Virus record (IMG/VR): IMGVR_UViG_3300032284_002783
Location: 1 to 64,000 of that record
Length of the DNA: 64,000 nt
From: a virus
Reading direction: 5' to 3' (one strand)
Shown here: piece after piece, positions 1 to 64,000 of the stretch
Layout of the letters: each line of letters starts with the position of its first letter
How positions within the stretch are numbered: position 1 is the first letter of the stretch
Translations under genes and position numbers: made by a program
Notes under the pieces: generated by a model
Databases searched by the model: none
What the model was told of the DNA's origin: nothing
What the model saw: only the letters and a program-made list of their open reading frames with translations

Positions 1-1
1 G

Positions 2-58
2 GGTTTTTATTTTAAACACCGCGAACATGCTGTACAGTTTATACTTACATGGGGATAA
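2..58 (+). CDS. C-terminal end of a small W-C/E-D-F-L-W family protein (cut by window edge)
   Basis: The open frame entering from the left edge reads G-F-Y-F-K-H-R-E-H-A-V-Q-F-I-L-T-W-G and then stops. This is the C-terminal signature shared by the next three genes (aromatic-x-F, acidic pair, F-x-L-T-W). Its last codons overlap the start of the next gene, as in the rest of the array, so I read it as a fourth member of the plus-strand array. Only 18 codons are visible. Function unknown. Confidence 0.7.
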   Translation, partial: GFYFKHREHAVQFILTWG

Positions 59-252
59 CAGTTAAAAATTTTCCATGGCAGGCTGTTATAAAGCCTGGAT
101 ACGACTCTATCAATCGTAATCGTATTGTAAATTGGTTGATTATGAATATTGGACTTGAACGTTGTTGGTGGACTTATGTTGGAGTTGAAATGCATGTACT
201 CTTTACCCTTCGTGAAGATCAGATACTATTTAAGTTGACGTGGTATGACTGA
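49..252 (+). CDS. Small W-C/E-D-F-L-W family protein, 67 aa
   Basis: Short hypothetical protein ending in F-T-L-R-E-D-Q-I-L-F-K-L-T-W-Y-D. The terminal pattern (E-D, three residues, F-x-L-x-W) recurs in ten predicted proteins in this window. The ATG overlaps the T-W codons of the preceding partial gene, and the stop overlaps the next gene by 8 bases, so the array is probably translationally coupled. No enzymatic motif is visible and the role is unknown. Confidence 0.7.
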   Translation: MGITVKNFPWQAVIKPGYDSINRNRIVNWLIMNIGLERCWWTYVGVEMHVLFTLREDQILFKLTWYD

Positions 253-445
253 CATCGAAGCCCTAGCATACGTAAGTATCGATCAAACTCCGGCTGATCT
301 GAATAATCTTGTGCAGATTGGCCTTTGGTGCCAGAAAAATCTTGCACCAAATAGTTATGGTTTTGATCTGCGTAATAACACTTGGAAATTTAGCAGTCAA
401 GAAAATCTCACTTGGTTTTTATTAACATGGGCGTATAATGGTTGA
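245..445 (+). CDS. Small W-C/E-D-F-L-W family protein, 66 aa
   Basis: Second complete member of the plus-strand array. It shows the W-C pair in the middle (about residues 28-29), then a W-K-F block and the terminal Q-E-N-L-T-W-F-L-L-T-W signature. It overlaps both neighbours by 8 bases, consistent with coupled translation. Function unknown; the paralogues point to local duplication. Confidence 0.7.
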   Translation: MTDIEALAYVSIDQTPADLNNLVQIGLWCQKNLAPNSYGFDLRNNTWKFSSQENLTWFLLTWAYNG

Positions 446-650
446 TCAAGAGGAATTTGGTTGGCGATATTCAGCGAATATATCCACCGGCACAGTGGAT
501 AAAATGCGTTGGTGTAAACAGACTTTTGGTCAGTTTGGTGAGAGATGGAGTGTGAGATTTGCTGTAAGACATATTTTTATTTTTAAGCGACAGGAAGATC
601 ATGCCATGTTTGTGCTGGCTTGGCATGATGATATTCTAAAACTAGACTAA
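438..650 (+). CDS. Small W-C/E-D-F-L-W family protein, 70 aa
   Basis: Last member of the plus-strand array. It has R-W-C near residue 25, a G-E-R-W-S segment, then I-F-I-F-K-R-Q-E-D-H-A-M-F-V-L-A-W. Its 3' end overlaps the convergent minus-strand gene by 4 bases, so there is no room for a terminator between them. Function unknown. Confidence 0.7.
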   Translation: MVDQEEFGWRYSANISTGTVDKMRWCKQTFGQFGERWSVRFAVRHIFIFKRQEDHAMFVLAWHDDILKLD

Positions 651-2122
651 CCAACTCGTCTTACTTGATCAGAGATTCTTGCATAATATTTGATTAAATC
701 TGCAGCAGCTTGAGCTTTGGCCTGAGGCTGTTGATTTTTATTGATTACAGCAATAGCACTGGCACCGGCAACAGGTATGCCTGGAGATCCTACTAGGTTA
801 CCAAGATATTGATCAAGCAGCTTTGCAGTTTTAGCCAGTGATGAACTGTGATAAAAACTATTAATCATAGTTTCTGTGCCTTTGTTGAACCAACCATCTG
901 ATCCAATGCCCCAGAATGGATACCATTTACCTGCTGCAACAGATGCTTTACCGCCGCTGCCTGTGCTGCAATAAAACGGTATAGTATGTCCTGCAAAGTT
1001 TACCACCACAATTGGTCTACCATCAATGTTGGTGATAAATGTACGGGTATTGTTAGCAGTGGGCATCTGTACAAGATCCACTTGTTGTGTTAATTTTACT
1101 AGATTACCAGCAAGAGTTTTTTGTGGCGTTGATAAGTCTTCTTTTACTGGACGACTAGTAGTTTTACCTCCGGCACTGCGTTTACGTCTAGCAGCGCAGT
1201 GAGCTCGTTGGCTAAATCCGCGCGGACGGCTGCAGTCAATACTACGCTTGTATTTGTTGGTCCAGGTCTCGGTAATTGGAGGTGCTGTGCGTTGAATTCG
1301 CTTGAACCACTCTAGGTTAAAAAACGCAGGCGCCGCGACCACAGCAAAGCCACTAACACGACGATGCATATTAGTATCTCGACGCATTTTACCTTTGCTA
1401 TCTATTATTGGCGGAGACAGACGAAATTTTGCAGATATTGGAGTACGTTTCCCCTGTCCTGTAATCATATTAACTTGTAGATTTTCTCCCATGTCCCAAT
1501 TGAATTGATTGACCAGTGCCTGTGCCATGTCATAATGCACAGCATCCAATGCCGGCCAAACAACAACAATATCCTGTATGGGAATATAAAGCAATCTTAG
1601 ATCATGATCACTTTGACGTGCAGCCATACCAACCATGCGTTGATAGCCAGGATTAATCAGGATCTCGACAGGTTTATCCTTAACAAATACAATGTTATCA
1701 GCTTCTAATAAGATTGATTCTGTAGAGTTCTTTCGGCCACGACGCATGTTAATTTGCCAGCGTGCTAGTTGTCCTTTACGACCCGGTGCCTTGGCAGCTT
1801 TTTGTAGCTGAGCCATGGTAGCATTTTTAGGGATACCATGTCGTTGACTATCCCCTGGGCGACCTGGCCCCTTACCATCTGCAAAATTTTCATCTACAGA
1901 TTTTTTGCTGCGTAGATCTTTTAATCTTTGTCTTAGTCGGTGTAATTCACCGGCGTTGCTTTCGGTTCCTGACAGTCGACGATCATAAAGTATTTGTCTT
2001 ATACGAATTAAGATTTGTTTTTCTTCGGACTCAGATTCACTAATAACATTAGACGCATGATCTACGGCATTGCGATCAAGTTCATTTAGATTTCTTTGAT
2101 ATATTAGATCAGAAATCTTCAT
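647..2122 (-). CDS. Phage protein of unknown function with a Cys/Arg-rich SQRAHC motif, 491 aa
   Basis: The middle carries I-D-C-S-R-P-R-G-F-S-Q-R-A-H-C-A followed by a basic run (about residues 292-312). I associate motifs of this shape with uncharacterised proteins of T4-like phages; that is memory, not a search. The N-terminal third is charged and probably helical (E-S-E-S-E-E-K and R-L-R-Q-R-L-K-D-L-R). It starts in a 4-base ATGA overlap with the gene upstream and is the third gene behind a late-type promoter at 4113-4120, so a late, possibly virion or packaging, role is inferred. No enzyme motif recognised. Confidence 0.6.
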   Translation of the reverse strand: MKISDLIYQRNLNELDRNAVDHASNVISESESEEKQILIRIRQILYDRRLSGTESNAGELHRLRQRLKDLRSKKSVDENFADGKGPGRPGDSQRHGIPKNATMAQLQKAAKAPGRKGQLARWQINMRRGRKNSTESILLEADNIVFVKDKPVEILINPGYQRMVGMAARQSDHDLRLLYIPIQDIVVVWPALDAVHYDMAQALVNQFNWDMGENLQVNMITGQGKRTPISAKFRLSPPIIDSKGKMRRDTNMHRRVSGFAVVAAPAFFNLEWFKRIQRTAPPITETWTNKYKRSIDCSRPRGFSQRAHCAARRKRSAGGKTTSRPVKEDLSTPQKTLAGNLVKLTQQVDLVQMPTANNTRTFITNIDGRPIVVVNFAGHTIPFYCSTGSGGKASVAAGKWYPFWGIGSDGWFNKGTETMINSFYHSSSLAKTAKLLDQYLGNLVGSPGIPVAGASAIAVINKNQQPQAKAQAAADLIKYYARISDQVRRVG

Positions 2123-2493
2123 TGGCGTTTCATTTGATTTTGGGCATCATCAATACGCTGCTTACTGTGTTCAATATCTTCTTGAATTCGCAAACGTTGT
2201 TGTAATGAACTTTCAGGAACTGGTTTGTTTTGCTGTTTAAGCTTGTCTATTTCATTGTCGATATCAAACAATGTGCGTTCGTCACTGCGTTTAGCACGGT
2301 TGTAGAAATCAATTTGAGTTTGTAGACTGTTAATATGGATTTCTTTCAATTCGCCATACCAGGCCCAGCGCGGAAGACCACTCGAGTTCCACCACATAAG
2401 AGCAGTGAATATCATAGCAGCGAGAGAGCCCAGCGTAATCAACGGTTTAACTTTACCATCTACTCGGTCTTTCAACCACTGCCAGTTAAACAC
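2119..2493 (-). CDS. Small membrane-anchored coiled-coil protein, 124 aa
   Basis: One hydrophobic segment at about residues 19-36 (I-T-L-G-S-L-A-A-M-I-F-T-A-L-M-W-W) is followed by a long charged helical region rich in Q, K, E and D. The layout of one N-terminal membrane helix plus a coiled coil fits a virion or lysis accessory (for example spanin-like) protein, but no lipobox or other deciding motif is seen. It is overlapped by the downstream gene by 4 bases and lies 14 bases after the gene upstream. Confidence 0.55.
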   Translation of the reverse strand: MFNWQWLKDRVDGKVKPLITLGSLAAMIFTALMWWNSSGLPRWAWYGELKEIHINSLQTQIDFYNRAKRSDERTLFDIDNEIDKLKQQNKPVPESSLQQRLRIQEDIEHSKQRIDDAQNQMKRQ

Positions 2494-2507
2494 AGTTTAA
2501 CTCCCGT

Positions 2508-4079
2508 TTAAATCCACATATCTGGATTGGTTAGATTATTCATGAATCCACGCCAGAATTGTGGCAGACCTTGTCTACGTGCAAGATTCTTCAGTGTGCT
2601 GTTGACTGCTTCTTCGTCTTTAGGATCGACATAACCAGCAACCGTCTTTTCAATAACCCTACCAAGATCGGTAAGTGCCTCATTGCTATAATCCGGAGAT
2701 GGATCATGCAATGCTGCAAGAGCATCTTTCAAATCTCCGGCAGTTCTAGACATTCTAGCTGCATCTTCTCCTTTACCGGCTGCTTCAGCAGCAGACATTT
2801 CTGCCTGTAACTTGTCTATAGCCTTTGGTAGCAACTTATCTAATGCCGGGTGCAATGCCTGAATAACTTCTGAAGTTGCAGGGCGTGCTCTTTCCTGTGC
2901 ACGACCGGTAACAACGTCTCTAGCAACACCGCCCGGACTTCTAACTGCACCGGGAACATCTTTCTTAGGAGCAGAAATAGATTTTATCACAACTTCCTTG
3001 TCGTGCTTTCCAGTTTCAGGATTGAATACAAACTTTTTAACCGGACCGGGAATTTGTTCGGGCTTAAATTCTTTATGTGTCCATTGACTTGGTTCAAACT
3101 CACGAGATTTCATTAATCGAGAACTGCCAACATAGACCTTTTGAATAGCACCTATAGCTCCGCGAAGTAGATCAAAAAAGTTTTCTCTATTTTGAGAATC
3201 GTATTTGTCAGGTATACCAACACGCTTCATGTTATAGCTGGTAGCAGGTGCGTTGTCAGACAATTTGCCACGACGTCTCTCAGCACTTCTATCAACTTTT
3301 ACAATTGGTTTACCGGTGTCTGGATCTTTTTTGATTTTTGATGTAACTTTTCCAGTCTTTGGATCAACAGTGTCCTCGGTTTCATATTCATCGGGAATTA
3401 ACATGTTATCTACACGCATGTCTTTGCTGAATGCTACAACACGATATCTTAGATTGGTATCGCCTTTGGCATCATATTCCTTGCCGCGTTGTGCAGCTTG
3501 TTCAGTTTTATCTAATATGTACTTTTCATCCGGCTTTGCATATGCAACTCCAAATTTACCAACAATTATCAAAACGTTATCTGGATTGTTTTTAAATTCT
3601 TGATTTTGTAATCTATCTCCCTTACCGATGAAATCCCATTCGGTTGTATCAGATAATTTTTCAAATCTATGTAGGTATTGAAGCAGAGATTTGCCACCGT
3701 TTAAGTATTCAGGTGTTTTTAAAATTTGACCTGGCTTGCTGGCATCTCTTTTTTTTGGCATTCTCTGTCCCGGCTTTGCCAATATTTTGAACAGGGTGGT
3801 TGTCTCTTCTAACGTTTCTTCTTCAACTGTTTCTTCTTCAACAGTGGTCTGTTGATTAATAAACTCGCGTAATATTTGTTCGCCGTACACAAAATACTCT
3901 GTGTTAACATTTAGAGATTCTACAAATGCTCTGTATGCTTTCATTTGATCAGCAGTTGACGATGTTTCAACAGCAGGGCTGGCAGCAACTGATGGAATAT
4001 TGATAACCGGCATTGGCTGTATTTTGCCAAGATTTTCAATCATTTCTGCTAATTTTTGAATTTTGTCTTTCTGCGTCAT
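2508..4079 (-). CDS. Phage protein of unknown function, 523 aa
   Basis: Hydrophilic protein with an acidic Glu-Val-Glu-Glu-rich stretch near residues 78-95 and a K/D-rich middle. The C-terminal part is helical and alanine-rich. A T4-type late box (TATAAATA) lies 34 bases upstream of the start, and an AAAGGA element sits just before the ATG. Two more genes follow in the same transcription unit. No family recognised; late expression suggests a virion or assembly role, which is inference. Confidence 0.6.
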   Translation of the reverse strand: MTQKDKIQKLAEMIENLGKIQPMPVINIPSVAASPAVETSSTADQMKAYRAFVESLNVNTEYFVYGEQILREFINQQTTVEEETVEEETLEETTTLFKILAKPGQRMPKKRDASKPGQILKTPEYLNGGKSLLQYLHRFEKLSDTTEWDFIGKGDRLQNQEFKNNPDNVLIIVGKFGVAYAKPDEKYILDKTEQAAQRGKEYDAKGDTNLRYRVVAFSKDMRVDNMLIPDEYETEDTVDPKTGKVTSKIKKDPDTGKPIVKVDRSAERRRGKLSDNAPATSYNMKRVGIPDKYDSQNRENFFDLLRGAIGAIQKVYVGSSRLMKSREFEPSQWTHKEFKPEQIPGPVKKFVFNPETGKHDKEVVIKSISAPKKDVPGAVRSPGGVARDVVTGRAQERARPATSEVIQALHPALDKLLPKAIDKLQAEMSAAEAAGKGEDAARMSRTAGDLKDALAALHDPSPDYSNEALTDLGRVIEKTVAGYVDPKDEEAVNSTLKNLARRQGLPQFWRGFMNNLTNPDMWI

Positions 4080-4112
4080 GTTTAATCCTTTAGAATTGCA
4101 TACGGTATAGAT

Positions 4113-4120
4113 TATTTATA
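4113..4120 (-). promoter_or_regulatory. T4-type late promoter box
   Basis: TATAAATA on the minus strand, matching the T4 late consensus -10 element read by gp55/gp33/gp45-programmed RNA polymerase. It is 34 bases upstream of the gene starting at 4079, with no good -35 box. Confidence 0.6.
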
Positions 4121-4163
4121 ACACTTGCTGATATTGTTTACGGGTAATTTCGTGTCAAGTCAC

Positions 4164-4194
4164 AAAAAAAGGGCGATTTATTCGCCCTTTTTTT
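4164..4194. terminator. Bidirectional intrinsic terminator
   Basis: GGGCGA and TCGCCC pair around a TTTAT loop, flanked by seven A and seven T, so both strands have a U-tract. On the minus strand it lies 17 bases after the OmpA-like gene and closes that unit before the late promoter of the next one. Confidence 0.85.
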
Positions 4195-4211
4195 GTCTTA
4201 AGATTTAAGTT

Positions 4212-5177
4212 TTACTGTAGAACGATTTCAACTCTACGGTTTTGTGGCTCACGAGCATTTGGTCCAGTCTGAACCATTAGTCCCTGTTCGCCCTTGCCAA
4301 CTACAGAAATTGCGCTGGCTGGTACGCCTTCAGCAACCAAAGCGTTCTTAACGCTGGTAGCTCTACGTAGGCTTAGTGCCATGTTATAGCTTTCTGGTCC
4401 ACTGGTGTCAGTGTGTCCTGTAGCAGTAATCTGAGCAGTGCCCTTTGAACGATATGCGCTAGCAGCTTGCTTGATTACATTCATGCCTGCGGCAGTGATG
4501 TTGCTCTTGTCCCAATCAAAGAATACCATAAAGCTGGTAGCTGCTGGTGCTGCTGCAACTGGCACTGGTGCCGGAGCCGGAGTATCAAACTTATATGTAA
4601 GGCTCAGCATAACGCCGATGTTGTTGTTAGTCCATTGTGCATTGTTTACACTAGGATTGGTAGTTCCGTAATAACGACCATCGAGATTAACACGAAGGTT
4701 TTCTGTTGCCTTATAACCTACACCGACAATGCCCTGATATGCAAGTGCAGTGCTGCTGAGAGGGCTGTTGCCGTCTACCAGAGCAAGACCTGCGCCTACA
4801 CCAGCATATGGGGTAATAATGCTGTCTGGCATAAAGTCATAAAGAGCATTTACCATAAATGCTAGCTGTCCGACCTGATTGCCAAGTGCAGTGTTTGGAA
4901 CGTTTACGTTAGTTGGATTGTAGCGATAAACAGTTTCGAACTCAACACGTGGTCCGACAAAGTCGTATCCGAACACGCCACCAACTGCCCAACCTGTCTG
5001 TGGTGTAACACCTACAACTGGAGCAGCCATTACGTTTGTATTAGCATTGAAATTGGTCATCCAATTAAGACCACCTTCAATGCCTGTATAAAATCCCTGA
5101 GTCTGAGCGTTAGCAGTCTGGGTCAAAACTAGACCAGCCACAGCGCAACCAAGGGCAAGCTTTAGTACTTTCTTCAT
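4212..5177 (-). CDS. OmpA-family outer-membrane protein (beta-barrel plus peptidoglycan-binding domain), 321 aa
   Basis: A Sec signal peptide (K-K near the start, hydrophobic core, A-N-A cleavage near residue 24) is followed by a roughly 180-residue beta-barrel-like region of alternating aromatic and polar strands. A Pro-Ala linker near residue 205 leads to a full OmpA C-terminal domain: T-A-T-G-H-T-D-T-S-G, S-L-R-R-A and N-R-R-V-E-I. The domain order is that of host OmpA porins. It stands alone, with a strong GGAAAGGAAG ribosome-binding site and its own terminator. A complete, exportable OmpA in a phage suggests envelope remodelling, receptor masking or superinfection exclusion (inference). 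It could be a recent host acquisition; codon choice was not measured. Confidence 0.88.
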   Translation of the reverse strand: MKKVLKLALGCAVAGLVLTQTANAQTQGFYTGIEGGLNWMTNFNANTNVMAAPVVGVTPQTGWAVGGVFGYDFVGPRVEFETVYRYNPTNVNVPNTALGNQVGQLAFMVNALYDFMPDSIITPYAGVGAGLALVDGNSPLSSTALAYQGIVGVGYKATENLRVNLDGRYYGTTNPSVNNAQWTNNNIGVMLSLTYKFDTPAPAPVPVAAAPAATSFMVFFDWDKSNITAAGMNVIKQAASAYRSKGTAQITATGHTDTSGPESYNMALSLRRATSVKNALVAEGVPASAISVVGKGEQGLMVQTGPNAREPQNRRVEIVLQ

Positions 5178-5268
5178 AATCTTCCTTTCCTGAAGTTAAA
5201 AACAATATATAGCTTAAACTAACTACAAATCAAACTAAATTATTGAATTCTAAATAGTTTTCCAAAAA

Positions 5269-5297
5269 TTGTATTTTTTTTGCAACACTCGTATAAT
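5269..5297 (+). promoter_or_regulatory. Sigma70-like promoter, leaderless type
   Basis: TTGTAT, 17 bases, TATAAT. The -10 box ends 8 bases before the desaturase ATG at 5306, so transcription should start at or next to the start codon. No ribosome-binding site is present. Confidence 0.65.
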
Positions 5298-5305
5298 TAG
5301 AGACT

Positions 5306-6061
5306 ATGATTAAATTCCATGCAACCCCCATCTCATTAAATTTGATACATCTAATTGCTACCATAGCCGGTATAGTATGGATATGTATCTCTCCATTTCA
5401 ATACATCAATTTGGTTTTCATATTCGTAGGCTATTTCCTCTTAGCCGGAGTTGGACACGAAATTTTTTATCACAGATATTTTTGTCATAAAAGTTTTGAA
5501 ACATATTTGCCTGTACAGTGGGTTGGACTTGTGTTAGGTGTGTTAGCCGGCCGAGGAAGTCCAACGGATTGGACAGCAATACATAGATATCATCATAAAT
5601 TTGCCGATAGTGATTTAGATCCACACAACCCGCGCAAGGAAAAATGGCGTGCATTTTTTCCTTATTTCTTTTTATATGATCAAAAAATTAATCCATTTAT
5701 TGTAAAAGATCTTTTGAAATCTCCTGTACAACGATTTATCAATAACTATTATAACTTGATTATTATATTGTTTGCAGTGTTATTTGCTGTGATAGATTTG
5801 AATTTATTTTTCTATCTATGGGTTATTCCCATGGCTATCACTGGTTGGATGATTTCTTTGGGAACTGTTCTTAGCCACACATACGGTTATAGAAATTTCA
5901 ACAGTAATGATAAATCGACTAATAACTTTATTATGAGCATTTTGTTATGGGGTCAAGGTTGGCATAACAATCATCATGCACAGCCAACAAGATGGGATTT
6001 AAGGATCAATTGGTGGGAAATAGATCCTTGTGCGTGGGTAATAAGATGTATTAAGCGCTAG
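5306..6061 (+). CDS. Membrane fatty-acid desaturase 1 (acyl-CoA desaturase-like), 251 aa
   Basis: Integral-membrane di-iron desaturase with the three histidine boxes: H-R-Y-F-C-H (56-61), H-R-Y-H-H (93-97) and H-N-N-H-H (220-224), separated by hydrophobic segments. Enzymes of this fold use O2 and two electrons to introduce a double bond or hydroxyl into an acyl chain. At 251 residues it is short, close to bacterial delta-9-type enzymes without a cytochrome b5 domain. It opens the unusual 5306-14650 cluster and has two paralogues there. The leaderless promoter suggests early expression. Substrate unknown; membrane phospholipid or acyl-CoA is inferred. Confidence 0.9.
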   Translation: MIKFHATPISLNLIHLIATIAGIVWICISPFQYINLVFIFVGYFLLAGVGHEIFYHRYFCHKSFETYLPVQWVGLVLGVLAGRGSPTDWTAIHRYHHKFADSDLDPHNPRKEKWRAFFPYFFLYDQKINPFIVKDLLKSPVQRFINNYYNLIIILFAVLFAVIDLNLFFYLWVIPMAITGWMISLGTVLSHTYGYRNFNSNDKSTNNFIMSILLWGQGWHNNHHAQPTRWDLRINWWEIDPCAWVIRCIKR

Positions 6062-6683
6062 TTGTAGTTGCTTGAGGCCAATTTGGATTATAACCATCTA
6101 CTAGATTTCTATATATTACGTACTGCTCTGTGTTTTGTATTAATGCTTTATAAGGTAGTGGAATAAATTCCCTATAAAATGTTGAGCTTAAACTACCAAA
6201 TAGAAAATATTTGTCTTTGATTTTTTCATACTTGCCCTGACGATTCATCGACATCATTACCCGCTTATTATATTCATTAAAAGTTAGCGCAAATACTTTT
6301 GCACCCTCTTTTTTAGCCCAGTCGATATGAATAGGCATTATGTGTTCTGCCACAACAATGCTTCCTCGATACTTTGGCATTTTCCATGCACGCACAGCAC
6401 CGATTACTACATTAGGATCAAACTCCGCTTTGTAAGATCCACTAGATGCTACAATTTCGTTGTTTTCATCATATAAAAAGCTAAAAATACCATTATCAGA
6501 TTTAAATCTATCAGTTTTTAGTAATAGATACAGCAAGGTGTTATTTTTGTTTTCCCAATCTGTGTATGCCATATTTGCACTGGCAGGTCGTTTGCTGTCC
6601 AATTCACATTTTTTACAGAATGAAAAAATGTCGTTTAATGTTTGATCATCGATGTTTTCAGGATCAACGGTTTTAACCTGCAT
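6051..6683 (-). CDS. GNAT-like acyltransferase, 210 aa
   Basis: The middle looks like a GNAT core: a strand with E-I-V-A-S-S-G-S-Y, then R-A-W-K-M-P-K-Y-R-G, a helix, a strand (A-K-V-F-A-L-T-F) and N-E-Y-N-K-R, as expected for the acetyl-CoA-binding beta4-alpha3 and the helix after beta5. The canonical Q/R-x-x-G-x-G/A loop is not clean, so the call is tentative. It overlaps the preceding PP-loop gene by 11 bases, so the two are probably co-translated, and converges on desaturase 1. Possible role: N-acylation of a product of the PP-loop enzyme (inference). Confidence 0.5.
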   Translation of the reverse strand: MQVKTVDPENIDDQTLNDIFSFCKKCELDSKRPASANMAYTDWENKNNTLLYLLLKTDRFKSDNGIFSFLYDENNEIVASSGSYKAEFDPNVVIGAVRAWKMPKYRGSIVVAEHIMPIHIDWAKKEGAKVFALTFNEYNKRVMMSMNRQGKYEKIKDKYFLFGSLSSTFYREFIPLPYKALIQNTEQYVIYRNLVDGYNPNWPQATTTSA

Positions 6684-7557
6684 TTGTGCCTTTCAATAAT
6701 TCCACTAATTGATTATATTCTATTTTGAAAACGCCGTCCATAGTTTTTCTTTTTTCTTTGAGAATTTGAATATTTGTAATTGAGTTAAAATCTTCTAACT
6801 TATCAATTTGTTCATAGCCGGTATATTTAGGTCTTTCTTCTAATTCAAACATTCTTGTATATACAGACCGGCGACTAGAAAAGGTTCCTAACTTTCCAGG
6901 TAATCTGTTGTTACCCAATTCAACAATAGTTGGATCTAATAAAAATGATAAAAAGGTTTCTGGTGTCCATGAATGAAAGGCACTGGTTCCTTTAAGTAAT
7001 CCTTTTTTGTAAAGATTGCCCCAGCCTTCCCAGGCTTCTTTTTGAGTGTAGTACCATAATCCGCTTGATAAATCTGGAGAAAGATATGGTTCTTCATTAC
7101 CACATAAAACACTGCCTTTTAAATCTAATGCTGCTTTCATTGTAGTAATATATTGATATGTACCAGAATTAGCCATTTCAGCAATTTCCAAAAATTCTCT
7201 GCTATTGACAAATTTATGAAAATCAATGTCTATAACCAATGGTTGCAGATTTCTTTTTTTACAATATCTAAACGCATGATCGAGATCGTGTTGGTTTAAT
7301 TGTGGATGAATGTTAACTATCACAGGAATTATTGGTAATTTGAGAGTTAAAAATGCTTCTAGCATTACTTCGCTGTCAATTCCTCCACTGTACAAAGCGT
7401 ACAAAGTACCTTCTCTGTTATTCCAAATCTCCTGGGCATTGATTAATAATTCTTCGCAATAAGTTTTTGGACTTCTACTCGTAGGAGATATTTCCAGACA
7501 AAAAGTCTCGGCTGTACCATGTGATTTTATAAAATTATTTTTTCGATATTCGATCAT
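6673..7557 (-). CDS. PP-loop ATP pyrophosphatase / adenylating enzyme 1, 294 aa
   Basis: The nucleotide-binding PP-loop reads Y-S-G-G-I-D-S-E, followed by a Rossmann-like alternation and N-x-H-D-L-D-H-A-F-x-Y-C-K-K-R-N. This is the adenine nucleotide alpha-hydrolase superfamily (QueC, asparagine synthetase, TilS and others), which activates a carboxyl or carbonyl as an acyl-adenylate. I chose the ATG at 7557 over the one at 7575 because an AGG lies 10 bases upstream. A clear paralogue is at 11305. No Zn-binding CXXC cluster as in QueC and no tRNA-binding domain is seen. Substrate unknown. Confidence 0.75.
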   Translation of the reverse strand: MIEYRKNNFIKSHGTAETFCLEISPTSRSPKTYCEELLINAQEIWNNREGTLYALYSGGIDSEVMLEAFLTLKLPIIPVIVNIHPQLNQHDLDHAFRYCKKRNLQPLVIDIDFHKFVNSREFLEIAEMANSGTYQYITTMKAALDLKGSVLCGNEEPYLSPDLSSGLWYYTQKEAWEGWGNLYKKGLLKGTSAFHSWTPETFLSFLLDPTIVELGNNRLPGKLGTFSSRRSVYTRMFELEERPKYTGYEQIDKLEDFNSITNIQILKEKRKTMDGVFKIEYNQLVELLKGTNAG

Positions 7558-7608
7558 TATTCTGCACCTGAACATTTATTTTATCATATGAAAGAGGATA
7601 TAATCAAC

Positions 7609-7636
7609 TTTACATTTTGATAGCGTGCTGTATAAT
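7609..7636 (+). promoter_or_regulatory. Sigma70-like promoter, leaderless type
   Basis: TTTACA, 16 bases, TATAAT, with the -10 box ending 7 bases before the ATG at 7644. It lies in the divergent gap between the PP-loop gene and the oxygenase-like gene. Confidence 0.65.
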
Positions 7637-7643
7637 TTTTAAT

Positions 7644-8216
7644 ATGAACGAAGAATTTATATTACCTTTTGATAAGGTTGCTATCAGTACCGAAGATGAA
7701 GCATATATCTATAACTTGTTAAAATCACATGACCAGTCAAAAGTGCTTGACTATCATGGATATCTACATCCAAAATTAACATTTAAAACTAAGTTCGCTC
7801 AGGAATTAAAAGCGTTTGGAGACACTATTGGTTTGAGATTAGCAGGAATTTACGCTTTTACGGCCAATGCAAATACCACAACCAGTATACACATCGATGG
7901 TAATATCGAGTCTGGACCGTTGCCTTGGAGAATATGTTGGTATTGCCGAGGAGATGCTGGCACATTAAGCTGGTATCCAACTGATTCAAATACAGTGTTT
8001 GATAATCATGTTGGTGCATACGTATTACCACGTACCATTGAACCAATTGCCTCAGTTAAGCTCAATATGAAAAGTGCTATCATACGCACTGAAATACCTC
8101 ATCTATTAGATTTATCAGGAACCACTGTAGATAGACTGACTATTACTGCTACATTTAAACCATATATAAGTTGGCAAGAATTAAGAGCTAGATTAAACAA
8201 TGTTAAGACTTGCTGA
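7644..8216 (+). CDS. Fe/2-oxoglutarate oxygenase-like (double-stranded beta-helix) protein, 190 aa
   Basis: T-S-I-H-I-D-G gives an H-x-D metal pair, followed by a strand-rich region with W-R-I-C-W-Y and a late R-L-T-I-T-A-T-F strand, a layout seen in Fe(II)/2OG hydroxylases. The distal His is not certain (candidate in I-P-H-L-L-D-L). The ATG at 7644 is preferred to a TTG 27 bases upstream because the TATAAT box lies between them. The end overlaps the GNAT-like gene by 17 bases. A hydroxylase acting on a cluster product is inferred. Confidence 0.5.
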   Translation: MNEEFILPFDKVAISTEDEAYIYNLLKSHDQSKVLDYHGYLHPKLTFKTKFAQELKAFGDTIGLRLAGIYAFTANANTTTSIHIDGNIESGPLPWRICWYCRGDAGTLSWYPTDSNTVFDNHVGAYVLPRTIEPIASVKLNMKSAIIRTEIPHLLDLSGTTVDRLTITATFKPYISWQELRARLNNVKTC

Positions 8217-8748
8217 TCAATCTGATTTCCAAAACATATATGATTTAATTAAATCAAAAACTAAAATTTTTGAATCGCCGTTTATTCCAGATAGCTTTGA
8301 TACTTTCTGCCGCAGATTACAAAGTGGCAACACAACTAGAATTTTTCTATCTTTCAATGATACCATTTTACAAGGTATATTGTTCACAAGATTAATCACC
8401 AATGTGATCCCAGCATGGTATTCGCATTTGATTGTAGTTAAAAACGGATTAACTTTGCGTACGAGTCATTCAGTACAAGCATCGCTGTATGATTCTGCAA
8501 TCGATTATTATGAACAAGAGAATATTAACATGTTTTTCTATGTTCAACCCATAAGATATGAAAAGCTATTGAACAATCCGGTGAGACAATTATCATCAAA
8601 GTTACAAGGATATTCTAGCGTTATAGTAGATAGTATTCCCGCCGGGGTTTCAAATGACTCAATTCTTATAAAAACACTATTACAAGATAGAACACCTGTT
8701 GTAGATGTTAGAGTAATTATGAAAGTAAAGAAGGATCAAATAATATGA
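8200..8748 (+). CDS. GNAT-like protein 2, 182 aa
   Basis: The start M-L-R-L-A-D-Q-S-D-F-Q-N-I-Y-D-L-I has the typical GNAT N-terminus (strand, then D/E-D-x-x-x-I helix), and the core strands follow (I-F-L-S-F-N-D and I-L-F-T-R). The acetyl-CoA pyrophosphate loop is poorly conserved. It overlaps the oxygenase-like gene by 17 bases and desaturase 2 by 4, so all three are on one message. Could be an N-acyltransferase or a degenerate relative. Confidence 0.45.
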   Translation: MLRLADQSDFQNIYDLIKSKTKIFESPFIPDSFDTFCRRLQSGNTTRIFLSFNDTILQGILFTRLITNVIPAWYSHLIVVKNGLTLRTSHSVQASLYDSAIDYYEQENINMFFYVQPIRYEKLLNNPVRQLSSKLQGYSSVIVDSIPAGVSNDSILIKTLLQDRTPVVDVRVIMKVKKDQII

Positions 8749-9521
8749 TTAATCCGCATTTTATTAAACTTACAATACCTGTACATTGCTTATTATTATT
8801 GTCGTTTTTTATGATACATTGGACAGTGTGGAACATAATTGGAATTCTAATTTTATGGACATTGATTGGCGGGTTTGGTGTAGCTGTAGGGTATCATAGA
8901 TTATTTGGTCATAGAAGTTTTAACACGCATCCTGTAATAGCTAAGATATTAGCTTATTTGGGATTACTAAGCGGAGACGGTAGTTTAATTTTTTGGGTAG
9001 CTTTACATATTGGCATTCATCACAAATATGCTGACAAAGAACAGGACCTACACTCTCCTATAAAGGGTTTATGGAGTTCATTTATCGGATGGCAGAGTAA
9101 AATAAACCAAAACACCATAAGCTTATTACCAGCTAGGGCATTATTAAAAGACAAGTACTATGTGTTTTTACATGATTATTACTACGTTATTTTTTGGTTA
9201 ACGTTCATTATATTGGCAGGCATTAGTTGGCAATTTGCACTAGGAATTTTTATTCCTGCTTCAATACTAAGTCATCATCAAGATAACTTAGTTAATGTGG
9301 GTGGTCATCTACGTAAAGCTGGATATAGGAATTTTGACATAAACGATAATTCAACTAATAATTGGTTTACAGGTTTATTTGTATGGGGTCAAGGTTGGCA
9401 TAATAATCATCATGCTAGACCAAATGATTCAAATTTTGGCGGTCAACAATGGTGGGAATTTGACAGCGCACATAGATTATTAATTCCTCTGATAAGGAGT
9501 AAAAATGAAAGTAATACTTAA
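8745..9521 (+). CDS. Membrane fatty-acid desaturase 2, 258 aa
   Basis: Paralogue of the 5306 gene with histidine boxes H-R-L-F-G-H, H-I-G-I-H-H and H-N-N-H-H, the last in G-Q-G-W-H-N-N-H-H-A-R-P. The second box has one residue more than the usual H-x-x-H-H of this subfamily (W-V-A-L-H-I-G-I-H-H-K against W-V-A-V-H-R-E-H-H-R in desaturase 3), which may alter substrate or regiochemistry. Four hydrophobic helices are expected. The 4-base ATGA overlap with the upstream gene and 17-base overlap downstream place it in the middle of an operon. Confidence 0.88.
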   Translation: MINPHFIKLTIPVHCLLLLSFFMIHWTVWNIIGILILWTLIGGFGVAVGYHRLFGHRSFNTHPVIAKILAYLGLLSGDGSLIFWVALHIGIHHKYADKEQDLHSPIKGLWSSFIGWQSKINQNTISLLPARALLKDKYYVFLHDYYYVIFWLTFIILAGISWQFALGIFIPASILSHHQDNLVNVGGHLRKAGYRNFDINDNSTNNWFTGLFVWGQGWHNNHHARPNDSNFGGQQWWEFDSAHRLLIPLIRSKNESNT

Positions 9522-10881
9522 ACAAAATTGGAACTCAACAGTATCTGGGTCATATAAGATTTATACTATAGGTATTGATACAGAAAAAGTTCTTAGTAAT
9601 ATTACAAATCTACCGCAATGGGTTTCCACTGTAACATCACGCTTTGCAGTTATCGTACTTGATAATGATGAAATAACATTTGCTGCCGTAGATCATCTAT
9701 CAAATTATCCATTGTATTATTCTGATACATTTATCACTGATAATTGGTTTTATGTAGATTCAAATCGTTTGGAATTTACAGAGAATAAAGTTGTATCAAA
9801 GGAGACATGGCTGTTAGCTGGACAAAATTTATCAGCAGATACTTGCTTCAATGAAGTAAAAAGAATAATGCCAAATCATTATCTAAAACAGCAAAAACAA
9901 TATCAGTATAGATGGATGAATAGGTTGCCATATGCCAAAGATAATATACGAGATTTTATCGTAAACAAGTTTCTTGAATTGGAACAGACAGATAATACAT
10001 TAATGTTTAGCGGTGGCGTTGATAGTGTATTCTTAATGAATCTTGTTGTGAAGTATGGAACAAAAAATTGGCGTTTTATTCACATGCACAGCGACAGCGA
10101 TTTTCATAATGAAACTGCTGCGGTTGAATATTTTGAAAAATTTTATAATGTAAAGGTAGAAAAATACAACATCGATAACACTCATCTTTTAACCAGTTCA
10201 CAGATAGATAAAATTAATTACCTAGAAAAACAAACTAATTTTCCTAACTATTGGTATCATGACGAGTTGTATGGGAAATTCATTATGTTTGAAATGGCCT
10301 CGGTAAAAAATGAATTAATTTGGACGGGTGAAGTTGCAGATCAACTATTTGGCAATCCTAAAATCAATGCGTTAGTACCAACATGGCTACAAACTAAGAA
10401 CTCCGATGCAATTGCCGATCTTTGGATTGATACAACCAGATCATTAGTAAAGAGTTGGATCAGTGATGTAAACAAAAATCATGTGATCAAACAAAAGTTA
10501 AATGATCAAAGCGACGGCATATACTGGCAGACAGCATATGATAATATAAAGCGGGATCTAATTAGAATATTAGAAGAAGGGAATATTGAAGATATTGTTG
10601 TGCGTTTCACTAACTACAATTATTTGATTAAAGGACAGTTACGTGTTTGGCCATATTCTCAATTGCCAATGTACAATTTTTGTAACTTGTTTACACACTA
10701 TGAACTTGCTCCAATGGTGTTCAGTTTATCTTCAAACGAGCTGGCACCAAATTCTCTTTTTAAAGGATACCTATATAATTTGTTTCCCAATGATCTACCC
10801 ATTTATGCATGGGAACTTCCTAAAACGGGACCAACTCAAAAAATTAAAAGGCTTTATGATGAATTTATCAGTAAATTTTAA
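9505..10881 (+). CDS. Asparagine-synthetase-like ligase lacking the glutaminase Cys, 458 aa
   Basis: Two-domain layout of AsnB. Residues 1 to about 130 match the Ntn glutaminase fold (R-F-A-V-I-V-L-D, then A-V-D-H-L-S-N-Y-P-L-Y-Y-S, then I-M-P-N-H-Y-L). The C-terminal domain has the PP-loop F-S-G-G-V-D-S near residue 170 and G-E-V-A-D-Q-L-F-G. The protein starts M-K-V, without the catalytic Cys2, so it cannot release ammonia from glutamine. Cys-less AsnB relatives include beta-lactam and carbapenam synthetases, which form amide bonds from another amine. Here it lies between desaturase 2 and a second PP-loop enzyme, so an adenylating amide ligase is inferred. An RBS (AAGGAG) precedes the ATG. 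Confidence 0.75.
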   Translation: MKVILKQNWNSTVSGSYKIYTIGIDTEKVLSNITNLPQWVSTVTSRFAVIVLDNDEITFAAVDHLSNYPLYYSDTFITDNWFYVDSNRLEFTENKVVSKETWLLAGQNLSADTCFNEVKRIMPNHYLKQQKQYQYRWMNRLPYAKDNIRDFIVNKFLELEQTDNTLMFSGGVDSVFLMNLVVKYGTKNWRFIHMHSDSDFHNETAAVEYFEKFYNVKVEKYNIDNTHLLTSSQIDKINYLEKQTNFPNYWYHDELYGKFIMFEMASVKNELIWTGEVADQLFGNPKINALVPTWLQTKNSDAIADLWIDTTRSLVKSWISDVNKNHVIKQKLNDQSDGIYWQTAYDNIKRDLIRILEEGNIEDIVVRFTNYNYLIKGQLRVWPYSQLPMYNFCNLFTHYELAPMVFSLSSNELAPNSLFKGYLYNLFPNDLPIYAWELPKTGPTQKIKRLYDEFISKF

Positions 10882-11299
10882 ATCAATAAAATTCAATAAC
10901 ATAGTAATAGTTTCTAATAGAGCTGCATATGACTGGTATATGCAAAACTTTTTTCCATATTACAGCCAGGTATGGCTTTATTGTGTTGAACCAAATGTAA
11001 TAGATGACGAGTTGTCGTCAGAGTTGAAAAATCAAATTGAGAACAACGAATCTATAAATGTAATTATTTTTGGAATTCAAAACTATACCAAATTTAACAG
11101 AATTAGAACACAGAAAATATTAGTGATGGACAATATAATAATGAAATCAAAATTGTTGAATATGATTAATAGAAGTATAGTTGAAATTATTTCAGGATAC
11201 TGTCAACAATGGTTTAATATAGACAGAATTCCAAATAAAGAAATTTGGACAAATAGCTCATTGTCTAAAAAAGGCGATATATATACGTTGTTAGGATAA
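10856..11299 (+). CDS. Unknown Rossmann-like protein, 147 aa
   Basis: The frame is open further upstream, but the ATG pair at 10856/10859 has an AAAGG 5-8 bases before it and only a 26-base overlap with the ligase. The N-terminus N-N-I-V-I-V-S-N-R-A-A and two further beta strands (V-W-L-Y-C-V and N-V-I-I-F-G-I) suggest an alpha/beta sandwich. No catalytic motif recognised. It is always-in-operon with the flanking ligase and PP-loop genes, so a partner or carrier role is possible. Confidence 0.6.
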   Translation: MMNLSVNFKSIKFNNIVIVSNRAAYDWYMQNFFPYYSQVWLYCVEPNVIDDELSSELKNQIENNESINVIIFGIQNYTKFNRIRTQKILVMDNIIMKSKLLNMINRSIVEIISGYCQQWFNIDRIPNKEIWTNSSLSKKGDIYTLLG

Positions 11300-11304
11300 A
11301 CAAT

Positions 11305-12159
11305 ATGACAGCATGTACATGGACTTTTGGAGAACATGGATTTTATTTTAAACCACTAACAAGATTTCCAGAGATATGGAAACAAGAAGTTTATAATACG
11401 GCCAAACTTATTAGAAATAACACAGATAGAAAAATCTTTGTTTGCATGAGCGGCGGCATTGATAGCGAGATAGTTGCCAGATCTTTTTATGATCAAGATA
11501 TTGATTTTTCAGCTGTAATTTTAGAATATGATAATGAACTTAATACGCATGATATATCTTATGCTAAGAATTTTTGTCAGCAAAGGAACATAAAAACTCA
11601 TATCATAAAAATAAATTTGATAAACTTTATTGAATTAGACATCCCTAATTATATCAAATCTGGATATTATGCAACAAATATTTTTAGATTTATTCAACGT
11701 CGATTAATTGAGGAAGTTGAATTGTTAAATGGATGTGCAGTTTTAGGCGGCGGCGAACAAATATTTGTTGGACATAATAATGAAGTATGTTTAACCAAGT
11801 CACTTGATGCATGGTCCTCCGTTCAATTTGCACAAGAGCTACATACTAATCATTGCGTTGAATTTTTTATGCATAATCCGGAGATACAGTATGCATGGAT
11901 GTGCGAACCAATTATAGAGATAATGACCGCTAATTCAGAATATTATCCTGTTGATTTAAAGATGAGTATAGAGAAAATAATCATTTATCATAGATACTGG
12001 AATGAGATGATTCATAGAAAGAAATATTCAGGCTATGAGAAAATACAATCGTTTAGAGAACAAGTTGAAAAAAAATTGAAAACACAGTTTACAAATTTGA
12101 TCCAATATCACATTCCAATATCTAAAATTAAAAACGATCTTTTGAAAAATCTTAATTAA
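11305..12159 (+). CDS. PP-loop ATP pyrophosphatase / adenylating enzyme 2, 284 aa
   Basis: M-S-G-G-I-D-S-E is the PP-loop, near residue 52. Later N-T-H-D-I-S-Y-A-K-N-F-C-Q-Q-R-N and K-Y-S-G-Y-E-K-I closely parallel the enzyme at 6673-7557 (N-Q-H-D, C-K-K-R-N, K-Y-T-G-Y-E-Q-I), so the two are paralogues with about the same length. The reaction is expected to be ATP-dependent adenylation of a carboxyl or carbonyl group. It follows the unknown gene by 5 bases and closes this operon against a convergent minus-strand gene. Confidence 0.75.
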   Translation: MTACTWTFGEHGFYFKPLTRFPEIWKQEVYNTAKLIRNNTDRKIFVCMSGGIDSEIVARSFYDQDIDFSAVILEYDNELNTHDISYAKNFCQQRNIKTHIIKINLINFIELDIPNYIKSGYYATNIFRFIQRRLIEEVELLNGCAVLGGGEQIFVGHNNEVCLTKSLDAWSSVQFAQELHTNHCVEFFMHNPEIQYAWMCEPIIEIMTANSEYYPVDLKMSIEKIIIYHRYWNEMIHRKKYSGYEKIQSFREQVEKKLKTQFTNLIQYHIPISKIKNDLLKNLN

Positions 12160-12533
12160 AGAAGAGTTATGTTTGAGCCGTTTAATTCGTTAGGATCAAA
12201 TTGGTTAGATTTCCATGTAACCGTCCAACCGTTTGCTCTGAATTTATCAAAAATAGTAGCATCGTTATCGGCATAGAATGTATCGCCGGCTTGTTTGTCG
12301 CTCCACACCCGATGAAAAGACACTGTTTGTTCATCGGGTCGAGTAATAAATGAAACAACTGTTAAGCTGCTTGCTCCGTCAACTCTCTGAGCATAATCAG
12401 TTCCAGCTGTTGCAATATCTTGCATAGCCTTAATTTCTTTTCTAAAATCAGCTAAACCAGCCGGTGTCAAGGGCGTAGATAACCCTTCTTTTGAATAAGA
12501 AATAATGTATTCTTGTAAATTAGCAGTTGTCAT
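12156..12533 (-). CDS. Phage hypothetical protein, 125 aa
   Basis: Soluble protein without a recognised domain; it has a helical N-terminus and a strand-rich second half (F-H-R-V-W-S-D-K and W-T-V-T-W-K-S-N). A GGAG element lies 7 bases upstream and late-type TATAAATA is 54 bases upstream, so it is probably a late gene inserted in the enzyme cluster in the opposite direction. It overlaps the PP-loop gene by 4 bases at their 3' ends. Function unknown. Confidence 0.6.
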   Translation of the reverse strand: MTTANLQEYIISYSKEGLSTPLTPAGLADFRKEIKAMQDIATAGTDYAQRVDGASSLTVVSFITRPDEQTVSFHRVWSDKQAGDTFYADNDATIFDKFRANGWTVTWKSNQFDPNELNGSNITLL

Positions 12534-12558
12534 TTAAATCTCCGTAGGATGGTATATT

Positions 12559-12587
12559 TTGATATATTTATTAAGTCGTAATATAAT
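12559..12587 (+). promoter_or_regulatory. Sigma70-like promoter, leaderless type
   Basis: TTGATA, 17 bases, TATAAT, with exactly 6 bases between the -10 box and the ATG at 12594. The start is therefore predicted at the 5' end of the mRNA. Confidence 0.65.
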
Positions 12588-12594
12588 ATTTATA
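12587..12594 (-). promoter_or_regulatory. T4-type late promoter box
   Basis: TATAAATA on the minus strand, 54 bases from the start of the gene at 12533. It overlaps the opposing leaderless promoter of the cupin gene, so the two could exclude each other. Confidence 0.45.
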
Positions 12595-13229
12595 TGTTTA
12601 TTTTTGATCTCAATAAAAAAGACGATGCATTTAAGTGCCAATTCTTATTCAAAGAAACAGAGTTTACAATTCATAGCTTATCCTATGATCCCAGTCCAAT
12701 TAAGCAATCTTGCTATGTAATTGGATATGTTGAGAGCTTACATGCACATGGTTGCGTACTGGAGCACAAAAATGTTGCAGGATCCTTTGTAGATGTAGAA
12801 GCTATTTCAGGTACAGGATTCTATATTACCAGCAGAAGTGATTGCGAATTTACAAGGTTTGCTGAGCCAAATATTCATGCAGAAGGAGCACTAAAATATA
12901 TAGATGGCTGTAGTAATACTGAGCTAATATCTCCGGTTAAAGTTGGTTTACCGACTGTAAACTACTTACATGTTCCTAGCAATACCACCCAAACATCTCA
13001 TATACACAAAAGCGCCAGAGTTGGTTGGATAGCCAAAGGTAATGGCTATGCCGTAACTGACACAGATAGGCACGTTTTATCAGAAAATATTATGTTTTTC
13101 CTTCCGGCATATGAAAATCATTATTTTGAAACCAAGCAGGATTCATTGTCTATAATTGTTTTTCATCCCGATTCTGACATTGGCCCGACCGACGAAAACA
13201 ATAATATGAAGGTAAGAACTCACATATAA
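12594..13229 (+). CDS. Cupin-domain protein, 211 aa
   Basis: The second half shows a cupin: T-S-H-I-H-K-S-A-R-V-G-W-I-A-K-G-N-G (motif 1 with H-x-H) and later F-L-P-A-Y-E-N-H-Y-F-E (motif 2). The N-terminal half is also strand-rich and may be a second, degenerate barrel. Cupins bind a metal and act as oxygenases, isomerases or ligand sensors. It starts the second half of the desaturase cluster and is followed by desaturase 3 after 8 bases. Substrate unknown. Confidence 0.65.
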   Translation: MFIFDLNKKDDAFKCQFLFKETEFTIHSLSYDPSPIKQSCYVIGYVESLHAHGCVLEHKNVAGSFVDVEAISGTGFYITSRSDCEFTRFAEPNIHAEGALKYIDGCSNTELISPVKVGLPTVNYLHVPSNTTQTSHIHKSARVGWIAKGNGYAVTDTDRHVLSENIMFFLPAYENHYFETKQDSLSIIVFHPDSDIGPTDENNNMKVRTHI

Positions 13230-13237
13230 ATAATTTT

Positions 13238-14002
13238 ATGTCTATAAAATCACTTGTTCGATCAAATACAATTTATTTGCCCTGGTTACAAATAATTCTC
13301 TCTGCGTTGGCTATTATTGGGGTATGCGTTTTTCCATCAGTTGGAATGTTCTGCATAAGTTTGGTCTTGTATGCCTTAATTGGTTGTTTCGGCATAAGCA
13401 TAGGCTATCATAGATACCTTAGTCACAAATCCTTTACATTTAAGAAATCATGGCTACAATGGCCTTGTATCTTTTTAGGATGCTTAGCTGGCACCGGTAG
13501 TCCTATAGGGTGGGTAGCAGTACACAGAGAGCATCACAGACATAGTGATCGTACCGGAGATCCGCATAGTCCTCATACAATAGGATATAAGAGTCTTCTA
13601 GCAAATTATCAGTATGAATGGAATAAATGGCCAATTAGAGATTTGATTAGCAATCCAACTCATAGATTTATACACGATTACTATTTTATTTTATTAGCAG
13701 TCTGGATAATAGCATGGGCTATTATTGGACTGCCGTTTTTGATATATGTTGTAATTTTACCGATGGTGTTGGCTATTTGGGCAAGTACTATTTCAAATTA
13801 CATCAATCATAAATTTGGTTATAAAAATTACAAAACTATCGACGAAAGTAGAAACTGCTGGTACACAGCATTATTAACTTTTGGCGAGGGCTGGCATAAC
13901 AACCATCATGCTAGACCAAAGAGTTACAGATTTGGTCAAAATTGGTGGGAACTTGATCTTGGTGCTTTTTTAATAGAAAGATTTTTTGCCCGTGATCTTT
14001 AA
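13238..14002 (+). CDS. Membrane fatty-acid desaturase 3, 254 aa
   Basis: Third paralogue, with boxes H-R-Y-L-S-H, H-R-E-H-H and H-N-N-H-H (W-H-N-N-H-H-A-R-P-K). W-V-A-V-H-R-E-H-H-R-H-S-D is typical of stearoyl-CoA-type bacterial desaturases. Hydrophobic segments flank the boxes as expected for a four-helix membrane enzyme. It is followed with overlap by an aspartyl-hydroxylase-like gene, so desaturation and hydroxylation are probably linked. Confidence 0.9.
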   Translation: MSIKSLVRSNTIYLPWLQIILSALAIIGVCVFPSVGMFCISLVLYALIGCFGISIGYHRYLSHKSFTFKKSWLQWPCIFLGCLAGTGSPIGWVAVHREHHRHSDRTGDPHSPHTIGYKSLLANYQYEWNKWPIRDLISNPTHRFIHDYYFILLAVWIIAWAIIGLPFLIYVVILPMVLAIWASTISNYINHKFGYKNYKTIDESRNCWYTALLTFGEGWHNNHHARPKSYRFGQNWWELDLGAFLIERFFARDL

Positions 14003-14501
14003 AACCAACCTTCAAATTGATTTGCCAAGACTGGTTAAAGATTTATCTCGCTATATTGATGTCTTCGACCAATTTAATCAATTATCTATTGTATATGATG
14101 AAAATAGATTGGTAGAAAATATCGAACCACATTATGTTGCTATCGGCAAAAGTCCACCAGACATTGATCAATGGAATCTTAACAAAATTTGTCCTTTATT
14201 TGCAAATAGTTATTTTGCGGAAATATTTGATCTAGTTCCATATAAGAAGCAACGTGCTAGAATAATGAGAATGGCACCTCGTAGCACATACAGTATGCAT
14301 GTTGATTCATATAAACGTTTGCATTGGGCTTTAATAACAGATCCTAGCTGTCATTTAACTTTTCAAAATAATGAACAATTTTTTGGTTGGCATATTCCGG
14401 CCAACGGTTTTGCATATCTTGTTGATACCAGAAAGATGCACTCTGCAGTAAATCCCTGGGATCAATATAGATATCATTTTGTTATTGATATAAAGGATTA
14501 A
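13986..14501 (+). CDS. Aspartyl/asparaginyl beta-hydroxylase-like oxygenase, 171 aa
   Basis: M-H-V-D-S gives the H-x-D pair and K-M-H-S-A-V-N the distal His. The pattern (H-x-D, L-H-W-A-L-I-T-D, then V-D-T-R-K-M-H-S-A-V-N and R-Y-H-F-V-I-D-I) is that of the Asp/Asn beta-hydroxylase (2OG, Fe(II)) fold. It overlaps desaturase 3 by 17 bases. The start is uncertain: TTG at 13986 has GAAAG close upstream, and GTG at 13992 is the alternative. Hydroxylation of an amino-acid or acyl moiety is inferred. Confidence 0.7.
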   Translation: MPVIFKTNLQIDLPRLVKDLSRYIDVFDQFNQLSIVYDENRLVENIEPHYVAIGKSPPDIDQWNLNKICPLFANSYFAEIFDLVPYKKQRARIMRMAPRSTYSMHVDSYKRLHWALITDPSCHLTFQNNEQFFGWHIPANGFAYLVDTRKMHSAVNPWDQYRYHFVIDIKD

Positions 14502-14503
14502 AC

Positions 14504-14650
14504 ATGAAACTACTAGTATTTCTTATATTATTGGCAATTTTGTTTGTTCTGTTTCCAGCTAAAGTTTTAGCAGCTATAATTTTAATTAGTTCTGGATTTT
14601 TATCGCTGGCTATTTTGGTATTTGTGCTAATTGCTTGTCTTCTTGGATAA
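14504..14650 (+). CDS. Small two-helix membrane protein, 48 aa
   Basis: M-K-L-L-V-F-L-I-L-L-A-I-L-F-V-L-F-P then a short polar turn and a second hydrophobic stretch ending C-L-L-G. An AAGGA lies 6 bases before the ATG, inside the end of the previous gene. Probably the last gene of the desaturase operon. Function unknown; it could be a membrane partner of the desaturase or a holin-like peptide. Confidence 0.6.
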   Translation: MKLLVFLILLAILFVLFPAKVLAAIILISSGFLSLAILVFVLIACLLG

Positions 14651-14660
14651 TAAAAAAAAT

Positions 14661-14881
14661 GTGCATGTGGTGATTTTGCATCTTCGGTTCAGTTGCGAAC
14701 GATAGACATCAAACAGCTTGCCATGCTTACTTCTATCTGGCCATTATTTCAGACCTGCGCTTTTTCCCAATCACCTCAGGGAAGAACCATAAGACATGAG
14801 CTAGACTCTATACATGCTGTGTGTATGGTTTTCCAATGCTCATCCGGCTTCTTCCTTACCGCGCTGGATTTTAACATGCAC
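14661..14881. ncRNA. Structured RNA candidate, about 220 nt
   Basis: No gene can be supported between 14651 and 15064. The first and last 8 bases pair perfectly (GTGCATGT with ACATGCAC), and an internal stem pairs GGAA-g-AACCATA near 14776 with TATGGTTTTCC near 14824. It is visibly richer in G and C than its surroundings. The strand is not certain: on the plus strand it would follow the 48-aa gene. I do not recognise a class; group I intron core sequences are not seen. Confidence 0.5.
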
Positions 14882-15009
14882 TATGATTTCAGCGTCTATG
14901 TTCACAGCAACATGTCAACTTACGTCATGCTTTATACTAGCAAATGTTAACTGATCAGTCTAGCGGATTTGTTTGAAATAATTATGTCAAAATATTAATA
15001 AATAATAAT

Positions 15010-15039
15010 GCAGTTCGCGGAATTGGCGTTCCCAACTGC
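15010..15039 (+). promoter_or_regulatory. 5' leader hairpin before homing endonuclease
   Basis: GCAGTT pairs with AACTGC, with an inner GGAA/TTCC, 26 bases before the endonuclease ATG. AGGAG follows 10 bases after the hairpin. Leader hairpins that limit early translation are known for phage homing endonucleases; that role is inferred here. Confidence 0.5.
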
Positions 15040-15064
15040 TCTATAACTCAGGAGAATTACAGCA

Positions 15065-15625
15065 ATGTCTAATATTTATTATGTATATGCATATATAAGA
15101 ACTAAAAACTCAGCAACTGCTAACGCAGGTACACCATATTATATTGGTAAAGGTAAAAATCGTCGTGCATGGGAAAAGCATATAGTACCACGGCCAATAG
15201 ACAAAAATTATATAGTTATTGTGGAATCAAATTTAACTGAAGTTGGCGCACTTGCATTAGAGCGCAGATTAATAAAATGGTATGGCGGGAAAGATTTAGA
15301 AACAGGTATATTACTTAATAGGACAGATGGCGGCGATGGCGGATCTAATATTGTTTATGAAAGGACATTAGAGCATAAACAGAATCTGTCAAATGCATTG
15401 AAAGGCAAACCAAAATCTAATGAAATGAAAAAGAAATTGTCCATTACAAACACAGGACGAAAACTATCAGAATCTACGAGGAAGAAAATATCAGAGAATA
15501 ACAAAAACAGGGTATTATCTGACGAAGTATTAGCTAAGCTTAAAATGCCAAGATCTGATGATATAAAAAGAAAAATATCAGAGTCGGTTAAAAACTCTTA
15601 TCGTTTAAGAAGATTAAAACACTGA
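15065..15625 (+). CDS. GIY-YIG homing endonuclease with NUMOD-type repeats, 186 aa
   Basis: The N-terminal GIY-YIG nuclease domain reads Y-Y-V-Y-A-Y-I-R, then [13 protein letters not shown], with the catalytic Glu in [11 protein letters not shown]. The C-terminal third contains NUMOD3-type DNA-binding repeats (L-S-N-A-L-K-G-K-P and further K-K-L/K-K-I-S units). Free-standing enzymes of this type (Seg-like) spread into intergenic positions of phage genomes. It sits between two structured RNAs and is on the opposite strand to the giant RNA. Confidence 0.85.
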
Positions 15626-15659
15626 GATTACATGTTTTACATTAGTACCTTGAGGATTA

Positions 15660-16529
15660 TTATGAGTCTTGCGAACTCGTTTCCCTCAACATCCACTGTC
15701 CCCTCATATTGTGAGACAGTCTACTAACAATGTCGCCTTTTTTAAGGTCAGGCAGTAGACCTTTCATGCAGTGCTACTCTACAACTTTTGCACCGTTAGC
15801 CTTGCGAGCTATTCGAGAGCGCTAACCCTCTACGACACATCTGTTACAGACCAACTCCACCTTGCGAGTTTTGTTGGGCTTGGTTCTCTTACGAGCCAAG
15901 CATTAGACATCTTTCACACTACACAGGGCCAGGCTTTGCGTTTTTGTAATCGAAAGTTGGACTTGAACCAACATACGACTGCTTGGAATGCAGTTGCCTA
16001 AACCATTCGGCTATATCGTTTGAACCTACTGTGATGTGCTGGCCCTGTTGCTGCATACCTTGTTAGATACACAATACAACACACCACCTGTATTTCGTCT
16101 TGCAGACTACTTTACCGTTTACCTGGACACTGTCTAGCCTTACGAGCTAGCCAATCCCCTCAAAACTGCCAACCGCCCTTGGCTGCAAAGCCTCGAACTT
16201 GTTTGACTATCCATTATCTATCAGCATTCTGTTGGTTTGCGTGCAAAGGTGATACTTGCGGTATCTTACTCCTCACCGATTGGCTCTGGAGCACATCCTT
16301 TCGGACCTTTACCCAACTGTCCTGCTTACCACCCCTTTCGGATGGCTCCTTTCGGAGCAGACTGGACTTGCATAGTGGACCCTATTGCTAGGTGCTGGTA
16401 GGTAGGCCTTCCAGCTTTGGGTCAGTTGCCTGACTTATTCCATTAATGGCGCTATGCCGCCAATGCTTATTTTACATTTTATAGAACAAAAACTTTGCAC
16501 ATTCGCTTGCGCTTGTGTGCGCCGTCTAT
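15660..16529 (-). ncRNA. Giant ornate structured RNA, GOLLD-like candidate (about 870 nt)
   Basis: Minus-strand RNA with at least eight hairpins capped by GNRA tetraloops. Loop GAAA occurs at 16329-16345, 16345-16358 and 16295-16307. Loop GCAA occurs at 16251-16265, 16097-16107, 15795-15826 and 15664-15678. Loop GTAA occurs at 16134-16150 and near 15880-15900. TCCACT (16374-16379) pairs with AGTGGA (15692-15697) and could close the fold. A tRNA-like element is embedded in the middle. A strong promoter (TTGACA, 17, TATATT) sits at 16536-16564. Size, phage location, GNRA richness and embedded tRNA fit the GOLLD class (or the related ROOL class); the assignment is from memory of those classes. 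The 3' end is not defined by a terminator. Confidence 0.72.
15949..16020 (-). tRNA. tRNA-Gly(UCC)-like element inside the giant RNA
   Basis: The T-arm is perfect (GTTGG-TTCAAGT-CCAAC) and the anticodon arm is perfect (ACTGC, loop A-T-T-C-C-A-A, GCAGT), giving anticodon UCC. A D-arm (GCC...GGC) is present. The acceptor stem has only 5 of 7 pairs (AACGATA with TTTCGAT) and CCA is not encoded. It is either a divergent tRNA that must be processed from the surrounding RNA or a tRNA-like domain of it. Confidence 0.55.
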
Positions 16530-16535
16530 GTAGCT

Positions 16536-16564
16536 AATATACAGAGCTTGACCAGCGCTGTCAA
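16536..16564 (-). promoter_or_regulatory. Strong sigma70-like promoter of the giant RNA
   Basis: TTGACA, 17 bases, TATATT on the minus strand, which places the RNA start near 16529. It is among the best consensus promoters in the window and points into the structured-RNA region. Confidence 0.65.
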
Positions 16565-16624
16565 CAGCATTTTTTGATTTTTTTTAATTATTGCTGTCTT
16601 TTTTAAAAAATAGTAAAAACAGCT

Positions 16625-17155
16625 ATGAAAACTAAGTGGGAAATAAGCCTTGCACAAGGTGAATGGTTTGAGGATAATGTCGCATTGCCCTGGTTGTATG
16701 CAAATTTTCCACAATGGTGGATTACGGATTGCAGGCTAGAGAAAAAGTCACAATTTGGTGGTCCAAAAATGCGTACTGCAAATCAAGTATTAACACTGCC
16801 CGATTTTAGATTGGATAATGCAGAAACCAATCAAACTATTTGGATTGATGCCAAATATAAGACTAAGTCTTATAAGCTAGATGATTATCCGGGCGATTAC
16901 TTTACTACAATAGACCCAAGAAGCTATCAAGAATACATGGATTTTATGAAAGTTTGGCCTAACTCAGATTTTTTGATTTTGTTTGGAAAACGAACTACTA
17001 AACTACTTTATATAATGAATCTAAAAACAGCCAAGCCTGTTATGCATTGGTATAATAATGAGCATGTTACAATGGGTAGAAATAGTGTTCCATGTTTTTC
17101 AGAGCGGTATCTAGACCCGGTTGGATCTTGGAATCCAACCCTAATGCCATACTAA
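16625..17155 (+). CDS. PD-(D/E)XK nuclease-like protein, 176 aa
   Basis: L-P-D-F-R-L-D-N is followed about 12 residues later by I-W-I-D-A-K-Y-K, the P-D...D-x-K arrangement of the restriction-endonuclease fold, around residues 59-80. Many aromatic residues follow. No partner methylase or specificity protein is nearby. It converges on the minus-strand small-protein array with a 4-base overlap. Could be a phage endonuclease for host DNA degradation or an inactive relative; cleavage activity is inferred from the motif only. Confidence 0.55.
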   Translation: MKTKWEISLAQGEWFEDNVALPWLYANFPQWWITDCRLEKKSQFGGPKMRTANQVLTLPDFRLDNAETNQTIWIDAKYKTKSYKLDDYPGDYFTTIDPRSYQEYMDFMKVWPNSDFLILFGKRTTKLLYIMNLKTAKPVMHWYNNEHVTMGRNSVPCFSERYLDPVGSWNPTLMPY

Positions 17156-17370
17156 AAGTTATCCCACACCAGCCGCCACATTGTATATTGTTCTTTGTTT
17201 TCAAATTTGAATAATACTTGATCCTTATTGGGTTTAATAGAAGGACAGTTATCATCAAACCATTGGTCTATGTCAGACCAATTTGTTTCCCACCAATCCC
17301 AGTTGAGAACTATTGCGTAATATGGGCCTTCATCTTGTTGATTGTTGTATACTGCTAATTTTGTAGTCAT
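17152..17370 (-). CDS. Small W/E-D-F-L-W family protein, 72 aa
   Basis: Last gene of the minus-strand array. It ends F-K-F-E-N-K-E-Q-Y-T-M-W-R-L-V-W-D-N-F, a variant of the shared C-terminal signature with Q for D and W for F. The centre has D-Q-W-F-D-D-N-C. Its ATG overlaps the stop of the upstream gene in a CATGA context, indicating coupled translation. Function unknown. Confidence 0.65.
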   Translation of the reverse strand: MTTKLAVYNNQQDEGPYYAIVLNWDWWETNWSDIDQWFDDNCPSIKPNKDQVLFKFENKEQYTMWRLVWDNF

Positions 17371-17600
17371 GAATGTCTCAACAAAAATAAAATATAATCT
17401 TCTTTGCTGTTAAAGTCTATGTGTGCTCCTAGACCATATGCATATTCTCCATAAACAGCGTTATATTCTTTTAATGCAAGATTCACGGTCTCTTCATTTA
17501 AGACCGCATACGGTTGCTGTTGTAATAGACAGCGGAAAAAATTAGATATATGTGGCTTTGAGTGCATAACCAATACGCTTATAGGAACGCGATAGGTCAT
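17367..17600 (-). CDS. Small family protein, 77 aa
   Basis: Ends H-I-D-F-N-S-K-E-D-Y-I-L-F-L-L-R-H-S, with H where other members have W. The ATG at 17600 is preferred to an upstream GTG because it overlaps the previous stop (TCATGA), as at the other junctions of this array. Function unknown. Confidence 0.6.
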   Translation of the reverse strand: MTYRVPISVLVMHSKPHISNFFRCLLQQQPYAVLNEETVNLALKEYNAVYGEYAYGLGAHIDFNSKEDYILFLLRHS

Positions 17601-17833
17601 GACCACCTCAACAGGAAAAACGCCGCATCGTGTTCATCTTCAAAATTATATGTAGCAGAATACTTAACAACAGGAGAAAGAATATTCATTCCATAATAAT
17701 GATTCGTGGGGTTCACAGTGAATGTCATGCTAGAGACAAGACGATTAGAATCTTTAAAGCTTTTACAATTATCTTTAGCCCACTCTGGTATTTCGTCGGT
17801 ATCATGATCAATAGTTACAGATATTAAAGCCAT
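17597..17833 (-). CDS. Small family protein, 78 aa
   Basis: Ends Y-N-F-E-D-E-H-D-A-A-F-F-L-L-R-W-S, with the family C-terminus. A central C-K-S-F-K replaces W-C. It starts inside the T-W-L codons of the upstream gene (ACATGG context). Function unknown. Confidence 0.65.
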   Translation of the reverse strand: MALISVTIDHDTDEIPEWAKDNCKSFKDSNRLVSSMTFTVNPTNHYYGMNILSPVVKYSATYNFEDEHDAAFFLLRWS

Positions 17834-18054
17834 GTTAGTTTAAAAACCATTGCATCTTCTTGATTTGAAAAAATTAATCTATAGCTATCGTCAACAAAGA
17901 CAAAATTCCAAGTCTTTCCAATCTTTCCAAAATTGGTTTGTAACCATTCTCCAACTTCTAGCCTCAAGCTACACCACGATCTACCAATTAACAGCACTGG
18001 ATGGTTTTTAGTCTGGGCCGACCGATCATCTATAGGAAGCTCAACTATAACCAT
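17824..18054 (-). CDS. Small W-C/E-D-F-L-W family protein, 76 aa
   Basis: Clean member: S-W-C near residue 27, E-W-L, W-N-F-V-F-V, then L-I-F-S-N-Q-E-D-A-M-V-F-K-L-T-W-L. The ATG at 18054, overlapping the last codons of the gene upstream, is chosen over an ATG at 18075 to match the other junctions. Function unknown. Confidence 0.7.
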   Translation of the reverse strand: MVIVELPIDDRSAQTKNHPVLLIGRSWCSLRLEVGEWLQTNFGKIGKTWNFVFVDDSYRLIFSNQEDAMVFKLTWL

Positions 18055-18488
18055 GTTAGTGTAAACATAGCACAATCTTCTCGATTTTCAAAGTAAAATC
18101 TGCTAAATCTCATATCAAAAATATATCCACATTCGCCCAAGTTGTGGATGCACCAAAGCTTCGCCTCTCCAGCTTTTTTATAATCGTTAACATAAACCCA
18201 CGGATAGTTTGCTGCCACGATATCGGCGTGCAAAGTAAACTTACGTCTATCATATAAACGCAAGAATTTCTTAAAATGTCCAGGTTGTAGAGGTATTTTT
18301 AATCTGTTATCATATTTACGTTTGGATTTAGACCCGTATCTAATACTGAAAATTTGACCAGTAGGTGCAGTCATTGGCTGTACACCAATAATATCATTAG
18401 CGACAACTGTTGGAACGGCTCTATGGAGTATTGTTGTTACTACCTGTGATATGGATTCTTGTGTTGATACAGTATCAGACATAGACAT
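18045..18488 (-). CDS. Small-family domain fused to a gp23 (capsid)-like N-terminal motif, 147 aa
   Basis: The C-terminal 50 residues carry the family signature (L-W-C-I-H-N-L-G, then F-Y-F-E-N-R-E-D-C-A-M-F-T-L-T-W-L). The N-terminal half contains R-A-V-P-T-V-V-A-N-D-I-I-G-V-Q-P-M-T and P-T-G-Q-I-F-S-I-R, which resembles the conserved N-terminal segment of T4-like major capsid proteins (G-V-Q-P-M, P-T-G-x-I-F). It is far too short to be a capsid protein. First gene of the minus array, with a -10 box (TATACT) 6 bases before the ATG. Could bind or mimic capsid subunits (inference). Confidence 0.65.
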   Translation of the reverse strand: MSMSDTVSTQESISQVVTTILHRAVPTVVANDIIGVQPMTAPTGQIFSIRYGSKSKRKYDNRLKIPLQPGHFKKFLRLYDRRKFTLHADIVAANYPWVYVNDYKKAGEAKLWCIHNLGECGYIFDMRFSRFYFENREDCAMFTLTWL

Positions 18489-18535
18489 GCAAATAGTATA
18501 CGGTCATAACCCTAGGAAATATGATAAATATTTTT

Positions 18536-19408
18536 ATGTGTGTTATAGCAGTGAAATATCTACCAGAAATTGGTTGGATAGGTGTAAAAAATAGAGATCG
18601 CGGATATTATCCAGAAATCAATATACGTAAAAGTACCAAGCATGGCATTGAACGCTGCTATATCTGGGATGCAAATACCAAGTATACAGAAGGTGTAAAC
18701 GAGCACGGCGTTAGTATTATATCGGCTAGCATGGCCACTATTAGTGATGAAAAAGGTGCAGGAACCACTACACACGAAGGTACAAATAAAAATTATATGA
18801 GTCCAGATGGTAAAAAGATTCGCACCGCGCTTTTAGAAAAAACCTGTAAATCTGCATTGGAATGCTTGGTTGAAAAAGAACTTACAGGACATACGTTTGT
18901 TTTTAATGAGAACGAATGCTACATTCTTGAGAGTGGTTACAGAAACGGAACGTTTGTTTATAAGATACAGGAAATACAACCTAATCAAGTCTGCGTTAGA
19001 ACTAATCACGGAATACTGTTGCCATGGGCAGGATATCAACGTGTGCAGACAGATCCTTCGCATAGTCGTAAACGTGTTAGCAGCGAAGTACGTAAGATTA
19101 AAAGTGAACTAGGTATGATTCCTAGCAAAACTGTAAAAGAAGCACTTAACAGTATTATGGATCACAGTGAGCCTAATCCTCAACTTAATCCCTGCAGAAT
19201 AGATGACAGAGATGGTTATATGAAAACCACTGGACAAATAGCTATAGTTCCAAAACATAGAAAACTATATTATCGTCCAATTTGGAGTGCCTTAGAAGTT
19301 GATTTTAATAAAATCAATCACGGGCATAGTAAAACATTTTTTGAAGTAATTGATGTGCCAGCTGATACAGCTAAAGCCAGTGCTAAATTAAAAATTGCAA
19401 AAAGTTAG
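18536..19408 (+). CDS. Ntn-hydrolase (choloylglycine hydrolase / C45-like), 290 aa
   Basis: I start the gene at 18536 so that the protein begins M-C-V-I-A-V. Removal of Met exposes Cys as the N-terminal nucleophile, and K-N-R-D-R-G about 20 residues on is the usual Asn-Arg-Asp pair. T-E-G-V-N-E-H-G-V-S-I-I-S-A-S-M follows, as in C59/C45 Ntn hydrolases that cleave non-peptide amide bonds (bile salts, penicillin V, N-acyl amino acids, acyl-homoserine lactones). A longer frame with ATG at 18521 would bury the Cys. Substrate unknown; an N-acyl amide would fit the nearby acyl-modifying cluster. Confidence 0.72.
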   Translation: MCVIAVKYLPEIGWIGVKNRDRGYYPEINIRKSTKHGIERCYIWDANTKYTEGVNEHGVSIISASMATISDEKGAGTTTHEGTNKNYMSPDGKKIRTALLEKTCKSALECLVEKELTGHTFVFNENECYILESGYRNGTFVYKIQEIQPNQVCVRTNHGILLPWAGYQRVQTDPSHSRKRVSSEVRKIKSELGMIPSKTVKEALNSIMDHSEPNPQLNPCRIDDRDGYMKTTGQIAIVPKHRKLYYRPIWSALEVDFNKINHGHSKTFFEVIDVPADTAKASAKLKIAKS

Positions 19409-19746
19409 ACGTGAAAACTTTGACCGCACCCGCAACGACCTTTCTCGTTGGGATTAGTGAAAAAGAAACCGTTTGAAAATTCTTCTTCTTTATAGTCCAT
19501 AATTGAGCCAATTAAAAAAAGTATACTTTTTCTGTCTATGAGAATCTTAATATCATCTATAGCAATTACTTCATCTTGTGCATCTATGCTATCGCTGTAT
19601 TCTAATGTATAACTTAGGCCGCTGCAGCCTTTAGTACGAATACCAATTCTGATGCCAGCTGTGTCTTTTGACCTAGCAGCAATCATTTCTTTTATTTTAC
19701 TTGCAGCTAACTCAGTTACCTGTAGTAGCTGAGGACGATTCTTCAT
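19405..19746 (-). CDS. iscA: A-type Fe-S carrier (IscA/HesB), 113 aa
   Basis: Three cluster cysteines in the family pattern: T-K-G-C-S-G-L-S-Y, then G-R-C-G-C-G-Q-S-F near the C-terminus. The ATG at 19746 gives a normal-length N-terminus (M-K-N-R-P-Q-L-L); the frame is open further into iscU. It overlaps iscU by 35 bases, so the scaffold and the carrier are made together. A second IscA-type carrier is at 57442. It should receive Fe-S clusters from IscU and pass them to targets. Confidence 0.88.
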   Translation of the reverse strand: MKNRPQLLQVTELAASKIKEMIAARSKDTAGIRIGIRTKGCSGLSYTLEYSDSIDAQDEVIAIDDIKILIDRKSILFLIGSIMDYKEEEFSNGFFFTNPNEKGRCGCGQSFHV

Positions 19747-21154
19747 GGGCTGGTTCCATTTGCTTTTTGCGATAATCTTCAATAGCAGCTTTAATAGCAT
19801 CTTCAGCTAACACGCTGCAGTGTATTTTTACTGGTGGCAGGCTTAAATGCTGAGCGATATCTGTATTTCTAATACTAGCTGCTTCGTCTAGAGTTTTACC
19901 TTTAACCCATTCAGTTACTAGGCTTGACGCCGCAATCGCTGAACCACAGTTATGAGAACCAACCCTATTTGAGAAAAAAACATGAGCACCATCGTCTAAT
20001 TTTAAATCATATACTATTACAGTCTTACCGTCGCGTTCACATCCTCGTAATTGATTTAGGTGAGTAATTGGCGAGATGTTGACTATTTTGATTCCGTTAT
20101 GTATAAAATTTTGTACTTTTGGTAGTGCAGTTTCTATATCTTCTATTGCTAAAAATAATGAATCGTATCCAGCAGTTGCAAGTTGTTGGCGGCGTTGCTC
20201 TACATAATTAGATTCCTCAGACCTATCTTGCATAAATTTAGGCATACGTTTTGTGTAAACTTCTATGCATTTTTTCTTACCGGGAACGATAAAGTCTGGA
20301 CTAGCAGGACCATTTATGGTTTGAATCCAAATTTTGCCAGCACTCCACACTGCTGCTACATTGTTTTCTTCAAATAAATTAATATATGTTTGTTCGATGC
20401 TAGTAGGTAAAGACCAATCACGGCGTGACATACCTTCCTGCCATTTTTTAATGTACTCACTATCTTGCCATTTTTTTAGGCTCGCTTCACGTTGTTTCTT
20501 TTTCATTGTTACCGGATCTTTACATATGAATCCGGGTTGGTTTTGTGGTAATACAGAATGATCAAAATTTTTGTTCCATTCTTTCATTCTAACACTACTT
20601 TTTTCTTTAAAATTAGCACGATGTCTAATGTTAGTTAATATTCTTAATTCGTGTTCAGTTATTTCATATAGTTCTTGACCAACCTGTAGTTGTTGAGCTT
20701 CAACCGGTTGATTATTTGCATTCCAAAATATATGTTCTTTTGTGCAAATTAGAGAGAATGTGCCAGCATTGATATTTTTTCGGCTGGATTTACGTCTAAA
20801 AGTAACAACTAATAAATCATTAATGTCAACAGAATGCTTGATAATATCTCTTATTTTTTGATTAACAATTCTTTCGCCATTCCAAGCCAGTACTTCGTCT
20901 CCTATATTTAAATCTTTGATTTTTTTAACACAGGTTGGTGTATTAATTGGAGCATTGCTGGTCAAGCAACCAAATGTTTTGAACTTAGCATCTTCAATAA
21001 GTCCTTCTGGACTTACTTTGATTTGCAGCTTCATAACATCTCCGCAAGCCGGAGCTCCTACTAAACCGGTTCCAACATTAGAATCTAGTTTATCAAGTGA
21101 TCCTATATTTCTAGGATTTTCATAATGATCTATTAGCCTACTGCTGTATGTCAT
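19712..21154 (-). CDS. iscU: Fe-S scaffold protein IscU interrupted by an intein, 480-aa precursor
   Basis: The two exteins together give a 140-residue IscU with all three cluster Cys (A-P-A-C-G-D; the T-F-G-C junction; K-I-H-C-S) and E-W-V-K-G-K. The intein is inserted exactly before the middle active-site Cys, which becomes the +1 nucleophile after splicing. So the scaffold cannot work until the intein has left. The C-terminus carries a Ser/Glu-rich tail beyond the bacterial protein. Gene order on this strand is hsp20, clpS, iscU, iscA. No IscS desulfurase is seen in the window, so host sulfur supply is assumed. Confidence 0.9.
   Translation of the reverse strand: MTYSSRLIDHYENPRNIGSLDKLDSNVGTGLVGAPACGDVMKLQIKVSPEGLIEDAKFKTFGCLTSNAPINTPTCVKKIKDLNIGDEVLAWNGERIVNQKIRDIIKHSVDINDLLVVTFRRKSSRKNINAGTFSLICTKEHIFWNANNQPVEAQQLQVGQELYEITEHELRILTNIRHRANFKEKSSVRMKEWNKNFDHSVLPQNQPGFICKDPVTMKKKQREASLKKWQDSEYIKKWQEGMSRRDWSLPTSIEQTYINLFEENNVAAVWSAGKIWIQTINGPASPDFIVPGKKKCIEVYTKRMPKFMQDRSEESNYVEQRRQQLATAGYDSLFLAIEDIETALPKVQNFIHNGIKIVNISPITHLNQLRGCERDGKTVIVYDLKLDDGAHVFFSNRVGSHNCGSAIAASSLVTEWVKGKTLDEAASIRNTDIAQHLSLPPVKIHCSVLAEDAIKAAIEDYRKKQMEPAHEESSSATTGN
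19949..20968 (-). other. Intein in IscU, 340 aa, with an endonuclease-like insert
   Basis: It begins Cys-Leu-Thr-Ser-Asn (residue 63 of the precursor) with block A (I-K-D-L-N-I-G-D-E-V-L-A-W-N-G). Block B has C-T-K-E-H-I-F-W. It ends with V-G-S-H-N before Cys403, with block F (V-I-V-Y-D-L-K-L-D-D-G-A-H-V-F-F). The central part has S-I-E-Q-T-Y-I-N-L-F and S-P-D-F-I-V-P-G-K-K-K-C-I-E-V-Y, resembling a Vsr/PD-(D/E)XK-type homing endonuclease rather than LAGLIDADG. Splicing residues Cys1, His-Asn and Cys+1 are all present, so it should be active. Confidence 0.88.
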
Positions 21155-21162
21155 AAAAATAT

Positions 21163-21483
21163 TTATGCTTCTTCAATTTCACAGCGAAGTGGGAAGTTGT
21201 TAGTCCTAGCACTTAAAATAGTTTCATCACGCTTTTGTGTTGCAACTTCATGGCTGTATGTGCCTGCGATACCACGACCAGTTTCATGGATGCGTAGTGT
21301 TAGGCTGCTAGCATCATCAAAGCTTTTATGGAAAATATTCATCAACACAAGAATAACGAATTCAACCGTGGTGCTGTCATCATTGTACAGCACCACGTTG
21401 AACATACCAGGCGCACGCATGGTTACTTTTGTAGTAGTGTCAGTTTGTTCTACGGTATCAATAGCAGCCACGCATGCCTCCAA
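21163..21483 (-). CDS. clpS: ClpS adaptor, 106 aa
   Basis: F-N-V-V-L-Y-N-D-D-S-T-T-V-E-F-V matches the ClpS N-end-rule pocket core (V-x-L-x-N-D-D-x-T), and I-H-E-T-G-R-G-I-A-G-T-Y-S-H-E-V-A matches the second half. ClpS delivers N-degron substrates to ClpAP and inhibits other ClpA substrates. It is two bases downstream of hsp20 in one operon. With ClpX and tmRNA in the same window, the phage appears to redirect host Clp proteolysis. Confidence 0.9.
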   Translation of the reverse strand: MEACVAAIDTVEQTDTTTKVTMRAPGMFNVVLYNDDSTTVEFVILVLMNIFHKSFDDASSLTLRIHETGRGIAGTYSHEVATQKRDETILSARTNNFPLRCEIEEA

Positions 21484-21485
21484 TA

Positions 21486-21962
21486 TTAGTCTTTTTTACC
21501 TTCAATCAAATTGCCGGTTGGATTAGTTCCAATGGCAATCTTTCGAGGCTTCATTGCTTCGGGTAGCTCATATGCAAAGTCAATAGTGAGCACACCATCT
21601 GACAGGTTACTAGTTGTTACCTGAATGTATGCATTCAAGTAAAAAGTACGACGGAAGCTACGTCCAGCAATACCCTTGTAAAGATATTTCTTATTATCTT
21701 CCTTGGCGATTTTGCCTTCAATAGTTAGTACGCCGTCCTGCAGTGTGATATTGATATCATCTGCAGTAAATCCTGCCACTGCCATACTTAGACGATAGTT
21801 ATTTTCGTCAATCTGCTCTAGATCGTATGGTGGATAGCTTGTACCAGCTGAATTTCTCACCTGATCAAGCATACGGAAAGTAGGTTCAAAACCTACGGCC
21901 ACACGATTGAGATCACGAAAAATATCGTCAAAGTAATCAGTCATTGTAGTAAGTCCTCGCAT
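21486..21962 (-). CDS. Small heat-shock protein Hsp20 (alpha-crystallin), 158 aa
   Basis: A typical IbpA-like layout: an N-terminus with F-R-D-L-N-R-V and an aromatic/Pro-rich stretch, then an alpha-crystallin domain (Y-P-P-Y-D-L-E-Q, V-A-G-F-T-A-D-D-I-N-I, V-L-T-I-E-G, Y-L-Y-K-G-I-A-G-R-S-F-R-R-T-F). It binds unfolding proteins. Start 21962 has a perfect AGGAGGT 5 bases upstream; ATG 21944 is the alternative. First gene of hsp20-clpS-iscU-iscA, with a sigma70-like promoter and a folded leader upstream. Confidence 0.9.
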   Translation of the reverse strand: MRGLTTMTDYFDDIFRDLNRVAVGFEPTFRMLDQVRNSAGTSYPPYDLEQIDENNYRLSMAVAGFTADDINITLQDGVLTIEGKIAKEDNKKYLYKGIAGRSFRRTFYLNAYIQVTTSNLSDGVLTIDFAYELPEAMKPRKIAIGTNPTGNLIEGKKD

Positions 21963-22042
21963 GTTTACCTCCTATATTAAGCGAAGTATATTAGTGAAAC
22001 CCTTTTAGGCATCTCACTGGCTAGATTTTATCTAGCACTGTA
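21963..22042 (-). promoter_or_regulatory. ROSE-like RNA thermometer candidate in the hsp20 leader
   Basis: The roughly 80-base leader folds into GCTAGAT/ATCTAGC, then AGTGA/TCACT. Last comes a weak hairpin in which ACUUCGCU, just upstream, can mask AGGAGGU with mismatches, including a possible G-G pair. ROSE elements of proteobacterial hsp20 genes block the ribosome-binding site in this manner (U-U/C-G-C-U against AGGA). Sequence and position agree; melting behaviour is untested. Confidence 0.55.
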
Positions 22043-22071
22043 TATATAAGCATAACTAGGTACAGTGTCAA
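22043..22071 (-). promoter_or_regulatory. Sigma70-like promoter of the hsp20 operon
   Basis: TTGACA, 17 bases, TATATA on the minus strand, upstream of the 80-base folded leader. It drives hsp20, clpS, iscU and iscA. Confidence 0.7.
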
Positions 22072-22077
22072 GAGCTG

Positions 22078-22392
22078 TTAGTCGTTTTTTGGCAAATCAA
22101 TAGGTGATTTGTTAATTACCTTTTGTGTCTTAGGCTTTTTCTTACGAGGGGTTTCAATTTCCATAATCTGAGCGTACTTTTTCTTCCAACGAAGTTTAGC
22201 TTCACTCATTCTTTGACGCTTTAGAACACTCTGTGGTGTAAAGTTTTTACGCTTACGCAGTTCTTTATTCACACCTTCGCTATTCATTCTGCGCTTTAGC
22301 TGCGCCATAGCACCTTCTAAATTACCGTTCTTTACAATTACAGTCATACCCTTTTTACGTACACCAGGTTCGTCGTTCATATCATTCTCCAT
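22078..22392 (-). CDS. rpsU: Ribosomal protein bS21 homologue, 104 aa
   Basis: V-I-V-K-N-G-N-L-E-G-A-M-A-Q-L-K-R-R and L-R-K-R-K-N-F follow the bS21 pattern, then a basic R/K-rich tail longer than in bacteria (E. coli bS21 is 71 aa). bS21 sits near the anti-Shine-Dalgarno end of 16S rRNA. Phage copies are known in large and marine phages and may bias initiation toward phage mRNAs. AAGGA lies 8 bases before the ATG; ATG at 22380 is a second possible start. Confidence 0.85.
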   Translation of the reverse strand: MENDMNDEPGVRKKGMTVIVKNGNLEGAMAQLKRRMNSEGVNKELRKRKNFTPQSVLKRQRMSEAKLRWKKKYAQIMEIETPRKKKPKTQKVINKSPIDLPKND

Positions 22393-22428
22393 AGGTTGTA
22401 TCCTTTTACAATTTATTTTGAAAGAAAT

Positions 22429-23007
22429 CTATTTATTTTTTGGCATTGCGGAAACGATTGCCAATATAGATTTTCCATCTAGTGTAGGAGCTTTTTCAAC
22501 TCTACATTCTCCAAGACCTGCTAAAAAGTTTTCCATTATAGCGAAGCCTTTATCTGTGAAACTTAGCTCACGACCTTTAAACTTGATCACAATTCGTACC
22601 TTAACTTCATCAGCTAAAAATTCTTTAGCATGATTAATTTTAATCTCAAGATCGTGTGTGTCTGTTACAGGACGAAGTTGTATTTCTTTTACTACAGTGG
22701 CATTTTCGCGTGCCTTCTTTTCCTGTTCTTTTCTAGCACGTTTTAAGCTATACACATGCTTGCCAATATCGACTATCTTAACCACAGGAGGTTTAGCCTC
22801 AGCTGTAATTTCAACCAGATCTAACCCCTGATCTCTAGCCATTTTAAGTGCTGCCTTGGCATTTACAACGCCTAGGCTGTTACCTTCTGCATCTAGCAAT
22901 CTTACTTCAGGATATCTAATTTGCTCATTGCAAACCAGCCCGGCACGTACAGGATCTTCATATCTGCGTGCAGATTTAAAATTTGGATTTATATACCTAT
23001 TGTTCAA
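22429..23007 (-). CDS. infC: Translation initiation factor IF-3, 192 aa
   Basis: Complete two-domain IF-3: N-terminal I-R-Y-P-E-V-R-L-L-D and G-L-D-L-V-E-I-T, a basic linker (Y-S-L-K-R-A-R-K), then V-K-E-I-Q-L-R-P, D-L-E-I-K-I, F-L and F-K-G-R-E-L-S-F in the C-terminal domain. Length is near the bacterial norm. IF-3 controls start-codon fidelity and subunit dissociation. It overlaps clpX by 4 bases. Together with bS21 next door it suggests phage control of initiation, notable because several genes here look leaderless. Confidence 0.93.
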   Translation of the reverse strand: MNNRYINPNFKSARRYEDPVRAGLVCNEQIRYPEVRLLDAEGNSLGVVNAKAALKMARDQGLDLVEITAEAKPPVVKIVDIGKHVYSLKRARKEQEKKARENATVVKEIQLRPVTDTHDLEIKINHAKEFLADEVKVRIVIKFKGRELSFTDKGFAIMENFLAGLGECRVEKAPTLDGKSILAIVSAMPKNK

Positions 23008-24245
23008 GATGCTTCTCCAGTAGCTTGGCTAAAAACTTTTAATGGTTTATTCATATTTTCCACAGTCTCCTTTGTAATACATACTTTCCTTACTCCTTCT
23101 TTGTAAAGGCTAGGTAGCTCAAATTGAATATCAACAAGTATATTCTCAATGATACTTCTTAGGCCTCTTGCACCAGTCTTTCTTGCCATTGCCTGTGCAG
23201 CAATTGCTTGCAGACTTTCTTTTGTAAACTCTAATTCAATTTTGTCAAGTGAAAAGAGTTTTTGAAATTGTTTAACTAATGCATTTTTTGGCTTTGACAA
23301 AATTTTAATTAATGCGTCTTCATTCAAATCCTCAAATGCAACAATAATTGGCAAACGTCCTATCATTTCAGGAATGATTCCAAACTTTACCAAATCTTCT
23401 CCTTTGACTTGTTTTATTAAGTCATAGTTGGATGTAGTTGTGTCTGGCATTTTGATGCTGGCATTGAAACCAATCGAAGTATCGTTTTCTCCAACCCTGC
23501 GTTCAATTATTTTATCCAGTCCTTCAAACGCACCGCCAACAATAAACAGGATTTGCTTAGTATTAATTGTTACAAACTCAGCGTTGGGATTTTTGCGACC
23601 GCCGTTTGGTTGTACTTTTACATCACATCCTTCGATCATCTTAAGCAGAGCTTGCTGCACACCTTCGCCGCTTACATCGCGTGTGATTGATGTGTTTTCG
23701 CTCTTTCGACCTTTTTTGTCAATTTCGTCAATATAAACAATGCCGCGTTCAGTCTTGGCAATATCTTGCTCAGCAGCTTGATAAAGTTTAGCGATGCAGT
23801 CTTCTACGTCCAACCCCACATAACCACTTTCAGTTAAACTAGTAGCGTCTACAATTGCCAATGGCAGATCCAACATTCGAGCAACAGTTTGAATAGTATA
23901 AGTTTTACCTGTACCACTGCCACCGATAAAGATCATATTACTTTTATCAATTTCAACTCCGTCAATAACAGGATTATTGATTCGTTTGAAATGATTGTAG
24001 ATAGCTACTGCTAGAGTTTTCTTAGCATAATCTTGCCCAACTACATACTCATCTAACTTATTTTTAATAACCTGTGGATGAGCTTCGGTTTCTTTAACAA
24101 TCTTTGGCTTTTCTTGTTTGATTATTTCGTACGATAGAACGATACATTCGTCGCAAATGTATACGTCATTGCCTGCCACAAGTTTGCTTACTTGAGTTTG
24201 ATTTTTTTCGCAGAAACTGCAAGAATGAATAATTTTATTAGTCAT
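23004..24245 (-). CDS. clpX: ClpX unfoldase, 413 aa
   Basis: Full-length AAA+ ClpX. Zinc-finger Cys are at 9, 12, 31 and 34; Walker A at 108-115 (G-G-S-G-T-G-K-T, unlike the usual G-P-T-G-S-G-K-T); the G-Y-V-G pore loop at 141-144; Walker B near 169-176. I-G-F is at 258-260, the loop that docks ClpP, so it should form a protease with host ClpP. It recognises ssrA-tagged proteins in bacteria, and the phage tmRNA is at 39909-40218. Overlaps infC by 4 bases. A phage ClpX could change substrate choice. Confidence 0.93.
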
Positions 24246-24254
24246 GTGTCCTTC

Positions 24255-25814
24255 TTAATGCTTATATCCATAGTATTCACGATTTGAATCGTACCGTTGA
24301 ATTGGCTTATTTCTCGATATGCGTTCAATTACATCATCGGCATCAAATTTTATTTGTGCCGGAGAATTTTCTGGCTTATCCTGCATTAAGAGTTTAACTT
24401 CCTGTTTAATATCATTGCTTATAGTTGATTGTAGCACAGCAGCATTTTCTGTCAAGTCTTCCGTGACAAAAGATATTTGAGTTTTTTCTGGTTCAATATT
24501 TTTGATTGTTGTTTCTATCTGTTCTATTTGAGTTTTTTGTTCAATAGGTTCTTCTGGCTTGGGTTTTGTATCTGTAAAATTTGCAGAATTTTGCCCGTCT
24601 TCTTGTACTGTTGGCGTCGGTGGCGTTTGTATGTTATTACTCGGCGGAGTTGATGATTTGACTGCTTTTACAAAGCCCAAATTTGCTGCAATTAACATCA
24701 GCACAGCCAAAGGATCAAAAACAAATATAATAACTAGAATCATCCAAGTAACGGATTTTTCTAAAATGTTTTTATCGGCCTCTGTATTATATATAAAGTT
24801 TGCTAGATACTTAATAGGGCCAACTTCGGCTTCAAGTTTTCGATATGAAGATTCCAGGGTAAATTTTTTCTCATTAATTGAGTCAATTTCTTGGTTGCTT
24901 TTTTTAATTATAGTTTGCTGTTCAGTAATAAGTGAGCTGATATCTTCTACTTTTGTTTTACCTACTTGTTCTCTTAAACGATTAATCAATCTATTAGACT
25001 CTGCTACCTGATTTTCTACAGATTGTCTAATTCGAGCAATTTCTTCTCGTGCCAATTTAACACTGGTATTATTTTTATTAATTTCTTCAAGTTTACTAAC
25101 CAGGGCTGTTTTCTCTTCTTTTTTACCCTGCTGCCATTGCTTAACTGCCGCAGCAGTGCCTGGTCCAAATTCGCCATCGGCTTTAGTACCTACTAGCCCC
25201 TGTGCCTTGGTTATCTCTTTAGCATCTATATATTTTTGTAGTTGTTCTTGCTGATGATCTATTTCAGCTATTTGATCTGTAATTATTTTACTTTGTGAAT
25301 CGATTATTTTGCTCTGTTCATCAATTAAAGGTTGAGCTCTTTTATATGCTTCGTCTATACGTTTTTGTTCAGTATCAATTTGACTTTGAATGTTTACATC
25401 GCTGCCTGTTCCCACAGTTTCAAGTTGTTTTAATTTCTGTTCGGCTCGCTCTATACTGTTTTTATTTCTAGATATTTCGTTTTCATAGCGTTCAATTGTA
25501 GCTAGATTTTCTTTCATCTGGCTTGTTTGTTCAACATGGGCCTTGCTTAGAAATCCAAAAATACCAATACTGGTTATTATCATTAAAATAACCACAGCCG
25601 ATGTTAGATATGTTTTTAATAAAAATGGTACTTTATCCCAACTTCTATATAACCAGCTGCTAAGTACTATCTTACTTGCTTCCAGCAACCCTCCCATGAT
25701 TACCACAGGCCAAAATGCACCGGCAAATATTGTTGCTAAACCAAATACACTATAATAGGCTGCAACTGTGCTGAGACATAAAGCACAGATTAACAATAGA
25801 AAGTTTATAAACAT
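24255..25814 (-). CDS. Membrane protein with long coiled coil and peptidoglycan-binding-like motif, 519 aa
   Basis: Hydrophobic N-terminal half: segments at about 1-20, 30-50 and 65-90. It is followed by about 250 residues of heptad-like Q/K/E-rich coiled coil, another hydrophobic stretch near 358-380 and a Pro/Thr/Glu-rich tail. Inside the coil, L-V-G-T-K-A-D-G-E-F-G-P-G-T-A-A-A-V-K-Q resembles the core of PG_binding_1 repeats (D-G-x-x-G-x-x-T-x-x-A-V-x-x-F/W-Q). Spanning the membrane and touching peptidoglycan would fit an envelope-disrupting or host-membrane structural role, but this is inference. Confidence 0.6.
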   Translation of the reverse strand: MFINFLLLICALCLSTVAAYYSVFGLATIFAGAFWPVVIMGGLLEASKIVLSSWLYRSWDKVPFLLKTYLTSAVVILMIITSIGIFGFLSKAHVEQTSQMKENLATIERYENEISRNKNSIERAEQKLKQLETVGTGSDVNIQSQIDTEQKRIDEAYKRAQPLIDEQSKIIDSQSKIITDQIAEIDHQQEQLQKYIDAKEITKAQGLVGTKADGEFGPGTAAAVKQWQQGKKEEKTALVSKLEEINKNNTSVKLAREEIARIRQSVENQVAESNRLINRLREQVGKTKVEDISSLITEQQTIIKKSNQEIDSINEKKFTLESSYRKLEAEVGPIKYLANFIYNTEADKNILEKSVTWMILVIIFVFDPLAVLMLIAANLGFVKAVKSSTPPSNNIQTPPTPTVQEDGQNSANFTDTKPKPEEPIEQKTQIEQIETTIKNIEPEKTQISFVTEDLTENAAVLQSTISNDIKQEVKLLMQDKPENSPAQIKFDADDVIERISRNKPIQRYDSNREYYGYKH

Positions 25815-25817
25815 AAT

Positions 25818-26222
25818 TTATTTAGAGATTTTGCCGGTACCAACTTCTATGAAATCGTGCTCGCGGTCTAAAAATTTGTATCCTGCAGAAATTACATCAA
25901 AGTGCTGGCCAATGAAGTCTAATACTTCTTCTACATTAAATGGTGCACAGCTATACAGGTCAAATTGCATCTTGCTATTGTTTGGTTCTGGCAAATTCCA
26001 TATATGCATTGTGCAATGACTTGTGGTAAGAATCACTGTAGATGTAATTCCTTCATTACCTAAATCATCACACCATGCAGTTACAGGGTCGATCATAATT
26101 CTCATTCTTACATGATTGACCATGCCTTTCATAAATTCAGTTACAAAATTACACTGGTTGGGACCAGGAGGATTTTTAATATCAGCATTAATCAAAAGGT
26201 GCAAGTGCGCTGTTGGTTTCAC
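25818..26222 (-). CDS. S-adenosylmethionine decarboxylase-like protein (tentative), 134 aa
   Basis: T-T-S-H-C-T-M-H-I-W-N-L-P-E, then M-Q-F-D-L-Y-S-C-A-P-F, resembles the SpeD core (E-S-H-I-S-I-H-T-W-P-E, then D-x-F-T-C-G). In SpeD the Ser becomes the pyruvoyl group after autocleavage; here S68 is preceded by Thr, not Glu, so processing is uncertain. Length is close to bacterial SpeD. With an agmatinase-type enzyme at 40815 it would support polyamine synthesis. It could also be a non-catalytic relative. Confidence 0.45.
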   Translation of the reverse strand: MKPTAHLHLLINADIKNPPGPNQCNFVTEFMKGMVNHVRMRIMIDPVTAWCDDLGNEGITSTVILTTSHCTMHIWNLPEPNNSKMQFDLYSCAPFNVEEVLDFIGQHFDVISAGYKFLDREHDFIEVGTGKISK

Positions 26223-26236
26223 CTCTAGTATCCTCC

Positions 26237-27382
26237 TTAGACGCCAGATATTTGTGTTACAGTAATATTTTGTTCAACAGTGGCTATCTTTGTCAATGTA
26301 TCAACACCGGTTGCGGTAATAGTTTCAATTCTTGCAGCGTTTGGTCTATTGGCAAATGCTCCATATGCAGCAAGTGTCGGATCAAATACTTTTCTATTGC
26401 TTTGTAATGTTGATACCATGGCTCTTGCCACAGCTCTTTTTACTGCAGCCGGGCCAACAAGAACATTTCCTGCATCTGGTTCTGTGCTTCTAGCAACAGT
26501 AACAACCTGATCAGGATGCTCATACCCTACTGTAAACTGGAAAGTTGCACATGTTCCATTACCATTAAGATTGCCTGTACGTACAACATTCCCCATAAAG
26601 AATGGAGTGGAGAATTGTTCCATTTCACTAACTGCCTGTACCCAACGCATGTTAGCACGTTCTTTGTTTTCACTTTCTACTAGTGTGATTGGATATCCGC
26701 CATAGTTGCCAACAGGGAATCCAAGCTTGGTTACTGCATTACCACTATTAATTGCCCATGGTTGACCATTGACATTAGTAAGTTGAAGTTTGTTTGCAGC
26801 TGGTTGTGCAGCAACACTAGTGCTAGGAGTGTAAGAGTTAAGCTGACTAACAACACTAGCTAGGTTACCTGCAGTAAACACAATGTTGATACCGTTAATG
26901 ACTACATTATCTCCGGTACCAACTGATGTAAAGCTACCACCAACAACGTTTGGAAAATTTTGATATGTATTTGCGGTTAGCCCAAGCTTAGATAATGCAC
27001 TGCCATTTCCTTCGGCTAGGTAAAATGCTGAACCTTCTGATCCTGGTGCGTTGGCCAAAGTTATGTAAGTTGATGCAATACGCTGATCAGCAATAATATT
27101 TGTAAATTTTGATACGGAATTAATTTTTTGAATAACCGCTGCAAGGTTCATGCTGCTGTCAAATATAATTGTATATCCATTTATGATGATAGTTTCACCG
27201 TCATTCATTACATTTGTGGTTATTGCAACTGTACCAGTTACATGAACTAATCTGTTATAATTTAGGGCTGTAGTACTATCTAAACCCCCGGCTTGATTAC
27301 CGCCTAGAGACGTGTAATCATTAGGAGTAGTATCACTCCAAGTTACTTGATAATATGTAGGGTCTAGTGAAAAAGTAGTCAT
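26237..27382 (-). CDS. Virion-type protein with two internal repeats, 381 aa
   Basis: Two repeats of about 95 residues are visible: I-I-I-N-G-Y-T-I-I-F...V-I-Q-K-I-N-S-V...L-G-L-T-A-N, then V-V-I-N-G-I-N-I-V-F...V-V-S-Q-L-N-S-Y...L-G-F-P-V-G. The repeat shape (short strands, x-I-N, then I/V-x-A, L-G) recalls flagellin/FliD-like or decoration modules. Ser/Thr/Gly/Asn-rich composition and a late promoter box 30 bases upstream support a structural protein. Confidence 0.65.
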   Translation of the reverse strand: MTTFSLDPTYYQVTWSDTTPNDYTSLGGNQAGGLDSTTALNYNRLVHVTGTVAITTNVMNDGETIIINGYTIIFDSSMNLAAVIQKINSVSKFTNIIADQRIASTYITLANAPGSEGSAFYLAEGNGSALSKLGLTANTYQNFPNVVGGSFTSVGTGDNVVINGINIVFTAGNLASVVSQLNSYTPSTSVAAQPAANKLQLTNVNGQPWAINSGNAVTKLGFPVGNYGGYPITLVESENKERANMRWVQAVSEMEQFSTPFFMGNVVRTGNLNGNGTCATFQFTVGYEHPDQVVTVARSTEPDAGNVLVGPAAVKRAVARAMVSTLQSNRKVFDPTLAAYGAFANRPNAARIETITATGVDTLTKIATVEQNITVTQISGV

Positions 27383-27411
27383 ACTTCAATCCTTTGTATA
27401 TTTGATTTAAT

Positions 27412-27419
27412 TATTTATA
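27412..27419 (-). promoter_or_regulatory. T4-type late promoter box
   Basis: TATAAATA on the minus strand, 30 bases upstream of the repeat-containing virion-type gene; AAAGGA precedes the start codon. Confidence 0.6.
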
Positions 27420-27446
27420 CAAAAGAATAAGATGTACTGGGTTTTT

Positions 27447-27881
27447 CTAAACGAAAAATTCAATATGCGGCGTTGTTCCAATCCAGCCTTGTCCGGTTGT
27501 GTAGAGTACTCTGTTAATATTGTGCTCTTTAATAGCACGAGAACATCCTTCACAGGGCATGCTTATAGCCGGATTTCCTGCATGTGTAAGACGAAGTATA
27601 TACATGGTGCTACGGTCAAACAAATGTTGCAGATCTCGTTTTAGAGAATTGTTAATCGCAGCCGTTTCTGCGTGCCAAAAAACAGCATGCGGATTTTTGC
27701 GATATCTAGCCTGAAACGGGTGTGTCTTGCTGCTGTTATAACCAATGCTTAACACCTCACCTCTGTGAGCCAAAATAGCACAAACTCTAGCGCCAGCATG
27801 AGGCGTAGAGTCCTGTGCAAGCTTAAGAGCTAGACGCACAAACCAAAGATCTCTATCAGAAATATCCGTAGATTTATACAT
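27447..27881 (-). CDS. dCMP/cytidine-deaminase-family enzyme, 144 aa
   Basis: Zinc motifs F-W-H-A-E-T-A-A-I-N and M-P-C-E-G-C-S-R-A-I match the deaminase family (H-A-E and P-C-x-x-C). Length and order suit a dCMP deaminase, which makes dUMP for thymidylate synthesis. C-terminal P-H-I-E-F-F may contribute to the pocket. It overlaps the metallophosphatase gene by 8 bases. Could alternatively act on free cytidine or a modified nucleotide. Confidence 0.75.
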   Translation of the reverse strand: MYKSTDISDRDLWFVRLALKLAQDSTPHAGARVCAILAHRGEVLSIGYNSSKTHPFQARYRKNPHAVFWHAETAAINNSLKRDLQHLFDRSTMYILRLTHAGNPAISMPCEGCSRAIKEHNINRVLYTTGQGWIGTTPHIEFFV

Positions 27882-28695
27882 CTAGCTCAACATATTGCCA
27901 ATTACGGTTTTCCATAGGATAACCCACAGGATTACAAACGTAATTCATATTTGCAATAGTTTTCCAGCTACCATAATGTGTATGCCCGTAGCACCAATAT
28001 TTGATTTTTGGATCACAGACATCTTCCATCATGGTATTAACAAACATACCGTGTAGTTTGGTCCACGAAATATCTTGTGGTCTCAATACACTAAGTTGCC
28101 TATGTGGCAGATGATGCGTTACCACAACCACAGACTCCGGCGAATTGTTTACAGTGTTGATGATATATTCGCGATCTTTTTTAGCTGCATCTTCCACCGA
28201 CCAAGGATCAGCACCTTTTTGGTCCCACATAATCCTACTGTCATGGGTCTGCATCCATTCGAATATTTGATCACCTTTGCTGAAAGGTTCTCCAGCTACA
28301 AAATCATGCCATCCCGTTGCGCCAACAAAGCGTACTCCGTCGATCACAACAGAGTTATGGTTTAGATAATGAATGCCGTGCGACGCACTCCATTTAGCAT
28401 AATGCTGATGGATTTCATCAACCGTTTTTGGATATGGATAAAGTTTTTCAACATCCGGATTAAAGATTCTAGTACGATGAAAGCCAACATTATAAAAATC
28501 ATGATTGCCGGCTACCCAAATTACATTAGCCCAGGAGTCTTTCAACGATTTAATCCATTTACACGTAATCCAAATATCATTGCTGATATCCCCGGCGACC
28601 ACTATGGTATTGCAATCAGGAGAAGCCGGACTCAGCCTATCCGGATCCCATGCGGTGATGTCAACATGGACATCGGATATCAGTGTAAATTTCAT
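27874..28695 (-). CDS. Calcineurin-like metallophosphoesterase, 273 aa
   Basis: All five metal motifs are seen: I-S-D-V-H-V-D, V-V-A-G-D-I-S, G-N-H-D-F-Y, V-V-T-H-H-L-P-H and Y-G-H-T-H-Y-G. Members hydrolyse phosphoesters of nucleotides, nucleic acids or proteins. The second ATG (28695) is preferred because it lies 6 bases after the -10 box. Co-transcribed with the deaminase, so a nucleotide substrate is plausible. Confidence 0.82.
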   Translation of the reverse strand: MKFTLISDVHVDITAWDPDRLSPASPDCNTIVVAGDISNDIWITCKWIKSLKDSWANVIWVAGNHDFYNVGFHRTRIFNPDVEKLYPYPKTVDEIHQHYAKWSASHGIHYLNHNSVVIDGVRFVGATGWHDFVAGEPFSKGDQIFEWMQTHDSRIMWDQKGADPWSVEDAAKKDREYIINTVNNSPESVVVVTHHLPHRQLSVLRPQDISWTKLHGMFVNTMMEDVCDPKIKYWCYGHTHYGSWKTIANMNYVCNPVGYPMENRNWQYVELDV

Positions 28696-28701
28696 CATAC
28701 A

Positions 28702-28729
28702 ACTATAGCATACTTGTTTATAAGGTCAA
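28702..28729 (-). promoter_or_regulatory. Sigma70-like promoter, leaderless type
   Basis: TTGACC, 16 bases, TATAGT on the minus strand, with 6 bases to the ATG at 28695. No ribosome-binding site fits between. Confidence 0.7.
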
Positions 28730-28735
28730 AGTTTT

Positions 28736-29284
28736 TTATTTGAAAAACAAATGACTGCCTATTCTTATCGAATTACGGCCTCCGCCAACACTGTGGTGAT
28801 TGAAATAGATCGCGCCGTTACTTGGATCAGCTAGTTCTCCGCGATAAACCTTGTATGCCGTAAGCTGAACCTTTTGCCATGTCTCGTATTCAATTCGCCA
28901 TTTTGGCGAAATATTAAATCCTGCCCAAATGAATTGGTATGCCTTGCGTCCATTTACATAATTATATTGAAAAACATTTTCACAGATATCGGCACTCCAA
29001 TGCTGAACCTTTGTTCTATTAATTGGTACATGTGCTACAGCTATTTGTTCGTTAACCGTGCCACCCCTTGCTTCAAAATAAAGATTCCATGCTAAACATT
29101 CAACATTTTCTTTGTCAGCGTTTGTTAAATCTTTTGTTTGATCTATATTCAAAGGTAGAACTTCTCGCAAAACAGGAACCAATTTTTTATCATATAAAAT
29201 TGATTGCTCGGCTGCTGATGTTTGCAATGGAAAAACGCACGCATATATGATTATTAAACAGAGAATTTTTAAAAATAATTTCAT
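28736..29284 (-). CDS. Secreted SleB-type cell-wall hydrolase, 182 aa
   Basis: C-L-A-W-N-L-Y-F-E-A-R-G-G, then V-A-H-V-P-I-N-R-T-K, I-C-E-N-V-F-Q-Y and Q-F-I-W-A match Hydrolase_2 (SleB/CwlJ), with the catalytic Glu in Y-F-E-A-R. The start at 29284 has AAGGAT 5 bases upstream and gives a signal peptide (M-K-L-F-L-K-I-L-C-L-I-I-I, cleavage near T-S-A). So the protein is exported and probably serves as endolysin or another periplasmic peptidoglycan hydrolase. A TTG start upstream is unlikely. Confidence 0.8.
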   Translation of the reverse strand: MKLFLKILCLIIIYACVFPLQTSAAEQSILYDKKLVPVLREVLPLNIDQTKDLTNADKENVECLAWNLYFEARGGTVNEQIAVAHVPINRTKVQHWSADICENVFQYNYVNGRKAYQFIWAGFNISPKWRIEYETWQKVQLTAYKVYRGELADPSNGAIYFNHHSVGGGRNSIRIGSHLFFK

Positions 29285-29396
29285 TAAGATCCTTATTAGT
29301 CGGAGGCTGGAATTTTTTTCCAATCAAATAAAATATACTATGATATTCACCGACCGTTGTGTTGGTGATATTATTTAAAAATCACGTTTGTGACTT

Positions 29397-29426
29397 AAAA
29401 CTCAGTATAACTTAACTGAGTATTTT
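29397..29426. terminator. Intrinsic terminator
   Basis: ACTCAGT (29400-29406) pairs with ACTGAGT (29415-29421), with A- and T-runs on the two sides, so it may work both ways. It follows the stop of the minus-strand gene ending at 29426. Confidence 0.65.
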
Positions 29427-29875
29427 TAGGCGATGTAGAGAGAACTGCGGCCAGAATGTTCTCTGACCTCTACTGTCTTTATGATCAGTCGAGATATATT
29501 ACTTTCATTCAAGTGATTTTGAATAAAAAGAAAAACATGCTCTGCAAACTTTTCTATTCCTACACCTGGCATGGTTTTTAGATTGATTATACCAAGATCG
29601 CATAATCTATTGAATTCGTCGATTGCCGGATCATCATCACTTATTATAGTTGTGTTATGAAATGTAGATCTTAGATAATCATTTATAATTATTTCCAATG
29701 AACAAGGAACATTAGTTAAATCTTGATCTAAATTAAAACTTTCAAAAACTATTTTAACCGATATATTAAATCCTTTTAAGATTTTATCCCGATCGTCTAT
29801 AGCCCGAAAATTTCTTACTACACACGATAGATTCTCATTATGATCATATGTAATGGTAGATACATATCGTCCCAT
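29426..29875 (-). CDS. 6-pyruvoyl-tetrahydropterin synthase / QueD-like pseudoenzyme, 149 aa
   Basis: The fold can be followed through H-N-E-N-L-S-C-V-V-R-N-F, G-F-N-I-S-V-K-I-V-F-E, D-D-D-P-A, P-G-V-G-I-E-K-F-A-E-H-V-F and V-E-V-R-E-H-S-G. The enzyme family binds zinc through H-G-H and one more His and uses Cys/His catalytic residues. Here H-G-H has become K-G-F, F-D-H-x has become F-H-N-T and the usual Cys in G-V-G-C-E-K is Ile. So catalysis looks lost while the fold is kept, perhaps as a regulatory or structural protein. Family-wide changes were judged by eye. Confidence 0.6.
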   Translation of the reverse strand: MGRYVSTITYDHNENLSCVVRNFRAIDDRDKILKGFNISVKIVFESFNLDQDLTNVPCSLEIIINDYLRSTFHNTTIISDDDPAIDEFNRLCDLGIINLKTMPGVGIEKFAEHVFLFIQNHLNESNISRLIIKTVEVREHSGRSSLYIA

Positions 29876-29915
29876 ATTTTATTGTAAATGAAAAATTTGA
29901 TTTTGCAAATCAGCA

Positions 29916-29943
29916 TTGATTTTAACAATCATTCTTGTATACT
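29916..29943 (+). promoter_or_regulatory. Sigma70-like promoter of the Smr gene
   Basis: TTGATT, 16 bases, TATACT, followed by a normal 5' leader with GAGGA (29955-29959) before the ATG at 29964. Confidence 0.65.
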
Positions 29944-29963
29944 AGAAAAAACATGAGGAAAAA

Positions 29964-30317
29964 ATGAATAAGATCGGTGAGCAAGATCTAAAAGACTGGA
30001 ATACCTATATCAACAAACTTTGGTCAGAACCGGAAACATTTTTCAAACCAAAGAAAGCTCGGCAAGATGAACAACAGATTTTAGATCTGCACGGCATGAC
30101 GATTCAAACTGCCTTTAATAAAACTAGACAGTTTGTTCAGCGTCATTACGATATTGGTTCAAAACTTATTACAGTTATCACAGGCAAGAGCGGCAAGATT
30201 GCCGAAGAGTTTCCTCACTGGCTAAACAATCTTCCTTGCATTCACAGCTATGAACAACTAGAAGATAGCAGGGGACAAAGCGGTGCTTACATTATTCGGC
30301 TGAAAAAATCTAATTAA
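29964..30317 (+). CDS. Smr-domain protein, 117 aa
   Basis: I-L-D-L-H-G-M-T-I-Q-T-A and I-T-V-I-T-G-K-S-G-K-I-A are the two conserved stretches of the Smr (MutS2 C-terminal) domain (L-D-L-H-G, T-G-K-G). Smr proteins nick or cleave nucleic acids; some split mRNA at stalled or collided ribosomes. That would fit the rescue functions here (tmRNA). About 40 charged residues precede the domain. It overlaps the convergent gene by 4 bases. Confidence 0.82.
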   Translation: MNKIGEQDLKDWNTYINKLWSEPETFFKPKKARQDEQQILDLHGMTIQTAFNKTRQFVQRHYDIGSKLITVITGKSGKIAEEFPHWLNNLPCIHSYEQLEDSRGQSGAYIIRLKKSN

Positions 30318-30670
30318 TCTTGGTGTCTAAACCAAAGAAATGTAGCGTCCTCAAGGAAGCTGTTAATGTCGCCTATAAATTCAGCCGTGTGGGCCCAGTG
30401 CCATTGACCTGTCTTTTTATTATTGAATGGCAGACCATTAAACGTCGTGTTAGGCAAATCTAACCTTACGTTACTAGTAAAATCACAAACCCAATTGTTA
30501 GCATACAAACTATGCATTACACCTCTGTCACTTTGTTCCAAAATGATATTAGGACTTGAACATTGATAGGTAAGACAGCCATATTGTTTACTACCTACCA
30601 TGTATTCGGGCAAACGAATAGTATTATCCACAAATAGTAGTTTATCGGCGTATTCAATTGGAAATTTCAT
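30314..30670 (-). CDS. Hypothetical protein, 118 aa
   Basis: Short mixed alpha/beta protein with many aromatic residues (W-H-W-A-H, F-L-W-F-R-H). No family recognised. The start at 30670 (the second of two possible codons) lies exactly 6 bases after a good -10 box, so it is probably leaderless and expressed early. Confidence 0.55.
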   Translation of the reverse strand: MKFPIEYADKLLFVDNTIRLPEYMVGSKQYGCLTYQCSSPNIILEQSDRGVMHSLYANNWVCDFTSNVRLDLPNTTFNGLPFNNKKTGQWHWAHTAEFIGDINSFLEDATFLWFRHQD

Positions 30671-30676
30671 CAAAAT

Positions 30677-30704
30677 ACTATAACATATTCTAAAATCATG
30701 TCAA
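30677..30704 (-). promoter_or_regulatory. Sigma70-like promoter, leaderless type
   Basis: TTGACA, 16 bases, TATAGT on the minus strand; 6 bases to the ATG at 30670. Confidence 0.72.
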
Positions 30705-30747
30705 CTGTTAAGTAGATAGATAATTTTTGCTGCAACTGCTAAATATG

Positions 30748-30778
30748 TTGCACTGCACAATAAAATCTATTATATAAT
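30748..30778 (+). promoter_or_regulatory. Sigma70-like promoter for the DUF3563/phasin-like pair
   Basis: TTGCAC, 19 bases, TATAAT, followed by AGGAGGT and the ATG at 30797. It has a conventional leader, unlike the leaderless set. Confidence 0.55.
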
Positions 30779-30796
30779 AAACAGGAGGTAGTTATT

Positions 30797-30958
30797 ATGT
30801 GTAAGAGAGTGAACCGTTGGTTTAAAAAGGTATGGAAAAACATGTCTCAAGATCCAATTGAAGCATATCTCAGCCAAGCCACAGATTCTGTGGATTTGGA
30901 GCATCGTATGCGTACCGTAACCTATCGTATGATTAACAAACCTACATGGAGACAGTAA
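30797..30958 (+). CDS. DUF3563-like small protein, 53 aa
   Basis: Y-L-S-Q-A-T-D-S-V-D-L-E-H-R-M-R resembles the DUF3563 core (Y-L-A-x-A-x-D-x-x-D-L-E-x-R-M/L), a short family common in proteobacteria. It has a perfect AGGAGG and its own promoter, so it is likely well expressed. One base separates it from the phasin-like gene. Function unknown; host origin is likely. Confidence 0.65.
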   Translation: MCKRVNRWFKKVWKNMSQDPIEAYLSQATDSVDLEHRMRTVTYRMINKPTWRQ

Positions 30959-30959
30959 A

Positions 30960-31127
30960 ATGGAAAATATGCGTGAAATGAACGAAACACTAGTAAAGTA
31001 CATGGTAGAGTCAACTCGTCAAGCTGTTGAGTTTGGTCAGAAGGCTTGGACCGACTATGTTGAACTATCCAAGACTATTATGAATAAAGTTCCAGGTATG
31101 GATACTTGGACTAAAAACAAGAAGTAA
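30960..31127 (+). CDS. Phasin-like small helical protein, 55 aa
   Basis: Q-A-V-E-F-G-Q-K-A-W-T-D-Y-V-E-L-S-K resembles the amphipathic helix of bacterial phasins, which coat polyhydroxyalkanoate granules, but this is only one helix and shorter than real phasins. It is co-transcribed with the DUF3563-like gene and ends just before a bidirectional terminator. Confidence 0.5.
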   Translation: MENMREMNETLVKYMVESTRQAVEFGQKAWTDYVELSKTIMNKVPGMDTWTKNKK

Positions 31128-31145
31128 AAACTACTAAAAACTTAC

Positions 31146-31176
31146 AAAAAAAGCTAGCTGAAAAGCTAGCTTTTTT
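31146..31176. terminator. Bidirectional intrinsic terminator
   Basis: AGCTAGCT repeats as an inverted pair around GAAA with A- and T-runs outside. It ends the plus-strand pair (30797-31127) and also the minus-strand structured RNA at 31179-31414. Confidence 0.85.
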
Positions 31177-31178
31177 CT

Positions 31179-31414
31179 TATCGTAGGCTGCTCAATGTCA
31201 GCTTGTGGAGCTTTTCCAACAGTTACTTTGGATTCTTATCTTCACCGTATCAGGTTGTCATCTTCGGTGAATAGTTGGTTGTGTCCCTTTAACGATGTCC
31301 GGTACTCCGATCCGCTCAACCCTGCACGTTGCTCTCACTCACACTTTATAAGGTCTGATTAATAAATCGCCTTACACCCTGTACGTCTGCGTGTCTATCC
31401 ACGCCGCTACGATA
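31179..31414 (-). ncRNA. Structured RNA candidate with closing stem and terminator, about 236 nt
   Basis: No gene fits between 31128 and 31443. The ends pair perfectly for 8 bp (TATCGTAG at 31179-31186 with CTACGATA at 31407-31414). Inside are GCGTG/CACGC, CGG-AGTA-CCG and TTCACCG/CGGTGAA hairpins. On the minus strand an intrinsic terminator follows at once, which fixes the strand. I do not recognise RNase P, 6S or SRP signatures. Confidence 0.6.
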
Positions 31415-31443
31415 TGTATATTAATACATAACAGTTTGAAAAA

Positions 31444-32091
31444 CTACAATAATACTAATTTTTCATGTTTAACTATACACTTAGGATCAACATAAATTTC
31501 CCAGCCTTTTTCCTGTGCTGTCCAACAAAATCCAACATCCTCAGCACAGAAATCATGGAAGGTTTCGTTTGAAATCCATCGTGGTTGAAACCATGGATAA
31601 TCTAATGATTCCATCACTCCTTTTTTGATTGCAATAAAACCAAATCCTGTATAGCTGACCTTAAATAGAGCAGATTTTGTTTTTAAATCATCGTCATTTA
31701 AGAACTTAAATGTCCCATAATCTTTTAAATGTGCATAGTTGAGGTTTTCTACTACAGGATAATTGATGCCGTCACTCATATGATATAATCCAGCAACAAT
31801 GTCTCTATTGTGATTTAACAATGTTAGTATAGAATCAGCCGACCATACAACATCTGAATCAATCCATATTTGATAGTCATAGTCTATTTGTCCTTGCCAC
31901 GGTTTTTGTTTTTTACCATTAAGATTATTACCGCCTAAAATTCTATTTCGACAATAATAAACAACGGGATCATAATCCATGCAATATGCATAAGATATGT
32001 TATTCTGTGATAGAAGATTTATTGTATGATTCCAACTATTAAACCAGTTGTTTGAAAAAGATTTACCCGGCAGACAGAATATAATTCTCAT
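31444..32091 (-). CDS. Glycosyltransferase-like protein (GT-A fold), 215 aa
   Basis: Starts with a strand (R-I-I-F-C-L-P-G) and has I-W-I-D-S-D-V-V-W, a D-x-D metal-sugar-nucleotide motif, near residue 74. The late D-F-C-A-E-D-V-G-F-C suits the acceptor side of a GT-A enzyme. It overlaps the next glycosyltransferase by 1 base. Target unknown: phage DNA, host glycan or virion protein are all possible. Confidence 0.65.
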   Translation of the reverse strand: MRIIFCLPGKSFSNNWFNSWNHTINLLSQNNISYAYCMDYDPVVYYCRNRILGGNNLNGKKQKPWQGQIDYDYQIWIDSDVVWSADSILTLLNHNRDIVAGLYHMSDGINYPVVENLNYAHLKDYGTFKFLNDDDLKTKSALFKVSYTGFGFIAIKKGVMESLDYPWFQPRWISNETFHDFCAEDVGFCWTAQEKGWEIYVDPKCIVKHEKLVLL

Positions 32092-32819
32092 TATCTGTTT
32101 TCTCTCCAGGGGAATCCCATAGGGTACTTTGATTTCATAACTGAATTACCTTGAATAAAAAAGTCAGCTGTAACACTACCTGGGTTTCCGTCTAATCTAT
32201 AACAAACAGTGGCCTTACCAGTGCATTTATAGTTTGGATCATATTGATCAATTATTGAATAAAATCTTCTATCGCCGCCCCATCCGCTATACCATGCAGA
32301 TGCTAGGCCTACAATAGTTTCTTTTCTAATACAATAAGTAGATGTATCAACTAATCTATGTTGATCTGAAAGATATATAGGCCAACGTCCTAGGCTTTCA
32401 CAATCATCATCACAAATATAGTTAAGATTGCTATCATATATTTTTCTCAAACTATGACACCAATGTAAATTGTAGCAATTAATAGTGTCTATCATCGTTT
32501 GCACGTGATCGGGTAAGAACCAATTATCTTCATCACAATATAAAATATAATCATGATTAAACAAAAAACTAGCTGCTGCTAGTATTCGATGTCCATACCA
32601 TCCATCTTTTCCAGTATTTTCAGGTAAAACACAATGCTTGACGGCGGGATATTTTTTTAATATCTCTAGTGACCTACCAGCAAATTCTGGACCATCTATA
32701 ATAGACCAAACATCTATCTTATCAATTATTCTATTAAATTTTTGATTTGTAGCCCCATTTAAGGCTTGAACCAGTTTTTCCGTACCTATAGTTGGTATGA
32801 CGATTACAGCAGATACCAT
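32091..32819 (-). CDS. Family-2-like glycosyltransferase, 242 aa
   Basis: S-A-V-I-V-I-P-T-I-G starts the nucleotide-binding strand; Y-I-L-Y-C-D-E-D-N-W-F is the D-x-D-like motif near residue 95; G-W-G-G-D-R-R-F follows as the acceptor-binding region. Adjacent to a second glycosyltransferase (31444), so two sugars may be added in sequence. Substrate unknown. Confidence 0.68.
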   Translation of the reverse strand: MVSAVIVIPTIGTEKLVQALNGATNQKFNRIIDKIDVWSIIDGPEFAGRSLEILKKYPAVKHCVLPENTGKDGWYGHRILAAASFLFNHDYILYCDEDNWFLPDHVQTMIDTINCYNLHWCHSLRKIYDSNLNYICDDDCESLGRWPIYLSDQHRLVDTSTYCIRKETIVGLASAWYSGWGGDRRFYSIIDQYDPNYKCTGKATVCYRLDGNPGSVTADFFIQGNSVMKSKYPMGFPWRENR

Positions 32820-32854
32820 ACCAAATTATAGCCAATGCCGCATAAATTTCCTAG

Positions 32855-33565
32855 TTAAAAATACCACACAAAGTTCTTAACGTATGAATCTCGATCGATT
32901 TCATTTAATGATAAAAACTCTTCTTCCATTTTGCGCCATTTATCCATCAATGGTATTGAAATAGATGGATACCAATAACATCCAAGAGCATTTCTGCTCC
33001 AAGGAAATCTTCCTTTTATTCTAAACTCGTTGAGCATATCAATGACTATCCAACGAAGATTGCTGCCAGAATCAATACTTAAACTATTTCTATCAAAAGA
33101 TGTAGTGCTTAGCCATTCTCTAACCTTTAGTCGTATAGGCAATGGTGCTAGTCCAATGGTTGTATTAACGACATTACTAGTCCAAACCATAGAACTGCTT
33201 CGATGTGCTTGATCTATTACACCAGGAATACCCCGTCTGATAGGCACCAAATGATCTCTGGTTCCCATCCATGGTAATATGCTACAAGCATGATTAACAC
33301 GATTTCCAGAATGAATAACTGGTTCAGACAAAACACTAGAATAAAAACATCTGTAATCAGCAGTTGGAATTTTAGATTTTCTAAATCTTACAGCTTGTCG
33401 TGAAGATAGATAAGATGGAGGTTCCCAGAGACCAATAACATCTTTTTCTATAGTTGGAGTTTTGATTTCACCATAAACACCCTGTGCAAATCTTTCATTT
33501 CTTTTCTGTTTGTGTACTAGATGCTTTTTAACATCTTTAGGCAGCTGATCTGTCGCTAGGTACAT
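32855..33565 (-). CDS. HNH-type endonuclease-like protein (divergent), 236 aa
   Basis: T-R-D-H-L-V-P-I-R-R-G-I-P-G looks like the first half of an HNH motif (D-H-x-x-P), followed by S-N-V-V-N-T-T-I-G, where the central Asn of HNH may lie. A C-x-x-C zinc pair is not seen. The ATG at 33565 still overlaps tilS by 29 bases. A homing or packaging-type nuclease is possible; activity is uncertain. Confidence 0.45.
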   Translation of the reverse strand: MYLATDQLPKDVKKHLVHKQKRNERFAQGVYGEIKTPTIEKDVIGLWEPPSYLSSRQAVRFRKSKIPTADYRCFYSSVLSEPVIHSGNRVNHACSILPWMGTRDHLVPIRRGIPGVIDQAHRSSSMVWTSNVVNTTIGLAPLPIRLKVREWLSTTSFDRNSLSIDSGSNLRWIVIDMLNEFRIKGRFPWSRNALGCYWYPSISIPLMDKWRKMEEEFLSLNEIDRDSYVKNFVWYF

Positions 33566-34532
33566 TGGCTGTTTCGGTCTCAATAAAGATTTTTTTACCG
33601 TGTTTGCGAAGTTTGAATCCTTTTACATATAGCTCATTTTTTGAATCAAATGTAGCATTCTGCAGGCCGTATGCAAACTGTTCAATATGCCCGATACTAT
33701 AACCATAAACATGGTTGATTCCAAGAATATGAAGAATAAGATTTTTAATTCTAACCATGCTGAGATCTTTGATTTTTGTCCAATCAAGCATATTAGATTC
33801 AATTTCAGCATTTTTCAAATCATTCTCGGCTAATGCTGTGGTCAATTCCCAGGCTTCGCCTAGTAACTCAATACTTTTGTTAATATTGATATCTGCAATA
33901 TCAAATCTTTCAGCGATCACTGGCCACACAGCATGACGAATATAGTTTCGATCATATTTCAAATCTGCATTACTCGTATCTTCACAATGTTTGATGTCAT
34001 TCATTGCAGCATATGCCTCAATGGTGCTACGACTCACGTTAAGTAAAGGTCGAATAACATTTACATCTGCATCGTACCAGCAAGTTGTAACAGCAGGCAT
34101 ACTCTTAAGTCCGCGAATGCCACTGCCGCGGAATAGTTTTAGAAAGAATGTTTCAATTTGATCATTCATATGATGCGCCAACACTAGGCTGTCTGCACCT
34201 GTTGCACAGAATGCCCTATAACGTGCTTGTCTAGCAGCATACTCAACATTTTTACCAAAGACATCAATTGATACCTTTTGTACTGTACATTTAAGACCAA
34301 GATTAGCACAGGTGTGCTCTACCATAATGGCCCACTCGGCACTTTGTGGATGAATGCCGTGATCAATGTGCATGACTTCAAAAATGTCAGGTAGGTTATT
34401 TTTGTTTTGTGCTAACCAATGTAGAAGTACCATGCTGTCAATGCCACCACTGACACCAATAATACATTTCTTTGAATCTTTGATAGAAGATTCAAACCAT
34501 TCCAAATTGATTAACTGCATTTGAGGTTCCAT
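33537..34532 (-). CDS. tilS: tRNA(Ile)-lysidine synthase TilS, 331 aa
   Basis: Clear TilS: PP-loop V-S-G-G-I-D-S, then H-I-D-H-G-I-H, H-H-M-N-D-Q-I-E-T-F-F-L-K-L-F-R-G-S-G, R-P-L-L and D-x-S-N-x-D, R-N-x-I-R. TilS converts C34 of tRNA-Ile(CAU) to lysidine so that it reads AUA. The ATG at 34532 lies 6 bases after the -10 box, so a leaderless message is likely; ATG 34538 is an alternative. The AT-rich phage uses many AUA codons by inspection, which would explain its value. Confidence 0.92.
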   Translation of the reverse strand: MEPQMQLINLEWFESSIKDSKKCIIGVSGGIDSMVLLHWLAQNKNNLPDIFEVMHIDHGIHPQSAEWAIMVEHTCANLGLKCTVQKVSIDVFGKNVEYAARQARYRAFCATGADSLVLAHHMNDQIETFFLKLFRGSGIRGLKSMPAVTTCWYDADVNVIRPLLNVSRSTIEAYAAMNDIKHCEDTSNADLKYDRNYIRHAVWPVIAERFDIADININKSIELLGEAWELTTALAENDLKNAEIESNMLDWTKIKDLSMVRIKNLILHILGINHVYGYSIGHIEQFAYGLQNATFDSKNELYVKGFKLRKHGKKIFIETETANVPSDRSAA

Positions 34533-34538
34533 TTGCAT

Positions 34539-34567
34539 AGAATATACTGAATTAAAATATAAATCAA
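34539..34567 (-). promoter_or_regulatory. Sigma70-like promoter, leaderless type (tilS)
   Basis: TTGATT, 17 bases, TATTCT on the minus strand, 6 bases from the ATG at 34532. Confidence 0.6.
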
Positions 34568-35016
34568 GGCAATAATGCTGTATCGACTAATTTTTTCAAC
34601 TTATTAGCAGCTCGTTCGCTGGCAAATAACTGTTCAACTCCCCAATGCAGGGGTTTTGGCAAATCATCAATAGTGGTCCACATATAATCACAGCTTTCCC
34701 AGTTCAACTTTGGATGAAAAGTTTTTTCGATTATACTTACATATGTATAAAACTTGAAACGCGGTGCATGCGTTTCATTGGTATAGAGTAAATGCAAATC
34801 ACGAGGAATTTGATATCCTACCTCTTCGCGGCATTCTCTTATTGCTGCAACCTTTGGATCTTCATTACCATCTACTCCGCCCCCGGGAAAGCACCATGTT
34901 AAAGGTGTCGGAACAAAGTCTGATCTTTTAATCAGTAGAAATTTCTTGCTCTCTGGTACAAAGAGTAAACAGCCTGCACCATATTTTGTTGGATATAAAA
35001 GATCATTTGAACGCAT
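34564..35016 (-). CDS. Nudix hydrolase, 150 aa
   Basis: The Nudix box is complete: G-G-G-V-D-G-N-E, seven residues, then R-E-C-R-E-E-V-G-Y. Nudix enzymes hydrolyse nucleoside diphosphates linked to another group; the early L-L-I-K-R-S-D and W-C-F-P-G-G suggest a sugar-nucleotide or dNTP pyrophosphatase. It follows the topoisomerase subunit by 8 bases. Confidence 0.85.
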   Translation of the reverse strand: MRSNDLLYPTKYGAGCLLFVPESKKFLLIKRSDFVPTPLTWCFPGGGVDGNEDPKVAAIRECREEVGYQIPRDLHLLYTNETHAPRFKFYTYVSIIEKTFHPKLNWESCDYMWTTIDDLPKPLHWGVEQLFASERAANKLKKLVDTALLP

Positions 35017-35024
35017 ACCAATAT

Positions 35025-36383
35025 TTATCTTTCAACAGCAGGCATCTTTTTTAGCTCTTGAATTTCCTTTCTATAAATTGCACGCATTTTCTCTTTGTCT
35101 TTTAGAATAGCATTATAATCTGCGATAATTGCCTTAAATTCTTTTATTTTATCCACAGTTTCTGCATAACTATCCTTAGCCCAACGATAAGAAGGTAAAG
35201 AGCTAAGACGATCAACTTGTCCATCATCTAGTGTAATGCCTTTGGTAATCTTCCTTATTTTGTCGACGACATCTTGTTTGTCCTTAGCTTTGGTCAAAAA
35301 TGCAGGCAACCCTTGATCCATACATTCCTTTATTGCAAGATACCAATTCAAATTGCGGTTAGCATCTGCTAGCAGTTTTTCATATCTAACTTTATAAAAA
35401 CCAAGTCTCCATTCAACAAAGTCTCTAATCAACTTTTCAGCAGACTCATATTGCTTGATAGACGTACCATTCCAATCAAGAACAACAATTCGTTCGGTTG
35501 TTTTACTACGTAGTTTTAAGAAGTCAATTGCCTTGTCTTTTGTCCAACCATCAATACTTCCACGTTTAAACTTGATTTCAACTCGTATATTCTTTGTGCT
35601 TTTATCCGTATAATTTTGAATCTGATCCTCGTCCTCCATACGATTTAAACGCTCTTTGAATTTTTCCAAGTTAAGAGTTGGAGGCAGTTCGGTAACTATA
35701 ACGCTGCTCCCATCAATTTCTACTTTACCAGAAAACTCATAGCTATTATTGCCAAGAGATTTTACTGTGGCATTAAGAAAATCATAATACGGTAACAGCT
35801 CAGGTAATTTCTTTTTGTCGTCAAGTGCTGCAAGTGTAGCGTCAATGAGTGCATCGAGGGATCTGGGTAATATTTCTGTACTCCAACCAACAGCAATACC
35901 ACTAACTCCATTAAGAAGAACTATCGGAATAAGTGGCAAAAAGTGTTTAGGTTCTAATACTGATCCATCGTAGTTTTCTTTTAAAGGAATAATGTCATAA
36001 TCCTGATATATTAAATTCTCAGTATGAGTACTTTTCTTTACATATGTATATCGAGGAGCACCCCAATCAGTTGGACCAACTCTGGTGCCAAATGCACCAA
36101 TACCATGAAGCAAGGTAACGTTGTTGCAATAGGGTGCAGCCATCAAACTTATAGTATCACATGCTGCTGCATCTCCGTGTAGATAAACGTTCTCGCTGAT
36201 CATTCTACCAGCCAAGCTAATTGTTTTAATCTTGTCTGATTGACTTTTCATTACGAACAACGCTTTACGCTGTGCATCTTTTAAACCATCGCTAACTGAC
36301 GGAATGCCGCGGCTTTGACAGACATAAATGCTGTAGTCTCGGCTGGTGTCTTTGATAAAGGTAGTTGTGTCTTTGTATGTCAT
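35025..36383 (-). CDS. DNA topoisomerase II medium subunit (T4 gp52-like), 452 aa
   Basis: Resembles the GyrA/ParC core: R-G-I-P-S-V-S-D-G-L-K-D-A-Q-R-K, then G-A-P-R-Y-T-Y with Tyr112 as the likely DNA-breaking residue, and G-V-S-G-I-A-V-G-W-S. About the length of T4 gp52 (442 aa). It pairs with the ATPase subunit at 37515 to relax and decatenate phage DNA. A small-family gene (36393) and a metalloprotease-like gene separate the two subunits. Confidence 0.9.
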   Translation of the reverse strand: MTYKDTTTFIKDTSRDYSIYVCQSRGIPSVSDGLKDAQRKALFVMKSQSDKIKTISLAGRMISENVYLHGDAAACDTISLMAAPYCNNVTLLHGIGAFGTRVGPTDWGAPRYTYVKKSTHTENLIYQDYDIIPLKENYDGSVLEPKHFLPLIPIVLLNGVSGIAVGWSTEILPRSLDALIDATLAALDDKKKLPELLPYYDFLNATVKSLGNNSYEFSGKVEIDGSSVIVTELPPTLNLEKFKERLNRMEDEDQIQNYTDKSTKNIRVEIKFKRGSIDGWTKDKAIDFLKLRSKTTERIVVLDWNGTSIKQYESAEKLIRDFVEWRLGFYKVRYEKLLADANRNLNWYLAIKECMDQGLPAFLTKAKDKQDVVDKIRKITKGITLDDGQVDRLSSLPSYRWAKDSYAETVDKIKEFKAIIADYNAILKDKEKMRAIYRKEIQELKKMPAVER

Positions 36384-36392
36384 TTCTTTTGC

Positions 36393-36635
36393 CTAGTTTG
36401 AAAGTTGATATAAAACAAGATCTTCCATGGTTTCAAATTCAATGAACCACTTTATGTATGTATATACAGAATCTGCATGAATACTCCTCCAAACTTTAGC
36501 TGTTGGAGCATGTTGTCTACACCAAGATTCTGCCTTAACAGTTTCAGTATAGTCAATAAATGGCAGATAAGAATCTAGATCTATATCAGTTATGACTCTT
36601 TTTTCATTTATTGTGAGTTTATATTCATTAGTCAT
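36393..36635 (-). CDS. Small W-C/E-D-F-L family protein, 80 aa
   Basis: Solitary member of the small-protein family: E-S-W-C-R-Q-H-A-P near residue 36, then I-K-W-F-I-E-F-E-T-M-E-D-L-V-L-Y-Q-L-S-N. The last W is replaced by S-N. It lies between the topoisomerase genes, away from the two arrays, so the family is dispersed as well as tandem. Function unknown. Confidence 0.6.
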   Translation of the reverse strand: MTNEYKLTINEKRVITDIDLDSYLPFIDYTETVKAESWCRQHAPTAKVWRSIHADSVYTYIKWFIEFETMEDLVLYQLSN

Positions 36636-36729
36636 TTATCATTGATTTTACTGGATTTCTAATAGATTTTGCAAGTGCTTTATTGAAACTTGAATGTTGT
36701 AAATAGTGTGCTAGCAAGGAGTAATAGAT

Positions 36730-37518
36730 ATGGATAGGTTTTCATTACCAACACAAGAACAAGTAGAATTAATTATTGGCAGAGCACAGACTGTTGGGAC
36801 ACCAATACGAGCTGTTGCAGATTCTTTAAGAATTGGACCAACGATTGCTATTCAAAATCTATCAACTGTACAAACAGATAGTGCCGTACAGGCCGCTGTA
36901 GCCGCAATGCAAATTCAATTAGATCGCGATTGGCAAGCTGCTTGGGGAACTACAGCAACACTGATGTTTTACTCACGCAATCAAAGCATTCCTTCGACAT
37001 ATTGGCCAATTTATATTCTTGATACTACCGATACCAGCGGAGCATTAGGTTATCATGATGAGCTAGTCGGCGGTCGTCCATATGGTCGTGTATTTGCCAA
37101 AACTGCAGCACAATACGGTTATAGTTGGACTGTAACATTAAGTCATGAATTGCTGGAAATGATGGCCGATCCTTATGTTAACCTTACAGTCTTTAATCAA
37201 ACAACTTCAAAGGCAGGTCGCTTATATGCTTATGAAGTAGGGGATCCTGTTGAAGCAGATATGTATGGATACAGAATCAACAACATTTTAGTAAGTGACT
37301 TTGTGTTTCCTAGTTGGTTTGATACTTATGCAACAGCTAGAGGCACACGTTACGATCAAACAAATCATGTGTCAGCACCATTTCAGATCTTAACTGGAGG
37401 ATATATGAGTGTGTTTAATGTTACCAATGGATCAGGTTGGACAATGATCACACACAATAATATCGAAACAGCAGAGCCTCCTCTAAGCGATAGAAATCGT
37501 TGGCTTAGAGACGATTAA
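36730..37518 (+). CDS. Zincin-like protein with an H-E-L-L-E motif, 262 aa
   Basis: V-T-L-S-H-E-L-L-E-M-M-A-D-P looks like a metalloprotease helix, but the expected H-E-x-x-H has Glu in the fifth position, so the zinc site may be altered or lost. An AGGAG precedes the start. It is a plus-strand gene between minus-strand topoisomerase genes and is Gln/Ala-rich at the N-terminus. The fold is inferred; no substrate is suggested. Confidence 0.5.
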   Translation: MDRFSLPTQEQVELIIGRAQTVGTPIRAVADSLRIGPTIAIQNLSTVQTDSAVQAAVAAMQIQLDRDWQAAWGTTATLMFYSRNQSIPSTYWPIYILDTTDTSGALGYHDELVGGRPYGRVFAKTAAQYGYSWTVTLSHELLEMMADPYVNLTVFNQTTSKAGRLYAYEVGDPVEADMYGYRINNILVSDFVFPSWFDTYATARGTRYDQTNHVSAPFQILTGGYMSVFNVTNGSGWTMITHNNIETAEPPLSDRNRWLRDD

Positions 37519-39401
37519 AGGCTAATCCAGTCTTTACGATCATCAGCTCTATCAGCATTGAATATAAGATCCAATGCATCTGATAGATTTCCATCGTCTA
37601 CAATAGGTATTAATTTTGGACTAGCTAGACTGTGAATCCAGTCGGCTTCTTCTAAACTACCCAATCCCTTAGCTCGTGTTGGCTTTGGACAGTTCTTCCA
37701 ATCATCTGGATTATACTGTTGATAATCATCTGCATACCAATAAAACCTCTTCTTGCCTTTTTCTTGTATGATAAATGGTGTTTGAAACGCATAGAAAAAT
37801 GCTGGAAGCTTAGGGTCAAATAACTCAGGCCAATGCAAATAAAAGAAATTTATAAGCAAGGCCGTGATGTTAGCACCGTCTGGATCTTGGTCAGCTGCTA
37901 GATATACTTTACCATAGCGTAAATCTTCTCTAACTGCAGTCTGACCTAATCCTACGCCTATTGCAGCCATCAAGTCTGTAATTATTTGATTTTCAATGAT
38001 AATTTTTGCACTTTCACCCCGAACATTAAGAATCTTACCTCGTAATGGTAGTGCTCCATATATTTCGGGATCTCTCACAGCGCTAACCATTGTTTTAGCA
38101 CTATCACCTTCTGTAATAAGCAAAATACATTTAGTTCTGTCTTTACCGTTAGCATCCAGTAATTTTGGAACCTTTGCACGTAATAGCTTACGATTAGCCT
38201 TTGCTAAATCAGCATCCTCTTTTTTCTGCGTACGAGCCGCACAACGTTCATAAATTGCATTAACCCAAGATTTATGCTGTTTAATGATCGTTTTAAAGGT
38301 GTTTTCATTCTCTAGTGTTTGCTTAATCCATTTATCAACATCATCATTGATAAGTCGAGTTTTACTTTGACTATCAAAGTTAGGAGCATGCATAAAGGTC
38401 ACATTATAAATTAACAACCCTTCGCTTATGTCAGACCTATTTGGTGTTAGTCCGCGTCTCTTATTTTCACGTTCTAATGCCTTTAGCATACCACCAAAGA
38501 ATAATCTCTTGAATGTATCTATATGCTGACCTCCATTGAATGCAGGAATATCATTAACTGTACTGTGTATATATTCACCGTCTTTGGCAAAACCGGGTAC
38601 TAGATAGTAGTCACTTTTAAACTTGTCGCCGCTAATGTTTATAGTAGCAACGTCGCAATCACTAAAAAGTGTTTTTTCAATATTTTTACCAACAGTAACA
38701 CGTTCACCATTGAATAGAAACTTGATGCGTGGATGATTAGCGGCAACTTCAAACACTCTAGCCTTAATAAAATCTAATGGAATAAGTGCCTTCTTGAATA
38801 CAGTTGAACTTAGGGTGAACTTAACATAAGTGCCTGTTTTGCCATTACTGCTGCTGGTAATCTTAGGTTTACCAATTTCTAGCTCAGGTATAAGTTCTGA
38901 TCCTTCATGAAATGACTGTTGAAATCTCTTACCATCTCTCCTAATATCGACTGAGAACTCAGTAGAGCAGCTTACAACGACACTAGCTCCTATACCATTG
39001 GTACCTCTGACTTCTTCTCTGGTACCAAAGTTACGTCCCGCTCGCGCCTGTGTTAAGGCTAGTGTTGCCTTGTGCATTCGTTCATTTTCGTCGTAGTCAA
39101 TTGGAATACCGCGGCCGTCATCGCTAACTGAAAATGTTAATGTAGATGGATCATAAGTGATTTCTATTTTACTGCCGTGATTATGACCAACAACCTCGTC
39201 TAGCGCATTGTCGAACACTTCTCTAAAAGCACAATATGCAGCAGGTGTCCAAGAACTATCAACTGCTTCAAGCTTTGATCCGGTCCAGTTTACGATAGTT
39301 TGGTTGTGAACATTTCTACTGCCCAAATACATTTCTGTGCGATTTCGATGGTGCTGCCAGTCAGTTAGTTTAATGATTTCGTTTGATATTTTTTCAGCCA
39401 T
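37515..39401 (-). CDS. DNA topoisomerase II large subunit (T4 gp39/gp60-like), 628 aa
   Basis: GHKL ATPase motifs E-V-F-D-N-A-L-D-E (61-69), D-D-G-R-G-I-P (94-100) and G-T-N-G-I-G-A (133-139), then a TOPRIM domain with E-G-D-S-A (431-435) and D-Q-D-P-D-G (504-509). In T4 the two parts are split between gp39 and gp60; here they are one chain. It uses ATP to pass DNA strands together with the gp52-like subunit. Confidence 0.93.
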   Translation of the reverse strand: MAEKISNEIIKLTDWQHHRNRTEMYLGSRNVHNQTIVNWTGSKLEAVDSSWTPAAYCAFREVFDNALDEVVGHNHGSKIEITYDPSTLTFSVSDDGRGIPIDYDENERMHKATLALTQARAGRNFGTREEVRGTNGIGASVVVSCSTEFSVDIRRDGKRFQQSFHEGSELIPELEIGKPKITSSSNGKTGTYVKFTLSSTVFKKALIPLDFIKARVFEVAANHPRIKFLFNGERVTVGKNIEKTLFSDCDVATINISGDKFKSDYYLVPGFAKDGEYIHSTVNDIPAFNGGQHIDTFKRLFFGGMLKALERENKRRGLTPNRSDISEGLLIYNVTFMHAPNFDSQSKTRLINDDVDKWIKQTLENENTFKTIIKQHKSWVNAIYERCAARTQKKEDADLAKANRKLLRAKVPKLLDANGKDRTKCILLITEGDSAKTMVSAVRDPEIYGALPLRGKILNVRGESAKIIIENQIITDLMAAIGVGLGQTAVREDLRYGKVYLAADQDPDGANITALLINFFYLHWPELFDPKLPAFFYAFQTPFIIQEKGKKRFYWYADDYQQYNPDDWKNCPKPTRAKGLGSLEEADWIHSLASPKLIPIVDDGNLSDALDLIFNADRADDRKDWISL

Positions 39402-39468
39402 TGGTTAACACTTTGTTTTTATTTGTCTAAGCATACTTAAAAGTAGCATAAAGTCAAATAAGCAAAAA

Positions 39469-39498
39469 TATTGGAGGTAAGTTTCCTTACCTCCAATA
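39469..39498. terminator. Perfect 12-bp hairpin, probable terminator
   Basis: TATTGGAGGTAA pairs with TTACCTCCAATA around GTTTCC. On the minus strand it is followed by TATTTTTGC, so it could end transcription before the topoisomerase gene. The rest of 39402-39709 holds no gene I can support. Confidence 0.6.
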
Positions 39499-39709
39499 AC
39501 ATTTGCCTAAATTAATTTAATCATTTACAAATTTAGATCAATTCTATCGCCTCAAGGACGATGGCTGATCCTATATAATTTATATTCTACAATCTAAAGT
39601 AAAAAAGTATTTATCTAATATTTTTAATCATCATAATCAATAAAATGGTAGGTTATTCTGTTTCAAGGAAACCTACCAAAACCCATTTAAAAAATTATGG
39701 GCATCTGGT

Positions 39710-39877
39710 ATGGGCAAACCAAATTTTATAAAAGGTAAGACCGCATGGAACAAAGGAAAAAATAATCCTAATGCTGCCGAAAACGGTAAAAAAGGAGCAT
39801 TATTACAATCTATCAAGGTCATTGGTCGAAAACGAAAATATAATGATGACGGTACATGGTCATGGTATTACCCATAA
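39710..39877 (+). CDS. Small protein or homing-endonuclease remnant, 55 aa
   Basis: Reads M-G-K-P-N-F-I-K-G-K-T-A-W-N-K-G-K-N-N-P then a basic tail ending W-S-W-Y-Y-P. K-T-A-W-N-K-G-K resembles the linkers in HNH/GIY-YIG homing enzymes. The frame is open upstream to 39644 without an ATG, so it may be the tail of a decayed gene. A terminator follows. Confidence 0.4.
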   Translation: MGKPNFIKGKTAWNKGKNNPNAAENGKKGALLQSIKVIGRKRKYNDDGTWSWYYP

Positions 39878-39880
39878 TAA

Positions 39881-39908
39881 AATAAGGGAGCATTAATGCT
39901 CCCTTATT
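39881..39908. terminator. Intrinsic terminator between the small gene and tmRNA
   Basis: AATAAGGGAGC pairs with GCTCCCTTATT around ATTAAT. It ends the plus-strand small gene and, read on the minus strand with TTATTTTATT after it, the tmRNA. Confidence 0.75.
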
Positions 39909-40218
39909 TGATCTTTTCTGTTTCTAAGAAGACCGATCTCAATCTTAGGCTACTGCCTGAAGAAACGGAGCATTATCATTTGCTGCGTTTATTGTTTTTG
40001 ATCTATAAAGCGATCATCCTGCTATCTACTTCAATACCTTCAGCGCCAATCGATCCCAGTTATCCCCCATCAAAAGCACAGCCCGCTTTGCCTTTTCAGC
40101 TTATCCAAAAAACGACCTAGCATGTTTGCAACCATGTTATCCAGGCGTCTGTGCTTGTGGTGGAGGATTGGGGAGTTGAACCCCAGTCTTGATCACCTAT
40201 ATATTGCTATCAACAACA
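39909..40218 (-). ncRNA. ssrA: Circularly permuted (two-piece) tmRNA
   Basis: Read 5' to 3' on the minus strand, the acceptor piece comes first: a T-arm (TGGGG-TTCAACT-CCCCA), then ATCCTCC, A and encoded CCA ending at 40158. After 89 bases the coding piece begins with GGGGGAT (40068-40062), which pairs with ATCCTCC over all 7 positions (one G-U). The spacer is closed by AAGCACAG with CTGTGCTT, as in permuted precursors that are cut into two RNAs. A D-region (C-T-G-G-G-A-T-C-G-A-T-T) and the tag frame follow. Permuted tmRNA is typical of alphaproteobacteria and some cyanobacteria. A late promoter box lies just upstream. Confidence 0.9.
39945..39986 (-). other. tmRNA tag reading frame, A-A-N-D-N-A-P-F-L-Q-A-V-A
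   Basis: GCA GCA AAT GAT AAT GCT ... GCC TAA. The A-N-D-N start is typical of alphaproteobacterial tags and the hydrophobic A-V-A end is a Clp recognition signal. Whether translation resumes at the first or second Ala codon cannot be told. Confidence 0.8.
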
Positions 40219-40225
40219 GCTAGTA

Positions 40226-40233
40226 TATTTATA
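40226..40233 (-). promoter_or_regulatory. T4-type late promoter box for tmRNA
   Basis: TATAAATA on the minus strand about 8 bases before the predicted 5' end of the tmRNA precursor, implying late expression. Confidence 0.55.
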
Positions 40234-40258
40234 ACACAGATTTTTTAAAAATCAAGAC

Positions 40259-40822
40259 TTATTTGCGGCCTTTATTAAGTGGAGGATTTATTGCATCAAT
40301 ATATAATAATTCTAAATCTTTCTGTATGGCAGCATTTACAGTGGCCTTTGTCCATCCTATGTTAACTGGCACTTGTACCAATGGACATTTTTTCGCCCAG
40401 AGACTAACCTTTTCTTGCATTACATCATTATGCAAGCTGGTTCTTATAAACCAATCTGTGTCGTCTTTACCATAATTATGCGTACATAGCCTACCAAATC
40501 TATTTGTGCTTTTAGGTATTGGTTGCGGCCATTGAACACTTGAATACAAGTAATCAGTGCCAATACTAACTTCGCCAACTAATAAACAATTGGTAGATTT
40601 TATTCCTAAAGGTTGGCTAGTTTCACCAACTTTCATAATATCAATGCCACTAACAATAAAATAAATCCAACTATTATGTGTGGACCATAATAGAGCGTCA
40701 TCTATGTTATAAAGTTGCCAGCCATAATTATCATCGGAGTATTCATGATATACATCACAAACTTTTTTAAATCCATCGCTGATATAATTATAGACGTTGT
40801 TTGATATAAATTTTTCAGACAT
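40259..40822 (-). CDS. GIY-YIG-fold endonuclease-like protein, 187 aa
   Basis: W-I-Y-F-I-V-S-G...M-K-V-G-E-T-S-Q-P-L resembles the GIY-YIG start, a Glu in the M-Q-E-K-V-S-L-W region could be the metal ligand, and the C-terminal Y-I-D-A-I-N-P-P-L-N-K-G-R-K suits the final Asn-containing segment. It overlaps the ureohydrolase gene by 8 bases. A DNA-repair, restriction or homing role is possible. Confidence 0.55.
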   Translation of the reverse strand: MSEKFISNNVYNYISDGFKKVCDVYHEYSDDNYGWQLYNIDDALLWSTHNSWIYFIVSGIDIMKVGETSQPLGIKSTNCLLVGEVSIGTDYLYSSVQWPQPIPKSTNRFGRLCTHNYGKDDTDWFIRTSLHNDVMQEKVSLWAKKCPLVQVPVNIGWTKATVNAAIQKDLELLYIDAINPPLNKGRK

Positions 40823-41699
40823 TTTTATAAGTCATCATGCTTAGGTATTGCCAACAAAATGTTGCCGCAGCTAACGATGTGATATCACTGTGATCATAAG
40901 GAGGAGAAACTTCCACACAATCCATGCCAACAAAATTAATATCTTTACATAGATCTAAAAGTTCTCTCATCCATACAGTTGTAAGCCCTGCAATTTCTGG
41001 TGTTCCAGTTCCCGGAGCAAATGCTGGATCTAAACAATCAATATCTAATGATAGATAAACAGGTGCGTCACCTACAGTAGCTTTAATTATTTCATGCATA
41101 GCCAATGGCGACCACCTCAAGGCTCGCTGAGCTGAAAATGTATGTCCGCCTGCTTTTTGAAGAAATTGCCTTGCAGTTTGATCAGCAGGACTTCTTATTC
41201 CAATACTGATAGTTTTACGTGGATCAATTAGTTGTTCACATATAGCATTATACAGCCATGTGCCGTGTCCTATTGGTTCTCCAAAATGATTGTCCCATGT
41301 ATCACAATGTGCATCAAAATGTAATACTGCAAGATTTTGATGCCTCTTAGATAGACTACGCAATATTCCCAATGTTATTGAATGATCTCCGCCTAATGTT
41401 ACACAGTGCATGGATTTTAATCTATCCATTGCCATCTCTACTTCCTGTAACATCCTCATTGTATTTCCAGATGTCAACGAAATATTACCAACATCGCAAG
41501 TGGTTGTAGTTAAATCAACTGGATATAACTCATGCTGTCCGTCGGTGAGCATAAGGCTTGTTTGTCTGATAGCATTAGGGCCCATTCGGGCACCACTTCT
41601 AAAAGAAGTGGCACCGTCGGTGGGTGCTCCAACTACTGCATAGGGTTTGAGAGCAGTTCCAACATTACAAAATGTCGGAAAATTCTGAAATGGTAACAT
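40815..41699 (-). CDS. speB: Agmatinase-type ureohydrolase, 294 aa
   Basis: Binuclear Mn motifs: G-G-D-H-S (103-107), D-A-H-C-D (129-133) and D-I-D-C-L-D (219-224), with G-T-G-T-P-E and E-V-S-P-P-Y-D. Length and the last motif fit agmatinase or guanidinobutyrase more than arginase. Agmatinase makes putrescine and urea. With the SpeD-like gene at 25818 it points to polyamine supply, which may aid DNA packing (inference). The end abuts the Sm-like gene. Confidence 0.85.
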   Translation of the reverse strand: MLPFQNFPTFCNVGTALKPYAVVGAPTDGATSFRSGARMGPNAIRQTSLMLTDGQHELYPVDLTTTTCDVGNISLTSGNTMRMLQEVEMAMDRLKSMHCVTLGGDHSITLGILRSLSKRHQNLAVLHFDAHCDTWDNHFGEPIGHGTWLYNAICEQLIDPRKTISIGIRSPADQTARQFLQKAGGHTFSAQRALRWSPLAMHEIIKATVGDAPVYLSLDIDCLDPAFAPGTGTPEIAGLTTVWMRELLDLCKDINFVGMDCVEVSPPYDHSDITSLAAATFCWQYLSMMTYKNV

Positions 41700-42043
41700 T
41701 ATTCAGTGATTAATGAACTTGTTGTACCTGTTTTAGGTACGGTTAAGCCAGTTGTTGCCTGCAGATATCCAGCCTTAGCTTCACTATTGCTCTTTACCAT
41801 ACATACAACGTGCTGTGGATTTAAACGATATTTTCCATCTTTGTCTGCCCCGAGCATGAAGAATGGCATCATCTGTACACCTGGTTGTCCAGTTGGGCTT
41901 TGACTTAATACCATTAGCATTGGTTTAGATACCACAACTGAGTTGTCGGATGCAGTTTCAATAAACTTAGCAATAAGCTCATCACCGTTGCTAATTTTTA
42001 TCGAAACAATATCATTATTTTCAATTGGTTTTTCTACTAACAT
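41699..42043 (-). CDS. Sm-like (Hfq-fold) phage protein candidate, 114 aa
   Basis: D-I-V-S-I-K-I-S-N-G-D-E-L-I-A-K-F-I-E-T and later D-N-S-V-V-V-S-K-P look like Sm1-type strands, and L-N-P-Q-H-V-V-C-M-V looks like Sm2. An Sm-like protein of putative cyanophage origin has been described and this is similar in shape, but I cannot align it. It shares one base with the ureohydrolase gene. RNA binding is inferred. Confidence 0.45.
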   Translation of the reverse strand: MLVEKPIENNDIVSIKISNGDELIAKFIETASDNSVVVSKPMLMVLSQSPTGQPGVQMMPFFMLGADKDGKYRLNPQHVVCMVKSNSEAKAGYLQATTGLTVPKTGTTSSLITE

Positions 42044-42095
42044 GTTAGATACTCCTGTTTATTGAAGTATATATTGTTAGATCATTGATTGTCGA

Positions 42096-42989
42096 TTACC
42101 ATTTAGGAATACCATTTAAGTACCAACCACCGTTGCGAGTTTTAGCTTGTGCTACACAAAAACCAGCAACTTTGTATGGATTACCTTTTTGAAATGGATG
42201 ATTGGCCTGTGATCGGCTGCCAGGGCCAACATACGATACGTGTACCCATGTATTGCCAGGTATTGTTTCTCTTTCAAATAACAGTTGATCAAATGCAAGA
42301 TTATTTTGTATCCATACAGCCATGTCGTAATGCTTGTTTGGATAATTTGGAATTTGTAAATCAGCAGCCTGGCCATACGTATGCTGGCCGCCTTGTTCCC
42401 AATTACGAACTGTGTTAGTTAATCTCACACCGGGAAACTGAGCTCGTAATGGTTCAAGAATATTCACACAAAGTAATTTTAAATTAGCAACTATTTCACC
42501 TGGTTTTAAAGGTCCATTACCATTTTTCCACATCTGTCTCGTTACCCACCACTGCGAGTCTTTGAGAAGTATTCCGGGTGTTCTGGTTACACTGCCTAGA
42601 TCAAAGTTGTCACTTAATCTTAATGATGGCGGAAATTCACTTAGATTTTCAACTCCGCCTGTGTCATTGCTAATTGATGAATTTTGTTTACCACTTGCCG
42701 GAGTTATTTCAGACGGGGTGCTAGCTGCTGTGGCATCTAAGTCTGACTGTGTAATAGTACCATTTGCTACTAATTTTTGATTCAGTGCTGCTATTTGATT
42801 ACTTGCTTGAGTAGGATCTTGGAATAATAAACTTTCGCCGTCTGTGTATGCTTGCATGGTTGCCAGTACACTGGAAGGTATTCCTCTAGCTTGTGGTGGC
42901 TGGTACAAAGCCACAGGTACTTGATTAACATATACGTCGGGGCTGTACCAAACATCTTGGCCGATATAACTAGGAGGATTTAAAGGCAT
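42096..42989 (-). CDS. M15-like D,D-peptidase domain protein, 297 aa
   Basis: G-Q-H-T-Y-G-Q-A-A-D-L-Q-I and W-V-H-V-S-Y are the zinc-binding signatures (H-x-x-G-x-A-x-D, then W-x-H) of the peptidase M15 family. The first 130 residues are Ser/Thr/Ala/Gln-rich without a signal peptide, so it is more likely a tail- or baseplate-borne peptidoglycan enzyme than a secreted one. A late promoter box is 18 bases upstream, and AGGAG precedes the start. Confidence 0.75.
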   Translation of the reverse strand: MPLNPPSYIGQDVWYSPDVYVNQVPVALYQPPQARGIPSSVLATMQAYTDGESLLFQDPTQASNQIAALNQKLVANGTITQSDLDATAASTPSEITPASGKQNSSISNDTGGVENLSEFPPSLRLSDNFDLGSVTRTPGILLKDSQWWVTRQMWKNGNGPLKPGEIVANLKLLCVNILEPLRAQFPGVRLTNTVRNWEQGGQHTYGQAADLQIPNYPNKHYDMAVWIQNNLAFDQLLFERETIPGNTWVHVSYVGPGSRSQANHPFQKGNPYKVAGFCVAQAKTRNGGWYLNGIPKW

Positions 42990-43006
42990 AGAATTAACTC
43001 CTAGTA

Positions 43007-43014
43007 TATTTATA
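43007..43014 (-). promoter_or_regulatory. T4-type late promoter box
   Basis: TATAAATA on the minus strand, 18 bases upstream of the M15-like gene. Confidence 0.6.
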
Positions 43015-43015
43015 C

Positions 43016-43279
43016 TTAATTTTTATTGAAATATTTTTCTAACTCAGTATAACCGCCAACATATTCGCCATCTAACCAAATTTGAGGCACGGTTCTAGCA
43101 TGTGGAGCTCTTTCAAGCAACTGTTCTTTAGTTACATATTGTTGATTATCACCGATAGGTCCTTCGTTAAACCCTGGACTTATCATATATTCAACATATT
43201 CTATCCCCTTAATTTGGAATAAAGATTTAGCCTTTGTGCAATATGGGCAATTAGTTTTGGTATAAATTTCAGCTTTCAT
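43016..43279 (-). CDS. Glutaredoxin, 87 aa
   Basis: Y-T-K-T-N-C-P-Y-C-T-K-A holds the C-P-Y-C redox centre, and R-T-V-P-Q-I-W-L-D-G and V-G-G-Y-T-E are the conserved substrate-binding parts. The start at 43279 follows AAGGA by 9 bases; the frame is open upstream inside the glycosyltransferase gene. It should reduce the ribonucleotide reductase encoded just upstream. Confidence 0.9.
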   Translation of the reverse strand: MKAEIYTKTNCPYCTKAKSLFQIKGIEYVEYMISPGFNEGPIGDNQQYVTKEQLLERAPHARTVPQIWLDGEYVGGYTELEKYFNKN

Positions 43280-44018
43280 TTTTTGTTTCCTTGTGTTTAT
43301 GTACGGTAATTTTACCACGTGAATCTGTTTTCATCCAAACGCTATCATCTGGTATTACCTCTTTTGCATATTGAAAATGCCAGGCCCATTTAGTGAAATA
43401 GTTTACAGTTGGAATAGAGCAATGTTGGCGTTTAATATTTTGATTACTAACAATTAAATTCCAAAAAACTCTATCACCTGCTAGATACAAATCCTTACTG
43501 GTGATCCAATGTGTCATCAACGGCATTAAGTTGCGAGTCATAAACAAACAATTTGTATCGCAAAAATCCATTCCATTACTTTCAATGGTGTCAGTGTATA
43601 AAAATTTATTGTCAAATGATGAATAGATATTTCTTGTGGCTGATACAAGATCACATTTAGATTTTTGACATATATCAACCATCATGCTAATATGTCCTGG
43701 CTCATATGAGTTATCAGCATCTAGGAATGCCACAGCATCATAACCTTGGCTAAATGCACTTATGGCACCTATTGCTCTCGGTGTAGCACCTGCATCATTA
43801 TGATTCGTATTAAGATTGATCACTTGTCCGTTACGCAGATAAATCGATTTACTTTTTAATCTCTTATATGTATCGGCAACAATAATATGATATGGTGTGT
43901 GCCAGCTTACTTTGTCTGGGTGAGGTACCGCATATGTTTGAGCCTCTACACCAGATAGGCTACGACTAAAAACGTAGCTGGGTTCATCGTGATATGGAGT
44001 AACAACGGCAACTAGCAT
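43269..44018 (-). CDS. Glycosyltransferase-like protein, 249 aa
   Basis: V-A-V-V-T-P-Y-H-D-E begins the nucleotide-sugar domain and F-L-D-A-D-N-S-Y is a D-x-D motif, with G-D-R-V-F-W near residue 185 as the acceptor side. It sits between nrdB and glutaredoxin with overlaps on both sides. A third glycosyltransferase in the window; target unknown. Confidence 0.65.
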   Translation of the reverse strand: MLVAVVTPYHDEPSYVFSRSLSGVEAQTYAVPHPDKVSWHTPYHIIVADTYKRLKSKSIYLRNGQVINLNTNHNDAGATPRAIGAISAFSQGYDAVAFLDADNSYEPGHISMMVDICQKSKCDLVSATRNIYSSFDNKFLYTDTIESNGMDFCDTNCLFMTRNLMPLMTHWITSKDLYLAGDRVFWNLIVSNQNIKRQHCSIPTVNYFTKWAWHFQYAKEVIPDDSVWMKTDSRGKITVHKHKETKNES

Positions 44019-45151
44019 TAAAGACTGATACCCTTGAAACTTGTTTCATTGACGTCCATTTTAGCGTCGCCGATCTTGTAAGATGAAAGCTCAACTTCTT
44101 GAGGTGCCACTTGAACTTCTTTACCACTGATCCATTTTGTTGTCCAAGGCAACGGATTTGTTTTTACATGATATGGACTTTCTAGTCCGGCACTATCCAT
44201 TCTCATACCGGCAATGTATTCAACATATGACATTAATAGATCAGCATTAAGACCAATCATGCTGCCATCCTTAAACAAATATTTGGCCCAGGTCTTTTCT
44301 TGATCAACAACCTGCACAAACATAGCAGTACATTCTGCAGTAGTTTCTTTAGCAATCTTTGCAAAGTCGGGATCATCTTTAGGTAACAACTTAAGCAGTG
44401 TTTGTGTGCTGCCAAGATGTAGGTTTTCATCTCTGCAGATGAACTTAATAATCTTAGCATTTCCTTCCATTTTCTTTAGCTCGGCAAACGCCCATGCACA
44501 GGCAAAGCTCACATAGAACCTAACACCCTCAAGTGCATTAACGCTGTTTAAACATAGCCAAAGTTTTTTCTTTAACTCATAAACATCAACAACAACAGTT
44601 TGTCCATTAACCGTGTGCTTGCCTTCGCCTAGTAAATGATAATATTGTGCAGCAGATATCAAATCATCGTAATATTTGGTAATATCTTTACTGCAATCTA
44701 CTATTTCTTTTATATCCATCATACCATCAAATACCTTGCTGGGATCGCTATAGATATTTCTGATAATATGCGTGTAGCTCTTAGAATGAATAGTTTCAAA
44801 GAAACTCCAAGTCTGAATCCAAATCTCAAGTTCTGGCAGGCTGCACACTGGTAGGAACGCAAGATTAGGTGCACGTCCTTGCACACTGTCAAGGATAATC
44901 TGTCTCTTTAGATTACTGGTAAAAATATGTTGCTCATGTGGTGTCAGACTACGGAAATCTTTTTGATCCTTAGCGATGTCAACTTCTGCAGGTCGCCAAA
45001 AGAAACTTAATTGATTTTCTGTAAGGCGATCAAATACTCGATACTTAATATTATCGTAACGAGCCACAGTAGTTGTTCCTGCAGGGTCTAAAAAGGCCTG
45101 CACTTTAGAATTGTCTGTGCGATTATTGCTATCTAGCACTTGAAAAGTCAT
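44018..45151 (-). CDS. nrdB: Ribonucleotide reductase small subunit, class Ia, 377 aa
   Basis: D-I-A-K-D-Q-K-D-F, T-P-H-E-Q-H-I-F-T-S-N-L, W-S-F-F-E-T-I-H-S-K-S-Y-T-H and R-D-E-N-L-H-L are the di-iron ligand regions. Length matches E. coli NrdB (376 aa). It supplies the tyrosyl radical to NrdA. 16 bases separate it from nrdA. Confidence 0.93.
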   Translation of the reverse strand: MTFQVLDSNNRTDNSKVQAFLDPAGTTTVARYDNIKYRVFDRLTENQLSFFWRPAEVDIAKDQKDFRSLTPHEQHIFTSNLKRQIILDSVQGRAPNLAFLPVCSLPELEIWIQTWSFFETIHSKSYTHIIRNIYSDPSKVFDGMMDIKEIVDCSKDITKYYDDLISAAQYYHLLGEGKHTVNGQTVVVDVYELKKKLWLCLNSVNALEGVRFYVSFACAWAFAELKKMEGNAKIIKFICRDENLHLGSTQTLLKLLPKDDPDFAKIAKETTAECTAMFVQVVDQEKTWAKYLFKDGSMIGLNADLLMSYVEYIAGMRMDSAGLESPYHVKTNPLPWTTKWISGKEVQVAPQEVELSSYKIGDAKMDVNETSFKGISL

Positions 45152-45167
45152 TGGTTGATCCTAACGG

Positions 45168-47489
45168 TTAAAGAACGCAGCTATCGCAGTCGGAATTATC
45201 TGATGCTGCGGGCATCTCTACATTATTTTCTGTGGCAATGAGCTTGTCAACTTGTACTTCACCCTGGCCGTCATTGGTATTCATATAGTACCAAGTTTTA
45301 TGACCCCATTTGTAGCCTAAAAGCATATGCTTTAATAGTTCACTCATAGGCAGTTGCTGGTCAGGATAATGTTCTGGATTATAGCTGGCGTTTACGCTAA
45401 TTGATTGGTCAATGTATTTTTGTAAAACAGCAGCAATCTTTAGATAACCTTCTGGTGATTTTTGATCCCAGAGAAGATCATATCTATTCTTCAATCTTCT
45501 ATACTCTGGTACTACCTGTTTTAACACACCATCTTTACTTTGCTTAATGCTAATGTAGCTACGCGGAGGTTCAATTCCATTTGTAGCATTTGAAATCTGA
45601 CTAGAACTTTCGCTTGGCATCAATGCCATTAGAGTTGAATTACGAATGCCATATTTCTTCGCAGCTTCGCGTAGTTTGTTCCATGGCATACGTTCTTTGT
45701 ACTTTACTAAATCATCAACTTCCTTTTTCCTAGTATCTATTGGCATTATACCCTTCTTATACTTGGTATAATCTGCTCCGCCGCATTCACCTTGTTCTTT
45801 AGCAAGATCAATACTTGCCTTGATCAGATAATAACTCCATGCCTCTGCGTATTCATCTACTAGAGGCAGAGCATCAGAATCAGTATATTTCAATCCATTC
45901 TTAGCTAGCCAGTATGCAAAATTGATAATACCAACACCTAATGGCCTGTAAAGTAATGTATGTTTTTCAGCTGCTAGAATTGGATATCTTTGATAGCTTA
46001 AGAGTGCGTCCAGCCCACGAACAGCAAGTGTGCACGGCTTTTCAAAATCTTTAGGTTCTCTAATCTTACCCCAATTAATAGCGCTTAATGTACAAAGGGC
46101 AATAAGACCTTCTGAATCATTAACATCGTTTAATGGTTTAGTTGGCAGAGTAATCTCAGCGCAAAGGTTACTCTGCCTAACAGGTGCAATGTCCTCAAGG
46201 AATGAACTATGAGTGTTAGCATGGTCAACGTTCATAAGATATACACGACCTGTATTTTTTCTTTCCTGCATAAATGATGTAAAAAGATCAATTGCCTTTA
46301 CAGTCTTCTTTCTCAACTTGGTATTACGCTCAGCAGCTTCATACAGTTCTTTAAACTTATCTTGATCAGAAAAGAATGCATCGTACAAATCTGGTACATC
46401 GCTAGGGGAGAACAATGTAAGGTTACCCCCGGCTATGAGTCTCTCATATGCCAGTTTATTAAACTGCACACCGTAGTCCATATGTCTAGCACGATTCTCT
46501 TCAGTACCTTTATTATTCTTTAGAACAATTAAGTCCTCAAACTCATAATGCCAGAATGGAAAATACAGTGTAGCTGCACCACCTCTAATACCGCCTTGGT
46601 TGCAACTCTTAACTGCTGACTGGAATAGTTTAATGAATGGAACAATACCTGTGTGATAGGCATCGCCCTTTCTAATTGGACTACCTATTGCACGTATGCG
46701 ACCAGCATTGATTCCTATGCCGGCTTTTTGACTGACGTATTTGACGATGCTGCTAGTTGTAGCATTGATTGAGTCAAGACTATCATCGCATTCAATCAAT
46801 ACACAACTTGAGAACTGACGTTGAGGTGTTCTTACTCCTGCCATTACCGGAGTTGGCAAGCTTATATCATGTGTGCTAATAGCATCATAATAATCTTTAA
46901 TCCATTTAAGTCTTGTTTCTTTTGGATAACGGGAAAAGAGTGTGGCGGCAATTAAAATATATGCCATTTGAGGAGTTTCAAAAAGTTGACCGGTGACCCG
47001 ATTCTTTACTAGATATTTGCCGCGCCATTGCTCCATTGCAGCATAAGTCATATCAAAGTCTCTATCATGATCGAGATATGTATCCATGACATTCCATTCG
47101 TCAGCAGAGAATGCAGACAGTAATTCTTGATCATAGTATCCAACACCAACGACCTTATTCACATGATCAGCAAGCTTAATTGGATTAATTCCGTCATATA
47201 CTTCTTTACGAATGTGATAATTAATTAACCGACCAGCAACAAATTGATAGTTTGGATTATCTTCAGATATTAGATCAGCTGCTGCCTTAATCAAAGTCTC
47301 TTGAATGTCTCTAGTTTTGATTCCAGGATAAAATTGTAATTGGCTTTTAATTTCAACTTCGCTTGCAGATACTCCGCTGATTCCTTCTGTGGCCCACATC
47401 ACCTGACGATGTATTTTGTCAATATTTAAAAGTTCTTTATGTCCGTCTCGCTTGATTACAAATATTTCACTCGTTTTGACGGTAGCCAT
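45168..47489 (-). CDS. nrdA: Ribonucleotide reductase large subunit, class Ia, 773 aa
   Basis: An N-terminal ATP cone (I-K-R-D-G, then I-H-R-Q-V-M-W-A) is followed by S-S-C-V-L-I, N-L-C-A-E-I-T-L-P, P-S-E-S-S-S-Q-I-S-N-A-T-N-G-I and a C-terminal C-D-S-C that relays reduction from glutaredoxin. Length is near the E. coli enzyme (761 aa). It makes dNTPs for phage DNA. First gene of the nrdA-nrdB-glycosyltransferase-glutaredoxin unit. Confidence 0.94.
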   Translation of the reverse strand: MATVKTSEIFVIKRDGHKELLNIDKIHRQVMWATEGISGVSASEVEIKSQLQFYPGIKTRDIQETLIKAAADLISEDNPNYQFVAGRLINYHIRKEVYDGINPIKLADHVNKVVGVGYYDQELLSAFSADEWNVMDTYLDHDRDFDMTYAAMEQWRGKYLVKNRVTGQLFETPQMAYILIAATLFSRYPKETRLKWIKDYYDAISTHDISLPTPVMAGVRTPQRQFSSCVLIECDDSLDSINATTSSIVKYVSQKAGIGINAGRIRAIGSPIRKGDAYHTGIVPFIKLFQSAVKSCNQGGIRGGAATLYFPFWHYEFEDLIVLKNNKGTEENRARHMDYGVQFNKLAYERLIAGGNLTLFSPSDVPDLYDAFFSDQDKFKELYEAAERNTKLRKKTVKAIDLFTSFMQERKNTGRVYLMNVDHANTHSSFLEDIAPVRQSNLCAEITLPTKPLNDVNDSEGLIALCTLSAINWGKIREPKDFEKPCTLAVRGLDALLSYQRYPILAAEKHTLLYRPLGVGIINFAYWLAKNGLKYTDSDALPLVDEYAEAWSYYLIKASIDLAKEQGECGGADYTKYKKGIMPIDTRKKEVDDLVKYKERMPWNKLREAAKKYGIRNSTLMALMPSESSSQISNATNGIEPPRSYISIKQSKDGVLKQVVPEYRRLKNRYDLLWDQKSPEGYLKIAAVLQKYIDQSISVNASYNPEHYPDQQLPMSELLKHMLLGYKWGHKTWYYMNTNDGQGEVQVDKLIATENNVEMPAASDNSDCDSCVL

Positions 47490-47598
47490 GCCTCATATCC
47501 CCTTATTATTTTTACTCTTTGTTCTCTTTAAGAATAACATATTTAACAGAAATTGACCGCGGTTGTCATTTCAACAACGAGTATTTTTTAAGGAAATA

Positions 47599-48066
47599 TT
47601 ATTTTAAAATATAGTGATTTTTGCCGTCATACGAATAGGTTTGTTGAACATAAAAATCATTCTCGGCGTCATTAACTGATACTATTTTCTTGTACTCATA
47701 GTTCATAAGCCATTTGTTGTCAACTGATAAGATTATTTTCTGCTGGCTGCGTACATCATCTTTTATTAATTTTAATACACATCGGTCAGGGTTCCATCTT
47801 TCATCTTCGCCAAGTATTAATGTATAGAACATACCAAGCGAAATAGCACTATCATCAAATTCATTTGAATGAATCAATTGCCAAGCATCTGGCCAAGATG
47901 AACACATATCCCAATCTAATACTCTAGTACTCACCGGAGTTTTACTCCAAAAATCTGTAATTATTTTACAATGATCGTAATCTGATTTATCAGAATTTAG
48001 CTGAAGCCTTACATCTTTCCAAGCTTTAAGAAGATTTTTTGATCCTTGTAAAAAAGGATTAATCAT
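47599..48066 (-). CDS. Conserved-looking phage hypothetical protein, 155 aa
   Basis: F-W-S-K-T-P-V-S...L-D-W-D-M-C-S-S-W-P-D-A-W-Q-L-I, then S-L-G-M-F-Y-T-L-I-L. I recall proteins with such W-P-x-x-W and F-Y-T-L segments in T4-like marine phages, without known function. A late-type box (AATAAATA) is 31 bases upstream. The 109-base gap before nrdA (47490-47598) shows nothing certain. Confidence 0.6.
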   Translation of the reverse strand: MINPFLQGSKNLLKAWKDVRLQLNSDKSDYDHCKIITDFWSKTPVSTRVLDWDMCSSWPDAWQLIHSNEFDDSAISLGMFYTLILGEDERWNPDRCVLKLIKDDVRSQQKIILSVDNKWLMNYEYKKIVSVNDAENDFYVQQTYSYDGKNHYILK

Positions 48067-48096
48067 ATATCTACCATTTCTACGTTCAACAATGCA

Positions 48097-48104
48097 TATT
48101 TATT
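48097..48104 (-). promoter_or_regulatory. T4-type late promoter box (AATAAATA variant)
   Basis: Minus-strand AATAAATA 31 bases upstream of the gene starting at 48066. Confidence 0.4.
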
Positions 48105-48155
48105 ACGAAAGACTTTATAATGTTAGAGTTATATTTTTGCATTTATTAATTTTTA

Positions 48156-48488
48156 TCATGTTGACCAAGGTAAAGAAGGAATAGAGTACTTTGCTTCTTT
48201 CTGTGCAGCAATGTTATCAGCAAGCTGTTGTTGATTAGCTTGAGTTTGCTCAGGTGTCCACGATGCTAATATCCAGTTTATAACCTGTTCTTCGGTTAGA
48301 TTAGAATACGGAATGAATGAGTTGCCTGGTACGTAGGTAAGAAATGTATAACCGCGAGGATTTATTGCTGTATAGATGCCGTCTGTTGCTGTGTAAGACC
48401 AGTAAACCTTAACAGCTACATTTTGCTGTCCATTTTCATTTGCGGCTACAACCATTGATGTTGGTTTGAGTGTATAAGTAATAGACAT
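48156..48488 (-). CDS. Hypothetical protein after the tail fibre, 110 aa
   Basis: Starts M-S-I-T-Y-T-L-K-P with GGAG 8 bases before the ATG. Its position directly after a fibre and a helical C-terminal half rich in Gln and Ala suggest a fibre-assembly or fibre-associated protein. No family recognised. Confidence 0.5.
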   Translation of the reverse strand: MSITYTLKPTSMVVAANENGQQNVAVKVYWSYTATDGIYTAINPRGYTFLTYVPGNSFIPYSNLTEEQVINWILASWTPEQTQANQQQLADNIAAQKEAKYSIPSLPWST

Positions 48489-48940
48489 TAGCTTATTCTC
48501 CACGACATTATTGTAGTATATGACGGTTGTCCAGGCGAAGACCCTTCCCACGATCCATTTGAAACGATAAACACAAATTGATTGTATCCTGTTGCATCGA
48601 GGTAAGAGCCTGCTTTTGCAGCCTTATAAAGTATTTGGAAATTTACACCATCATAACTAAATCCATATGATATGTTAGTTCCATCATCTGTGATCTGTAC
48701 CCAAGTTGGATATACTGGAAAAGCAGAATAATAAGTCTGCCTAACATTATTATGATAGTTGTTTATATCAGACAACTGTTGAATCAAATAATATCCCTGA
48801 CTGTTTGCAGCCATTGAGAACAGCATATACTCAATTTTGTTTGATGCAGAATCACGCCAACCAAGACCAAAGTCGTGAAATGAATTTGGATCAGATGATG
48901 TTGCGATCAATGCTGTTGCGGTATAAGGAGCAGAAGGAAC
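48488..48940 (-). pseudogene. C-terminal receptor-binding-like fragment of a broken tail fibre
   Basis: The frame carries a beta-rich domain (F-G-L-G-W-R-D, Y-M-L-F-S-M, W-V-Q-I-T-D-D-G-T, I-S-Y-G-F-S-Y-D-G) like C-terminal domains of phage fibres. It is separated only by one in-frame TAA (48941-48943) from the collagen-like part, and no good ribosome-binding site precedes any start. A sequencing error, a recent nonsense change or readthrough would all explain this. A TTG at 48910 is the longest alternative start. Confidence 0.6.
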
Positions 48941-48943
48941 TTA

Positions 48944-49306
48944 TGCCGTATATAATGCATGATTCTGTCCCAATGGATTTTGATCGTTAACAATCATAGT
49001 AACACCTGCAGCATTGTCAGTTACTAATGCAGTACCTTGGTTTAGCCAATTGGTGAAACCGGTATTAGCTTGTGTAGGTACAGTAAGTGACATTGCCTGT
49101 GCAAAAAGTCCATTGCTGCTAGCCGCAGCTGGTCCTGTGGGACCAGAGGCGCCCGTTGGTCCTGTGATACCAGTAGGACCGGTGGCTCCTACACCAGTAG
49201 GGCCCGTTGTGCCTGCTGACCCTGCAGCACCTGCCGGGCCGGTTGGACCTGTGCCTCCGGAACCTACCGGACCGGTTGGACCTGTATTACCAACTGTTAA
49301 TGATTG
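48944..49306 (-). pseudogene. Collagen-like G-X-Y segment of a broken tail fibre
   Basis: About 20 Gly-x-Thr/Ala/Pro triplets (G-P-T-G-P, G-A-A-G-S-A-G, G-I-T-G-P) run into a roughly 55-residue module rich in Asn, Thr and Val before the TAA. No start codon opens this stretch, and stops lie between it and the beta-helix fibre upstream, although all three pieces share one reading frame. This suggests one ancestral long fibre. Collagen-like linkers trimerise fibre shafts. Confidence 0.6.
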
Positions 49307-49324
49307 TTACCAAGATCAATAATA

Positions 49325-50446
49325 TTAGACAAAGACGTCTCCTATGCTATCATTATCCGTAGTACCAGGACCCCAATAAACCGGCTCTGCCCCGCTAAGA
49401 AGATTGCAGTTCATAAATTGGCACTGTGTTGAAACTTCGCCGGGATTTGTACTTAAAACTTTAATAGCCATCTCATCTATATCATAAAATCTGCATTGAT
49501 TTAATGTAGTAAAATATGGACCGTTAAAGTTTGCTGCTAATCCTAGCGTCATACCCGACCAACATTGAGTAAATGTGCATCTGGTAAATCCTGTAAATTT
49601 TACAGGATCATCGGAGTATACACAATAAGTTACATTTGTAAAAATACAACCTAGGAAATCAATAGTATAGGTGATTCCGGTGTTGCCTATACTGTTCAAT
49701 GTGACAGCCGCAAACGAGTTAAGTAAACCATCTCCTAATTGATAACCACCTTTAAATTTTACAGTATCAATTTTGCAATTTTGATAACGTGTCATTTCTA
49801 GTATGGTTAAATGGTTTCCGTTTGTATCAAATGTCAAATCTGAAATATTAATGTGTTTTGGATAATAACCATTTAATCCAATATTGGCTCCTGTGGCACC
49901 TACACTATCTACGGTTTGTGCCATAGATGTTTGAGTGGTTCCAGCAGCACAACGAATGATAGTTTTGTCAATTCCTGCGCCAACAATAGACACATATGGA
50001 TATAATAAAATTGAATCAGAAATTATATATACGCCAGCCGGAAAATATAGCACCACATGTTTTGGAATATCAGAATCTTCTAATTCGTTTACTGCATAAA
50101 ATAAATCTGCAATAGCTGCGTTTATTGCAGCAGTATCATCTGTTACTCCGTCTCCTATAACACCAAAATCTTTTATGCTTACAAAATCATTAAGTTTTTC
50201 ACCAATGGGGCGATTTATACTAGATATAATATTTGCGCCCAACGGTGACCATGTATTTTTAATTATATCACTGTTGTTTGACCATTGTGTTAATACCTGT
50301 GTATTAAATCCAAATCCACTGGTGTTTCCAATGAAAAGCTCTCTGGTATCTAAACACCATCCAAATTCGCCCTCTGCTAATGCAGTTGGTAAATCAGTTT
50401 TCAAACCTCTACGATGTTGAATTCGTGAAATACTAGTTATTGCCAC
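49325..50446 (-). CDS. Tail fibre/spike with beta-helix (pectate-lyase-like) domain, 373 aa
   Basis: An N-terminal attachment-like region (R-I-Q-H-R-R-G-L-K-T-D-L-P, G-E-F-G-W-C-L-D-T-R-E-L-F-I-G-N) is followed by D-F-G-V-I-G-D-G-V-T-D-D-T-A-A-I-N-A-A-I, the hallmark of pectate-lyase-3 beta-helix spikes. Short strand repeats follow to the end. GTG at 50446 after AAGGA is a better start than TTG at 50449. Probably binds or cuts a host surface polysaccharide. Confidence 0.82.
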   Translation of the reverse strand: MAITSISRIQHRRGLKTDLPTALAEGEFGWCLDTRELFIGNTSGFGFNTQVLTQWSNNSDIIKNTWSPLGANIISSINRPIGEKLNDFVSIKDFGVIGDGVTDDTAAINAAIADLFYAVNELEDSDIPKHVVLYFPAGVYIISDSILLYPYVSIVGAGIDKTIIRCAAGTTQTSMAQTVDSVGATGANIGLNGYYPKHINISDLTFDTNGNHLTILEMTRYQNCKIDTVKFKGGYQLGDGLLNSFAAVTLNSIGNTGITYTIDFLGCIFTNVTYCVYSDDPVKFTGFTRCTFTQCWSGMTLGLAANFNGPYFTTLNQCRFYDIDEMAIKVLSTNPGEVSTQCQFMNCNLLSGAEPVYWGPGTTDNDSIGDVFV

Positions 50447-50467
50447 CAAAAAATCCTTATAATAGTA

Positions 50468-50475
50468 TATTTATT
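50468..50475 (-). promoter_or_regulatory. T4-type late promoter box (AATAAATA variant)
   Basis: Minus-strand AATAAATA 22 bases upstream of the tail-spike start. The rest of 50476-50603 holds nothing I can support. Confidence 0.4.
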
Positions 50476-50603
50476 AATCTTTATATCATTTAATCTATCA
50501 CAATAATTAACATATTGAATATATTAGACAATTTTGAAAAAAATTGATGCTTTTATACATAGATCATGTTTAGACTTTTCAGTATTTTACAGTATGCTAT
50601 AGC

Positions 50604-50786
50604 ATGAAGATCACATATAGAAAATGGAACAAAATTAACGATGTTCCATATGTAATTTTAGATTGGGCAAAGTATATTGGTGGCCAAAATATTACTGTGG
50701 TAGATGTGAATGAGTTAGTAACTGATTATGACGAATATGTGTCTAAACTTGATGATATTGAGCAACACGAATCCACCATTGATTAA
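50604..50786 (+). CDS. Small acidic protein, 60 aa
   Basis: Acidic C-terminal half (V-D-V-N-E-L-V-T-D-Y-D-E-Y). No ribosome-binding site; TATGCT ends 5 bases before the ATG, as in the leaderless set. It overlaps the convergent nuclease gene by 44 bases, which lowers confidence. Function unknown. Confidence 0.4.
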   Translation: MKITYRKWNKINDVPYVILDWAKYIGGQNITVVDVNELVTDYDEYVSKLDDIEQHESTID

Positions 50787-51426
50787 CAGCTTCGTCCATT
50801 TCGTCCCCTCTAATAACCCAATATTGAGGTTCTAGATCTTTTGAACACATTAAAATAACACCTTGATTAATATCAGTGTTGTGTATTTTATTATGTGCTG
50901 ATAAGTATGCTGCTAATTGAACCTTATAATCTTCAATTTGTTGATCAGTCTTTAGTCTATTGGTTTGCTTGAAATCGATAATACTAGGTACACCTTGATA
51001 CACACCAACCATATCTGAAGTTCCTGCATATAGACCAGGATAATATAATTGTGTTTCTAGTGCCCAAAATTCATCAAGAAACGGCTTAAGAAAATTTTCT
51101 AAAATTATTCCAGCCATCTTGTAGCCTTGTTTATGATAATAGTTTGTACCGGACTGAGGATTTAATCCTTTGAGATGTTTTTCTAGATATGAGTGCATTA
51201 GGGTTCCGCGAAATGCAGCTTCATTTTTAATTTCCTCGGCCTTTTTATGTCCTAATCTTCTGGCCCATGCTTCCAGTGCTTTCTTCTTTTCTTCGCTTTT
51301 TGTTTTATCTAAAATAGTAGTAACGCTTGGTAGTTTATTACCATCTGGATCTATGTATACTCGACCATTTGGTCCACCATCTTCTCTAACCAAAGAAGCA
51401 TAGGTATATTTTTGTACATGTTTCAT
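50743..51426 (-). CDS. PD-(D/E)XK exonuclease (RecB/Cas4-like), 227 aa
   Basis: G-T-L-M-H-S-Y-L-E-K-H (conserved His), then Y-A-G-T-S-D-M-V-G, I-I-D-F-K-Q-T-N and Y-K-V-Q-L-A-A-Y match RecB-family exonucleases (H, G-x-x-D, D-x-K, Q-x-x-x-Y). Length is close to Cas4-like enzymes but without an Fe-S Cys cluster. Likely in DNA recombination or processing. TATAAT is 5 bases before the start. Confidence 0.8.
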   Translation of the reverse strand: MKHVQKYTYASLVREDGGPNGRVYIDPDGNKLPSVTTILDKTKSEEKKKALEAWARRLGHKKAEEIKNEAAFRGTLMHSYLEKHLKGLNPQSGTNYYHKQGYKMAGIILENFLKPFLDEFWALETQLYYPGLYAGTSDMVGVYQGVPSIIDFKQTNRLKTDQQIEDYKVQLAAYLSAHNKIHNTDINQGVILMCSKDLEPQYWVIRGDEMDEAVNQWWIRVAQYHQV

Positions 51427-51438
51427 GATATATTATAG

Positions 51439-51921
51439 CTATGCTAGTTTTGAAACTCTATCTTTCTCTAGATTAATCAATTCAGAGCTGCTACCAATTT
51501 TGACATAGACGCTATTTGTTTTTAAATGTGACATTGTTGTATTGTTGACAGCGATATTATTTGAACTAACACGAATACATAGATTATCTAATTCTTGCCA
51601 ATACCACGTTGGCGATATTTGAAGTTCGCTCTTGCCTGTTTTCACCCAATAGTAATCCCCTTGATATTGCCATATAGGTTTCCATTGTTCCAATTTAGGA
51701 TCATGAAGTGTTTGCATTTTATCAGCAATAAGTTCAGCCACTGTACCTTTACCATAATTGCCAAACTCTTTTATTTCTATAAGTCCTCGTATAATATCTG
51801 GTTTTTCAGGTAAACCTTTTATTTCATCAATAGACATTGATTCGATCGAACGTACTAGATTTATTATCTTAGTTTTTTTACTAGCTAGAAGTAAATGACC
51901 AGGACCGTACATAGATCTCAT
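51439..51921 (-). CDS. Hypothetical protein, 160 aa
   Basis: Positioned between the large repeat protein and the exonuclease, 3 bases after the first. Alpha/beta composition (R-G-L-I-E-I-K-E-F-G, then Y-Y-W-V-K-T-G) without a recognised domain. Function unknown. Confidence 0.5.
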   Translation of the reverse strand: MRSMYGPGHLLLASKKTKIINLVRSIESMSIDEIKGLPEKPDIIRGLIEIKEFGNYGKGTVAELIADKMQTLHDPKLEQWKPIWQYQGDYYWVKTGKSELQISPTWYWQELDNLCIRVSSNNIAVNNTTMSHLKTNSVYVKIGSSSELINLEKDRVSKLA

Positions 51922-51924
51922 ATG

Positions 51925-54420
51925 TTACCACTGCACTGACCACATCAAGGTATTATTAGTTGCCGGATTGGTTAATCGGTTTATGGTATAACCTAGATTA
52001 GTAAAATAGGATATGATAGTATCCATGCGTTCATTATATGGACGAGACAATTGACTGTTAGTTAATGCAAGTCCTTTCCATGCGGCAAAATAATCACGAC
52101 TTGAATAGTATGGATTTAACACAAATGTTCCGGTTCCTGTACCAATTGTTGCAACTGCTGTAGCTGTTGTTCCAACTGCAAAAAACGGAGCTGATAATGT
52201 CACCGACGGCACAGATGAATATCCTTGACCAGTATCAGTTAATGAAATACTTGCAACAGAATATGCTCTAATTGGAACTAACACCGGTGGTATAGGAGTA
52301 ATAGGTTGATATGTTCCTGGTATCAAATAAATGATAGGATCTGAAACATAGTTGTCTCCAATATTGTCTACAACAATATTATCAACCCCTGTTCCATTTA
52401 ATAGAGAAACCGCAGTAGCTAATCCATCTATAGTTACCTTTGGCGGAACGTTGTATCCGCTGCCGCTGTTAGTCACTATGATGTTAGCTAATGGTGTCGC
52501 AGTTAATACAGCACTAGTTTGTGCACCATTTCCGTTTCCAACAATGGTAATTGTAGGAGTTCCGGTGTAGCCTACTCCAGGAGTTAACACATCTATAGAT
52601 GTAATTTGACCGCCAACTATGTTGGCCAAGAGTGTTGCATCAACCGATGCTCCACCACCGCTGGCTGTAACTGTTGCATAGGTATAACCAGTGCCCGGTG
52701 AAATCATAGATACAGAATTCAATGTTGTTGGAATTAAGAACGCTTCACCGGTTGCGCCGGTTCCGTTTGATAACGTAACCGTTGGAATACTAGTATAACC
52801 GTATCCTGTTTTTTCAATGACAAACCCATCTACACTACCTGCGTTAAGAGTGGCTCTCGCCATTGCAGTTTGTCCTGTTGAGCTAGGTGATGATATTGTA
52901 ACAACCGGAGGTACAACATATCCCGATCCAGCTGTTTGTACATTGATGCTGCTAACACCCATCAACAAATTAAAGGCTGCAAGAGTTCCGCTGCCGCCAA
53001 TTACAGGATTATTAACTGTGCCAGGTAATGCTGTAAATGCTCCGCCGTCCTCTAACGTATAAGTTAATATCCCGCCAAACGTGTCAACTGTTTGCACTTT
53101 AATCCATGCATTTCTTGATGCTGTTCCGCCACTTACTAACAAGCTGTCACCGGCCTGATAATTAGCTCCAGGACTGACTAATTGTACATTAACAACTGTC
53201 ATGGTAATTAATCCTGCAGATGCTCCGCTGCCCTGTGTATCAATTGACACAGCAGGAGTCTGAGTATATGTTGATCCACCGTCAAATGTTAAGGTAATAT
53301 TTCCTACACCAGTTGGTTGTAGCATAACAGTAGCAGATGCACCCGAACCGGTATCAAAATCAACACCTGATACATCAAGATATCCATAGCCTGCGTTAGT
53401 AATTATAATTTCATTTACGCTGCCTCCATACAAGGTTGCAGTTGCAGTTGCACCAGTTCCTGTTGTGCTGTTTATTACTATTTTTGGTGGTGATACATAG
53501 TTAGTACCTGCATTGCTGATTGCAATAGATTTAATACCAAAGCTTAAATTTACTGTGCAGCCTGTTCCTCCACCGGGAGATACTGTTGTAGTCGCTGCGA
53601 CAACACTTGGTAATGTGTTGTATGCTCCACTATTTGCAACAGCCACAGCTAATATTGCACCTGTGTTGTTTACATCGGTTACCTGAATAGTAGTTGGAGT
53701 GCCTACGCCGCCTATTACAGATAGCAAATCACCTATTCTATAATTCTGTCCGGTAGCTGCAATAGTTGCGGATACACAAGCAAATGTTATTGCTCCTGCT
53801 ACTGCGCCGGTTCCTGTAGGAACTATTTGCACAGTAGGTAAATCTGTGTATCCGCCGCCGGAAGTTGTATTGTTAATAGCAACTAGGCTTCCATAGCTAG
53901 CAAGATATGCTGTTGCAGCAGCAGTAGTAGTAGGATTACCACCTGAAAAATTTACTGCAGGCGCTTGTAAATATCCGCTGCCTTGATTTGTTAATGTTAT
54001 AGAGTTTACGCTGGACGTAATTGAAATAGATACAGGCATGCCAGACACAGCATTAGCAAAACTGGTAGCAAGTTTGATATGATCGTAATCAACAAAAATT
54101 ACATAATAATAAGCAGTGTTTGTCAATGGACCAGGTAAAGTTCCAGTAGAAGATAAGGTAACACAATCTCCTGTTGAAAGTCCGTGATTAGGAACATAAA
54201 AAATTCCTGTAGAAGGATCCACTGTCCATACTTCACTAGGAGCAGGTGAACTTTCTGTCATTGGTGTTCCATCTGATACAGTGCAATCAAAAAAGCCTAA
54301 TTTTACTGCTGATAAAATTGCTGATTCAATTGCTCTAGCTTCGTCGTGCACAACTGTTTCACGAATAGGATTTTGTCTTGCATCACTAGCCGATATAAAA
54401 ATAGTCGAACTCTGCGCCAT
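51925..54420 (-). CDS. Large virion-type protein of tandem G-Y-x-x-P-P-x-V beta repeats, 831 aa
   Basis: More than ten repeats of roughly 40-50 residues carry G-S/T-G-Y, P-x-V, G-x-G-A-x-A and V-x-N-x-G. The first 150 residues (I-F-I-S-A-S-D-A-R-Q-N-P) and the last 80 (W-K-G-L-A-L-T-N, Y-F-T-N-L-G-Y-T-I-N) are unique. Such glycine-rich beta repeats build baseplate, whisker or fibre shafts. It overlaps the 124-aa gene by 1 base. Confidence 0.72.
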   Translation of the reverse strand: MAQSSTIFISASDARQNPIRETVVHDEARAIESAILSAVKLGFFDCTVSDGTPMTESSPAPSEVWTVDPSTGIFYVPNHGLSTGDCVTLSSTGTLPGPLTNTAYYYVIFVDYDHIKLATSFANAVSGMPVSISITSSVNSITLTNQGSGYLQAPAVNFSGGNPTTTAAATAYLASYGSLVAINNTTSGGGYTDLPTVQIVPTGTGAVAGAITFACVSATIAATGQNYRIGDLLSVIGGVGTPTTIQVTDVNNTGAILAVAVANSGAYNTLPSVVAATTTVSPGGGTGCTVNLSFGIKSIAISNAGTNYVSPPKIVINSTTGTGATATATLYGGSVNEIIITNAGYGYLDVSGVDFDTGSGASATVMLQPTGVGNITLTFDGGSTYTQTPAVSIDTQGSGASAGLITMTVVNVQLVSPGANYQAGDSLLVSGGTASRNAWIKVQTVDTFGGILTYTLEDGGAFTALPGTVNNPVIGGSGTLAAFNLLMGVSSINVQTAGSGYVVPPVVTISSPSSTGQTAMARATLNAGSVDGFVIEKTGYGYTSIPTVTLSNGTGATGEAFLIPTTLNSVSMISPGTGYTYATVTASGGGASVDATLLANIVGGQITSIDVLTPGVGYTGTPTITIVGNGNGAQTSAVLTATPLANIIVTNSGSGYNVPPKVTIDGLATAVSLLNGTGVDNIVVDNIGDNYVSDPIIYLIPGTYQPITPIPPVLVPIRAYSVASISLTDTGQGYSSVPSVTLSAPFFAVGTTATAVATIGTGTGTFVLNPYYSSRDYFAAWKGLALTNSQLSRPYNERMDTIISYFTNLGYTINRLTNPATNNTLMWSVQW

Positions 54421-54794
54421 TATTTTGCTTCTCCACTGTGGACGGCTTTCTTTGCTGCTTTTTTAGCAATACGATCAATTTTTTCTTCTGATTTTTCCTG
54501 TTGTGATTTCGAAGGTGTACTATCAGGCTGATCAGTTTTTAGTTCAATGTCATCAACGCCGCTGCGTTTAACAATTGAGTCAAACGGCGGCTTTGATAAA
54601 ATTTCACTGACATTATGAGAAGTTATGTCGTAGCCAATTTTTCTCAAAAAGGTTAACACTCCTTCTTCTGTCTCTGTTTTTTTCATAGGAATTTTGTTAA
54701 TGCCTTTTTGTTTATAGGCCATGAGGACATCCATGAGATCATTTTTGATTTCATCGGCTGTACTATCCTCATTTAGAATTTCGCAAATACGCAT
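54420..54794 (-). CDS. Hypothetical protein, 124 aa
   Basis: Charged helical protein with V-L-M-A-Y-K-Q-K-G and a K/A-rich C-terminus. It starts in the stop region of the 858-aa gene (shared base) and ends at the repeat protein. An assembly or scaffold factor is possible; no family recognised. Confidence 0.5.
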   Translation of the reverse strand: MRICEILNEDSTADEIKNDLMDVLMAYKQKGINKIPMKKTETEEGVLTFLRKIGYDITSHNVSEILSKPPFDSIVKRSGVDDIELKTDQPDSTPSKSQQEKSEEKIDRIAKKAAKKAVHSGEAK

Positions 54795-57370
54795 TAATTT
54801 CCTTTGATCATTGTATCAATAACTTTGTCAAATGTGTCAGGTTCTATTAACTTGACGTTGTCAATAGTTTTTTGATTTACATCAACCCAATAATCTCTGG
54901 TGTTTTGACTTTCGAACATCTTTTTACTCAACTTACCATTACGTGTGTAAATTACACCGTATGGTGTGATATTCTTAATAGCGGCTAATGTTTCAGCTTT
55001 TTGATTAGTTTTAATTTGCTCAAGAAGACTGTTAATGCCTTGTTTCATTTCATAAACAAGTACACTAGATGCTTCATCGATCTCTCTTTTTACTGTAGAC
55101 ATTTTATCAATTATTGCTTGGCCTTCTAAACCATAACCAATAGCTAATGGATCTTTAATTGTTCCTGCTGTTACTGATTCAGCAAATTTTGCCTTATGTA
55201 ATTCTAGTTGGCGTGCTAGGTTTTCCAGCATTTTATTCTTGTTTTCAACTAAAGCTTTTGTTTGGTTAAACTTTTCAGTTGATTCGCCAAACTGCTTCCA
55301 GGCACGACCATAAAGTACTGACATGCCTTTCTTAGGTCCATATTGCTTGATGAATCTAGCTTTATTGCTCTTGATCCAATGTTCTGCTTCCTTGCCAGGA
55401 GGAGCTTTCTCACGAACTACTGTTTCTTCCAATTTCTTTTCAATTGATGCAATGATTTCATCTCTCTTTTTAATGCCTTTTTTAGTGAGATGCTTGCCAG
55501 TCCAGTATGCTTTGCCCATCTTCTTTACTTGAGCTGTGGCAACTGCGCCCGGATCTTTAGCTTTCTTAGCTTCACTTACTTCTTTCTTTGCGCGACCAAG
55601 TGGCTCTTCTGGAGCAACTTCTGGTTCCTCGCCTTTTGCAGCAGGCTCTTCTGCAGGTAATTCTGGTTCACCGGTTGGTTGTGACTTTTCAAGATCACTG
55701 GTAGCACCCGGTATTTGTCCTGCTTGTATAGCAGCTACAGCAGTATCAATAGCTTCTTTAGTTTTACTTGCTACTGACAGCAACTCTTCCAGTGCAGTCT
55801 TAACTACTGTGTTGTAACCATTAGCTGCATCACCACCAAAGTGAATACGCAGAGTATCTACCAATGGCATAAGGTCTTCTACACTTAGCTTAGATGTAGT
55901 TTCAGCTATTTTTTGAATAGCATCGCTCATGTCCTGTGCTGTTAAAATTGCCTTGGCTCTTTGTAGATCTTCAGTTTGCTCAGCTTCTAATAATTTTGCT
56001 TCATTCATTTTTCTTTTCATTTCTGCACGACCTTCGTCAAAATGACTGTCCAATCCATGTTGTTCAAACTGCACGTATTCTAAATAGTGCTTGCAGGAGC
56101 TAATGCATTCACTAGCTGTGGTTAGTTTCATAGCTACCCAACCTTCTAGTTTTTCTCCTGGCTGTATCATGTTGAAAAGTTTGATACTGTATTCAACAAT
56201 TAACATGCAGTTTTCTCTAGCTACACTGCCACTGGTCTCCCCCAATTCCATTTCGCCATCCATGCCTTCTGGAAGCTTCTCTGGTTCAAACTTCTTGTAA
56301 TAATCTAGATAATGAAATATCTTATCTAGGTAGTTTGCAGCCTTTGTTAGGTTAGCTGCGATCCAAGGTTGTATTTCATTGTATGGATCAATTTGCTTAA
56401 GCATGCTCATTGCGTATTTGGCATTGCGATATAATTCACTGCGTGCCATGCTAGCTTGATACTCATAATCAACCTGCTGATTCATAGCACTTTCCAAAAT
56501 TTGCTGTGTGTGTTTAGCCATAGGTCTTCCTTTGTTTTCTGTAATCGTTTCATCAACACCAGTCTCATGCACATTATGCAGACCAGGCGTTGGAGTTTCA
56601 TGTGTGTTGTTAGCTGTCATTATTGTAATTTTTTCTTTAATTTTCTTAGGCATCAATTGACGTTGAGCTAAACGAATTATTCTCTTGTCATTATCGCTTA
56701 GAAAACCAAATTCACCTTTTGACAACATTAGTTTACTGCCTACGCGATTGAAGGCATTAGTCTCTACAGGGTTTGGCCCTTTAAAATCTATCATTTCGGC
56801 TGCTAATTTTTCATAATATGGCAAATTACTGCTGTAACCTTTCGAACCAATATCAGATGATGTTTTACTCTTGTGTAAAACATCATTAACAACCGCATCG
56901 GCGTCAGACATATCGTCTACATATCTAGTTTCAAAATCCTTGCTTTCAACTTCATTTTTGAAAAGTTTTATCGCATATCTATGAGGGGCTGCTATTTCTT
57001 TATAAACCCTAACCTCGTGTTCCGGTGTTCCCATAGATTTAACCAGCTGCATGCTGGATATTGGAATCTTGCTTTCTTTAACTTTTCTTCTACGACGTTT
57101 TGGAGCTATTTCTTTTAGCATTATTTTAACAGCTTCAAGTATTAGCAAAGTTTGTGTATATTCGGGATTAGTTTGATAGCTATTGAAGCTACTGGTTTCA
57201 ATTATTTGATCTCTACGCTTTTCATATGAAATCTTAGTTTCAACTAGTTGTTTGGTAAAAAACTTATTAGACGGATCAAAGTTTAACTTAATACCATGTA
57301 TAGTTTCTAAGGTGTGAAAAATTTGATTCAACCTTGCATGTTCAGATTTTTCAAACTGATTTAGATACAT
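54794..57370 (-). CDS. Large phage protein of unknown function, 858 aa
   Basis: Mostly alpha-helical and charged. Near residue 630 it has K-K-M-G-K-A-Y-W-T-G-K-H-L-T-K-K-G and then H-W-I-K-S-N-K-A-R-F-I-K-Q-Y-G-P-K-K-G with A-W-K, a segment I recall from T4-like phage proteins of unknown role. A Pro/Glu-rich linker lies near 560-590. A GATAAATA box is 43 bases upstream and an AGGAG lies close before the start. Possibly a virion or scaffold component. Confidence 0.6.
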   Translation of the reverse strand: MYLNQFEKSEHARLNQIFHTLETIHGIKLNFDPSNKFFTKQLVETKISYEKRRDQIIETSSFNSYQTNPEYTQTLLILEAVKIMLKEIAPKRRRRKVKESKIPISSMQLVKSMGTPEHEVRVYKEIAAPHRYAIKLFKNEVESKDFETRYVDDMSDADAVVNDVLHKSKTSSDIGSKGYSSNLPYYEKLAAEMIDFKGPNPVETNAFNRVGSKLMLSKGEFGFLSDNDKRIIRLAQRQLMPKKIKEKITIMTANNTHETPTPGLHNVHETGVDETITENKGRPMAKHTQQILESAMNQQVDYEYQASMARSELYRNAKYAMSMLKQIDPYNEIQPWIAANLTKAANYLDKIFHYLDYYKKFEPEKLPEGMDGEMELGETSGSVARENCMLIVEYSIKLFNMIQPGEKLEGWVAMKLTTASECISSCKHYLEYVQFEQHGLDSHFDEGRAEMKRKMNEAKLLEAEQTEDLQRAKAILTAQDMSDAIQKIAETTSKLSVEDLMPLVDTLRIHFGGDAANGYNTVVKTALEELLSVASKTKEAIDTAVAAIQAGQIPGATSDLEKSQPTGEPELPAEEPAAKGEEPEVAPEEPLGRAKKEVSEAKKAKDPGAVATAQVKKMGKAYWTGKHLTKKGIKKRDEIIASIEKKLEETVVREKAPPGKEAEHWIKSNKARFIKQYGPKKGMSVLYGRAWKQFGESTEKFNQTKALVENKNKMLENLARQLELHKAKFAESVTAGTIKDPLAIGYGLEGQAIIDKMSTVKREIDEASSVLVYEMKQGINSLLEQIKTNQKAETLAAIKNITPYGVIYTRNGKLSKKMFESQNTRDYWVDVNQKTIDNVKLIEPDTFDKVIDTMIKGN

Positions 57371-57412
57371 AATAACCTAGCTCCTGGCCATACGACCATA
57401 TATATTATAGGT

Positions 57413-57420
57413 TATTTATC
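57413..57420 (-). promoter_or_regulatory. T4-type late promoter box (GATAAATA variant)
   Basis: Minus-strand GATAAATA, 43 bases from the start of the 858-aa gene, in the gap after the second IscA-type gene. Confidence 0.45.
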
Positions 57421-57441
57421 AATTTTATGATATGATTTAAC

Positions 57442-57768
57442 TTACAAACTAAAACTTGTACCACATCCACAGCTTGAAGAAGCTTCTGGTATATCCACAA
57501 TAAACATGCTACCCATTAGATCAGTTCGGTAGTCAATAGTAGCATGCCCTATGATTTCTAAACTAATTTTATCAATTAACAATTGACTATCATGACAAGG
57601 GTACTGAAAATCATCCTCTGCAGCTACCTTATCCAATGACCACACCTTGCTAAAACCGTTACAACCGCCGCTAGTTATAGCTAAACGGACATATTGTCCT
57701 GCATTTTGTTTTGATATTTTATCAATTTGGTTTTTTGCTGCTTCTGTAATATTAATATTATCTGACAT
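57442..57768 (-). CDS. Second A-type Fe-S carrier (IscA/HesB family), 108 aa
   Basis: S-G-G-C-N-G-F-S, then S-S-S-C-G-C-G-T-S-F supply the three cluster Cys. It is a normal-length family member but differs clearly from the copy at 19405 (different N-terminus and spacing). It sits among virion-type genes, as IscA-type genes do in other T4-like phages. May serve a virion Fe-S or be a late-stage carrier (inference). Confidence 0.85.
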   Translation of the reverse strand: MSDNINITEAAKNQIDKISKQNAGQYVRLAITSGGCNGFSKVWSLDKVAAEDDFQYPCHDSQLLIDKISLEIIGHATIDYRTDLMGSMFIVDIPEASSSCGCGTSFSL

Positions 57769-58399
57769 TTGCTAGATTTTTGATTTGCCTTTTAGCGGTC
57801 ATAGCTTTATCAAGACTGGCTTGATATCTGCTCTCATATATATCTTGTTTTATTTTATCCGTATTTTTTTGGAGCTTTCTTTTATATACAAGTGCATCAA
57901 TTTTATGGGCAGTATAAATGTCATCTTGTTCAAACAATTTTCTAATTTCTTTACAATTAGTAAATTTACCATTGTTCAATGCTCTAACCACAGCTAATGC
58001 AGTTTCATAAAGGCTTATATCATCTGCTATCACATCATTGGTTATTGAATGATATATGCTATAATATTGTTTACCAGCTAAACGTTTGGCATTTTCTTTT
58101 ATCATTATTTGATATCGTCCGACATTTACACCGTCTTTGACTCTTTCAGTTTGAATGGCTTCAACGAGCTCTTTATCTACACTTTCATGTAATGTTACAG
58201 GAGTAGGCAAATTATTCAATTTAGTTAGAATGTTAGCCATGGCCGAAATATCAGCTTGTGTAGGCACTCCGGGACCTGCTAATTCAACAGGTGAAGTTCC
58301 TTCTACATGGTGTTGTGTTGGAGCCGGTGCTACGGGATTTCCATTAAGAATATTCAACAGGCGAGACATAGCATCTTTATCTTGTTGGCTAACTGTCAT
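57758..58399 (-). CDS. Hypothetical protein, 213 aa
   Basis: The first 70 residues are Pro/Ala-rich, then a helical domain follows (V-G-R-Y-Q-I-M-I-K-E-N-A-K-R-L, then K-E-I-R-K-L-F-E-Q-D-D-I-Y). Overlaps the IscA-type gene by 11 bases. Function unknown; probably part of the virion gene block. Confidence 0.5.
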   Translation of the reverse strand: MTVSQQDKDAMSRLLNILNGNPVAPAPTQHHVEGTSPVELAGPGVPTQADISAMANILTKLNNLPTPVTLHESVDKELVEAIQTERVKDGVNVGRYQIMIKENAKRLAGKQYYSIYHSITNDVIADDISLYETALAVVRALNNGKFTNCKEIRKLFEQDDIYTAHKIDALVYKRKLQKNTDKIKQDIYESRYQASLDKAMTAKRQIKNLANVR

Positions 58400-58401
58400 G
58401 T

Positions 58402-58632
58402 TTATCCTCCTAGCATATCATCTATTGGGGTCGAAACGAAATAAAGTTTGTCTTGCATTTTGACTCTAGTCAATATACCTCTATTAACCAGATTTTTGGC
58501 TAGTTCTTTTTCTCTTTCTGTAAGACTTTCTTTAGGTAACGGCTTTTGATATTCTTTTACCTTTTCTAAAAGAATATTTTCTTCGTTGCTAACTGGTTGC
58601 AAAATACTGCCGGCTATTTCTATAAATTTCAT
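58402..58632 (-). CDS. Hypothetical small protein, 76 aa
   Basis: Helical, with L-T-E-R-E-K-E-L-A-K-N-L-V-N-R-G, similar to a winged-helix turn but too short to judge. It overlaps the upstream gene by 4 bases. Function unknown. Confidence 0.5.
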   Translation of the reverse strand: MKFIEIAGSILQPVSNEENILLEKVKEYQKPLPKESLTEREKELAKNLVNRGILTRVKMQDKLYFVSTPIDDMLGG

Positions 58633-59318
58633 GCTTGTGTCATTTTTTTAGCTGTTTGAATTAAAAATGCTCCTAATCCAACTGCTGTATCTAATTTTGG
58701 TTCGATATCTGCTGGTATTTCATTCTTAGCTTTCATGTCATTAATGACAGTGTTTAAGCCAATTAACACCTGCCCAACTGTTGCCAATCTAGCAGCACCG
58801 GGATTGTTTTTATATTCACCGGCTATGTTAGCTCTCATAAGTTGTTGAAACATATTTGTAGCATCGGCTTCTTCTAATACGTCTCCAGATATTTCTTCAG
58901 GTTCTGTAGGTTCGCAAATATTGGTGGTACTTAATCCTGCAAGCTGCATCATACGATTTAGAGGATTTAACGGCTGCATAGTTCCCATAACAGCCTCAGA
59001 CAACGAAGTATTTAAGACCATTTTCAGTTTACCTTCGTATAATATTCCAACGGTATTATTTGGACCTTGTGGAATTTCAACTGTAACTTCATTGCCTTTA
59101 TAAACGGCTGTATCGCCTTTTGTCCAATTACTATCATTCATATCGATTGCCTCCGAAACTTGTAAAGGGTGTTTAGCATTTCGGCTCCATCTATCATGTA
59201 CACTATTCCATTCGGCTTCATTAACAGTGTCTTGTGGGGCCATAAGTCTACGAGCTTTCATATCTTCCTCCAAGTTTTTAATAAAATCTTTGTTTAGATA
59301 ATCACGTAAGGAACTCAT
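58629..59318 (-). CDS. Hypothetical protein, 229 aa
   Basis: Begins with a short helix and V-N-E-A-E-W-N; the middle has G-D-T-A-V-Y-K-G-N-E-V-T-V-E-I-P, a possible SH3-like beta barrel, and the C-terminus is helical. Overlaps both neighbours by 4 bases. Function unknown. Confidence 0.5.
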   Translation of the reverse strand: MSSLRDYLNKDFIKNLEEDMKARRLMAPQDTVNEAEWNSVHDRWSRNAKHPLQVSEAIDMNDSNWTKGDTAVYKGNEVTVEIPQGPNNTVGILYEGKLKMVLNTSLSEAVMGTMQPLNPLNRMMQLAGLSTTNICEPTEPEEISGDVLEEADATNMFQQLMRANIAGEYKNNPGAARLATVGQVLIGLNTVINDMKAKNEIPADIEPKLDTAVGLGAFLIQTAKKMTQA

Positions 59319-59470
59319 TTGCGTTCCTTACTAATTGGAAAAAATGTTTTTTGTAGCGTTGAGGATTTTTCAACAGATGCGGGTTTCCAAACGGTTTTCA
59401 ATTTACCATTTTTGCGTATAATTTTTTTTACTTTTGATATTGGTGGTCCAAAAAGCTCATCGAGGATCAT
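59315..59470 (-). CDS. Short basic protein, 51 aa
   Basis: Starting at 59470 it reads M-I-L-D-E-L-F-G-P-P and becomes strongly basic. The frame is open to 59611, but that would run through the terminator at 59502-59533, so the short form is preferred; an AGG is 8 bases upstream. Opens a four-gene unit behind a GATAAATA box. Confidence 0.45.
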   Translation of the reverse strand: MILDELFGPPISKVKKIIRKNGKLKTVWKPASVEKSSTLQKTFFPISKERK

Positions 59471-59493
59471 AAGTTTACCTGTTGTCAACAAGA

Positions 59494-59501
59494 TATTTAT
59501 C
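59494..59501 (-). promoter_or_regulatory. T4-type late promoter box (GATAAATA variant)
   Basis: Minus-strand GATAAATA directly after the terminator of the preceding gene, starting a new transcription unit 24 bases before the ATG at 59470. Confidence 0.45.
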
Positions 59502-59533
59502 AAAAAGAAAGGCGCATCTTCTGCGCCTTTCTT
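59502..59533 (-). terminator. Intrinsic terminator
   Basis: AAGAAAGGCGCA pairs with TGCGCCTTTCTT over 12 bp. On the minus strand the U-tract follows; it closes the 59553-60170 gene. Confidence 0.85.
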
Positions 59534-59552
59534 GAACAATATAACTCTAATA

Positions 59553-60170
59553 TTAGAGTGATGTTCTTCGTTGTGCAATGACGTTACGTGCGTTGTCACT
59601 ACCGCTAACAACGAATGTGCTTACGCCAACTGGTGTAGCTAGATCCTGTACAGCAACTCCGTCGAGTACGTTTAGGAACTGATAACCTAGTTCATTGCTT
59701 TCTGCGGCTGAGCTGACATTCCATAGAAGTGTCTTTTCAGTTGCAATGTTTACAGTTGTTACAGTAAATGTTCCATTGAAGTCACTACCGAGGTTAGTTG
59801 CATTCAAGAAAGCACTGTATGTGCTTGTGTTTGGATTTTCATTTACTGAGCTTACGCTGATAGCAACTGGGTTAGCGCGAGTAGCAAAAAGCTGAATCAA
59901 AAGATTCAAGTTGTTCTGCTTCTTTAGAGCGTCTACGTAAGATGCCTGTGTGTTATATGTAACTGGGTTACCAGAACCGTCAATTACTGTAACTGGCTGC
60001 CAAGTTGTGTATCCCTGTTGTGTGTAGAGATAAGCAACTGGAGTTGTTACGTTGGTCTGTGCCATTGGCACTACGGTCTTAACGGTATAGAAATCCATTT
60101 TGCCGGTGAGGAACTCACCACCATGGACTCCGCCATTTACCTTATCATTTGTACCTGTATTATAGGACAT
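59553..60170 (-). CDS. Abundant-type virion protein, 205 aa
   Basis: Ser/Thr/Asn/Val-rich beta protein without long helices or signal peptide. It has its own late-like box (GCTAAATA at 60212-60219), a strong GGAG site and a 12-bp terminator, and its codons are visibly richer in C and G than neighbours, all as for a highly made structural protein. A tail-tube, head-decoration or minor fibre role cannot be separated. Confidence 0.6.
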   Translation of the reverse strand: MSYNTGTNDKVNGGVHGGEFLTGKMDFYTVKTVVPMAQTNVTTPVAYLYTQQGYTTWQPVTVIDGSGNPVTYNTQASYVDALKKQNNLNLLIQLFATRANPVAISVSSVNENPNTSTYSAFLNATNLGSDFNGTFTVTTVNIATEKTLLWNVSSAAESNELGYQFLNVLDGVAVQDLATPVGVSTFVVSGSDNARNVIAQRRTSL

Positions 60171-60226
60171 AAAAGTTCTCCTTTGTTAAAATGCAAGTGT
60201 TTTTGCAATATTATTTAGCTGAGGAG

Positions 60227-60985
60227 TTATTTTTTACGCTTCTTAGCGCTTTTATTAGTTTTTCTTGGTTTTCTATGTATTTGTTGCTGCATAGGTGCAA
60301 AGAAACTTTGCCCAGGTGGCATTCTTTTAATTACAGCACCCATAGGAGACGCTACACTGGCTATTGATCCAGCACCCGATGCTCCTCCGCTTGCTGTTTC
60401 ATTTACAGTCTCTAAACGTATGCATTCTTTTAAGCTGTTATCAACAGCTTCTTTTTGCTTTTTCAATAGTTCTACAACTTTATCAATATTACCTGCATCC
60501 AACTCTTTTTGTATAGCTGTTTTGATCTGCTGGACCAACGGCGAATCATTTCTGTTTAAATGTTCTATTGCTTGTTTTACCTTTTCAATATCAATCTGTG
60601 GGGGTTTAGTAGCTGCAGTTTTTGTTTTGTTCTTATCTGATATTGTAGATTTTTTAGTGACATCTTTCTTTGTCGTTGCAGATGACGCCGGAGCAGATGT
60701 TGGTTGTTTTGCTCGTGCAACGGCTTTATCTATAACTTCTTTACCTAAACCGGCTTGAGTAAAAATATTTTTAATGTCATCCTTGTTTATAAGGATATTT
60801 GCTATAGAATCTGCTGTTATTTTTTTATCTTTTAACTTTGTTCCAACAAGTTTTACAAATTCATCGGCTATTGCTTTGATTTTGTTGGCACTTAAGCCGT
60901 CTTGCTCTTCTAGGAATCTATTTTCATAAAGATTTTTAAGTACTGCTTGACGAAGAATATCAATTTTAAATTCAGTATATCTCAT
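60227..60985 (-). CDS. Hypothetical Lys/Ala-rich protein, 252 aa
   Basis: Helical N-terminal half (I-L-R-Q-A-V-L-K-N-L-Y-E-N), a Lys/Thr/Ala-rich linker (residues 95-130), a second helical part and a basic tail (R-K-P-R-K-T-N-K). Co-transcribed with the next upstream gene (1-base gap). Perhaps DNA-binding or scaffold; not recognised. Confidence 0.5.
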   Translation of the reverse strand: MRYTEFKIDILRQAVLKNLYENRFLEEQDGLSANKIKAIADEFVKLVGTKLKDKKITADSIANILINKDDIKNIFTQAGLGKEVIDKAVARAKQPTSAPASSATTKKDVTKKSTISDKNKTKTAATKPPQIDIEKVKQAIEHLNRNDSPLVQQIKTAIQKELDAGNIDKVVELLKKQKEAVDNSLKECIRLETVNETASGGASGAGSIASVASPMGAVIKRMPPGQSFFAPMQQQIHRKPRKTNKSAKKRKK

Positions 60986-60986
60986 T

Positions 60987-61628
60987 TCAAAATCCTAAAT
61001 CTTTTAAGGCACCGTCAAGAGCGGCCTTAGCTTTTTCTAAGTCATCTTTACTTGCCCCTGTAACATCAACCGGGGCTGCTGTAGCCGCCGGAGAAGGTGT
61101 AGGAGTCGGTGTTGGAGCAGGTGTAGGAGTCGGTGTAGGTGTTGGAGCAGGTGTAGGGGTTGGTGGTTGAGTATTAGGATTAGGATCTTCTATATTTTTC
61201 GTTTCAATTTTTTTATTAAGCCATTTAATGCATGATAATCTTACTATATATTCGCATATCTGTTTTGATATATTAGCTCTTTGTTCTTTAGTACCAACCG
61301 AATCAGCACCGCCAATTGGTTCATCAATTTTCAAATATGTAGATTGGTATTCATTCCATTTTCCGGCTACAACAGATTTGATAAATGGCTCTAACTTTTT
61401 ATCTTTTATAATGTCTCTTATGTCATCATTGTCAAAGTCAAAAGTATTTTTAATTGTCATAAACCTATATAAACTTCTCCAGGTTACTTCATCCCACTCT
61501 TCGCCTTGTCGACCACGCCAATCATCAAGTTTTCTTAAATTATCTTGAACATATCGATTTAAGATGTTCTTACCCTGTTCATTTGGTTTTTTCCAAAAAT
61601 CAAGAAAACCTTCATTCATCTTAGTCAT
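60987..61628 (-). CDS. Hypothetical protein with Pro-Thr repeat linker, 213 aa
   Basis: A globular first 145 residues (W-R-G-R-Q-G-E-E-W-D-E, D-N-D-D-I-R-D-I-I) are followed by a run of P-T-P-T/P-A-P-T repeats and a short helical tail. Such linkers tether domains on virions or across membranes. It overlaps the small gene upstream by 4 bases. Function unknown. Confidence 0.55.
   Translation of the reverse strand: MTKMNEGFLDFWKKPNEQGKNILNRYVQDNLRKLDDWRGRQGEEWDEVTWRSLYRFMTIKNTFDFDNDDIRDIIKDKKLEPFIKSVVAGKWNEYQSTYLKIDEPIGGADSVGTKEQRANISKQICEYIVRLSCIKWLNKKIETKNIEDPNPNTQPPTPTPAPTPTPTPTPAPTPTPTPSPAATAAPVDVTGASKDDLEKAKAALDGALKDLGF
61087..61168 (-). repeat. Low-complexity P-T repeat DNA
   Basis: A run of GGTGTAGGAGTCGGTGT-type units encoding the Pro-Thr linker. 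Length variation by slippage is likely. Confidence 0.75.
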
Positions 61629-61870
61629 GAATTTTTCCTTATTTCTTTTATTTTGCGAACAAACTTTTTTTGATCTGCACTGGCAATACTTCTGTGTAAT
61701 CTTTTTACTAAATCTTCTGCTATTTCAGGTTCATAGCTTTCTCTAATTAATGTTATAAGATTTAAAGCACTGGCAATTAAATGCACAGCTCTGCTTTCAA
61801 TAATTGCATGCTTGTTTTTAGCAGGAACTATACTGTCTAATTCTTCAATAATACTTTTGATGTTGTCCAC
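61625..61870 (-). CDS. Hypothetical protein, 81 aa
   Basis: I start this gene at the GTG at 61870, with AGG 8 bases upstream and a late-type box 26 bases away. A longer start at 62059 would overlap the divergent plus-strand gene by 115 bases and add an unlikely hydrophobic N-terminus. Reads V-D-N-I-K-S-I-I-E-E-L-D then helices ending basic. Function unknown. Confidence 0.5.
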   Translation of the reverse strand: MDNIKSIIEELDSIVPAKNKHAIIESRAVHLIASALNLITLIRESYEPEIAEDLVKRLHRSIASADQKKFVRKIKEIRKNS

Positions 61871-61895
61871 AATAAGACCTATTCTTTTAACACAA

Positions 61896-61903
61896 TATTT
61901 ATG
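61896..61903 (-). promoter_or_regulatory. T4-type late promoter box (CATAAATA variant)
   Basis: Minus-strand box driving the 61870 gene leftward; it faces away from the box at 61914-61921, only 10 bases apart. Confidence 0.45.
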
Positions 61904-61913
61904 AGTAATTAAC

Positions 61914-61921
61914 CATAAATA
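61914..61921 (+). promoter_or_regulatory. T4-type late promoter box (CATAAATA variant)
   Basis: Plus-strand box 23 bases before the ATG at 61945, with AGGAG in between. Confidence 0.45.
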
Positions 61922-61944
61922 TACCAATAATATAGGAGTCAAAA

Positions 61945-62667
61945 ATGAGTTTAGCACCGGAAAATTTCCGTGTAATTGCCGATAGAATTGAGCAATTGAT
62001 GAACGAAGCCGAAAAAATTGACGGAGAACCAAGTGCCGACGATAATAATCGTAAATCACTAGATGATTTGTTAAGCAGTCCAGCCGGAGCTAAAAAATTA
62101 GCTGATCAAATTGATAAAAATAAACTTGTTAATATTTTAAAACTTGATACAGCAGACGGCGACGATTTATGGATGAGCATCCAAAATTTAAGCAAAGACA
62201 GTCCAACTATTAGCAAAGAAAACAGTTTAGCTATTTTGAAGGCTTTTCAAAAGTTAGCTCCAAAAAGTGGCAGTGAAGATGCACTATCTATTAATGAAGC
62301 TTTCTTGATTGAAAAATATAATAAAAACTTTGATGACCCTGTAGGATGGTCAATTGTAGAAAAAACAATAAAAAAAGCCAGTGAAATCAGTCCTCTAGCG
62401 AAGGATTATGCACTACATCTAGCCAACACACTAACTAAAGGTAGTAAAAACAGAAACCTCGACGAGGGATTAGAAGGTGTTTTCAACGCTGTAATATATG
62501 CTGTTTCTATTGCCGAAACTGGCGATCGTTCTGCACTGTTGCACATGATAGATGATTTTGAAACCAAATATGAAGGCGATACATATGCGTTTGATCAGAA
62601 TCTCTGGAACGACCTAATGAAAAATCTCAAAGGTTCAGCTAAAGAAGTATTGGTAAGAGCAAAATAA
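61945..62667 (+). CDS. Hypothetical helical protein, 240 aa
   Basis: The only plus-strand gene between 50.8 and 64 kb. Almost all helix, Lys/Asp/Leu-rich (R-V-I-A-D-R-I-E-Q-L-M-N-E-A, L-L-S-S-P-A-G-A-K-K-L-A-D-Q). AGGAG lies 6 bases upstream. It abuts the helicase stop tail-to-tail. No family recognised. Confidence 0.55.
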   Translation: MSLAPENFRVIADRIEQLMNEAEKIDGEPSADDNNRKSLDDLLSSPAGAKKLADQIDKNKLVNILKLDTADGDDLWMSIQNLSKDSPTISKENSLAILKAFQKLAPKSGSEDALSINEAFLIEKYNKNFDDPVGWSIVEKTIKKASEISPLAKDYALHLANTLTKGSKNRNLDEGLEGVFNAVIYAVSIAETGDRSALLHMIDDFETKYEGDTYAFDQNLWNDLMKNLKGSAKEVLVRAK

Positions 62668-64000
62668 TTAGCGTCTAATTAAAGCTGTAAGGCTACTAAG
62701 GTCCTTAATACTTTTGATTTCGCCCGTTGGTGCAGAGTCAGGTTTGCTACCAGAATTGTTTTTACGTCTTAAATCTGCAAAAACATCAGCGGTTGTATTT
62801 GTTCTTACAACATCCTGAGATTCGTCATCTATATTGAAAATCTTAAGAGTGTTTGGATCAAATCCCAGTGCCACTTTGCTTCCTACACCGCTGCTACTTC
62901 TAGTCTTCAAAAACTGTATCTGATATTGTCCGCGCTCTTTCATTGCCGCACTAGCAAAAATTGAGATAACATTATCAGCTGTTTGAATCTTTGAAATACC
63001 ACCCGATATATGGCTGTGATCATGTTCCTGCTCTTGCACAGCACCTCTGTTAAGCTGAGCAGCAGTTTGACCAATCATCTGTCTTTCAACCATTAGACCT
63101 CTAAGCTCTTCGGTGACGAACTTATCCTTCACAAACAGATTAGACACATCAATCTTCTTGTTATTTGGAAATAATAGATCCAAATAGTCTACTACTAATA
63201 CGTCTGGTTTACGCTGTGTCTTGATCTCATAGTTTTTCAAATAAGCCTTGATATCATTTACAGTGCTACCCTGCGGCATTTGCTTGACATGCAAGCTACC
63301 ACTCTTGTGTCCTATTTGCTTAACTTTGATTTCAACTTCGTCTATTCTTCTAAAAACTTCTTTAGTTGGTACTTCACTGCACATACTATCCATACGCATA
63401 GAGCACAGTTCTTCACTTAGTTCCAGCGTTATGTAGATAACATTAAGACCTTGTCTGCTAAAGTTAATAGCTAGATTTTGCAAGAACAAACTTTTACCAA
63501 CACCAGATCCTGCACACCAAATAGTTATTTCACCTCTATTAACTCCGCCATAAAGTTTGTCATCTACATTCTTCCAGCCAGTAGTAACCTGTCCGTTTTT
63601 ATCTTTAATTCTTAGCAGTCTTGATCTAGGATCTTCAAAGTAGTTTGTACCAATATCACTTTGCAAGCTGATTAATATAGCTTCTCTTACACGCTTTTCA
63701 ACTTCGCCGTAGTTGCCTTTTTCAATTAAATCTGCTGCATTGATAACTGCATTTGCTAGAGCTCTGTTTTTGCAAAACTCTTCTATTTCATCAAGAAATG
63801 CTTCTTGATGCTGAGGTCCAATATCAGATATATGCGTAAAATCTAAACTAGTTTCTGCATTAACCTGCTCAACTTTAGGTAATACGTTATATTCATTTGC
63901 ATGCTTTATCATAAATCTTACCGCAGGGCGCAGTTTATTAACAAAATAGTCTGCATTTAAGATATTTTGACATCTAGCGAAGATTTCACTAGAGCTCAGC
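62668..64000 (-). CDS. Replicative DNA helicase (T4 gp41/DnaB family), 5' end beyond the window
   Basis: The frame stays open past 63912 to the right edge, so the N-terminus is missing. Seen: a DnaB-type N-terminal helix region (Y-F-V-N-K-L-R-P-A-V), Walker A (W-C-A-G-S-G-V-G-K-S), I-T-L-E-L-S, Walker B (V-L-V-V-D-Y-L-D-L-L), Q-T-A-A-Q-L-N-R-G and a C-terminal strand set. RecA-fold hexameric helicase that unwinds DNA at the phage fork; T4 gp41 is 475 aa and about 444 codons are visible here. Confidence 0.9.
   Translation of the reverse strand, partial: LSSSEIFARCQNILNADYFVNKLRPAVRFMIKHANEYNVLPKVEQVNAETSLDFTHISDIGPQHQEAFLDEIEEFCKNRALANAVINAADLIEKGNYGEVEKRVREAILISLQSDIGTNYFEDPRSRLLRIKDKNGQVTTGWKNVDDKLYGGVNRGEITIWCAGSGVGKSLFLQNLAINFSRQGLNVIYITLELSEELCSMRMDSMCSEVPTKEVFRRIDEVEIKVKQIGHKSGSLHVKQMPQGSTVNDIKAYLKNYEIKTQRKPDVLVVDYLDLLFPNNKKIDVSNLFVKDKFVTEELRGLMVERQMIGQTAAQLNRGAVQEQEHDHSHISGGISKIQTADNVISIFASAAMKERGQYQIQFLKTRSSSGVGSKVALGFDPNTLKIFNIDDESQDVVRTNTTADVFADLRRKNNSGSKPDSAPTGEIKSIKDLSSLTALIRR

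Follow-up and report, generated by a model that had tools for sequence, protein, structure and literature searches.

We analysed a window of 64,000 nucleotides, positions 1 to 64,000 of the IMG/VR record IMGVR_UViG_3300032284_002783. The record is 76.7 kb long, probably partial, and comes from a large uncultured T4-like phage. The region from 5306 to 14650 contains the following genes and open reading frames:

5306–6061, plus strand: desaturase 1, membrane di-iron fatty acid desaturase family (PF00487, His boxes)
6051–6683, minus strand: GNAT1, N-acyltransferase-fold protein of a phage-specific family (AlphaFold/Foldseek, family recurrence)
6673–7575, minus strand: PP-loop protein 1, ATP pyrophosphatase superfamily (SGGIDS, profile, AlphaFold)
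7617–8216, plus strand: oxy1, probable 2OG/Fe(II) oxygenase, family hyd4 (invariant H-x-D...H...R, profile)
8200–8748, plus strand: GNAT-B, second GNAT-like protein (iterated profile family)
8745–9521, plus strand: desaturase 2 (PF00487, His boxes)
9505–10881, plus strand: AsnB-like protein without Cys2, asparagine synthetase/beta-lactam synthetase-like (SGGVDS, TIGR01536)
10868–11299, plus strand: 143-aa ORF of no known family (ORF only)
11305–12159, plus strand: PP-loop protein 2, paralogue of PP-loop protein 1 (identity, QueC, family profile)
12156–12533, minus strand: 125-aa ORF of no known family (ORF only)
12594–13229, plus strand: cupin protein (AraC_binding/Cupin_2)
13238–14002, plus strand: desaturase 3 (PF00487, His boxes)
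13986–14501, plus strand: oxy2, Asp/Asn beta-hydroxylase-like 2OG/Fe(II) oxygenase (PF05118, family invariants)
14504–14650, plus strand: 48-aa hydrophobic ORF of no known family (ORF list)

According to the ORF coordinates, neighbouring frames overlap by 11, 11, 17, 4, 17, 14, 4 and 17 bases, in agreement with the repeated 4–17 base overlaps described in the initial annotation. The GC content of the region is 33.2%, versus 36–38% for each other 9.2 kb stretch downstream. No frameshifts or missing active-site residues were seen.

The three desaturases belong to the membrane di-iron fatty acid desaturase family and are predicted to act on fatty acyl substrates. They score 80.3, 61.2 and 68.9 bits with PF00487 (cut-off 29.7), and all have complete His boxes: HRYFCH/HRYHH/HNNHH in desaturase 1, HRLFGH/HIGIHH/HNNHH in desaturase 2 and HRYLSH/HREHH/HNNHH in desaturase 3. 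All are of the membrane acyl-CoA/acyl-lipid type, the nearest structures being those of stearoyl-CoA desaturase. Desaturase 1 is 50% identical to a homologue from another IMG/VR phage (L006). Adjacent desaturases in the phages compared come from distinct clades that pair specifically: clade 0 is joined with clade 1 in 21 of 82 pairs, where the clade sizes predict about 3, and with clade 4 in 11, where about 1.5 are predicted; they are therefore not simple tandem copies, and an origin by recent tandem duplication was rejected.

The two PP-loop proteins are 28% identical and share the sequence SGGIDS; both have the SGGxDS motif and the fold of PP-loop ATP pyrophosphatases. Their family profile matches NadE, QueC and TtuA structures, and LarE and beta-lactam synthetase were also found by profile or model. 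The AlphaFold model of PP-loop protein 1 (pLDDT 94.5) gave its best query-normalised TM score among the matches listed, 0.44, with beta-lactam synthetase. PP-loop protein 2 matches QueC (E 1.6e-5) and the family profile (236 bits). The family is nearly virus-only: a GTDB scan of about 85,000 cellular genomes returned 10 mostly weak matches, the best of which sits within a phage-like island. The AsnB-like protein contains SGGVDS and is distantly related to the asparagine synthase model TIGR01536 (E 3.7e-10, 39 bits versus a cut-off of 267), with a GATase_7 match at 0.0038. Because its N-terminus reads MKVIL, it lacks the N-terminal catalytic Cys2 of glutamine-dependent AsnB. No relatives of this protein were found in phage records.

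GNAT1 had no match in a Pfam search. Its AlphaFold model (pLDDT 90) has a GNAT fold and matches GNAT acetyltransferases in Foldseek (E 1e-6), and, with a threshold of 40 bits, its family was found in 41 of 79 desaturase-centred loci. The acyl donor of GNAT1 is uncertain, because its donor loop deviates from the usual Q/R-x-x-G-x-G/A. GNAT-B belongs to a separate GNAT-like family, obtained by iterated profile search (112 bits after inclusion), which is present in 116 fetched loci, recurs in 51 of 110 distinct loci and in several other phages is fused to the putative oxygenase hyd5. The matches of GNAT-B are weak and mostly to acetyltransferases, with a Pfam match for one of 18 family members.

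Oxy2 passes the PF05118 threshold (27.2 bits, cut-off 22.6), and its residues H105, D107, H152 and R162 are invariant across its family. The closest solved structure to that family is Cpz10 (PDB 7v4f; profile E 1e-24), a beta-hydroxylase of the pathway for the nucleoside antibiotic caprazamycin (PMC9814697). Oxy1, whose likely start is the ATG at 7644, has no Pfam match of its own; another family member reaches PF05118 below the cut-off. The family profile gave E 7e-12, and H83-x-D85, H153 and R164 are the sole invariant columns of a 33-member alignment, a signature matching that of oxy2. The cupin family was found in 6 of the 110 loci, all 6 with a desaturase and a PP-loop gene. Neither small internal ORF could be placed: the 143-aa ORF has no Pfam match and is absent from the relatives searched, and nothing matched the 125-aa ORF in Pfam, PHROG or the compared loci.

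The initial annotation had listed three desaturases, a PP-loop paralogue pair, an AsnB-like ligase without Cys2, a cupin, two H-x-D oxygenase-like proteins and two GNAT-like proteins. This list is confirmed; GNAT1 is upheld by its modelled fold, and the GNAT-type assignment of GNAT-B is weakly supported.

Of the 13 larger ORFs, ten fall into families that are found together repeatedly in uncultured phages; the AsnB-like protein and two small ORFs are so far particular to the source phage. IMG/VR scans with desaturase 1 alone or with the PP-loop pair gave no matches; profiles built from relatives succeeded. Since the sequences in the large alignments of the PP-loop and GNAT1 families diverged too much for a pattern scan, closer subsets served as queries. 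A desaturase lay within 10 kb, often adjoining, in 62 of 65 GNAT1-centred and 66 of 80 PP-loop-centred loci, counts obtained with queries built from desaturase-linked members and therefore favouring linked ones. Reciprocal scans from three anchors recovered one shared gene set. After removal of overlaps, desaturase, PP-loop and GNAT1 genes were all present in 46 of 110 distinct loci. As a control, any desaturase was found in one of 17 contigs retrieved with the topoisomerase gene of the phage lineage. In 32 of 52 non-redundant GNAT1 loci the nearest desaturase lay less than 1 kb from GNAT1, and with growing distance desaturases became steadily less dense. Recomputed at 40 bits or more in 54 desaturase-anchored loci, PP-loop/GNAT1 co-occurrence was 26:4:3:21 (p 4e-8), and PP-loop/GNAT-B gave the same values. 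PP-loop matches of 17–19 bits in close relatives of the source phage were read as TilS, because the frames are TilS-sized and the source phage has a TilS-like ORF; every count was afterwards recomputed at 40 bits or more. Two 'Acinetobacter phage MD-2021a' matches, whose annotated neighbours belong to ordinary bacterial metabolism, were set aside.

A linked gene set with intact active sites recurs in many uncultured phages in changing combinations. Gene order and strand vary and membership is modular; in most close relatives of the source phage, which were sampled as fragments, the island is missing. Tail-fibre genes often adjoin the island, and its common neighbours include SPASM and B12 radical SAM genes.

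Some relatives' clusters add further genes: Pfam confirms an acyl carrier protein (ACP), holo-ACP synthase (AcpS), ketoacyl synthase, P450, SDR and Rieske oxygenase. In locus L038, whose island spans 4218–17582, a run of GNAT1, ACP, PP-loop, GNAT and desaturase genes is followed by a P450, an SDR and a B12 radical SAM gene. The carrier protein of an acyl-ACP natural product cluster is found in a minority of relatives, and no ACP, ketoacyl synthase or AcpS is present in the region or elsewhere in the source record. We identified no thioesterase, ligase or exporter belonging to a known acyl pathway.

Because the set recurs together in many uncultured phages, its genes are probably not strays and work as a pathway to a fatty or small-molecule product; this linkage strongly favours the initial proposal of a pathway over random cargo. 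The more specific proposal of an acylated product gains from the relatives' ACP, AcpS and ketoacyl synthase genes; it is supported in part, since we infer the product, the substrates and the order of steps. Sequence does not reveal which substrates the desaturases, PP-loop proteins and oxygenases accept. Whether the region is a biosynthetic island, assembled horizontally, that desaturates and oxidizes an acyl chain and couples it to an amine seems to us about evenly balanced. The acyl chain would be carried by a host ACP, CoA or lipid, or in some relatives by the phage-encoded ACP, and could be modified by at least two non-equivalent di-iron desaturases and by the 2OG/Fe(II) oxygenases. The GNAT-fold enzymes may attach the acyl group to an amine, and the PP-loop and AsnB-like enzymes may adenylate a carboxylate on the way to an amide (alternatively, a nitrile or a thio group). 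Infected cells would thus make a small molecule or lipid of the acyl-amide type, unsaturated and hydroxylated. Somewhat less probably, the islands form a phage-specific, diversified class of biosynthetic clusters that have virus-only PP-loop and GNAT families at their core, in some cases with an ACP of their own, and that serve during infection to make specialised metabolites of the acyl-amide type.

Remodelling of the host membrane is an unlikely but serious alternative: the desaturases would raise fluidity, and the GNAT, PF05118 hydroxylase and di-iron enzymes would make or modify an amino-acid-containing lipid, helping replication or blocking superinfection. The ornithine lipid enzymes OlsB, OlsC and OlsE are a functional parallel to such a set, although ornithine lipid synthesis has no known role for PP-loop enzymes. 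The type of the desaturases suits this explanation, as do the fluidity role proposed for viral desaturases (PMC7300359) and PF04116 fatty-acid-hydroxylase genes, found in 17 of the 110 loci and always with PP-loop and desaturase genes. Against it, no glycerolipid acyltransferase was recognised, and membrane fluidity alone would not call for so many types of oxygenase, a B12 radical SAM enzyme and a P450.

Modification of a macromolecule, whether a peptide (RiPP-like or fatty-acylated), the glycan of the cell surface, lipid A or the tail fibres of the phage itself, appears improbable. The radical SAM and tail-fibre neighbours would fit, as would the sugar and radical SAM genes adjoining the counterpart in phage Mosig and the link of the corresponding hypervariable region of pelagimyophages to host recognition (PMC7029224). 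However, the SPASM-type radical SAM family tracks the fibre gene and not the PP-loop/GNAT core, we recognised no recurring small ORF that resembles a precursor peptide, and the relatives' ACP, AcpS and ketoacyl synthase indicate acyl chemistry. Slightly less probable still, and already disfavoured, is a gathering of independent auxiliary genes, each useful alone, in one hypervariable region: variable order and strand, modular membership, the mostly island-free close relatives and the hypervariable islands with radical SAM cassettes known from PMC7029224 would suit it, whereas the specific co-occurrence, adjacency, desaturase clade pairing, gene fusions and ACP-containing gene run speak against it.

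Phage metabolic genes are usually interpreted singly, as borrowed host enzymes. If the acyl-amide pathway is real, phages operate their own acyl chemistry during infection, using virus-specific enzyme families to which an ACP, a ketoacyl synthase and a P450 may be added. The product might alter the host membrane, act against rival or superinfecting phages, or act outside the cell. The clusters provide a concrete list of enzymes for expression and testing.

The initial annotation knew of no comparable phage system. As for the linked module, the papers searched contained none of this kind, and we found no paper that connects phages with polyynes or with such a gene set. Its parts were not new, since single desaturases, and fabF with a desaturase, had been reported in phages. 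Freshwater pelagimyophages PMP-D (fonsimyophages) are T4-like and carry fabF, stearoyl-CoA desaturase, speH, a 2OG/Fe(II) oxygenase and an Asp/Asn beta-hydroxylase; the available text reports separate lipid and polyamine genes and describes no PP-loop/GNAT/desaturase module (PMC7029224). Desaturases of cyanophages (Roitman 2018, as cited in PMC11480375 and PMC7300359) and of viruses from Arctic brines (PMC7300359) are of the PF00487 membrane family, as here, but in the accessible parts of these sources they are described singly, for membrane fluidity, unlike the island.

Among 50,697 phage records the module was found only in part, in the Pelagibacter phage Mosig EXVC030M (MT647606), which has a desaturase between two Asp_Arg_Hydrox genes, with hyd4 and a distant GNAT1 relative in about 6 kb around it. 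Unlike the island, Mosig has one desaturase and lacks the PP-loop family. Bacterial polyyne/acyl-ACP desaturase clusters bring together several non-equivalent membrane desaturases, an ACP and a P450, and include a fatty acyl-AMP ligase and a thioesterase; in our region no fatty acyl-AMP ligase, thioesterase or ACP was recognised. The PP-loop proteins differ from beta-lactam synthetase (PDB 1mc1; TM 0.44) in lacking an N-terminal domain. The AsnB-like protein resembles that enzyme in having no Cys2, and the oxy2 family resembles caprazamycin Cpz10 by profile.

Pfam, NCBIfam, motif and structure results upheld, gene by gene, the content assigned to the island (5306-14650) by the initial annotation: three desaturases, two PP-loop proteins, an AsnB-like protein, two GNAT-like proteins, a cupin and two H-x-D oxygenase-like proteins. 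A motif check revealed no loss of active sites, all expected catalytic motifs being found. Each of the three desaturases has three His boxes, all three PP-loop-type proteins carry SGGxDS, and the H-x-D...H...R signature is present in oxy1 and in oxy2. The GC content of the island is 33.2%, the lowest value, versus 36.1-38.2% across all other 9.2 kb stretches downstream, as expected of a plastic region gained horizontally. Near the right edge lies an ORF with a NUMOD3 motif (15065-15625, +), probably a homing endonuclease.

The source record in IMG/VR comprises 76,657 bases, of which the window covers 64 kb, and is probably incomplete. T4-type functions encoded in the window are the topoisomerase II large subunit, a DnaB-like helicase, and baseplate and head proteins; NrdA is also encoded. 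Further features of the window are:

19405-19800, IscA-like gene adjoining the IscU-like ORF
19712-21154 (-), IscU-like iron-sulphur scaffold protein, split by an apparent in-frame intein with an inserted domain
22429-24245 and 33537-34538 (-), ORFs resembling translation factor IF-3, ClpX and TilS
39854-40251 (-), tmRNA gene (ARAGORN), tag AANDNAPFLQAVA; the ARAGORN asterisk denotes a possibly permuted form
40815-41699 (-), arginase/agmatinase-like ORF

Whether the gene set stands together in related phages, a question raised at the outset, was answered in the affirmative by reciprocal scans. A four-sequence desaturase alignment found at least 545 relatives in IMG/VR; in the best 79 of these loci, which were retrieved, clustering of ORFs into families showed the window's own families around the desaturases. 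Reverse scans with GNAT1 and the PP-loop family used queries drawn from desaturase-linked members, a choice that favours linked loci; they yielded 65 GNAT1 loci, 62 of them with a desaturase no more than 10 kb away, and 80 PP-loop loci, 66 of them with one. After merging of overlapping contigs, 110 distinct loci remained, related loci being non-independent events in all these counts. At a threshold of at least 40 bits a desaturase was present in 98 of them, and desaturase, PP-loop and GNAT1 together in 46, 43 of which also had a 2OG-type oxygenase; 57 of the 110 contained two or more desaturases inside the retrieved flanks. The closest desaturase was less than 1 kb from GNAT1 in 32 of 52 non-redundant GNAT1 loci (none in three). 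In 54 desaturase-anchored loci PP-loop and GNAT1 co-occurred well above independence (26:4:3:21, p = 4e-8), as did PP-loop and GNAT-B, the second GNAT-like protein of the window. With the phage's own topoisomerase as control anchor, only one of 17 relatives, a 518 kb contig, had a desaturase, located near a GNAT and 2OG oxygenases, many of the remaining 16 being short fragments.

In 84,980 GTDB genomes the PP-loop family had 10 matches, for the most part weak. The best (locus L231) is on a 335 kb contig from a Candidatus Neomarinimicrobiota ('Marinimicrobia') bin, surrounded by the same phage-type island and a tail-fibre gene; it is probably a phage contig inside a MAG. Among 50,697 phage records the PP-loop and GNAT1 queries had no match, and the desaturase query, apart from two bacterial-looking records, matched only Pelagibacter phage Mosig EXVC030M. 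Those two, CAKLQH020000002.1 and CAKLQF020000003.1 ('Acinetobacter phage MD-2021a'), were set aside; CAKLQH020000002.1, which we inspected, resembles a bacterial chromosome around the match (trp genes, accD, btuB). Mosig has a desaturase, two OXY2 (the oxy2 family), hyd4 (the oxy1 family) and a distant GNAT1, all inside about 6 kb.

Several features point to joint function. Desaturases standing side by side are divergent, their median tree distance being about that of random pairs, and certain clade pairings recur among 82 neighbouring pairs (clade 0 with 1, 21; 0 with 4, 11). Such conserved juxtaposition of non-equivalent enzymes suggests that they catalyse sequential or complementary steps. 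GNAT-B occurs in 51 of the 110 distinct loci, adjoining a desaturase in 29 and a PP-loop gene in 20, and in several phages it forms a GNAT-like domain fused to hyd5, a putative oxygenase (e.g. L024:10759-11934). One related locus, L038, has GNAT1, ACP, PP-loop, GNAT and desaturase consecutively on one strand, followed within about 12 kb by an SDR, two further desaturases, a B12 radical SAM protein, a second PP-loop, PPL9 and a P450. Calls of ACP, 4'-phosphopantetheinyl transferase, ketoacyl synthase, SDR, P450, Rieske and FA_hydroxylase are based on Pfam. PPL9 is a second PP-loop family of about 400 aa with no Pfam or PDB match; 19 distinct phage loci have it next to a gene for a TctC-type periplasmic binding protein (e.g. 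L019:14206-16319).

PF00487 enzymes introduce double bonds into acyl chains or oxidize them in other ways, GNATs catalyse acyl transfer onto amines, PP-loop enzymes perform ATP-driven activation with release of PPi, and H-x-D...H...R enzymes hydroxylate with 2-oxoglutarate. Beyond gene content, intact motifs, linkage and virus-specific families, which are direct observations, we propose that the island enzymes may act together on one product, which would be an acyl amide carrying both double bonds and hydroxyl groups. No ACP is encoded in the window, which would leave a host ACP, CoA or lipid as the source of the acyl group. A polyamine may tentatively be considered as the acceptor, given the arginase-like ORF of the window and an AdoMet decarboxylase family (f73, PF02675; speH-like) that recurs inside desaturase islands of related loci (e.g. 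L011:7006-7368).

The island desaturases are ordinary PF00487 members, closest by sequence, among structures, to stearoyl-CoA desaturase. The nearest PDB entry to oxy2 (PF05118) is Cpz10 of the caprazamycin pathway, and the AsnB-like protein lacks the Cys2 that defines AsnB. Published sources describe single phage desaturases (PMC7300359; Roitman 2018 as cited in PMC11480375) and a phage combination of fabF, desaturase and speH (PMC7029224). The literature searched, which covered few subscription papers, yielded no linked PP-loop/GNAT/desaturase/oxygenase module, an absence that is no proof. In the light of these precedents and of that search, the island falls within phage auxiliary biosynthetic genes, and there is a realistic chance that it represents a class of its own among phage biosynthetic clusters.
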